Below, in pieces: positions 1 to 31,390 of a DNA stretch of 31,390 nt (positions are counted from its first letter, which is position 1; the number at the start of each line of letters is the position of its first letter). This stretch comes from a virus: IMG/VR virus record IMGVR_UViG_3300017991_000299, positions 1-31,390 of that record; one strand, given 5' to 3'. A program made the translations under genes and the position numbers. Under the pieces are notes generated by a model that did no database searches, had not been told where the DNA came from, and saw only the letters and a list, made by a program, of their open reading frames with translations.

Positions 1-2
1 AT

Positions 3-965
3 AGTACTGCGTTCGCGATAGGGACAGATATCACATTGCGGATTAGTGGTAACGATGCTGCACAAAAACATCTATTCTTTTGCCCCGTCTATCGTGGTGA
101 TCGTGACGACTATCACAACAAGCTCGGTTATACTTACCATGTAGACGGTACTATCTATCAGCTTTACGCTAACTCATTACCAGTACTAGATTACGATACC
201 GCGCGCAAAATTTTTAGTAATCTTGAGTTGCTGTTTGAGAGACCATATATTCCCCATCTCAAACAGTTTGACCTCGATACATTTGTGCTCACGTATCACG
301 GTACCAAAAAATCATCCATGCCTGCTTACATACCGCGATATCGTGTGGAGAAGCATACGTCACGTAATGACGGTCGTGATATAACGTCGCACAATCATAT
401 ACAGCACATCTACGCGTTCATCATGTTTGATGCTGATGATTACGAGTTCACCAACACCGAACACGTAAAGTTCAGTGTTGAGAACGATATTGTAGTTGTC
501 ACAGTGACATGTGACGATGCGTATTTGTTAGATTTTCCATCCCTCTGCCGCGATATTCACTATGGTGGAGGTTGGATCGAGGGCGACTGTACCGCACAAG
601 CTATCGCGTGCGATTTCGGTCGTGATAGTGAGGTATATCGCGCGGCAGTAGATTATCTCTACACCGCCGAAGAATGGGTAGATGCCCGCGACGCGCTAGA
701 GAAAGAGTTGCTCTGGCGTGGGGTTGATCCGCCAGAGCGACAGGGAGGTTTGGGACGGCAGACAGCAAATGCGCTGTATATCTATTCCAAGCGCGTTGTT
801 CCGCGTCACGCATTTGCGCAGCGCATATTATCTGCTCTATACCGCCTCGAGGCGGTAAAAATCGACGACTGGTTACAATCTGAGACTGAAGCCGATTATT
901 ACTTGTTAGCAGATGTACAGCAGACTTCACTTGTAGAATGTAAAACACGACGTGGTGATTGGTAA
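3..965 (+). CDS. Unknown phage protein, 5' end cut by window edge
   Basis: The reading frame is open from the first complete codon (position 3) to the TAA at 963-965, so the gene probably begins before the window. A TTG at 36 is the first in-frame start candidate but has no convincing SD. At least 321 residues are visible. The product is soluble-looking, rich in Tyr, Asp and His, with no membrane segment and no motif I recognise. The C-terminal third (from about residue 215) is helical in character, with runs such as ARDALEKELLWRG. It is the last gene of its transcript, since a strong terminator starts 25 bases downstream. Codon use (many CGC/CGT, GCG, TAC) differs from the AGA/ATA-rich genes later in the window. 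Function unknown. Confidence 0.6.
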   Translation, partial: STAFAIGTDITLRISGNDAAQKHLFFCPVYRGDRDDYHNKLGYTYHVDGTIYQLYANSLPVLDYDTARKIFSNLELLFERPYIPHLKQFDLDTFVLTYHGTKKSSMPAYIPRYRVEKHTSRNDGRDITSHNHIQHIYAFIMFDADDYEFTNTEHVKFSVENDIVVVTVTCDDAYLLDFPSLCRDIHYGGGWIEGDCTAQAIACDFGRDSEVYRAAVDYLYTAEEWVDARDALEKELLWRGVDPPERQGGLGRQTANALYIYSKRVVPRHAFAQRILSALYRLEAVKIDDWLQSETEADYYLLADVQQTSLVECKTRRGDW

Positions 966-989
966 TAATAGAACATCTTAGATATAGAT

Positions 990-1031
990 AAAATCCCCTG
1001 AGACTTTATAGTTTCGGGGGATTTTATTTTT
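990..1031 (+). terminator. Rho-independent terminator
   Basis: A 15-base arm (990-1004, AAAATCCCCTGAGAC) pairs with 1011-1025 (GTTTCGGGGGATTTT) across a 6-base loop, with only G-U type imperfections. A T-rich tail (ATTTTTG) follows. It ends transcription from the gene that stops at 965 and separates it from the promoter at 1281. Confidence 0.9.
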
Positions 1032-1069
1032 GATAATAACCTTAAAATTTTTGAAATATTTTGAAATTT

Positions 1070-1085
1070 CCTAAAGATCTTTAGG
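1070..1085. repeat. 16-bp perfect palindrome
   Basis: CCTAAAGATCTTTAGG is a perfect dyad lying in the AT-rich control region, about 200 bases before the promoter. It could be an operator or another protein site. Only one copy was found, so a role is not established. Confidence 0.45.
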
Positions 1086-1280
1086 TGAGTTCTAAGATGT
1101 GAAATTCTAAATTTGGGGATATTGCTTGACGATATTAGTAAGATATATTATGGATTGTTAGGGCAATTTTCTTTGATAAAAACTGCTTCTTATTTGCCTG
1201 TAGTATTATTTTCCTGATACCTAGTGATATATACCTAACTACTAAATTCTAATATTTTTGTAATATTTGTAAACCATAAT

Positions 1281-1309
1281 TTGACTTTTCTACTGTATTA
1301 TAGTATAAT
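1281..1309 (+). promoter_or_regulatory. sigma70-like promoter P1
   Basis: TTGACT (1281-1286), a 17-base spacer and TATAAT (1304-1309) form a near-consensus housekeeping promoter. Transcription would start near 1316, about 40 bases before the ATG at 1357. The spacer and both boxes match the promoter at 5780-5808 in 25 of 29 positions, so this is a repeated phage promoter type rather than a chance match. Confidence 0.85.
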
Positions 1310-1356
1310 TCTATTCGTAAGGTTAAGTAAAGTTTAGTTGATGGATGAGGAACAGA

Positions 1357-1953
1357 ATGGAAATAAAATTTATCGAGATCAAGGAAACCGTCCGTTATAG
1401 TTACTATAGCCGTTCGTGGGATGGTGATAAGGGCTATAGTTATGAAGGATCGTCCGGAGCATCTGCCTTCAATGAGGGCGTGAGCATAGACGGCATGGTT
1501 TATGCTCACAGAGTGGCGAATGAGGTTCGTCGCCTGAAACGGTATCGCCACTTGGTGCCTGAATTTGTGAAGGAGTATCCTTCCTTTGCGAAGGAAGAAG
1601 ACGTATTAGCATATGCGTCATGGGCGCGCGACCGACGTGACGCCGACTGCGCCGACTGGGCTTTGCACGTTGTGCAGCGTCCAGAGGCCATGATTCCGCC
1701 CGCATTCAAGAACGAGGTGAGTGGGCAGGACATGGTAGGTGCGTTTGCCGCCTATGCGGAAATGCACGAAGCGGCAGAGGAAGTGCGCGCAGCCGCCATC
1801 GCAGATGGCATTGAGGAGTTCGATTTCGATGAACTCCTTGAGGTCTATGCGGGGAAGTGGTTTACGGAAAAATTTCTCCGTCTCAGAAATGCCCTAGACA
1901 GGGCATACGAGCGGTATATCGAGCGGGTTAATTACATCCGCTCTATTTCATAA
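1357..1953 (+). CDS. Hypothetical protein, first gene after promoter P1
   Basis: 198 residues. I chose ATG 1357 because GAGG at 1347-1350 sits 6 bases upstream; the ATG at 1345, which adds MRNR, has no SD. The N-terminal ~45 residues are rich in Tyr, Ser and Gly. The rest is charged and alanine-rich helical sequence (for example EMHEAAEEVRAAAIADG), with no membrane segment or catalytic motif that I recognise. It is the first gene of a group running from 1357 to 3496. GC content is clearly higher than in the middle and right parts of the window, with stretches around 1620-1680 near two-thirds G+C. Function unknown. Confidence 0.75.
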   Translation: MEIKFIEIKETVRYSYYSRSWDGDKGYSYEGSSGASAFNEGVSIDGMVYAHRVANEVRRLKRYRHLVPEFVKEYPSFAKEEDVLAYASWARDRRDADCADWALHVVQRPEAMIPPAFKNEVSGQDMVGAFAAYAEMHEAAEEVRAAAIADGIEEFDFDELLEVYAGKWFTEKFLRLRNALDRAYERYIERVNYIRSIS

Positions 1954-1965
1954 AGGAGGAAAAAG

Positions 1966-2244
1966 ATGGATAGGATAGTTATTGTCGGTAGGGTTGATTT
2001 AGTTCCCCGAGACTTCAGTGTTTTGGGGCGAGATGACCCCACGCAAGTGATGAAAGATATTGCTGAGTGGAAGCGGTGCAATGCTGCTGCGTGGGAAGCT
2101 CTCCATCCGGAGGAGATAAGATTCCGGGTTCATGAGGATGACCCTGCCGCGGAGTACCAGAGGGTGGGGTGGCTCGTGGATGACACCCCTGAGTTACGGG
2201 AAGTGGCTACAATATTGTGGTCGCTTGACCAAATCTATTTTTAG
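1966..2244 (+). CDS. Small hypothetical protein
   Basis: 92 residues, starting at ATG 1966 behind AAAGGAGG (1952-1959), 12 bases after the previous stop. Acidic, with a Trp/Glu-rich central part (about residues 35-65) and no membrane segment. I do not recognise a family. Tight spacing suggests co-transcription from P1 with its neighbours. Confidence 0.7.
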   Translation: MDRIVIVGRVDLVPRDFSVLGRDDPTQVMKDIAEWKRCNAAAWEALHPEEIRFRVHEDDPAAEYQRVGWLVDDTPELREVATILWSLDQIYF

Positions 2245-2259
2245 TTGGTAGGAGGAAAA

Positions 2260-2667
2260 ATGGACGCGCAGGTAATGAATAACTTGATATATAGGATATT
2301 AAGGAACAGCGGTGATGAGGTAGTAAAGATAGACTATATCACTGCTGCGTTAACTCTTGAATTGGATGGGCAATTCAAAGGGAGTAAGAAATGGAATACA
2401 TACCGTATGCCCCGTGGAACCCGTGTGCGGGTTAAAGAAGGGTATGCTGGTAATCGGTGGTACTGCGAGATCACCACGATGAGTGGTGAGCCCATAGTCG
2501 ATATATGGGCAGAGGGACCAATGGGAGATTGGTGGAACCGCGCCAATATCGTCACAGCGTTGGAAGTATTACAGGCATACGAACTAGAGTGTATCCGCGC
2601 CCAACGTATTGATGGCTACTGCCCGCAACCACCTAGAGGATTATTGTTAAATTGCAGCAGAGATTAA
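2260..2667 (+). CDS. Hypothetical protein
   Basis: 135 residues. The start at ATG 2260 is set by TAGGAGG just upstream (GGAGG 2251-2255). The frame is open from 2245, but a TTG there would lie inside or before the SD. The centre (about residues 40-85) looks like a beta-rich fold with an RMPRGTRVRVKEG stretch, followed by a Trp-containing helix (MGDWWNRANIVTALEVLQAY). No known motif. Part of the 1357-3496 group. Confidence 0.7.
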   Translation: MDAQVMNNLIYRILRNSGDEVVKIDYITAALTLELDGQFKGSKKWNTYRMPRGTRVRVKEGYAGNRWYCEITTMSGEPIVDIWAEGPMGDWWNRANIVTALEVLQAYELECIRAQRIDGYCPQPPRGLLLNCSRD

Positions 2668-2692
2668 GTTATATAATATAAGGAGAAATAAG

Positions 2693-3496
2693 ATGATTGT
2701 GACAGAGAAAGAACTATTTGATGAGAAGGGCATTCCTATGGGGATGGCATATACGGAAGAAGTTGGCGTGAAGATACCTGCCAATTTCGATGTGGAGTAT
2801 ATACTTCACTCGAAGGCAGATGACCAGATCGCCATGCTCCAGGATAATGAATACTGGGGAGAGATTTTGGGATATGTTTCTCCCCTGGGGAGCAGCGTGG
2901 CGTGGCTGGGCTTCGTTGCCCAGTATCCCCAATTTAAGGAGGTGAAGTTTTGTACCTATGTTGCCCCATTAACAGCATGGGATGGGGAGAAATACGTTGC
3001 CATCGGGCTGACTTTTGCGGAGCGTATCCCACGTTCTTCGTGTGAGGTATTCCTGAAGAACGTGGAGGAAGTAAGATGGGAAGATGGAGCAATGGCGAGG
3101 GCACTTACCATTTCTGGTTGGGAAGAGTGGTTGACCTATGAGGTGGGGTTGCGGAAAGAGACCATCTGGCTGTATATCGATGAATACCGTGAATACCTGC
3201 CCATTGAACAGTTTCCTCGTCTTGTCGATCGTACTCACTCCGCTATTGATAGGGAGTGGGAGAACATTTGGGGTGGGGAAGAGTGCCCCCACTGCCATAT
3301 AGCGATGGGCACTATGTGGCGGGGGATCCGCGAGGAGTACGCGGGTCGGATGCAGGATGGTAGTCTTGCATATCCGCGTCGCAGAGTGGCGGAATATGAT
3401 GTTCCACCAGGGGGGAGTGTAGGGAATGTGTCCTACGCAAATGATAGTGTAGTGGGATACTATTGCCCCAGGTGCAGTTATTTGGAATACATTTAA
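2693..3496 (+). CDS. Hypothetical protein with C-terminal Cys pairs
   Basis: 267 residues, starting at ATG 2693 behind AAGGAG. The first ~190 residues show no motif I know. The C-terminal 70 residues carry CPHC (about residue 202) and CPRC (about 260), spaced like the two knuckles of a zinc ribbon with a long insertion, so metal binding is a reasonable inference. No signal peptide or membrane segment. The 25-base gap before it contains only an AT-rich inverted repeat. Last gene of the P1 group before a 120-base gap. Confidence 0.7.
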   Translation: MIVTEKELFDEKGIPMGMAYTEEVGVKIPANFDVEYILHSKADDQIAMLQDNEYWGEILGYVSPLGSSVAWLGFVAQYPQFKEVKFCTYVAPLTAWDGEKYVAIGLTFAERIPRSSCEVFLKNVEEVRWEDGAMARALTISGWEEWLTYEVGLRKETIWLYIDEYREYLPIEQFPRLVDRTHSAIDREWENIWGGEECPHCHIAMGTMWRGIREEYAGRMQDGSLAYPRRRVAEYDVPPGGSVGNVSYANDSVVGYYCPRCSYLEYI

Positions 3497-3576
3497 CCGA
3501 TGATTCGAAAGGTGAAGAGATTTTGGTTGATCAGGTATATGTGCCTGCGTTGCGCCGTGTGAGTAGATAGTTTATA

Positions 3577-3602
3577 GCATTATCCTTATCGATAGGTAGT
3601 GC
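3577..3602 (+). promoter_or_regulatory. Hairpin directly upstream of an SD site
   Basis: GCATTATC (3577-3584) can pair with GGTAGTGC (3595-3602), eight pairs including two G-U, around a 10-base loop. AAGGAGG starts on the very next base (3603). The 3497-3617 gap otherwise holds no credible gene; a 20-codon frame from 3500 lacks an SD. One of several hairpins in this window placed in front of an SD. Confidence 0.45.
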
Positions 3603-3617
3603 AAGGAGGAGAGGGAA

Positions 3618-3887
3618 ATGGATTGCCATTTTAAGGTAGAAGATGAGCGGTTGTATTGGCAAAGTTGCGGTCTTAAATATGGTTGCGGGTCTGTGGGGTG
3701 TAAAATAGCCACAGGTCCTGGCTTCTACAATGAGGTTGGGGGATATCAAGGCTCAGAAGAGACAACCGCATTAGAAGAAGTTGAAGCAACTAATGGGTTG
3801 GGTATAGATGATATATTGGATATGGCCAATCTTGATATTGCTTTAGCTATTGAGATGGCTTTGGCTGGTGGTTATACGGTTATATAA
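3618..3887 (+). CDS. Small hypothetical protein, Cys/Gly-rich N-terminus
   Basis: 89 residues, starting at ATG 3618 behind AAGGAGGAGAGGG. The N-terminal part has four cysteines (about residues 3, 17, 23 and 28) in a Gly-rich stretch. The C-terminal half is acidic and helical (DDILDMANLDIALAIEMALAGG), which could be a weak amphipathic or membrane-touching helix. No family recognised. Confidence 0.6.
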   Translation: MDCHFKVEDERLYWQSCGLKYGCGSVGCKIATGPGFYNEVGGYQGSEETTALEEVEATNGLGIDDILDMANLDIALAIEMALAGGYTVI

Positions 3888-3916
3888 GTTTTACCGCATA
3901 GTGTGAAATTATAACG

Positions 3917-3928
3917 AAAGGAGGTGAT
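3917..3928 (+). promoter_or_regulatory. Extended Shine-Dalgarno site
   Basis: AAAGGAGGTGAT matches almost the whole anti-SD tail of bacterial 16S rRNA, longer than other SDs in this window. Its AGGAGG core ends 8 bases before the ATG at 3933. It fixes the start of the short zinc-ribbon gene and predicts strong initiation. Confidence 0.7.
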
Positions 3929-3932
3929 AGTA

Positions 3933-4094
3933 ATGGGTAATGTTAGCAACGGTTATATCATATGTCCGTGCTGTAAGGAATTAGTGGCGACGGATGGGAA
4001 TTTAGTATGTGAGAAGTGTGGGTACGATTGTACAGATACGTTCCACAATGAGTATTCCCATATAGCAGAAGATGATGATTTGGAGGAAGATTGA
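3933..4094 (+). CDS. 53-residue zinc-ribbon protein
   Basis: A short frame from ATG 3933 to TGA 4092-4094. It encodes CPCC near residue 11 and CEKCGYDC near residue 26, a compact double-knuckle arrangement typical of zinc ribbons, followed by an acidic tail (AEDDDLEED). The extended SD upstream and the TGATG junction with the next gene support real translation. Such phage mini-ribbons often bind nucleic acid or RNA polymerase, but that is family-level inference only. Confidence 0.75.
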   Translation: MGNVSNGYIICPCCKELVATDGNLVCEKCGYDCTDTFHNEYSHIAEDDDLEED

Positions 4095-5101
4095 TGTTAA
4101 GAGATAGAGTTATAGATATGTTCAGAAAAGCGCGTGAGGAAATAAATGCGCAAATCGTGGCTGGTACAAGTGTTAGTGATGTATTTGATGATAAAGATTC
4201 GCGTTCGCATATTCTCAAAAGTGTGCAGGATGAGTATGCGGAGCGTGATGCCCATACTATGTTAGAGTGGAGCGCACAAAACCCTATCCAAGCGTGCGCA
4301 TCGGCGCAACACTTTGTGCAACCATATGTACGTAGATGTATGCGGGATGATATCATTCACCTTATACACCACAATGGCATCTTGGGTATCTTGGATAAGC
4401 TAGAAGGGTATTGGGTGCGCAAGTATAATGATATATACCATAACACCGACACCTTGATGCCAGAAATAGTTACGAATTTGCAGAAGGCTGCATACCTGAC
4501 AATGGTAAATTATACTCTCAAAAAATTATTGAGAGCTGTAAGAGATGCCACAGTGGCGCATGTGGGCTATATTACGTACATGGAAACGTGTACGGATATA
4601 GTGGATATGTGTGAACGTATGACTGCGTATAGTGATGATGTTGATGTGTGGGTATCGCGGCAAAGTGGGATCGATAAGTTCCGCATCATCAAATATCCCT
4701 ATGGGTGGAATATTCATTCAGAAGGATTCGATGCCAGGGTTTTGGTTGAGGTAGATGGAATGGCAGAAGTAGTAGTTTCTAGATCCACTTCGGTGTACGA
4801 GTTGAAGCTCTTTGCCGAGAGGTTATGTAGCGCGCAAAAGAGAATTATGTACGAGAATAATATTCTGGGGCATATTCTTCAAGAGCTGGTACTTCGTACA
4901 AAGTGTGAGGAAGGGGAAACTATATACGGTCGTATGGGAGATGAGTATGCGACTGTGAACATAGTATCTTCCAATTCATACTTATTGACGCTGGGCAGTG
5001 ATACGTACATGGTGCGCCGAGAGGGAGAAAGATGGTATTGTGATAAGAAGGTAGATGGTTCTATGATAATCAAACTTGTCAGATGGGTATGTAATAAGTA
5101 A
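4094..5101 (+). CDS. Hypothetical protein
   Basis: 335 residues from ATG 4094, whose A is also the last base of the preceding TGA. GGAGG at 4082-4086 is the SD. A TTG at 4091 in frame is less likely. The first ~200 residues look all-helical (RDRVIDMFRKAREEINAQI; LRAVRDATVAHVGY). The last ~130 look mixed alpha/beta with a TYMVRREGERWYCDKK stretch near the C-terminus. No catalytic motif or membrane segment recognised. The preceding zinc-ribbon gene is probably translationally coupled to it. Confidence 0.75.
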   Translation: MLRDRVIDMFRKAREEINAQIVAGTSVSDVFDDKDSRSHILKSVQDEYAERDAHTMLEWSAQNPIQACASAQHFVQPYVRRCMRDDIIHLIHHNGILGILDKLEGYWVRKYNDIYHNTDTLMPEIVTNLQKAAYLTMVNYTLKKLLRAVRDATVAHVGYITYMETCTDIVDMCERMTAYSDDVDVWVSRQSGIDKFRIIKYPYGWNIHSEGFDARVLVEVDGMAEVVVSRSTSVYELKLFAERLCSAQKRIMYENNILGHILQELVLRTKCEEGETIYGRMGDEYATVNIVSSNSYLLTLGSDTYMVRREGERWYCDKKVDGSMIIKLVRWVCNK

Positions 5102-5109
5102 TGATAATT

Positions 5110-5137
5110 GGGAGTGGGTTAATATTAACCCACTCCC
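5110..5137 (+). promoter_or_regulatory. 28-bp perfect palindrome abutting the SD
   Basis: GGGAGTGGGTTAAT (5110-5123) is followed immediately by its exact reverse complement (5124-5137), and AGGAGG begins at the next base (5138). As RNA it forms a very stable hairpin ending at the SD of the sulfotransferase gene. No T-run follows, so it is not an ordinary terminator. Confidence 0.8.
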
Positions 5138-5148
5138 AGGAGGTATGT

Positions 5149-5763
5149 GTGCTAATAAATGATGAGCAAAAATGGGTATATATCAGCCCACCAAAAACTG
5201 CAAGTTCTTCATTAACTAAATACTTCTCACAGCATGGTGGGGAGGATGCCGATCCAAATGATAGGCATAGCGTTGATATACCTATGGAAGCGAACGCATA
5301 TTACAAGTTTGCTAGTGTACGTAATCCATATGGCAGAGCCGCATCGTTGTGGCGATATTATATTATGCATATATACCGTTGGAAATATAGAAATGAGGTT
5401 GGGTGGTATACCCATATCGCTCATGATGCCAGCATACGGGATGGATTCCCATTTCAAGTATTTATATCGCACATGGTATATAACCATAATGCGTGGTTCC
5501 CATTTTATACCCACTCATTACAAGATTGGTTAGGTGATATAGAACTAGATGCTGTATTGCATATGGAAAACCTCGTCGTAGATATATCAAACTTACCATT
5601 TATAGAAGAAGTGGGTTGTGTACCTATAGCAAATGTGTCCCAGCACCATCAACCATTGAGAGTGAAGTATAATGCTTCTACTTCTCAATTGGTGAAGGAG
5701 TGGGCACGTGATGGGTTCGATAGGTTTGGGTATAGCCGTGATGACTATGGAGGGGAATGGTAG
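5149..5763 (+). CDS. Probable PAPS-dependent sulfotransferase
   Basis: 204 residues from GTG 5149, five bases after AGGAGG. The frame also opens at ATG 5101, but that codon has no SD and would run through the palindrome. PPKTASSSL (residues 14-22) matches the 5'-phosphosulfate-binding loop of sulfotransferases, and FASVRNPYGRAASLWRYY (about 54-70) matches the 3'-phosphate motif with its conserved Arg and Ser. The spacing between the two and the C-terminal FDRFGYS fit the Sulfotransfer_2-like group, at the short end of its size range. It would move sulfate from PAPS to an unknown acceptor (glycan, lipid or tyrosine). No PAPS-making genes are visible, so PAPS would have to come from the host. 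Confidence 0.8.
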   Translation: MLINDEQKWVYISPPKTASSSLTKYFSQHGGEDADPNDRHSVDIPMEANAYYKFASVRNPYGRAASLWRYYIMHIYRWKYRNEVGWYTHIAHDASIRDGFPFQVFISHMVYNHNAWFPFYTHSLQDWLGDIELDAVLHMENLVVDISNLPFIEEVGCVPIANVSQHHQPLRVKYNASTSQLVKEWARDGFDRFGYSRDDYGGEW

Positions 5764-5779
5764 ATTCTAGAAATGGGAT

Positions 5780-5808
5780 TTGCCTTTTCTATGGAATTAT
5801 AGTATAAT
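5780..5808 (+). promoter_or_regulatory. sigma70-like promoter P2
   Basis: TTGCCT (5780-5785), a 17-base spacer and TATAAT (5803-5808) lie in the gap between the sulfotransferase gene and the gene at 5848. 25 of 29 positions equal P1, including the spacer part ATTATAG. A small palindrome ACCTATAGGT (5810-5819) overlaps the expected start point, a possible operator. Confidence 0.8.
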
Positions 5809-5847
5809 ACCTATAGGTTAATACACTTAGATAATAAGGAGGTCGTA

Positions 5848-6630
5848 ATGTCGTTAGTAATATTTAGAAAAAATGACAGGGGCAGGTCGAGGGTATGTGC
5901 CAGGCTTGGGGAATCCCCAAGTGAAGGTAATGTATATAGAGGAAAGATGGCATACCCTGACCGTCATCAGTGGAAAAATCCCCCAAAACCTGGAGAAATC
6001 TGGGATGTGCGAGTGGTGGGGGAGAATAAGAAAGGCTCAGTGGCGTTCTTGGCTCCTGTGGCTTTGATAGCCACTCCGGATGACTTTGTGGTGGTGCCCG
6101 AATGGTATGGGTATCCTGATCATAAGAATATCCATTATCCCCATATAGCCAAAGAGGATAGAGCTAGAAGACTTAAATTTGTCGAGACTACCTTTGATTG
6201 GGTGAAACGTATGGCATTTTATCGCGAGATGACACCGTGCGTTCAGTTCGGCAAGCCAGATTCCTATGGGGGATCGCTCATGTATCTTTCCCCACAATTG
6301 GCAGAGGAGTGGAAGAAGAAATTGTGGGATAATGCTGTGGAGTTGGCGGTGGATGGATGGGAGGAGGAAAACAAAAAGCGTGAGGAAGAAAGAAGAGCAG
6401 AAAGGAGGCAGGAGGAAAACAAAAAGCGTGAGGAAGCAGAAAAGGTGAGGAAGGCGCAATGTGACAGATTACGTTCTGAGCTTCAGGATATAGAGAGAGC
6501 TATAGCGAAGTATGAGAATAACCCTCGTACTCCCTCAGATTCCGATTACAATCATTGGAAGAGGGATTATGATATGAGAAAAGAATCGCGCAAAAATATA
6601 TTACAAAAATTGCGCAAGTTGGAGGGATGA
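5848..6630 (+). CDS. Hypothetical protein with C-terminal coiled coil
   Basis: 260 residues, ATG 5848 behind AAGGAGG, first gene after promoter P2. Residues 1-85 look beta-rich (GEIWDVRVVGENKKG resembles an OB/TRAM-like strand pattern, but this is weak). Residues ~165-260 are a highly charged Glu/Lys/Arg helix predicted to form a coiled coil, including a 16-residue unit present twice at the DNA level. No catalytic motif. Role unknown; a structural or nucleic-acid-binding scaffold is possible. Confidence 0.75.
   Translation: MSLVIFRKNDRGRSRVCARLGESPSEGNVYRGKMAYPDRHQWKNPPKPGEIWDVRVVGENKKGSVAFLAPVALIATPDDFVVVPEWYGYPDHKNIHYPHIAKEDRARRLKFVETTFDWVKRMAFYREMTPCVQFGKPDSYGGSLMYLSPQLAEEWKKKLWDNAVELAVDGWEEENKKREEERRAERRQEENKKREEAEKVRKAQCDRLRSELQDIERAIAKYENNPRTPSDSDYNHWKRDYDMRKESRKNILQKLRKLEG
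6364..6436 (+). repeat. 48-bp-period direct repeat within coding region
   Basis: A 25-base sequence beginning GAGGAAAACAAAAAG occurs at 6364-6388 and exactly again at 6412-6436. It encodes EENKKREE twice inside the coiled coil, 16 residues apart. Exact identity at DNA level suggests a recent internal duplication. Confidence 0.85.
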
Positions 6631-6631
6631 T

Positions 6632-7330
6632 ATGAGAAGTAATTTAGATAATAATTGGGTGTATTTTGAGGAAAGAGTCGAAGCTCTCACAAAGCGAGTA
6701 ATGGTGGGGGCATACCCTATGAAAATATTTGATGATAAAATGCATGGGAAGCCAGTATATCCTTGCTCGCAATGGCATCCCAGAAATGCATCATATGAGG
6801 TGACGCTTGAGGATAGAGGTGATTATTATATTGCTCATCCAGTGGATGACAAACCTTATTTCACTGTGCTATCAGAAGTGTTCCCATTTCCAAAGGATAG
6901 TGTCCCATATCAAGTTATGCACGATATGGGAGGCGATTTGATACGTAAAGAGAGTATTGGAGCATACTGGTGGTGCATATTTGACGTACAAGCGGGCACA
7001 GTAGAAGCCACTATGATTATGATAAATGCCCGTAAAATGGTGGATATACACTCTGATGCGTATATACGTGTCAAATATGTACTATTAAATGGAAACAAAG
7101 CCATAGAAGCCAACTTCCTATCCAAGCCTGATAAGTTGCTGAATATAGATGAGGTATGTTGCCATTACGCTTTGCAAAATGCTGGAGGGTATTGCTGGGA
7201 TGTAGAGAGCGTAGTTATTGGCGATGATGTGGATCCCAGCAATATATCGGATATGGAGAAAAGGGTATTCATGAGGGGAGATTATATACCTCAGTGGGAT
7301 ACCTTGCTAGTAAATTGGAGTGTATTATGA
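6632..7330 (+). CDS. Hypothetical protein
   Basis: 232 residues from ATG 6632 behind GGAGGG (6621-6626), one base after the previous stop codon. Mixed alpha/beta sequence with several aromatic-rich stretches (GAYWWCIFDV near residue 110) and no membrane segment. Two cysteines lie together near residue 176 (VCCHYALQ). I do not recognise a family. It overlaps the next gene by ATGA. Confidence 0.7.
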   Translation: MRSNLDNNWVYFEERVEALTKRVMVGAYPMKIFDDKMHGKPVYPCSQWHPRNASYEVTLEDRGDYYIAHPVDDKPYFTVLSEVFPFPKDSVPYQVMHDMGGDLIRKESIGAYWWCIFDVQAGTVEATMIMINARKMVDIHSDAYIRVKYVLLNGNKAIEANFLSKPDKLLNIDEVCCHYALQNAGGYCWDVESVVIGDDVDPSNISDMEKRVFMRGDYIPQWDTLLVNWSVL

Positions 7331-7773
7331 GAGCACCCAGTTATTTCTACGCCATACCCAAATCGTACCCATGCCCATACAAACATAAGTGTGCTATTGA
7401 GCATGGGTGTAGGTCTGAGGGTATGTGTGGATGGGAAATAACTTCTGATTTACGGTTTTGCAGTCACTTCATACGGTATGAAGAAGAGCATCGTATGGAG
7501 AACCTAGAAGAATTTGATATAGAATCCTTGGATGTCAATGATGGGTATGTGAGCTTTGATGCATTTGTCAGAGGTAGATTGGGTATAACTGGCAAATATG
7601 GAGCTATACATCTTCTAGGCAATGATGAGTGGGATGGTTTGTCCGATGGTTTGCGTGTAAGGGGAGATGAAGACAATTATTATGATATTATGATACATAT
7701 CTCAGATGCCGAGAAGTTTGCAGAGAGATATGAAAAACGCAAATCATCGGCAATCTATAAGGAGGAAGAATAA
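7327..7773 (+). CDS. Hypothetical protein with Cys-rich N-terminus
   Basis: 148 residues from ATG 7327, which overlaps the previous TGA (ATGA); TTGGAG at 7315-7320 serves as SD. Residues 15-45 contain five cysteines (CPYKHKC, HGCRSEGMC, RFC) resembling a small metal-binding or disulfide knot, as in short phage Cys-rich domains. The remainder is acidic. No known family. Next gene overlaps by TAATG. Confidence 0.7.
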   Translation: MRAPSYFYAIPKSYPCPYKHKCAIEHGCRSEGMCGWEITSDLRFCSHFIRYEEEHRMENLEEFDIESLDVNDGYVSFDAFVRGRLGITGKYGAIHLLGNDEWDGLSDGLRVRGDEDNYYDIMIHISDAEKFAERYEKRKSSAIYKEEE

Positions 7774-8282
7774 TGCTGCAAGTAGGGAAGAATTACATTT
7801 TTGTACGTATGGGCGAATCTGCCAGGACTAAGAGATTGCATGTGGATGAAACTCCATATATAGTTCTGGACGAAGAAACTAAAGATAAGATTCCGTTACA
7901 TACACCATTGGGTTTATATCACCATTCGCATGATAGTGATACAGTGGTATTCCGTAAGCCATCAGTTACAGTAAGCGGAGAAACCTGCCGTGTAGCGTAT
8001 TACGTGGTAGGGTTAATTGGATACTCGCAAGGTAATGTATGGGCAGTTTTTGATAATGCTCCTGATGCTGTACGTTTTGCCAAAGAGCGCAATAAAATAT
8101 TGGTGTACTATTTTGGAGATGGAACCCATTTTCAGGTACACCGCCATACCAGAATTTTAGCCAGAGCCGATAAGTTAGATTGCGGGGTATGGGCATGGAT
8201 GGTATTTGGAGTACAAAGGATAGGATATTCTGCAAAAGAAGATGTAAAATATGATATATTTCACACACTATGGGGCATCTAA
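7773..8282 (+). CDS. Hypothetical protein
   Basis: 169 residues, starting at ATG 7773 (overlapping the previous TAA) behind AAGGAGG (7759-7765). Mostly beta-rich with His-containing stretches (LGLYHHSHDSD near residue 46; HFQVHRHTR near 117), so metal binding is possible but unproven. No membrane segment. Last gene of the P2 group before a 99-base gap with a hairpin. Confidence 0.7.
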   Translation: MLQVGKNYIFVRMGESARTKRLHVDETPYIVLDEETKDKIPLHTPLGLYHHSHDSDTVVFRKPSVTVSGETCRVAYYVVGLIGYSQGNVWAVFDNAPDAVRFAKERNKILVYYFGDGTHFQVHRHTRILARADKLDCGVWAWMVFGVQRIGYSAKEDVKYDIFHTLWGI

Positions 8283-8315
8283 ATAGTTTACTATAAATAG
8301 GTTGCCCTATAATCA

Positions 8316-8361
8316 AGTACAGAGGCAAGCAATATAATTTATAGTATCTTGCCTCTGTACT
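8316..8361 (+). promoter_or_regulatory. 14-bp-stem hairpin upstream of actin-like gene
   Basis: AGTACAGAGGCAAG (8316-8329) pairs perfectly with 8348-8361 across an 18-base loop. An AT-rich stretch (ATTTATTTA) follows, then AGGAGG. The stem lies between the stop at 8282 and the start at 8382. It could be a weak terminator, a leader hairpin, or a DNA site for the neighbouring partition-type proteins. Confidence 0.7.
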
Positions 8362-8381
8362 ATTTATTTAAGGAGGTTTGT

Positions 8382-9380
8382 ATGAATATTATTGGGATAG
8401 ATAGAGGTTCAGGTTATGTAAAAGTTGTATCAGATGGCTTCATGTATGCTTTCCCCAGTGTGTTGGGGGAGTACTCCAAAGAAGCTACATTTTCGGATAG
8501 TGATAAGAGGATTTCTACAGTGGTGGTAGATGGTAAAGGTTACACTGTAGGTAGTGACGCCATACAGTATTGTAGAATGGCGAATGGCATTTCTCAAAAT
8601 GAGAATACCATAGGCAGTGCTGCAGAGAAGGCTATTATATTGTATGTAATAGGAAAGATGTACTTGGAGCATTTAGTATCAGATAGTGTTCTGATATCTA
8701 CTGGATTACCAGTGGATTGGTTCTGCGCAGAGAATGTACGACGTATGAGAGATAGTTTGTTGGGCACCCATACATTTATGGTGGAAGGTATAGAAATAAC
8801 CATGAATGTGATGGGTGTAGATGTTGGAGTACAGCCCATGGCGGCACTATCTGACTATTCAATCAAAGGTGGTAAGGTTGTTGTGGGTGAAGAAGTGAGG
8901 CAAGGAGTTGTAGTCATTGATCCAGGATGGAATACTATAGATGTAGTCACTATCAAGGATGGTATCCCAATCAAATCGAAATCCAAGTCTCATATAGGTA
9001 TGGGTTGTAAGCAATTGATGATAGATTTACAATCCAGGGTTGCTGGCAGTACAGGCATCACTTATAAATTGCACGAGCTTGATGCTGCAGCCAGGGGGGA
9101 TAAAAGATTATATCACAATGGGATACACTTGGATGTTGCAGATATGTATGAGGATAGTAGAGCCATTTGGGCAAATCAAGTGGTTGCATGGTTAAGTGAG
9201 ATTTGGGACCAGAATGAGATAGGGTCATACATGCTGACATTACTATGCGGTGGTGGGGCGATGCATTGCGTTTCGGAAGTAGAAGAATCGTTTAATGCCC
9301 ATACATCGGGGAGATTTGCTATCGCTTCTGGGTATTACAAAACCAGCACTATGAGGAAAGGTGGTGATAATCATGGCTAA
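8382..9380 (+). CDS. Actin-like ATPase (ParM/Alp family)
   Basis: 332 residues from ATG 8382 behind AAGGAGG; an in-frame TTG at 8349 lies inside the hairpin and is rejected. The actin-fold signature is clear: phosphate-1 loop IIGIDRGSGYVKV (residues 3-15), STGLP near 106, phosphate-2 loop VVVIDPGWNT (D180) and adenosine motif LLCGGGA (290-293 region). The C-terminal FAIASGYYK resembles the ParM C-terminus (A.A.GY.K). Such proteins polymerise on ATP to segregate plasmids or phage DNA, or to position phage replication. Best match is the ParM/StbA/Alp group rather than chaperones of the Hsp70 type, because it is far too short for those. Confidence 0.85.
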   Translation: MNIIGIDRGSGYVKVVSDGFMYAFPSVLGEYSKEATFSDSDKRISTVVVDGKGYTVGSDAIQYCRMANGISQNENTIGSAAEKAIILYVIGKMYLEHLVSDSVLISTGLPVDWFCAENVRRMRDSLLGTHTFMVEGIEITMNVMGVDVGVQPMAALSDYSIKGGKVVVGEEVRQGVVVIDPGWNTIDVVTIKDGIPIKSKSKSHIGMGCKQLMIDLQSRVAGSTGITYKLHELDAAARGDKRLYHNGIHLDVADMYEDSRAIWANQVVAWLSEIWDQNEIGSYMLTLLCGGGAMHCVSEVEESFNAHTSGRFAIASGYYKTSTMRKGGDNHG

Positions 9381-9738
9381 AGATATAGAAGAAGTATTAG
9401 ATGAAGCTCTAGTGAGGTACAATGATGCTGATGATGTACATACCGATGATGTTGATGAGGAAATTTCTTATAAGGATGTAACTCATCCGTATCAAGCATA
9501 TAGGTACATTCATGCCCAAGCACTTCTTCGACCTGGGAAGCATGACGACATCATAGCGTTCTGGAGAGCTATACCTCATGGTATGAAGGGCAAAGCACTT
9601 ATAGCCATTGTGAGGGATTGGCTGAGCGGCAAAGGTTCGTCTATACCAAATATTCAGGAAGAGGTTCCGGATGATGTAGATACAGGATTTGATCTTATGG
9701 GCATGCTGAGTGACGTAGAAAAATCATTATTGAATTAA
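9373..9738 (+). CDS. Small acidic protein next to actin-like ATPase
   Basis: 121 residues from ATG 9373, overlapping the actin-like gene by 8 bases, with AAAGGTGGTGAT as SD; a GTG at 9361 is part of that SD. Very acidic N-terminus (residues 4-35) followed by a helical segment. Its position matches that of the adaptor (ParR-type) gene in actin-based partition operons, but the sequence shows no ribbon-helix-helix signature that I can identify, so the partner role is only inferred. Confidence 0.65.
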   Translation: MAKDIEEVLDEALVRYNDADDVHTDDVDEEISYKDVTHPYQAYRYIHAQALLRPGKHDDIIAFWRAIPHGMKGKALIAIVRDWLSGKGSSIPNIQEEVPDDVDTGFDLMGMLSDVEKSLLN

Positions 9739-9752
9739 ACGGAGAAAATAAT

Positions 9753-10415
9753 ATGGGGCAATCTGGGAAAGATATTATTGTAAGAGTGTATGAGGAATTA
9801 AACCAGTTGGTGTACTTTCTGGCGCATAAATATAAGAATGACCAAGTGGTGGAGTTACATTTTGACGATATAGTGGGGCACTTAAACCTCAAAATGGTTG
9901 AAGTGGTAGGGAGGTATTCAGGAGAAAAGTGTTACGAAGATATAGTTAAATTAGTTAAAATGTCTTTGTACAATGAGGTTAAAACTCTTATGTCTAGATG
10001 CTATGGTACTCATCGTAGTGAAGGTATAGGGGATGTACATTTTGTTATGGGGTACATGAGTGAGGCGACTAGTGAGAAGAATAAGGATGAGGTTTATGCA
10101 GAAACTATATTAGATAGACAAGTAGAAGTGGAGAATGAAGCTATACTATCGGATACAATAACTAGATTTCGTGATAGTTTATCTGGGGTGGATGGTCAAG
10201 TATTCGATGTGTTGTACAATAGCATAACTGCCCCAACCGATTCATTCATTAAGGCTATTGATATAATAGCTTCTAGGAGGAAACGTAATGGGAATTCTCA
10301 CTATCAAATACCTAGAGAATTAGTAATTAGCAGAGTTCTTGGGTATGAGCCACGTGAGGTGAGAAGTAGTATAAACAGAATTAAAAGAAGTTTGATTATG
10401 GAATTAGGAGGTTAA
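9753..10415 (+). CDS. Sigma-70-like RNA polymerase factor
   Basis: 220 residues, ATG 9753 with a GGAG SD. Residues ~8-85 (VYEELNQLVYFLAHKYK, then FDDIVGHLNLKMVEVVGRYS and a helix ending NEVKTLMSRCY) follow the pattern of sigma region 2: an aromatic-rich first helix, a DDI..L.L motif, and an R-rich end. The C-terminal ~35 residues (YEPREVRSSINRIKRSLI) resemble the helix-turn-helix of region 4. It probably redirects host RNA polymerase to phage promoters. It is divergent; a remote homologue acting otherwise cannot be excluded. A second sigma-like gene lies at 28980. Confidence 0.6.
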   Translation: MGQSGKDIIVRVYEELNQLVYFLAHKYKNDQVVELHFDDIVGHLNLKMVEVVGRYSGEKCYEDIVKLVKMSLYNEVKTLMSRCYGTHRSEGIGDVHFVMGYMSEATSEKNKDEVYAETILDRQVEVENEAILSDTITRFRDSLSGVDGQVFDVLYNSITAPTDSFIKAIDIIASRRKRNGNSHYQIPRELVISRVLGYEPREVRSSINRIKRSLIMELGG

Positions 10416-10416
10416 T

Positions 10417-11784
10417 ATGGAAAAGAGTAATGTGATTAAGGTATGTAAATTGATGGGTATGGATCCCATACCGCGTAGAGGCAGTACAAAAACACTATTG
10501 AATGGGTTGCTGGTATACACTCAAGAATACCCAGAAGGTCGTCCTAAGTTAGAGGATTTGGATGATGCTACTGTAGATTTGGTATTGGATGTACTTGAAA
10601 TGATCGATGAAGGTACATATGATAATAGGGAGTTAGGTAATGGTATTACATTAGCCACGCTTCTGTACCCAGCAATGTATGAAGTGGTTGAGTGGGGTAA
10701 AGATGGAGAAGAAGTAGTTTCTGTAGGTGATGAAATATTAGAGAGTATGGGTGTCACTGAAAATACCCCAAAATCAAGCAAGCATCCCATTACGGAAGAT
10801 GATGTAGATTTTGAGAATGACTGCTTCGGGCTATTTTCTCCGTTGGATCCTCAATGTAGAGATTGCGTAGATACTGATGAGTGTAAGGAGGAATTCCTCA
10901 ATAACAAGCCTGATTGCTACGGATCGTTTGATGGCGATTCTGTATGTATAGGAGAAAAGGGGAATAAACCTTGTTTGTATAGAGCTTTATGTATGGTTGA
11001 AAATAAGGAAGATGAGGTAGTTGAGGAAGATGAGGTAGTTGAGGTAGTTGAGGAAGATGAGGTAGTTGAGGAAGATGAGGTAGTTGAGGTAGTTGAGGAA
11101 GATGAGGTAGATGAGGTAGTTGAGGAAGATGAGGTAGTTGAGGAAGATGAGGTAGTTGAGGAAGATGAGGTAGTTGAGGAAGTTGCGCAGAAGGAACTGA
11201 TGAAATTGAGGGCGCAACTAGGCATCAGTAAATGGAATATGTTACTGAGGAGCTTACTGCACTTCGATGAGGGAGATGAGGGGAAAACAAAGTATAGAAA
11301 ATATATTGCCAGCATACCCGAAGGCGAGGATACGATAGCTCTGGTGGCTATCACTAACAAGGGGATATACACTTTATTGCCAGATGGGGTAAAAGATATT
11401 TGGTTCCCTTCTAGTTCTGTGGGATTTAATGTTGTTGCTGGGCAGTTGATGTCTAAGGTAGTTTCAAATGAGTCCATGGTCCAAGAAGATATTCCAGCAT
11501 TACCTAGTAAAGATATGACTAAAAGGGAGATGGAGGACTATATGCTCTCCCCTGATTATAAGAGTAATAAAGCACAAGCGGATGATATGGAAACTTCTGA
11601 GATTGTAGATTTACTATCATCCGAGTATGGTGTTGAGATTGATGCTGACGATGATCGTATACGTCGTATGAGAGCTCTTATGGCATGGAGAAAAGAGCTG
11701 GGTATTAGTAAGTGGAAACCAGAGTTCAGTAGTAAATCGCAGAGAGATGCTTTTGCTAAGGAGCATGGGCATAATAGTTTTTAG
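10417..11784 (+). CDS. Multidomain protein with Cys motifs and acidic repeats
   Basis: 455 residues, ATG 10417 directly behind AGGAGG. Four parts are visible: an N-terminal helical region (1-95); a Cys-rich region (136-192) with two related copies of a CFG/CYG..F...C motif; an acidic low-complexity linker (about 198-256) built from EEDEVV/VVEEDEV units; and a C-terminal region containing LGISKW twice (near residues 268 and 430). The Cys motif resembles short zinc-binding modules found in phage proteins of unknown role. The acidic linker may mimic nucleic acid or bind basic proteins. Followed by a 36-bp palindrome. Function unknown. Confidence 0.75.
   Translation: MEKSNVIKVCKLMGMDPIPRRGSTKTLLNGLLVYTQEYPEGRPKLEDLDDATVDLVLDVLEMIDEGTYDNRELGNGITLATLLYPAMYEVVEWGKDGEEVVSVGDEILESMGVTENTPKSSKHPITEDDVDFENDCFGLFSPLDPQCRDCVDTDECKEEFLNNKPDCYGSFDGDSVCIGEKGNKPCLYRALCMVENKEDEVVEEDEVVEVVEEDEVVEEDEVVEVVEEDEVDEVVEEDEVVEEDEVVEEDEVVEEVAQKELMKLRAQLGISKWNMLLRSLLHFDEGDEGKTKYRKYIASIPEGEDTIALVAITNKGIYTLLPDGVKDIWFPSSSVGFNVVAGQLMSKVVSNESMVQEDIPALPSKDMTKREMEDYMLSPDYKSNKAQADDMETSEIVDLLSSEYGVEIDADDDRIRRMRALMAWRKELGISKWKPEFSSKSQRDAFAKEHGHNSF
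11008..11184 (+). repeat. In-frame tandem repeat encoding acidic linker
   Basis: Units GAAGATGAGGTAGTT and GAGGTAGTT alternate about a dozen times in 9- and 18-base steps, encoding EEDEVVEVV-type runs. One unit has GTAGAT instead of GTAGTT. Such DNA repeats often vary in copy number by slippage; all units keep the frame. Confidence 0.9.
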
Positions 11785-11794
11785 ATGTTAATAT

Positions 11795-11830
11795 TTATGG
11801 CAGTACGTAATATATTACGTACTGCCATAA
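11795..11830 (+). promoter_or_regulatory. 36-bp perfect palindrome abutting the SD
   Basis: TTATGGCAGTACGTAATA (11795-11812) is followed at once by its exact reverse complement (11813-11830), and GGAGG begins at 11831. It lies in the 55-base gap at the head of the hypermodification operon. It could be a leader hairpin, RNase III site, or dimeric operator; no T-run follows. Confidence 0.85.
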
Positions 11831-11839
11831 GGAGGTATG

Positions 11840-13270
11840 ATGAGTAAACGTACAAAGAGGATCAAGAAAGTAAAGACTGCCAGAGGTGGAAATATAGAAT
11901 ACTTGGATGAGGTTGGTGAGGATCAATATGGTACATACCAAAGAGCACTATTAAGTATGACGCGTGGCGGCAAAGGTAAACCATACAATGTATATATGGA
12001 GCCTTCCCCACATTTGGTGTTAGATACATCCCCCTCCCCAAGAGGTTGGTATAAAGGAAAGAACGAGTCTGATAGAGTGCGCCCACGACCTTGTTACACA
12101 GAAGCATTATTGACCACACCATATGGAGGATTTTGCTCACTTAATTGTGCCCATTGCTATGTGAATGGTGGGACACGGGGATACAGGGCAACAGGTTTGC
12201 CTGCAGCGCATGTAGTGTATCCGGATAAATTGCGGGCACAAATTGCTAAAATAAACGTATCCGGAGCGGGGTACATTACCTCTTTCAGCGAACCTTTCCA
12301 TCAACTAGAACCAAAATACCATGTTACTCGTAGACTGGCACAAGTATTCATTGATGAAGGATTACCTATATTTTACTTGAGTAGAAGCATCCCACCTGAT
12401 TGGGCTATAGATACACTCCAGGAAAATGCATACAGTTATATGCAATGGAGCATTAACACAGGCAATCCTGATCATTATAGAAAAATGAGTCCAGGATCTT
12501 ATGATCTTGATGACGTGTATGAGCGCATACAAGATTTCTCTGAGCAAGGGATATTTGTGAGCATACAAGTGAATCCCATTGTAGCAGGTATAACTAAGTT
12601 AGCAGATATAATGCTTCTTCTAGATAATTTGAAGCAAGCAGGTGCGCACCACTGTATATTCAAATTTGTAGAGCAAGTGGCTAACAATAGAAAATCCTTA
12701 ATGGCGAGAATGGGTAAAAGAGGATTACCAGATGTAGATAAGTTTGATAAGGTATTTAGTCAAGTTATTGGCGGGGTATATACTGTAGCCCAAGATGTTA
12801 GAGTAGAATGGCTTAAAGCTATTTTAGAGCATACTCGTAAATTGGGACTTACTATGAGCACGTGCTATGAGTATTACAATGATGGGCATGCAGGTTCTAA
12901 TTTGGCGCCATGGTTTACCACTTCTGATCAGTGCCATGGGAGAGGTGTACCAGTTTACTACAGACCATCACCAGGAGCACCATTCCAACCAGTTCCAGGA
13001 TGCTATAGGAAAGGTTGTCTATACTGTAGTGATTATGGTACTAGAGCTTGTGGTAACGATAAATTGCTCCATGCTGATGCTATGGAATATAAAGATTTAC
13101 GTGAGACTGTTATACGGGAAGTGGATGATGAATTATGGGCACATGTAGATAGTTGCTTAATGCCCGAGGACGCCAAACAATCTACCAGAAACATTATATT
13201 TTACAGCAATCCTAAAATGCTGACTGATGCAGAAATGTGGGGTTGGGGGGAGGTAGATGAGATATGTTGA
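11840..13270 (+). CDS. Radical-SAM enzyme of DNA hypermodification operon
   Basis: 476 residues from ATG 11840 (spacing 4 from GGAGG); ATG 11837 is possible but only one base from the SD. The radical-SAM cluster motif CSLNCAHC (C99, C103, C106) has the canonical CX3CX2C spacing and is followed by YVNGG. Near the C-terminus, four cysteines (about 388, 393, 396, 404) could hold an auxiliary Fe-S cluster or zinc. The region around the motif recalls spore-photoproduct-lyase-like members. In phages with hypermodified thymidine (M6-type pathway), a radical-SAM enzyme isomerises the amino acid attached to the base. The next gene, a hydroxymethyl-dU kinase-like protein overlapping by 7 bases, supports that role here. 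Confidence 0.8.
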   Translation: MSKRTKRIKKVKTARGGNIEYLDEVGEDQYGTYQRALLSMTRGGKGKPYNVYMEPSPHLVLDTSPSPRGWYKGKNESDRVRPRPCYTEALLTTPYGGFCSLNCAHCYVNGGTRGYRATGLPAAHVVYPDKLRAQIAKINVSGAGYITSFSEPFHQLEPKYHVTRRLAQVFIDEGLPIFYLSRSIPPDWAIDTLQENAYSYMQWSINTGNPDHYRKMSPGSYDLDDVYERIQDFSEQGIFVSIQVNPIVAGITKLADIMLLLDNLKQAGAHHCIFKFVEQVANNRKSLMARMGKRGLPDVDKFDKVFSQVIGGVYTVAQDVRVEWLKAILEHTRKLGLTMSTCYEYYNDGHAGSNLAPWFTTSDQCHGRGVPVYYRPSPGAPFQPVPGCYRKGCLYCSDYGTRACGNDKLLHADAMEYKDLRETVIREVDDELWAHVDSCLMPEDAKQSTRNIIFYSNPKMLTDAEMWGWGEVDEIC

Positions 13271-13938
13271 TACTTTTGTATGGACCATTCGCTTGCGGTA
13301 AAACGTATTTTACTGATAATTCATTATTGCCGCATTTGAAAAATACCAATCTACCTGTCACAGTAGTCAACGCAGATCACACCAGAGAGAAGTATTGGGA
13401 GAATGGGGAGTTGGTAGAAGTACGAGAAAAGCGTTGGAATAGTAAGATAGAAAACAAAACTGCTATGTGGCATAGATGTATGGATGATACCAGTAGATAT
13501 TATGTCGTAGAATCCGGACGCCCTGATGGTGAGATACACTGCGCACCATATTTCAAGAAGATAGGGGGAGGATTATACGTAGTGTACCTATCCTGTTTCT
13601 GGAGAAGTATGAAGGATTGGTTAGTGCAGCGGTGCGAGGATAGAGGGAAGGAGTTCAATAAAGAGTATTGGAATAGGGATACTCTCACCGACCATGATAT
13701 AGTTAGATTCCAACGGCAAATAACTAATAACCTCATACCCAATAATGTACCCCATCGTATATTTATGCTGGGTAAAGATAGGGAAGGCTATGATGCCGTG
13801 GAGCAGTTTCTATTCTATCTATTTAATGTACCGCCATATGTGTGGTATAATAGTGTATGGAAACATAGTAATACTACACAATTAGATAAATTGAGTGATG
13901 AGGTATTGCCTAACATTAGAAGGAGGAGGAGTACATGA
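13264..13938 (+). CDS. 5-hydroxymethyl-dU DNA kinase-like P-loop protein
   Basis: 224 residues, ATG 13264 behind GGGGAGG, overlapping the radical-SAM gene. Walker A is GPFACGKT (residues 7-14). An Asp (VNADHTREKYW, about 38) and an Arg-rich lid (WLVQRCEDRGK, about 118-128) fit a small nucleotide/DNA kinase fold. In hypermodified phages a kinase of this kind phosphorylates 5-hydroxymethyl-dU in DNA to create the leaving group for amino-acid attachment. Assignment rests on the P-loop plus its position immediately before the transferase gene (ATGA overlap). From sequence alone it could be another P-loop kinase such as a polynucleotide kinase. Confidence 0.75.
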   Translation: MLILLYGPFACGKTYFTDNSLLPHLKNTNLPVTVVNADHTREKYWENGELVEVREKRWNSKIENKTAMWHRCMDDTSRYYVVESGRPDGEIHCAPYFKKIGGGLYVVYLSCFWRSMKDWLVQRCEDRGKEFNKEYWNRDTLTDHDIVRFQRQITNNLIPNNVPHRIFMLGKDREGYDAVEQFLFYLFNVPPYVWYNSVWKHSNTTQLDKLSDEVLPNIRRRRST

Positions 13939-14819
13939 ATTTATATAATTTTGATGGGGCTATAGATAGTGATTATACGTGGCAAGACTTTGGCAGGGAT
14001 CTAATCGTTTCTGAGGATTTGGATCCGATATACGTCATGCTATGGGAATCTTCTGTAGATCATCGTACTATGTGTAAGTGGTTATTGAGCTACTGGTGTT
14101 ATTATCACGCTGGAGTAAGTTCCATGGCGGCTGAGAAGAGTGATGCTGATTTTTACAACTTCTTACGATCCGGACTAGGGGGGGATAATAAGTTCCCGAG
14201 AGGGATGGAACGTCGTCATTTCTGGGGTGGCATGGCTGCCAAAGCCATAGATGATATAGAAAGCAGAGGTTCTCCCCAAGCAGTAGTGGATTGGATAGCC
14301 AGTGGTAAGACGTTCAATGAGGTTTATAAACGCGTTAATTCTATACACGGTTTTGGACCTTGGATAGGTTGGAAGGTATCTGATATGGTAGAGACGTGTC
14401 TAGCTGAGCCTGTGGATTTTGAGGATGCACCTCCAGGCACTATACTTGGTATATATGCCGATCCCGTGAAAGGTGCGGCATTGATAAGGTATGGGGATTG
14501 GCGTTCCGATATAACTAAGGAAGAAGTTGGGGACATCGTAGATGCCATATGTAGTGAATTCAAGGATTTGTCTGCACCTCCGAGATATAATCGGAGGGTT
14601 AATATACAAGAAGCAGAAACTGTATTGTGTAAATTCAAGGCTCACCATAAAGGGTTTTACCCCATGGGCAATGATACATATCATGTAAGAGAGGCACTCA
14701 GTGGTTGGGGGGATCTGGCGCAACAAATGCTTCTGACGTGCCCCAATGTAAAACCAGGACATAAAGGTTATGATAGTATGGAGTACTCCGATAGTCCAGC
14801 ATCGTGCGCATTCAAATAG
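13935..14819 (+). CDS. Amino-acid:DNA transferase-like protein (alpha-glutamyl/putrescinyl thymine pyrophosphorylase family)
   Basis: 294 residues, ATG 13935 behind AGGAGGAGG, overlapping the kinase by ATGA. The sequence follows the family that replaces the pyrophosphate on 5-(PP-O-methyl)-dU with an amine: WLLSYWCYYHAGVSS (about 54-68), ERRHFWGG (about 95), and HGFGPWIGWKVSDMVE (about 138-153), the last resembling the helix-hairpin-helix of DNA glycosylases, to which the family has been related. C-terminal CKFKAHHKGFYPMGND is also typical in style. It would attach an amino acid to activated hydroxymethyl-dU in DNA; which amino acid cannot be read from sequence. Its last 50 bases overlap the PLP gene. 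Confidence 0.8.
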   Translation: MNLYNFDGAIDSDYTWQDFGRDLIVSEDLDPIYVMLWESSVDHRTMCKWLLSYWCYYHAGVSSMAAEKSDADFYNFLRSGLGGDNKFPRGMERRHFWGGMAAKAIDDIESRGSPQAVVDWIASGKTFNEVYKRVNSIHGFGPWIGWKVSDMVETCLAEPVDFEDAPPGTILGIYADPVKGAALIRYGDWRSDITKEEVGDIVDAICSEFKDLSAPPRYNRRVNIQEAETVLCKFKAHHKGFYPMGNDTYHVREALSGWGDLAQQMLLTCPNVKPGHKGYDSMEYSDSPASCAFK

Positions 14820-15588
14820 TAGTATCATAGGCGTGAAGAGGGATGACTTAGCAGGCATCCCTCCCATGCCTCCATTCTCAAAATGTAGAGGTATGGTTCT
14901 TGCAGCTGAGGGCGCGGTATCTAAAGGAGCTAAGTCGCTTGGCACTGTAATTACGTATGCTTCTTATAGAGGTACAGCATTAGCAGCATGGTGCTTGGAT
15001 AATAATATACCTTGTTTTATATTTTATGGTAAGTACAAACATGAAGATATATCGCCAGTGACGCTGGATTCAGTATTAGAGTTGGGAGTTGACGTCATAC
15101 CAGTTCCTGCTGGGAGATACGGGGTAATGGTAGGGCGTGCTAAGAAATTGATGCCAAGAGGTGGGATAGTATTATCTCATGGTAATACTGATAGGTTTAT
15201 GGTAGAATCTCAGTATATAGAGGCATCTTTAACCATAGCTTCGTACCCAAAATATCGTACAGGTAGTTGGGTATTCCCAACTGCCACAGGGTTATCAGCT
15301 GCTGGAGCAATAAAAGCTATTGTAGATCTGGGGTTGGATATTCAGCCTATATTATACTTGGTGGGAGATTCTAAGGTCGATAAAGTACTTAATTTGATAG
15401 TAAAGCATTCAGGTATAGATAAGATGCGCTTAAAATACATTAGGCACAGTCAAAATTTAGATGAGCCAATGTTGTGCGATGTACCATTCCCATGCAATAT
15501 ATACTATGATACCAAAGCATGGGAATATGTTTGCGATTCATATAATGAATTACATAAGCCTGTACTATTTTGGAATGCTGGAGCATAA
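14770..15588 (+). CDS. Fold-type-II PLP enzyme, hypermodification operon
   Basis: 272 residues, ATG 14770 with AAAGG upstream, inside the 3' end of the transferase gene. VKRDDL then PPFSKCRG (K38 the likely Schiff-base lysine) match the N-terminal pattern of tryptophan-synthase-beta/ACC-deaminase/D-cysteine-desulfhydrase-like enzymes, where the loop reads NK.RK. A Gly/Thr/Ser-rich phosphate-binding stretch (WVFPTATGLSAAGAIKA, about 176-192) and a conserved end (VPFPCNIYYDTKAWEY...KPVLFWNAG) follow. PLP enzymes of such operons decarboxylate or otherwise trim the base-linked amino acid. It is paralogous to the enzyme at 25836 across its length, including the C-terminal block, which speaks for a specialised phage family. 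Confidence 0.8.
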   Translation: MIVWSTPIVQHRAHSNSSIIGVKRDDLAGIPPMPPFSKCRGMVLAAEGAVSKGAKSLGTVITYASYRGTALAAWCLDNNIPCFIFYGKYKHEDISPVTLDSVLELGVDVIPVPAGRYGVMVGRAKKLMPRGGIVLSHGNTDRFMVESQYIEASLTIASYPKYRTGSWVFPTATGLSAAGAIKAIVDLGLDIQPILYLVGDSKVDKVLNLIVKHSGIDKMRLKYIRHSQNLDEPMLCDVPFPCNIYYDTKAWEYVCDSYNELHKPVLFWNAGA

Positions 15589-15590
15589 AT

Positions 15591-16328
15591 ATGGAAAAAA
15601 GAATAATATATAAAACTAAGTCTAAAACCCAGTACTATCTGAGGGCAGGTACTGGAGTGTTACCTTTAGAAGAAGTTGAATACAATAAAATTGAAACAGA
15701 AAGGTTATGTAGGGATGGTTGCGTAAATTATAATAGAGGTGGTGGGTGTCCGCCATTTAGCCCAGATTTTGATTCATACCTGAGACGTTTCCCTAATCAC
15801 AAATTAACATTATTCTGGGTAGCAGTGCCGATAGTTAGTATACCTCCCACTATATGCTCTCAAAAAAGTTGGAAAATCCCAGCAGTATTCTCTAATCGTA
15901 TGAGTGTTACTGCAGTAGATTACGTATACAAGCATATACGTTCACTAGAAGATGCTAAAGCTATGTTGTGGACGGGGCATTGTGACGAATGTAAGAAGTG
16001 TATATTCAAATTGCGTGATGGTAATGGACTAGTTGATGGAGTTAAACCGCGTTGCCGTCACCCAGAGTTGCGTAGATTTTCTTTAGAATCTACAGGTATA
16101 TGGGTCAACAAGGCTATGGAAAGTGTAGGTAGTTATATAGATTGGTGGTGGCGCGATGGTAATGGGGTTAATCCTAATGGGAAACTAGTTCCCAGAGATA
16201 CCAAAGCTATATGTGGAGTAATAGCCGATAGATCCATGGAATCTGATATTTGGGAGTTTTGGCGCATACATAAACAGTTTACTATAATATCAAGTAAAAG
16301 CGTAACACGGAGGAGGTTATATGAGTAG
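15591..16328 (+). CDS. DUF2284-like cysteine (metal-binding) protein
   Basis: 245 residues from ATG 15591, with GGAG 7 bases upstream; an in-frame TTG at 15570 lies inside the previous gene and is rejected. C40, C44 and C53 in CRDGCVNYNRGGGCPPFSPD match the C...C...CPP pattern of DUF2284 predicted metal-binding proteins, and a second group (CDECKKC about 132-138, then CRHPE near 155) is also in register with that family. It probably holds one or two Fe-S clusters or zinc. Sitting between the PLP and DUF1599-like genes (8-base overlap with the latter), it may supply electrons or act on the modified base. Its exact role is unknown. Confidence 0.7.
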   Translation: MEKRIIYKTKSKTQYYLRAGTGVLPLEEVEYNKIETERLCRDGCVNYNRGGGCPPFSPDFDSYLRRFPNHKLTLFWVAVPIVSIPPTICSQKSWKIPAVFSNRMSVTAVDYVYKHIRSLEDAKAMLWTGHCDECKKCIFKLRDGNGLVDGVKPRCRHPELRRFSLESTGIWVNKAMESVGSYIDWWWRDGNGVNPNGKLVPRDTKAICGVIADRSMESDIWEFWRIHKQFTIISSKSVTRRRLYE

Positions 16329-16734
16329 TATATGGGAATTGAACTATGATGACGTATTGGAGAGAATAAATGGTGCTATGGTATCTGATGAGGATTCTCC
16401 TTATGGAGTGACGCTTACTCATGTAGTAGATGTGATGTTAAAGTTGCAAAAAGCCAAAGAAGAAGGATATGGATACTCATGGTGTAAGAGAGGTATGCCA
16501 GGCATATGGGCAAATACTAGTCGTAAGTATGACAGGTTAGATAATATGTTGGCATCTCATTTCAACGATGGTGTTCCTTTGGATAGGGGGGAGAATATAG
16601 TATCTACTATAGCCGATATGGCTATATATGGGATAATGTGGGTGGCGTGGTTTGCCAAATATCATCCCGAGTTATACGATGCTTGGGAAGATGAGATTAA
16701 TGAATTCTTAGGGAGTCAGGATGATTCGTCGTAG
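16321..16734 (+). CDS. DUF1599 (Nmad1)/MazG-like helical protein
   Basis: 137 residues, ATG 16321 behind GGAGGAGG. SRKYDRLDNML (about residues 60-70), an Arg/Glu pair (DRGENIVSTIADMAIYG, about 88-104) and a C-terminal acidic helix follow the K..RL...E.I.D...D...Y pattern of DUF1599, a MazG-like all-helical domain repeatedly found beside phage base-modification genes. It may bind or hydrolyse a modified nucleotide. Its last 14 bases overlap the polymerase gene. The family call is by pattern only. Confidence 0.6.
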   Translation: MSSIWELNYDDVLERINGAMVSDEDSPYGVTLTHVVDVMLKLQKAKEEGYGYSWCKRGMPGIWANTSRKYDRLDNMLASHFNDGVPLDRGENIVSTIADMAIYGIMWVAWFAKYHPELYDAWEDEINEFLGSQDDSS

Positions 16735-19333
16735 GGCTAGAACTGAATCTCACGCTTGTGAGGATTGTAAATTACATACCACCAGAACTAATGTAGTTAT
16801 GGGTGATGGTAATGTTAATAAACCCATCATTGTGTTCGTGGGAGAAGCTCCGGGAGAAAATGAGGATCTTCAAGGAAAACCTTTTGTTGGTAAGAGTGGT
16901 TCATATCTAAGACAAATGGTTAGTGCCTTTGGATTGACTGATTATGCATATTTCACCAATGTAGTGAAATGTCGCCCTCCCAATAATAAGAAACCTAACA
17001 AATCTTCCATATCTTCTTGCTTACCAAAACTACTAGCTGAGTTGAGGTATATGAATCCGGATATATTAGTACTATTGGGAGCCACTGCCATCAAATCAGT
17101 TGCTACAACGGCTTCTGGTGCAGTGGCACAGTACTCTAACCAATTTATATCTACAGAGTATTGTGATAACACCTTTTTAATGTATCACCCATCATACATT
17201 ATACGTACTGGCTCGTTTGATATTTTTGAAGATGGGTTTAAGTTATTGGTTCTGAAGATGTGGGAGTTAGGTATTGAGGTATCGCCTATAGTAGAAGTAG
17301 ATGGTAAATTAAATAAGCCAGTGCCTATGCCTGAAAATATACATATCGTAGATACTGTGGATAAGCTACATGAGCTATGCGATATGTTGAAGGACTATGA
17401 CGGTATTGTCGCTTGGGATACCGAGAGTAATAATAACAAACCATTCAGAGGGGATAAAAAACGTAAATTATTGTATATATCCATGTGTTGGGATCCCAAA
17501 GAAGCATGGGTTATACCTATACACCATGGCGATAGATGCTTGGGCGATACTGCTATAAATGAATTGAAGCCATGGTTTGAAGATTCTAACAAACGTAAGA
17601 TATGCCATAATGCCAAATACGATGCACTAGTTATGTTGGTGCAAGGTATAAATGTAAAAGGTATAGTTAGAGATACTATGGTTATGTCTCATCTGGGTGA
17701 TGTATATCGCCCAGAAGGACATGGTTTGAAAGGTTTGGCCAGCAGTAAATTATCTTGGGTCAATTATGATGGCGATATGATGGAATATCAGCGTCATTAT
17801 AAGGAATGTAAACCTAAATCTACTGATGAAAGTGTTGGGTACCAGCATTTTCCTCCTGAATTGATTCAAGAGTATGCTGGGCTAGATGCTGCGGCTACAT
17901 TGCAATTATATTATATACTTCTAGAAGAATTAACCGATAAGCAAGTAATATTATTGGATGAGTTACTGATGCCAGCATCGGAATTGTTGACATATATGGA
18001 ATACAGAGGAACAGCAGTAGATTTGGATAGAGTTGATGAGTATATACATGCATACGAAGATACTTTAGAAAGAGTGATTGAAGATTTAGCTAATCTTCCT
18101 ACTGTTGGAAAATATCTATCTGATGTAGGCAAAGAAACATTTAATCCCAACAGTTATAAACAAATGGGCGATATTATATATAAATATTTTGACTTTGAGG
18201 TTACAGTGCGTACTGATAGCGGTAATCCTTCCACCAATAGCGATGATGTGTTAGCACACATATTAGATGGAAGTATGAAATCCAAAAATCCTGGCATATG
18301 TAATGAGCCTATAGAGTTCGTCCGTTTGGCTATGTTGTACCGTAAGGCAACAAAAATGCTGGGCACATATTTAAGATCCTCATCCAGAGGGGGGAAGAGT
18401 TTAGATGACGATAATAAGATAAGGAGTACGTTTAATCTACACGGAACAGTATCTGGTAGATTATCTTCTTCAGATCCCAATTTACAGAATATACCTGCGC
18501 TGGAAGCCATTGATGATCCTGAGCATATTATGAGAACCCATCCCATCAAGAATATATATTTCTCTCGTTGGATGGAAGAGGGCATGATTATGGAAGTGGA
18601 CTTCTCTGCTATGGAGTTGCGGGTTATGAGTTCGTTAGCAGGTTGCAAAGAAATGATAGATGCCTTTTCTCATGGTAGAGATATACATAGATTAGTTGCA
18701 GGGCAAGTACACCATAAAGATCCTGATGATATCACTAAAGAAGAAAGATACAGTGGGAAATGGGCAAACTGGACATTACTATATGGTGGTGGAGTAGGTA
18801 CATTAGTTAGTTTGTATGGGTTGAGCTATGAAGAAGCCGAGAAGGTAGTTGATGGGTATTATCACATATTCCCAGAAGTTAAATGGTGGCAAGATAGTTC
18901 TGAGAAAAGTATTGTTAATAATAGATATGTAGAATCTATATGGGGAAGAAGACAATACTTAGACAGGTTATTTAAGAGAGCGGAAGGGAACGATTCCTAT
19001 AGAGCATCCATAGTGCGGAGCGCAATAAATGCTCAAATTCAGGGACCAGCTAGTGACGTATTGTTAGCTGCAGGAATAATAGTACACGATCTATTAGAGC
19101 AAGAAGGGTACACTGCGTATATAGTAGATGTAGTGCACGACTCTTTAATTATAGATGTCATAGATGATCATGTACGACCAGTAGCTATATTAGTTAAAGA
19201 CGTTATGGAAAATATCGTACAGTGGGGTAAAATGTATTTCCCTAGATTAGATTGGGATTGGTTGACATGCCCATTAGAAGCCACTCCTGAGGTTGGTAGG
19301 CACTGGGGAGAGAAAAAGGAGTTAAAACTGTGA
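16721..19333 (+). CDS. Uracil-DNA glycosylase / family A DNA polymerase fusion
   Basis: 870 residues. Residues ~10-190 are a family-4 uracil-DNA glycosylase: GEAPGENEDLQGKPFVG (from 41), NVVKCRPP, LLGATA and MYHPSY. Cysteines C13, C16, C84 and C100 have nearly the spacing of the family's [4Fe-4S] site. Then comes a 3'-5' exonuclease with WDTE (D233/E235), HNAKYD (D301) and YAGLDAA (D389). The polymerase domain shows SGRLSSSDPNLQNIP, motif A VDFSAMELR (D627), motif B R676-K680-W684-Y688 and motif C VVHDS (H806, D807, S808). It is therefore a replicative proofreading polymerase. A glycosylase-like N-terminus also exists, to my knowledge, in SPO1-type hydroxymethyluracil phages. Odd points are Trp where Phe/Tyr is usual in motif B and Ser where Glu is usual in motif C. 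GGGAG precedes the ATG. Confidence 0.95.
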   Translation: MIRRRARTESHACEDCKLHTTRTNVVMGDGNVNKPIIVFVGEAPGENEDLQGKPFVGKSGSYLRQMVSAFGLTDYAYFTNVVKCRPPNNKKPNKSSISSCLPKLLAELRYMNPDILVLLGATAIKSVATTASGAVAQYSNQFISTEYCDNTFLMYHPSYIIRTGSFDIFEDGFKLLVLKMWELGIEVSPIVEVDGKLNKPVPMPENIHIVDTVDKLHELCDMLKDYDGIVAWDTESNNNKPFRGDKKRKLLYISMCWDPKEAWVIPIHHGDRCLGDTAINELKPWFEDSNKRKICHNAKYDALVMLVQGINVKGIVRDTMVMSHLGDVYRPEGHGLKGLASSKLSWVNYDGDMMEYQRHYKECKPKSTDESVGYQHFPPELIQEYAGLDAAATLQLYYILLEELTDKQVILLDELLMPASELLTYMEYRGTAVDLDRVDEYIHAYEDTLERVIEDLANLPTVGKYLSDVGKETFNPNSYKQMGDIIYKYFDFEVTVRTDSGNPSTNSDDVLAHILDGSMKSKNPGICNEPIEFVRLAMLYRKATKMLGTYLRSSSRGGKSLDDDNKIRSTFNLHGTVSGRLSSSDPNLQNIPALEAIDDPEHIMRTHPIKNIYFSRWMEEGMIMEVDFSAMELRVMSSLAGCKEMIDAFSHGRDIHRLVAGQVHHKDPDDITKEERYSGKWANWTLLYGGGVGTLVSLYGLSYEEAEKVVDGYYHIFPEVKWWQDSSEKSIVNNRYVESIWGRRQYLDRLFKRAEGNDSYRASIVRSAINAQIQGPASDVLLAAGIIVHDLLEQEGYTAYIVDVVHDSLIIDVIDDHVRPVAILVKDVMENIVQWGKMYFPRLDWDWLTCPLEATPEVGRHWGEKKELKL

Positions 19334-20607
19334 CAACAGCATTAACTAGATATGCTCATAGCGCAGGTTCCAATGTGCATGCTTTTCTCACTAGGCAATT
19401 GAATGTAGACTACAAGGAAGTTAGACGCATCAGATCTTCTCAAGTATTACGTCTTAGATTGAGGTTACATAACCCAAATGATTTAAGTAGAGTATTAAAA
19501 TCTCAAGATCAATTATCCTTGATTTTAGGCGTGGAAAATGTGTTGGTTCAAAGGCATAGGGGATGGGTGGATGTAGATATACCATTACCATCTCAATACT
19601 TCAAACCTGTGCATATAGATAGATTACCGCGTAAGGAACGCGGGTTGTGGCTAACACTAGGTAGGAAAGTAGATGGTGATGCCGTACAATTAAATATGTC
19701 TTCTCCCCATATGCCCCATTTTGGCGTTTTTGCTATGACTGGTTGCGGTAAAAGTGTGACCGAGAGATCATGGGCATATCAGTTAATAACTCAAAATAAA
19801 GAAGATACGCTAGATATGATGATTATAGATGGCAAAGGAGTTAATACTTACCAAGACTTCAATGGTGTAGATAATTTACTTCACCCAATAATTTCCGATC
19901 CTGAAGAAGGAGTAGCAGGGTTGGCTTATTTGGCTCATGAGTTGAATACACGTAAGATGACGGGAAAGAAGGGCAAAGATACTGTATTACTTATAGATGA
20001 AGTAAGTGAGTTAGTAAGTACTAATCCCATAGCATCAGACATACTCACACTACTTACCACGCAAGGTAGGGAGTTGGGTATACATGTAGTGATGTGTACC
20101 CATTATCCCACTGGGGATAAGCTAGGTAGCACTACTGCTAAGGCTCAATTGGCAGTACGCGCAGTGGGGAAGATGTCCGATGCTAGCAGTGCTGCTCTGG
20201 CTTCAGGCATCAAAGGTTCTGGAGCTGATAGGTTGGTAGGGAAAGGCGATTTTGTGGTAGTGATAGGTGATGTAGTGCGTCGCATTCAAATGGGATATGT
20301 AGATAATGAAATACATATCCCTAGTTCGAGGATTTCTCACCGCCATATAAATTTAGATGCTTATCACCCAGAAGAGGAAATAGATGATTTAATGCCAGAT
20401 CCAAAGCATGTGGCATTAAGTATAGTTAGTGGAGTTGGCAATAATAAATTGATCTCACTAGTTCGTGATAAGTATGGGGATGGTATAGGTAGTGGTAAAG
20501 CCAATAAAGTCAACTATTGGGGAAGAGCTATTAGAGAAGAGTTAGAAAATTTGGGGGTATATATCCCCGATAGTGGTTCTATGGTTATTAGGAGAAAAAG
20601 AAGATGA
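19330..20607 (+). CDS. FtsK/HerA-type DNA translocase-like ATPase
   Basis: 425 residues from GTG 19330, overlapping the polymerase stop (GTGA), with AAGGAG upstream. Walker A is AMTGCGKS (G138-S142) and Walker B is TVLLIDEVSEL (D223, E224). A following TTQGRELGIHVVMCTHYP is the sensor region of FtsK/SpoIIIE/TraB-type hexameric motors. The N-terminal 130 residues replace the usual membrane anchor, and no membrane segment is seen. The C-terminal ~70 residues (SIVSGVGNNKLISLVRDKYG) could be a winged-helix-like DNA-reading domain, similar to FtsK gamma in position. It lies inside the replication block, so a role in moving replicated DNA is likely. It is not the packaging motor, which is present separately. 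Confidence 0.85.
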   Translation: MTTALTRYAHSAGSNVHAFLTRQLNVDYKEVRRIRSSQVLRLRLRLHNPNDLSRVLKSQDQLSLILGVENVLVQRHRGWVDVDIPLPSQYFKPVHIDRLPRKERGLWLTLGRKVDGDAVQLNMSSPHMPHFGVFAMTGCGKSVTERSWAYQLITQNKEDTLDMMIIDGKGVNTYQDFNGVDNLLHPIISDPEEGVAGLAYLAHELNTRKMTGKKGKDTVLLIDEVSELVSTNPIASDILTLLTTQGRELGIHVVMCTHYPTGDKLGSTTAKAQLAVRAVGKMSDASSAALASGIKGSGADRLVGKGDFVVVIGDVVRRIQMGYVDNEIHIPSSRISHRHINLDAYHPEEEIDDLMPDPKHVALSIVSGVGNNKLISLVRDKYGDGIGSGKANKVNYWGRAIREELENLGVYIPDSGSMVIRRKRR

Positions 20608-20999
20608 TGGAGAGTTTTACTAGATGGTTAGGTATAGCTGCATCATTAGCTGCAGTATCTAGTGTAGTGACTTTGATTATATGCATATTCGTGGTGGTGG
20701 ATAGTAGCATTATATCGGGCATATTGATAGCCATCGCTATACTAGTTGCTGTATTGACTATTATATACGCTGTAAATTCTATGCTATTAAAAGTATATAC
20801 CACTTTATATCAAACCCGAATGATGGTTAGAGAGGAGGATAGGGTTGATAGGGAATTAAGTATATTAAAAGAAGTACATAAGTTAGCATTACCTGCAGGC
20901 ACATCTACATCTATACCAAGCGATGTACCTGAGTACTTTCCTATAGATATGATAGATGTTACTGATGGGGATACAGGAGGTGTAGAAGTCCTTGAGTAA
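20604..20999 (+). CDS. Small two-helix membrane protein
   Basis: 131 residues from ATG 20604 (ATGA overlap with the motor gene, SD AGGAG 20590-20594); ATG 20607 is an alternative. Residues ~8-32 (LGIAASLAAVSSVVTLIICIF) and ~36-62 (IISGILIAIAILVAVLTIIYAV) are two hydrophobic helices, followed by a short basic stretch and an acidic cytoplasmic-type tail. Placement right after the FtsK/HerA-like gene suggests it may anchor that soluble motor to the membrane. No family recognised. Confidence 0.75.
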   Translation: MMESFTRWLGIAASLAAVSSVVTLIICIFVVVDSSIISGILIAIAILVAVLTIIYAVNSMLLKVYTTLYQTRMMVREEDRVDRELSILKEVHKLALPAGTSTSIPSDVPEYFPIDMIDVTDGDTGGVEVLE

Positions 21000-21004
21000 A
21001 TCAG

Positions 21005-21028
21005 TTTACTATATATACAGCTAGTAAA
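21005..21028 (+). promoter_or_regulatory. Weak AT-rich hairpin before SSB gene
   Basis: TTTACTA (21005-21011) pairs with TAGTAAA (21022-21028) around a 10-base loop, 14 bases before the SD AGGAGG of the SSB gene. Short and AT-rich, so of doubtful stability, but placed like the stronger hairpins of the window. Confidence 0.3.
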
Positions 21029-21054
21029 ATTGTAATAAGAAGTAGGAGGTTATT

Positions 21055-21879
21055 ATGGCTAGAAGGAAAAGAAAAGTAGTTAATAGTGATGATGCATTGG
21101 CAGCTATTCGTAGTGCCATTAACAATACGGCGTCTTTTGGAAGTAGTTTCAATTTTTGGACTCCCAAGAAGGGAGAAACCGCCCATTTCAGGCTGCTCCC
21201 ACCAGTAAAAGGGATGCCAGAGGGAGCGTTCTTTGTACAAATAGCGTTCCATTTCCTGAAGAGGTTGGGTGGACCAAATGATATAGTGTGCCCGAGGCTG
21301 ACATTTGCGAAGAATGAGCCTTGCCCAATTTGTGAGCTCAGAAGTAAATTATTGGCTGATGGGGAGGAGCAAATTGCCAATCTATTACGACCTAGTAAGA
21401 AATATTTGATGAATGTAGTTGTACGTGAGGAAGGTGAGAAACCAGTGGTGTACGATTGCCGTACAACTGCATTTCAACAGATCGTAGGTATTATTGGTGA
21501 GTATGGGGTCGATATATTCGACCTTGAAGAGGGTTGGGATTTGAGTGTACGTCGTGATGGGGAAGGGTTGAATACGGTATATAATGTGATGGTTCATGCC
21601 AAAGCTGGAATCTGCGCATTATCTGAGGATCCTGATACCGTGGATGAGATACTAGAAGAAGCTCCGGATTTGTATGAATATGCTCAGAATGGGTTGAATA
21701 GGTATTCTGAGGAAGATCTAAATAATCTAATTTCTGAGTTGTTTGGGGAAGGAGACACTTCCCAAAGTATTGCTGACCACCATGAGGTACAAAGTGCTGT
21801 AGCTTATAATAGCGCACATAATGATGGTGATGTAGAAGAAGCTAAGAGATACTTCCGTAAACGTTCTTCAAGGACATAA
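21055..21879 (+). CDS. Single-stranded DNA-binding protein, T4 gp32-like
   Basis: 274 residues, ATG 21055 behind AGGAGG. A basic N-terminus (RRKRK) is followed by FWTPKKGETAHFRLLPP (about 34-50). A zinc site H66-x12-C79-x10-C90-x2-C93 has nearly the spacing of T4 gp32 (H64-x12-C77-x9-C87-x2-C90). The C-terminal ~70 residues are acidic, as in gp32, where they contact other replication proteins. However, the very end is basic (YFRKRSSRT), which is unusual. It would coat single strands during replication and recombination and is followed by recA- and exonuclease-like genes. Confidence 0.88.
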   Translation: MARRKRKVVNSDDALAAIRSAINNTASFGSSFNFWTPKKGETAHFRLLPPVKGMPEGAFFVQIAFHFLKRLGGPNDIVCPRLTFAKNEPCPICELRSKLLADGEEQIANLLRPSKKYLMNVVVREEGEKPVVYDCRTTAFQQIVGIIGEYGVDIFDLEEGWDLSVRRDGEGLNTVYNVMVHAKAGICALSEDPDTVDEILEEAPDLYEYAQNGLNRYSEEDLNNLISELFGEGDTSQSIADHHEVQSAVAYNSAHNDGDVEEAKRYFRKRSSRT

Positions 21880-21891
21880 GGTATAAAATAG

Positions 21892-21917
21892 TGGGGCAAG
21901 TTTAATACCTTGCCCCA
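21892..21917 (+). promoter_or_regulatory. 9-bp GC-rich hairpin before recA-like gene
   Basis: TGGGGCAAG (21892-21900) pairs perfectly with CTTGCCCCA (21909-21917) over an 8-base loop, and the SD-like AAAGG overlaps its last base. No T-run follows, so it is not a typical plus-strand terminator. Same placement as the hairpins at 5110 and 11795. Confidence 0.75.
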
Positions 21918-21929
21918 AAGGTATTATAT

Positions 21930-22934
21930 ATGACTGTAAAACGTAAAACCAAGAAAGATAAACCTATCAAGATAGATTATATATCTAGCGGTATCCCTCC
22001 GCTGGATATGATATTAGGGGGAGGATTTGCTGTGGGGAGGTACTCCCACGTACATGGCGCCAAAAGTACTGGAAAGAGCCTGTTGGCATACCATGCGGCA
22101 TATCAAGTACAAAAAATGGGAGGTACATTTGTATATATAGATTCTGAGGCAGCATGGAGTGATATAGCTAAATGCGTGGGTGTTAACGAAGACGATATGC
22201 TATATTATACACCATCAGATAGTACTCCCATTCAATTATCTTTTACAGTACAAACAATTTTCTCTTACATAGAAGAAGTTCTCCTGGAAAAAGTCAAGAG
22301 TGGAGATGATACTCCTATATTAGTGGTGTGGGACAGCATTGCAGCATCGACCACCGATGAGGAAGCCACTAAGGGATTTGGAGAACGCACTGTAGCCAGC
22401 AGTGCCAGGAACATCAGTAAAGGGTTGCGTAAACTTACGGCATTGATAAGTCGTGCGCAAGCACACATTATGTTCATAAATCAACACCGCACTAAAATCG
22501 GGGGCAACCAAATTTTCGGGGACGGAATGGAACCCACTTCAGGTGTAGCTATAGATTATTATGCCAGCCAGAGCGTAGAGCTGAAACGACCCAGAATAGA
22601 TTACCAGAAAGTACATAAAGCCAGAGTACCTATTGGCGTGACTACCAATGCATGGATTGCCAAAAATAAAGTGGGTATCCCGTTTGGGGAGTGCACACTC
22701 CCCATACTCTGGAATAAGGGAGTAGATATCCCAAAATCCTGCTTTTTATGGTTAAAGGATTGGGGATTTGTGACCGTGAAAGGTGGATGGCATTATATTA
22801 CGATTGGGGATGACGAGATTAGTTTTAGAGAAGCAGAATGGGAAGAAAAAGTATACCGTTTACATGAAGAAGATGTTCTTAGGCTGGTACACAGTTGCAC
22901 CGTGTCAGCAGTAATGGAAGGGAAGATATCATGA
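21930..22934 (+). CDS. RecA/UvsX-like recombinase
   Basis: 334 residues from ATG 21930. ISSGIPPLDMILGGGFAVGR (18-37) and Walker A GAKSTGKS (43-50) are typical of RecA. ILVVWDSIAA (about 130) is Walker B, and MFINQHRTKIG followed by a DGMEPTSG loop corresponds to the DNA-binding loop 2 region. It would drive strand exchange for recombination-dependent replication and repair together with the gp32-like protein. The Walker A has Ala-Lys where bacterial RecA has Pro-Glu, as seen in some phage versions. A GC-rich inverted repeat inside the gene (22686-22703) is noted separately. It overlaps the exonuclease gene by ATGA. Confidence 0.92.
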   Translation: MTVKRKTKKDKPIKIDYISSGIPPLDMILGGGFAVGRYSHVHGAKSTGKSLLAYHAAYQVQKMGGTFVYIDSEAAWSDIAKCVGVNEDDMLYYTPSDSTPIQLSFTVQTIFSYIEEVLLEKVKSGDDTPILVVWDSIAASTTDEEATKGFGERTVASSARNISKGLRKLTALISRAQAHIMFINQHRTKIGGNQIFGDGMEPTSGVAIDYYASQSVELKRPRIDYQKVHKARVPIGVTTNAWIAKNKVGIPFGECTLPILWNKGVDIPKSCFLWLKDWGFVTVKGGWHYITIGDDEISFREAEWEEKVYRLHEEDVLRLVHSCTVSAVMEGKIS

Positions 22935-23881
22935 CAGTACTAATTATAGATGGCAATAATTTAGCTTCCAGAGCCAGATTCGTATTCAAGGATCTCACTA
23001 GAGGAGGATTGCCTGGGAGAGATCCAGTGGGTGTTCATTATGGTACATTGAAATTGGTAGATGCGGTTATAGATGAATGGGATCCCAGTTCTGTAGTAAT
23101 AGCTTGGGATGCTGGTTGTAGGAGAAGAAAAGAACTTTATCCAGAATATAAAGCACATCGTCATGATCGTGATGAGATAGAACAAATAGAGTATGAGGAT
23201 TACATCAGGCAATTGACTGATGTACGTAGTTTTTTGGGAGGTACACCAATATATAATATTATGCTGGGCGGTATAGAAGCGGATGATATTATGTATTGGG
23301 CAAGCGTAGTGTTGGGGGAAATGGGGTATGATGTAGTAATAGTTACATCCGATAATGATTTGCTGCAGGCTATATCCCCTAAGTGCGTGGTGTATCTACC
23401 TATTAAGAAACTAGTAGTGAGCGAGGAAAATTTTGAGGATTACGCAGGAGTGCGTAAAGAAGTTTTTACTCAGTATAAAGCTATGATGGGAGATTCTGGG
23501 GATGGTGTTCCAGGTATACGTCATATAGGAGAGAAACGAGCTCAAAAACTACTTAATGATTGGGGTGATTGGGACGGGGTATTGAATGCTGCTGCTGAGA
23601 GTAATCTTACTCCAGCACTCACTAGGTATATATTAGAGGGGAAGGAAGATTATCCTCTGTGGTATAAATTAGTAAATATACCTAGTTTACCTAGTTTACA
23701 TGAAGAAGTCATATCTGAGTTATCTGTATTTACTCCTTATGATGACGTATACATTAGAATGCACTTATTGGAGTGGGGATTTAGTTCTTTACTTATGAGT
23801 GGGTTTGGTAATAAATTATCTAAATTGGATTCTATACACCATCAATATAAGGTAGTGAGGAGGAAGCAGAAGCATGCCTAA
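22931..23881 (+). CDS. 5'-3' exonuclease / flap endonuclease
   Basis: 316 residues from ATG 22931 (ATGA overlap with the recA-like stop). The FEN/PIN-type acidic sites are all visible: LIIDGNN (about 4-10), IAWDAGCRRRKELYPEYKAHR (arch and clamp, about 58-78), GIEADDIMYW (about 114), VTSDNDLLQ (about 139) and the helix-3-turn region GDSGDGVPGIRHIGEKRAQKLL (about 188-209). It would remove RNA primers and flaps, replacing the 5'-3' exonuclease domain that the polymerase at 16721 lacks. Adjacent nuclease gene overlaps by 8 bases. Confidence 0.92.
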   Translation: MTVLIIDGNNLASRARFVFKDLTRGGLPGRDPVGVHYGTLKLVDAVIDEWDPSSVVIAWDAGCRRRKELYPEYKAHRHDRDEIEQIEYEDYIRQLTDVRSFLGGTPIYNIMLGGIEADDIMYWASVVLGEMGYDVVIVTSDNDLLQAISPKCVVYLPIKKLVVSEENFEDYAGVRKEVFTQYKAMMGDSGDGVPGIRHIGEKRAQKLLNDWGDWDGVLNAAAESNLTPALTRYILEGKEDYPLWYKLVNIPSLPSLHEEVISELSVFTPYDDVYIRMHLLEWGFSSLLMSGFGNKLSKLDSIHHQYKVVRRKQKHA

Positions 23882-24386
23882 GTCTAAGGCAAAAGGAAGT
23901 GCCTATGAGAGGGAAATAGCCCAAAGACTAGAAAATTGGGTATATGAGACGTATCCAGAATTTAACGACGTAGAGTTCATACGTGTACCCAATTCAGGTG
24001 GTTGGAAAGAACGACCTGACATAGCTGGTGATGTATGCATGGGTAATGATATCTATAAATTATTGGTTACAATAGAGTGTAAAAGATTACGGCAGTTCCC
24101 CAAATTTTCTAATATATTCAGTGGGTGGGCTGATTTGAATTCTTGGTGGTGCCAAACCAGGAAAGAGTCTATACCTGATACAAAACCATTATTATTTATG
24201 CGAGAAGATAGATGTCCTACTTTGGTGGCGATGTTGAAGGATTGGGTATCGAGAGAGAGTGGGTACCAATATTTAGAAGAAGGTATTTTCCTATTCACAG
24301 ATGATTGGGGAGACAAGGTAGTGGTTATGGGTATAGATACACTATTTTCCCTAGTACATCCCACCAGTATAGTAGAATTAAAATAA
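23874..24386 (+). CDS. PD-(D/E)XK nuclease, Holliday-junction-resolvase-like
   Basis: 170 residues, ATG 23874 behind GAGGAGG. KGSAYEREIAQRLENW (7-22) with its Glu, then PNSGGWKERPDIAGDV (D about 51) and TIECKRL (E-x-K about 66-68), form the classic E...PD...ExK core. The length fits archaeal-Hjc-like and phage resolvases. The central RQFPKFSNIFSGWADLNSWW replaces the usual loop. It would cut branched DNA before packaging. Another PD-(D/E)XK function such as a replication endonuclease is possible. Confidence 0.82.
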   Translation: MPKSKAKGSAYEREIAQRLENWVYETYPEFNDVEFIRVPNSGGWKERPDIAGDVCMGNDIYKLLVTIECKRLRQFPKFSNIFSGWADLNSWWCQTRKESIPDTKPLLFMREDRCPTLVAMLKDWVSRESGYQYLEEGIFLFTDDWGDKVVVMGIDTLFSLVHPTSIVELK

Positions 24387-24418
24387 TAATACGTATATAG
24401 TATTGGGGAGGATAAGTT

Positions 24419-25063
24419 ATGCAATGTACTGCTACAGCTAAAAGTACTGGTGAGAGATGTCGCAGAAGAGCCGTCACAGGGTATAATGTATGCCAAGTCC
24501 ATGGCGCAGGATCGCCCAAGAAAGGTCGTCCAGGAGGTCGACCTCCTATCCATGGTAGGTATTCTACACGTATGCCTAAGGATTTAGTGCAAGTATTTGA
24601 AGAGATGAAAAAGGATCCTGATTTGCTTGCACTGAAGGACGATTTGGCTTTAATACAATTGAGGCTTGAGGAATTGACTTCGCAATTGGGGGATAATGAT
24701 CATGAGATATCCCATAAATTGGTAAGTAAGCTAGATACTGCTATATCTTTGGGTGATTGGGGTACAGTAATTGAAGTTAAAGAAGCTATGGAAGAGCATA
24801 GTGATATAGTATGGAAGCATATACAAGATACTTTAGATAGTAGAAACCGTTTATTAGATAGAGAATTTAAGAGATTAAAATTGATCGGAGAATTCATTAG
24901 CATACCTCAATTTTTAGCACTGTTGAATAGAATAAAATCAGTTATATATAAATATGTTATGCCTGACGATAGAGCAAAAGTTGCATATGAGATAAGAGCC
25001 ATGTTAGGCTTAACTACAGAAGAGATGGGAGATGGTGAAGAGGTTAAATTATTAGTAAAGTAG
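24419..25063 (+). CDS. Probable terminase small subunit (zinc-binding N-terminus)
   Basis: 214 residues, ATG 24419 behind GGGGAGG. The N-terminal ~45 residues carry C..C..C..H (CTATAKSTGERC, YNVCQVHGAG) followed by a Gly/Pro/Arg-rich basic segment (KKGRPGGRPPIHGRYS), a module often found in phage small terminases and other DNA-binding phage proteins. The rest is helical with an acidic C-terminus. Its position ahead of the large terminase (27445) fits, although a three-gene cassette intervenes. The terminase call is inference from the domain and location; a general zinc-binding DNA protein is the alternative. Confidence 0.6.
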   Translation: MQCTATAKSTGERCRRRAVTGYNVCQVHGAGSPKKGRPGGRPPIHGRYSTRMPKDLVQVFEEMKKDPDLLALKDDLALIQLRLEELTSQLGDNDHEISHKLVSKLDTAISLGDWGTVIEVKEAMEEHSDIVWKHIQDTLDSRNRLLDREFKRLKLIGEFISIPQFLALLNRIKSVIYKYVMPDDRAKVAYEIRAMLGLTTEEMGDGEEVKLLVK

Positions 25064-25071
25064 GAGGAGAT

Positions 25072-25836
25072 ATGTACATTAAAGTAGGTGGTTTCAATAT
25101 AGAGATAGAAGATTACTTAGATCTGCAAGAACCTAAGAAGGGCATAGATGCACATAATGCCCAAATTTTGAAATCGAGACATCAAAGAGATTCCAAGATA
25201 AATACGTGGGGCAACATAACGTTGTGCGAGAAAGTATTGGGGGAGAGTAAATGTAGTGTAGTGGAGTATTTTGGAGGATTAGGTATTACTACAGCAGCAT
25301 TACGAGATAAGTTTGATATAGAAATGCACACAGTAGTAGAAATACATCCGCCACTATGTAGACATTTGAGGGATAATTTTCCTGATATCAATGTTATAGA
25401 GGGGGATGCTCGTAAAGTAGCAGGAAAATTGGGGTATCATTCGTTGATGTTGTGCGACTTTCCTGCCTTCACTATTTTAAGATTAGATGATGTAGATGAT
25501 ATATTTTCTGCAGAGTTATTGAGAGACGATAGTCCGGATTATGTAGTATTCACAGACTCTGCATGGAGATGGTTGAGCTTAAACCTCAAGAATTATCAGA
25601 ATAGAGGATTACCAATATATACTAAACCAGATTATATAAAAGTACTATCTAATATGTTATATGATAGATATGGTTATAGTATTAAATATGCTCATACAGG
25701 CATAGTATGCGCGTATTGCCTTATGGTACGTGGGAAAGTTGAGGTCCAGATAAACAACATTGCAGGGGATGATGGGTCATACAATGTACATGGTAAAGAA
25801 TATGTATCATTTTGTATGGAAGATGGGGAGAAGTAG
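25072..25836 (+). CDS. Class I SAM-methyltransferase-like protein (copy A)
   Basis: 254 residues, ATG 25072 behind AGGAGG. SVVEYFGGLGITTAAL (62-77) is a SAM-binding motif I; VVEIHPPLCRHLRDNFP (about 88-104) gives motif II; GDAR gives motif III; LMLCDFPAF (about 123-131) stands where DPPY/NPPY (motif IV) is usual. The C-terminal part (DYIKVLSNMLYDRYGYSIKYA) is closely similar to that of the gene at 26680, so the two are paralogues flanking a PLP enzyme. The target is unknown: a DNA base, the amine on a modified base, or a protein. The altered motif IV could mean a non-methylating role. Confidence 0.7.
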   Translation: MYIKVGGFNIEIEDYLDLQEPKKGIDAHNAQILKSRHQRDSKINTWGNITLCEKVLGESKCSVVEYFGGLGITTAALRDKFDIEMHTVVEIHPPLCRHLRDNFPDINVIEGDARKVAGKLGYHSLMLCDFPAFTILRLDDVDDIFSAELLRDDSPDYVVFTDSAWRWLSLNLKNYQNRGLPIYTKPDYIKVLSNMLYDRYGYSIKYAHTGIVCAYCLMVRGKVEVQINNIAGDDGSYNVHGKEYVSFCMEDGEK

Positions 25837-26675
25837 TGGTGAGTGGTATAATATGCGATAATACTCCGTGGGAGGAGTATAATGGGATACACGTTAAACG
25901 GGAGGATCTTAGTTGCCCATATCCTGGACCGCAATTCAGTAAGATAAGAGGTGTATACAGAACACTGATGGGTATCAAAGAGGATAATGATATACCAGTA
26001 CCTATTGGTGTGTTAGATACACTCCATTCTAAAGCAGGATGGGGAGTAGCATATTTATGCAACGAACTAGATCTACCTTGTATAAATTTCTATCCCGTCT
26101 ATAAAGCAGATTTATTGGGAGATATGCGCAATTTGAGACAAGGGCAACGCATGTCTAAAAAGTTAGGTGCATTTTTAATACCTATGAGAGTATGGAAGAG
26201 TGCAGCTCTATACTACAGAGCTAGAAATAAATTGGAGGAAATGTCTCAAGGTATGGGGGTAATGTTGCCCAATGCTCTTAAGATTCCGGAGACTGTGCAA
26301 GCTACTGCAGAAGAAACTGCTAAATATACTCCCCCAGAATTGCGTCGCGGTACATGGGTGATATCTATATCCAGCGGTACTATTGCTGCGGGAGTTATCC
26401 AGGGTATGAAAAAGTACCATGAGGATATACGATTCGTGGTACATATGGGATATAGTAGGTCTGAGAAAAGTACTATTAAATACATACATAATATGGCAGG
26501 ATATAAGCCTGCGAACATCTCAGTAATAGACGAGGGTTACAGTTATAAGGATGGCGTAGATCTACAAGTACCATTTCCATGCAATAGGTACTATGATGCT
26601 AAGGCATGGAAATGGTTAGTAGATAATGTAGATAGACTACATAAACCTGTAATATTTTGGAACATAGGAGATTAA
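25836..26675 (+). CDS. Fold-type-II PLP enzyme, second copy
   Basis: 279 residues. GTG 25836 shares a base with the preceding TAG (TAGTG) and has GGGGAG (25824-25829) 6 bases upstream; GTG 25839 is equally plausible, and the TTG at 25812 is inside the SD region. VKREDL followed by GPQFSKIRG (K36) gives the PLP lysine, and ISISSGTIAAGVIQG (about 180) the phosphate-binding loop. The C-terminal VPFPCNRYYDAKAWKWL...KPVIFWNIG almost repeats the end of the enzyme at 14770. Compared with that copy it has an extra helical insertion near residues 120-165. It is flanked by two methyltransferase-like paralogues, and the three form a tight unit. Confidence 0.8.
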   Translation: MVSGIICDNTPWEEYNGIHVKREDLSCPYPGPQFSKIRGVYRTLMGIKEDNDIPVPIGVLDTLHSKAGWGVAYLCNELDLPCINFYPVYKADLLGDMRNLRQGQRMSKKLGAFLIPMRVWKSAALYYRARNKLEEMSQGMGVMLPNALKIPETVQATAEETAKYTPPELRRGTWVISISSGTIAAGVIQGMKKYHEDIRFVVHMGYSRSEKSTIKYIHNMAGYKPANISVIDEGYSYKDGVDLQVPFPCNRYYDAKAWKWLVDNVDRLHKPVIFWNIGD

Positions 26676-26679
26676 CGGT

Positions 26680-27441
26680 ATGAGAAAATTATTAGTGGAT
26701 AATAAGTACGAACTGCCTATACCCATTTACTTAGATCTAGATGCTAAGAAAACTGGGTCGCGTCCAGCATATGCTAGTATACTTAAACCCAGAGTTATGG
26801 CATCGGTAGCGAAGAATGCGTGGTGTACTGTAGAAGCGTATAAATATGTGATACATAACTATGAAGATTTGAATGGGGCAAATATCATAGAATATTTCGG
26901 AGGTATGGGATGCGTAACGGCTAAATTGTATCATGAATGCAGTACGCATTCACATATAGTGGTAGATATAGACGAGTCATTAGCCAGATATTTAAGAGAA
27001 ACATTTCCGGGCATAGAGGTATTGTGTGCAAATACTTTCGATTTGGTAGGGACTATAGATGATATAGATCTAGCTATTTGGGATTCTCCAAATAATACTC
27101 TTAAGAGGTTGGTAGAGAAAGGAGAGTTCTATTACGCTTTCAAAAAAGATTTAGTTAGAGATACTGCACCAACTTATGCTATAATTACAGATACTGGGTG
27201 GGGTTGGATCCATCTACATGTCGAGAAGTACAAAGCATTAGGGTTGCCTGTATGCGGTAGAGACAATTATCTAGAAGTATTATCAGACACGCTATACGAT
27301 ATGTATGGGTATAGTATTAGATTTGCGGCAACTCATAAAGAGGCTGCACATTTTGTAGTCACTAAGGGAAAACCAAAACCGTTTGATAAAGTAAGAGCGG
27401 AGGATTATGGAGGTAAAGATTTTGTAAGGTTATTAGAATAA
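26680..27441 (+). CDS. Class I SAM-methyltransferase-like protein (copy B)
   Basis: 253 residues, ATG 26680 with AGGAG 10 bases upstream. NIIEYFGGMGCVTAKL (68-83) is SAM motif I, IVVDIDESLARYLRETFPG (about 91-109) motif II, and AIWDSPNN (about 133-140) a recognisable motif IV, nearer to a working methyltransferase than copy A. DNYLEVLSDTLYDMYGYSIRFA aligns with copy A (25072) over the C-terminal part. It sits between the second PLP enzyme and the terminase ATPase gene. Likely target: DNA or the modified base, by context only. Confidence 0.7.
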   Translation: MRKLLVDNKYELPIPIYLDLDAKKTGSRPAYASILKPRVMASVAKNAWCTVEAYKYVIHNYEDLNGANIIEYFGGMGCVTAKLYHECSTHSHIVVDIDESLARYLRETFPGIEVLCANTFDLVGTIDDIDLAIWDSPNNTLKRLVEKGEFYYAFKKDLVRDTAPTYAIITDTGWGWIHLHVEKYKALGLPVCGRDNYLEVLSDTLYDMYGYSIRFAATHKEAAHFVVTKGKPKPFDKVRAEDYGGKDFVRLLE

Positions 27442-27444
27442 TAT

Positions 27445-28311
27445 ATGTCAGCAGTCATAGAAACAGTAGATGAGTGGACATTAAATATTATATCGGATAC
27501 TAGGGATGGCTTCCATAAATTAGAACGATATGGGAGTGATCCCATATCGTTTTTGTATGATTATATACCTGGCCTGAGACTAGCTCCATATCAAGAAGAA
27601 ATATTATCTAACATCCCTTCTCACCCTAGACAAGCAGTGCGTGGACCTCATGGATTAGGTAAAACCACTGTAAATGCACTATCTGTAATATGGTTCATAC
27701 ACACACAAAACCCAGATACAAAAGTTCCAACTACTGCTTCAGTATGGAGACAATTACTAGATTTTTTGTGGCCAGAAATAAATAAATGGGTGCGCAAGTT
27801 AAATTATGAGAAGATGGGAGTTACTCCATCTGATATAACCAAAATGCGGATGAATTTCTATGGGGCATCCGCATTTGCTATTACTTCCAAAGATCCTCAA
27901 TTGATAGAAGGAGCACACGCGGCAAAACTATTGTATATATTAGACGAAGCCAAAGCCATTCCTGACGATATATGGGATGCTGTAGAAGGAGCGTTTTCTT
28001 CAGGGACATGCTATCAATTAGCAGCATCTACTCCAGGTGTAAATCAAGGTAGATTTTTCGATATACATGATGGAAAACCTGGTTATGAGGATTGGCTGGT
28101 TCGTCATGTGACATTAGATGAAGCTATTGCAGCTGGTAGAGTTAGTAAGAAGTGGGCTTCCCAACGAGCCAAGCAATGGGGGAAGGATAGTGCTCTATAT
28201 CAAAATAGGGTATTGGGTGAGTTTGCTACAGATCAATCTGATGGGGTCGTATCACTAAGTAGTGTAGAAGAAGCAGTTCGTAGATGGTATGACAGGATGG
28301 ACAGCGCATGA
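27445..28311 (+). CDS. Terminase large subunit, ATPase part (split gene)
   Basis: 288 residues, ATG 27445 with only a weak AAGG upstream. LAPYQEEILSNI (about 48-59), Walker A RGPHGLGKTT (G67-T74), Walker B LLYILDEAKAIPDD (D167, E168) and a coupling region near AASTPGVNQGRFFD (about 192-205) are those of phage packaging ATPases. The protein ends at VEEAVRRWYDRMDSA, the point where single-gene terminases pass to the nuclease domain. The nuclease follows as a separate gene overlapping by ATGA. A terminator-like hairpin lies inside the 5' part (27524-27551). Together they cut and package concatemeric DNA. Confidence 0.92.
   Translation: MSAVIETVDEWTLNIISDTRDGFHKLERYGSDPISFLYDYIPGLRLAPYQEEILSNIPSHPRQAVRGPHGLGKTTVNALSVIWFIHTQNPDTKVPTTASVWRQLLDFLWPEINKWVRKLNYEKMGVTPSDITKMRMNFYGASAFAITSKDPQLIEGAHAAKLLYILDEAKAIPDDIWDAVEGAFSSGTCYQLAASTPGVNQGRFFDIHDGKPGYEDWLVRHVTLDEAIAAGRVSKKWASQRAKQWGKDSALYQNRVLGEFATDQSDGVVSLSSVEEAVRRWYDRMDSA
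27524..27551 (+). terminator. Terminator-like hairpin inside terminase gene
   Basis: AACGATATGGGA (27524-27535) pairs perfectly with TCCCATATCGTT (27540-27551) over a GTGA loop, a GNRA-type tetraloop in RNA, and TTTG follows. The 12-bp stem and short U run resemble an intrinsic terminator, yet it lies in the coding sequence about 80 bases after the start. It may be an attenuator or a codon-level coincidence. Confidence 0.45.
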
Positions 28312-28979
28312 CTAGTATAACTAGGTATATATTAGATAAGTGGCAAGAAGATAGTTCTATATCCCAAGACATAACTACTAGATTGACGATGGGTGTTGAT
28401 ATAGCCAGATTTGGGGGAGATAGAACATGGGTTACATACAGGACAGGTTCTGTAATTACTAAACTATTATCCGTAGAACCTATGGATACTATGGATACTG
28501 CTAAGACATTGTGGGAGATGGCTATAGAAAATGGTGTAGATGCTATGGGAGTCGATGTTATAGGAGTCGGTGCTGGGGTATATGATAGGTTGGTTGAAGA
28601 GAATGAACAGTACTCAGAACGTGGGGATGAGTTACCATTAGTGGTGTATCCTATAAACTCTTCTACATCAGCATCAGGATTAACAGATTTGAGCGGGGAA
28701 GTAGGATTTGTTAATCTACGTGCTGCAGGTTGGTGGTTAGTTAGAGAAATAATGCCATATATAGCCATACCTGATGAAGCGCAGTTGATAGCTGATTTGA
28801 CTGCACCAAGATGGGAAAATACGGCATCTGGGGCAATACTGATAGAAGGCAAGAAAAGTATGCGCAAGAGGCTAAAACGTTCTCCGGATGCTGCAGATAG
28901 TTTCATAATTTGCTTATTACTAGATGCAGTAGATCTATTGAATGTATCTGCGGAAAAGGGAGGGCATATTATATTTTAG
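28308..28979 (+). CDS. Terminase large subunit, nuclease part (split gene)
   Basis: 223 residues, ATG 28308 overlapping the ATPase stop (ATGA), with AGGATGG as a weak SD. The RNase-H-like nuclease fold is shown by MGVDIARFGGDR (D31), MGVDVIGVGAGVYDRL (second Asp near 84) and RSPDAADSFII (last Asp near 196-199). An in-frame TGA lies only five codons upstream of this ATG, so the frame is not simply continuous with the ATPase by a missed start. It must act with the ATPase product as the two halves of one motor-nuclease. Confidence 0.9.
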   Translation: MTSITRYILDKWQEDSSISQDITTRLTMGVDIARFGGDRTWVTYRTGSVITKLLSVEPMDTMDTAKTLWEMAIENGVDAMGVDVIGVGAGVYDRLVEENEQYSERGDELPLVVYPINSSTSASGLTDLSGEVGFVNLRAAGWWLVREIMPYIAIPDEAQLIADLTAPRWENTASGAILIEGKKSMRKRLKRSPDAADSFIICLLLDAVDLLNVSAEKGGHIIF

Positions 28980-29675
28980 ATGTTCTTCGATAAAGATACT
29001 ATGGTGAGTGCTGTTAATAATTATAATGATGGCGATAAAGAGGTATTGGTATACTTGTATGATAGTATAATACCACTTATCGCACATATATCAGATGTAC
29101 TAGGTTCTCATGATGAAGATATAGTGCATGATACTTTTATTGATGTAATTACAGATATATTGCCCAAATTTAATAAAAGGAGTACAAGTATATATTCATG
29201 GTTGTATAATTCTATAAAGCGTAAGATAATAGATAAATTGCGAGGGGATAGGACATTCACATGTGATGACGAAGATGGCGTATATGACTATTTAAGGGAT
29301 GAAGCCAGTGAGATGGGTATAGTGTATATACCTAGAAAATACTTATGTGAGATAATATGCGCTAGAGTAGGTGAAGGGTATATACAATTCGCCCATACTA
29401 TCATAGATTTCATATTATTAGGTAGTGCTGATTATAGATACCTTATGTCAATGGCTGAAGGGGATGGGTTAAACAGAAGTTCTGCGAGATTAGTGTATTG
29501 GATAATTATAACTAATATGCGGCTATGTAAATTAGATGAGGTAGATGAGGAGCGGTATGTGGATAGGGAAGATGAAGGATTGTTACCCGAATTAAGACAA
29601 ATTATAGGGGATGATCTATTTTATAAGTGTTGCACAGTATTTTCGGGCTACACTTTACGCTTTCCTGTACAATAA
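28980..29675 (+). CDS. Sigma-70/ECF-like factor, region 2
   Basis: 231 residues, ATG 28980 just after the previous TAG; the only SD-like sequence, GGGAGG at 28957-28962, is 17 bases away, so initiation may depend on coupling. Residues ~12-85 follow sigma region 2: DKEVLVYLYDSIIPLI, HDEDIVHDTFIDVITDIL (the D.EDI...TF pattern), YSWLYNSIKRKIIDKLRGD. The C-terminal part is divergent and I cannot find a clear region 4 there. It could direct late transcription, being placed beside the packaging genes. It is distinct from the other sigma-like protein at 9753. Confidence 0.65.
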   Translation: MFFDKDTMVSAVNNYNDGDKEVLVYLYDSIIPLIAHISDVLGSHDEDIVHDTFIDVITDILPKFNKRSTSIYSWLYNSIKRKIIDKLRGDRTFTCDDEDGVYDYLRDEASEMGIVYIPRKYLCEIICARVGEGYIQFAHTIIDFILLGSADYRYLMSMAEGDGLNRSSARLVYWIIITNMRLCKLDEVDEERYVDREDEGLLPELRQIIGDDLFYKCCTVFSGYTLRFPVQ

Positions 29676-29694
29676 CCGTATATAATATAGAATT

Positions 29695-30795
29695 ATGAGA
29701 GTACTTATATGTATCCCAACAAGTTTATTTGGGGGAGCAGAAAAGGTCGCTTTATATCACGCCAAATACTACCTAAGCATGGCTTGGGATGTACAACTGT
29801 TGGTATGGAGTGACTCATCTGGATCATTAGAGAAATATTTTCGTGAGTTGAGAGTACCTATCATACATTGGAGCCAATTAGATGGAGAGAAATTTATACA
29901 TAAATTGGTAGATGATAATATAACTCATGTATATCTTGCTGCTCCTATGAAATATACTGTCACTTTGTGTGATAAAGCAAGGTACATAGGATGGCGTGGT
30001 AAAATATTTATGGTGGTGCATAACGATTCACCTATTGTAATACAAAATCATGTACTGGATTATGGGGATAAATTAAACTGTTGCGTAGTAGTACATGAGG
30101 GCATAGAGCATGCTATACGGCAAGCAGGATCCTCTGTACCAGTACACTTATTACATAATGCAGTAGATAGAAGAATATTCTACTCAGATGATATGGTAAG
30201 GATGAGGGTAAGGAAAAAGTATGGCATATCTGATGAGTTGGTACTATATTGTTTAGGTAGAATAGATGCAAACAAGTATCTAGATGGTGCCATATTAGTT
30301 GCTGAGTATATGCGTGAGGAGTATGCATTAAAAATAAAATTAGTGATAATTGGCGATAGTAATATGCCTGCCCATTGGGACAATAGAGAAAAAGTATTGA
30401 AGTTAGGGCACCAAAAACTAGGTGACGATTTACTATTTATGGGATATACTCCTAATCCCGAGTTATATATACAGATGGGGGATATACACTTATCTACTTC
30501 ATACAGCGAAGGATTATCTATGGGTATATTGGAATCTATGTCTTGTGGGAGGCCAGTAGTTGCTACTGATGTTGGAGGAAATAAGTACGCTATACAAAGT
30601 GCAGGGCATTTAGTTAAAACTAATGATGATATTTTAGAGGGATGGCATCAAGATGATATCATTAGGTTTGCAGAGGCAACATTAGATATATATCGTAGAT
30701 ATGATATATATTCTGAAAGAGCTTCATTACAAGCTAAGAAATTTGATACTATCGATAATAGACATAAATTTGAAGTAATTATGCGAGGATTGTAG
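29695..30795 (+). CDS. GT4-family glycosyltransferase
   Basis: 366 residues, ATG 29695. There is no SD; a TATAAT at 29681-29686 just upstream has no good -35. LFGGAEKVALYHAKYY (about 10-25) is the GGAE-type acceptor loop. YCLGRIDANKYLDG (about 185) opens the second Rossmann domain, and SYSEGLSMGILESMSCGRPVVATDVGG (from about 268) contains the E-x7-E nucleotide-sugar motif of GT-B fold, GT4 enzymes. No signal or membrane segment. In a hypermodifying phage, glycosylation of DNA is one option, but host-surface, capsid or glycan targets are equally possible. Confidence 0.85.
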   Translation: MRVLICIPTSLFGGAEKVALYHAKYYLSMAWDVQLLVWSDSSGSLEKYFRELRVPIIHWSQLDGEKFIHKLVDDNITHVYLAAPMKYTVTLCDKARYIGWRGKIFMVVHNDSPIVIQNHVLDYGDKLNCCVVVHEGIEHAIRQAGSSVPVHLLHNAVDRRIFYSDDMVRMRVRKKYGISDELVLYCLGRIDANKYLDGAILVAEYMREEYALKIKLVIIGDSNMPAHWDNREKVLKLGHQKLGDDLLFMGYTPNPELYIQMGDIHLSTSYSEGLSMGILESMSCGRPVVATDVGGNKYAIQSAGHLVKTNDDILEGWHQDDIIRFAEATLDIYRRYDIYSERASLQAKKFDTIDNRHKFEVIMRGL

Positions 30796-30838
30796 TTATG
30801 GTAATCAATCGAGATAAAAAGTATGAGGAATTAAACAT

Positions 30839-31390
30839 ATGAAGTATATAGCAGTGGGGAAATTCTCGTTTAATTCATCGCCTGAAAATGTACCATTAAA
30901 TACACTGTTTGATGATGGTTTTAATAGTTTAGATTTTCATATTCATGCACCTCTGTTCCAGTCTATTCTAAATGGTTCAGATTGGCATGATACTGCATAC
31001 TACCAGCAGGTTCGTGAGAAATTAGAAGATGGCGTGCGTATTTATGGTATTGAACCACAAACTACTCATGTAGAAGATGAGTTAGACAAATGGTATCAAT
31101 CACGCGTTGAATTGTTCAACGATATTAAAGAAAATGGTTGTAAAATCCCTATAACTTATGTAAAGAAAGCAGATGTAAATGGTAATGTATATAATTGTAT
31201 GGATGACGGATATCATCGTTGTGGGATAGCAAAAGTTTTGGGGCAAGATAGTGTTCCATCGGTATGCTTAAATAAGGAGTTGTATGAGATCGCACAGCAA
31301 TTTTATGGAGGTGAGCAGAAATTATATCAGCCGATATATGGGGAGAGCTTACTATCCGCGTTGAGCGATTGGCAAGTAATTCGATCAGGA
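30839..31390 (+). CDS. ParB-like-motif protein, 3' end cut by window
   Basis: 184 residues are visible and the frame runs off the window. ATG 30839 has GAGG 10 bases upstream and overlaps the stop of a 14-codon frame (30798-30842) by ATGA. CMDDGYHRCGIAKVLGQDSVP (near residue 135) resembles the DG.HR...A..LG...VP motif of ParB/sulfiredoxin-fold proteins. The N-terminal half is unremarkable. A ParB-like nuclease/NTPase-type domain is likely; the biological role is unknown. Confidence 0.7.
   Translation, partial: MKYIAVGKFSFNSSPENVPLNTLFDDGFNSLDFHIHAPLFQSILNGSDWHDTAYYQQVREKLEDGVRIYGIEPQTTHVEDELDKWYQSRVELFNDIKENGCKIPITYVKKADVNGNVYNCMDDGYHRCGIAKVLGQDSVPSVCLNKELYEIAQQFYGGEQKLYQPIYGESLLSALSDWQVIRSG

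Follow-up and report, generated by a model that had tools for sequence, protein, structure and literature searches.

Some phages decorate thymine with amino-acid-derived groups, which confers resistance to restriction enzymes, and the known thymidine-hypermodifying phages start the pathway via a hydroxymethylase or, by prediction, via a Tet/JBP oxygenase. In phage M6, the adduct formed by transfer of glycine is rearranged by a radical SAM enzyme and decarboxylated by a PLP enzyme. The DNA of M6 contains 5-(2-aminoethyl)-dU, and 5-hydroxymethyl-dU (5-hmdU), which a DNA kinase phosphorylates, is the proposed common intermediate (PMC6449724). In M6-like phages these families form a thymidine-modification cassette (PMC9476957), and in phage Tonitrus a Tet/JBP protein was reported beside the amino acid:DNA transferase, or ADDT (PMC11955845). 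The cassette of phage YuA runs in the order ADDT (gp10), PLP enzyme (gp11), radical SAM enzyme (gp12), PF18748 kinase (gp13), PF18723 helical protein (gp14), Nmad5 (gp15) and hydroxymethylase (gp17).

We analyzed IMG/VR record IMGVR_UViG_3300017991_000299, a linear virus fragment of 31,390 bases (the window), in which a compact operon of six plus-strand genes spans positions 11837-16734 (Table 1). The junctions between these genes are, in order, overlaps of 7, 4 and 50 nt, a 2-nt gap and an 8-nt overlap; the sixth gene overlaps the polymerase gene by 14 nt, and a Shine-Dalgarno-like sequence precedes most of the six. Gene prediction and a motif check showed that the coordinates and six-gene order given in a first-pass annotation of this DNA were accurate, and the CX3CX2C, P-loop and PLP-lysine motifs that it listed are all present (CSLNCAHC, GPFACGKT and FSKCRG).

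Table 1. Genes of the operon, the adjoining polymerase gene and the outlying PLP/MTL group in the window
Feature	Position	Strand	Match or motif
Radical SAM enzyme, M6/YuA type (YuA gp12 family; annotated 'DNA repair photolyase')	11837..13270	+	Radical_SAM, phrog_9252
Kinase B, second P-loop kinase, not PF18748	13264..13938	+	Walker A GPFACGKT
Amino acid:DNA transferase (ADDT, aGPT-Pplase2 type)	13935..14819	+	PF18724, phrog_6364
Diverged second PLP enzyme (fold type II)	14770..15588	+	phrog_7093, FSKxRG lysine K38
DUF2284 predicted metal-binding protein	15591..16328	+	PF10050
DUF1599/Nmad1-like small protein	16321..16734	+	via G012 and G020 homologues
Family-4 uracil-DNA glycosylase fused to DNA polymerase A	16721..19333	+	UDG, DNA_pol_A, TIGR00758
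Methyltransferase-like protein (MTL), copy 1	25072..25836	+	motif EYFGGLG
M6-type PLP enzyme orthologue	25812..26675	+	phrog_7093; start probably GTG ~25839
Methyltransferase-like protein (MTL), copy 2	26680..27441	+	Foldseek class I methyltransferases

The M6/YuA-type core of the operon

The radical SAM protein, recognized as such in the first-pass annotation, proved to be of the M6/YuA type, with matches to Pfam Radical_SAM (9.5e-12) and phrog_9252 (2.5e-94). It shares 39-40% identity with the proteins of YuA, Pam3 and RHph_I65 and 67% with that of G012, keeps the CX3CX2C motif and retains 105 of the 109 columns that are invariant in six other members. The product of the third gene falls in the ADDT family PF18724 (5.8e-19; 69 bits versus a cut-off of 26) and matches phrog_6364 (2.3e-63). 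Of 38 columns in which the other aligned members do not vary, it retains 37 and, in a comparison with the PDB, is homologous to the solved amino acid:DNA transferase 25qc (2e-47) and to the 'glycinyltransferase' 8z2m/8z2n (4.7e-44 for 8z2m), so that its earlier assignment as an amino-acid transferase, for which a profile search had been proposed as the check, holds. The Pfam matches of the radical SAM, ADDT and DUF2284 proteins all exceed the curated cut-offs. Deposited phages with matches to the radical SAM, ADDT and PLP proteins are those of the M6/YuA group, Bordetella siphophages, Pam3 and Rhizobium phages, and a scan of bacterial and archaeal genomes returned no ADDT relative.

The operon runs into a gene for a uracil-DNA glycosylase/DNA polymerase A fusion (UDG 3.4e-28, DNA_pol_A 4.3e-71, TIGR00758 above its cut-off), a fusion that is also present in G012, G020, L006 and L034. 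Dozens of independent phage contigs carry the core operon genes together and with their order conserved, which excludes chance adjacency. Many phages encode radical SAM, PLP and P-loop proteins, and the six genes could in principle be unrelated auxiliary metabolic genes brought together by accident; we give this explanation almost no weight, since it is contradicted by the synteny and by the presence of a specific ADDT together with the phrog_9252 and phrog_7093 families.

Kinase B, DUF2284 and the entry step

The first-pass annotation took the second gene of the operon for the hydroxymethyl-dU kinase, a call that did not survive closer comparison: kinase B alone gives no PF18748 match (its best Pfam match is AAA_33 at 0.083), and its closest relative, G012_18271 (30% identity), lies directly upstream of a separate, genuine PF18748 kinase (9.2e-22) in G012. 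In an hhalign comparison with the HMUDK profile, its family shows remote similarity (97.5%, 7e-12). The AlphaFold model of kinase B (pLDDT 73.9) has a P-loop and a nucleotide-kinase fold, and when compared with viral models it retrieves the phiW-14 5-hmdU DNA kinase at rank 23. A single-sequence scan of viral contigs with kinase B found no relatives; the family is found in G012, G013, G020, L061, L071, L073 and L123, where its genes most often directly adjoin a PF18748-type kinase. Judged from its sequence, kinase B is a remote relative of the PF18748 kinase and a separate enzyme. The PF18748 search passed its cut-off for YuA and nine further records among those searched, and detected no 5-hmdU DNA kinase in the 31-kb window fragment. 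Kinase B may have taken over the 5-hmdU kinase job, or the PF18748 gene may lie outside the fragment.

The TS-type dUMP hydroxymethylase (PF00303) and the kinase helical domain protein (PF18723, HEL), both present in M6-like relatives, were not found in G000, G012, G015 and G020, and neither was the Tet_JBP oxygenase (PF12851), an enzyme in principle capable of oxidizing thymine in DNA, which the same search located in five other TS-less ADDT phages. ThyX is absent from G000 and G012-G014 (G020 was outside this search), and Pfam scans of the G012 proteins gave no hydroxylase among the matches listed (in one of them, 25 of 49 families). The similar sizes of G012 (77,500 b) and G020 (77,754 b) suggest, without proof, that both are near-complete genomes. 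In the ADDT tree, the window falls among the 14 members of a supported clade (99/97) whose compared loci contain neither TS nor HEL. Four members, all in one sub-clade, carry Tet/JBP; in the other ten, which include the window and several short contigs, neither TS nor Tet/JBP was found. With no PF18748 kinase in the window and no hydroxymethyl source in the window or in the larger relatives searched, the entry step is missing and thymine is only a probable substrate. The first-pass annotation did not mention that this lineage lacks the hydroxymethylase and the helical domain.

As the window is a linear fragment of 31,390 bases, it could derive from an ordinary M6/YuA system whose PF18748 kinase, HEL and TS lie in the unsequenced part, with kinase B, DUF2284, the extra PLP enzyme and MTL as accessories. 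HEL and TS do occur together in 56 of the 88 kinase-bearing loci, and G013 combines kinase B and MTL with TS and HEL. However, the nearest relatives (G012, G015 and G020) and indeed the whole ADDT clade are without both in the loci compared, and DUF2284 occupies the position that HEL has in M6-like operons, which makes such an origin unlikely.

The DUF2284 protein matches PF10050 (4.2e-16), in agreement with its earlier designation as DUF2284-like, and seven Cys residues are invariant across the four phage DUF2284 proteins. Among all phage loci studied, the window, G012, L034 and G020 are the only ones with DUF2284, and at no locus is it found together with HEL. In G020, one 519-aa frame combines a PF18748-type kinase (1.3e-29) with DUF2284 (3.8e-56); this fusion, a single gene on one assembled contig, is flanked by kinase B and Nmad1. 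The DUF2284 gene overlaps the PF18748-type kinase gene in G012 and directly abuts it in L034, and in the window it adjoins the PLP gene, not a kinase. As DUF2284 is fused to a 5-hmdU kinase in G020 and restricted to HEL-less loci, the simplest reading is that it is probably a metal- or iron-sulfur-containing DNA-kinase partner that replaces the helical domain. The first-pass annotation had set apart two additional proteins of unclear role; a context has now been found for them, and the G020 fusion ties DUF2284 to the kinase. It is also possible, if doubtful, that the sub-clade of the window uses a third entry route, in which DUF2284, as a metal-binding enzyme, would oxidize or otherwise activate thymine in DNA and pass it to the kinase, its fusion partner in G020.

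DUF2284 was also compared with the helical domain, TS and MTL as a potential hidden relative, and no similarity was seen. The sole DUF2284 match in a phage collection (MT837887) lies on a contig that carries an MnmE gene and looks cellular. A single-sequence scan of viral contigs with DUF2284 gave no relatives, and a literature search found no function for the family.

The small protein encoded by the sixth gene has no direct Pfam match and was tied to DUF1599/Nmad1 via an iterative profile and a G020 homologue. Its homologue G012_21056 matches DUF1599/Nmad1 (PF07659) at 1.8e-7, and the window protein is 29% identical over 114 aa (2e-14) to a G020 protein from the same neighbourhood. These homologues favour the earlier DUF1599-like call, and the protein is a putative nucleotide-pool enzyme.

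PLP enzymes and methyltransferase-like genes

The operon PLP enzyme matches phrog_7093 (8.9e-23), and the lysine of its FSKCRG motif (K38) aligns with the invariant lysine of M6-type PLP enzymes, consistent with the PLP enzyme predicted here in the first-pass annotation. Of the 67 columns in which eight M6-type enzymes do not vary, it alters 34, among them DTxHSKAGW and PNALK, and it forms a very long branch in the tree. The change of so many invariant columns with retention of the catalytic lysine suggests a diverged, distant paralogue with an altered substrate or reaction. Its position beside L022 in the tree was discounted as a likely long-branch effect.

The PLP enzyme encoded outside the operon is the closer match to the M6 PLP family (phrog_7093, 2.7e-65), shows 44% identity to YuA gp11 and 52% to the G012 enzyme, and groups with the G012 and G020 PLP enzymes in the tree (97/97). 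Its gene is flanked by two copies of the previously undescribed MTL gene, whose products are 34% identical to each other; the second copy begins 5 nt after the PLP gene. In 11 of 13 cases an MTL gene and a PLP gene are no more than 75 nt apart, which makes MTL very probably a component of the pathway. Copy 1 contains a class I SAM-MTase-like motif (EYFGGLG), and the model of copy 2 gives Foldseek matches to class I methyltransferases, although this model (pLDDT only 58.7) is too weak to name a substrate. In deposited phages, MTL had no tblastn match and was recovered by profile in Pam3 only. This group of genes (25072-27441), comprising the M6-type PLP orthologue and the two MTL genes, is absent from the first-pass annotation.

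Proposed pathway and comparison with known systems

The presence of an ADDT, a radical SAM enzyme and two phrog_7093 PLP enzymes in a conserved module order leads us to consider it probable that this region specifies a DNA hypermodification pathway that acts after replication, with DUF2284 acting as the kinase partner in place of HEL. Thymine is most likely the modified base, and the thymidine-hypermodification reading of the first-pass annotation is strengthened by the placement of the radical SAM protein and the ADDT in M6/YuA families. In the order of steps that we infer, a P-loop kinase would act first on the phage DNA, phosphorylating the hydroxymethyl group of a 5-hydroxymethyl-dU-type base, the ADDT would swap the phosphate for the amine of an amino acid, and the radical SAM enzyme would then rearrange the amino-acid adduct. 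The PLP enzymes would tailor the side chain by decarboxylation or elimination, probably with the MTL proteins. Nmad1 would act on the nucleotide pool, and DUF2284 would serve as a metal-binding DNA-kinase partner, substituting for the M6-type helical domain.

The same enzymes might instead act on a different base or hydroxylated substrate, for example a cytosine-derived one, in which case the region would still specify DNA hypermodification, only not of thymine. A source of 5-hmdU was not found in the clade, additional methyltransferase-like and PLP enzymes are present, and in other phage pathways unrelated enzymes attach amino acids to modified cytosine (PMC12783734). We nevertheless regard a base other than thymine as improbable: the ADDT and the radical SAM enzyme retain nearly all M6-type invariant residues, a member of the 5-hmdU kinase family is present in G012, G020 and L034, and the sister sub-clade carries Tet/JBP, as does the published ADDT phage (PMC11955845).

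The kinase, transferase, radical SAM and PLP steps are all retained in this clade, but both known entries are lacking, which points to an undescribed entry enzyme or substrate and supplies a short, testable gene list. DUF2284, an uncharacterized family, is now tied to a DNA kinase via the fusion, and the MTL family and a second kinase are added to the hypermodification pathway. If confirmed, these assignments would widen the known range of phage DNA chemistry and provide new DNA-modifying enzymes.

Cellular DUF2284 (PF10050) proteins share the Cys pattern and the Pfam match with the phage proteins, whereas the phage gene lies beside, or is fused to, a DNA-kinase gene. The ADDT phages of the Tet/JBP route (Rhodococcus phage Tonitrus; G008, G019, G021 and G022) share the ADDT clade without TS and HEL and have a kinase without the helical domain; they differ in their Tet/JBP oxygenase, none having been found in G000, G012, G015 and G020. 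Pseudanabaena phage Pam3 has TS, HMUDK and HMUDK_hel, and its MTL homologue lies 2.4 kb from the PLP gene; it shares with the window this homologue, the ADDT, PLP and radical SAM proteins and a gene that matches the Nmad1-like protein over a short stretch. Compared with the M6/YuA cassette (5-NedU pathway), the window has in addition kinase B, DUF2284, Nmad1, a second PLP enzyme, two MTL genes and the UDG-polymerase fusion. We do not class it as an M6-type system, because defining parts (PF18748 kinase, HMUDK_hel and TS-type hydroxymethylase) were tested for and not found in the window; no Nmad5 was found there either. It nonetheless probably works like an M6-type system, with which it shares ADDT, PLP and radical SAM orthologues located upstream of a DNA polymerase gene.

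Genes surrounding the module

Counterparts of the two conserved proteins upstream of the putative hypermodification module (Table) likewise lie directly upstream of it in G012, a relative bearing the amino acid:DNA transferase (ADDT), and were recognised by position in a second such relative, G020, and at the DUF2284-containing locus L034. Relatives of the second protein appear Cys-rich, with a SAP-like stretch, and the window copy contains an acidic repeat region (VVEEDE). The UDG-polymerase fusion also occurs in G012, G020, L034 and locus L006, and G012 and G020 each carry an additional separate, short UDG-like gene. The two terminase genes overlap by 4 nt and match phrog_2 positions 264-469 and 480-590, respectively.

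Window genes outside the module
Feature	Position	Match
Sulfotransferase-like protein	5101-5763	
Actin-like protein, ParM/MreB type	8349-9380	ALP_N, 8.6e-16
Conserved protein, directly upstream of module	9753-10415	
Conserved protein, directly upstream of module	10417-11784	
Family-4 uracil-DNA glycosylase (UDG)::DNA polymerase A fusion	16721-19333	
Terminase large subunit, apparently split in two genes	27445-28311; 28308-28979	phrog_2
Group 1 glycosyltransferase	29695-30795	

Inteins in radical SAM genes

Inteins interrupt the radical SAM genes of G020 (L127:10993-13500, minus strand) and L034 (2427-4244), in both immediately 5' of the third Cys of the CX3CX2C cluster motif (extein junctions GCKY^CYVN and NCAH^CYIN, respectively; ^, insertion point). 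The beginning of a second radical SAM (L037:4689-5123) has an intein-like insert within the same motif.

Gene content of related records

MT837887 (L005), labelled 'Bacteriophage sp.', contains MnmE plus further bacterial genes and looks like a cellular contig. G012 has a run of about 12 genes (L024:6935-17447; glycosyltransferase, sugar-nucleotide, deacetylase, methyltransferase, SPASM radical SAM), and a SPASM-type radical SAM gene recurs close to recA in G020, L006 and L035. A pair of DPPY-type DNA methyltransferase genes adjoins ADDT in G020 (L127:14632-16643, minus strand).
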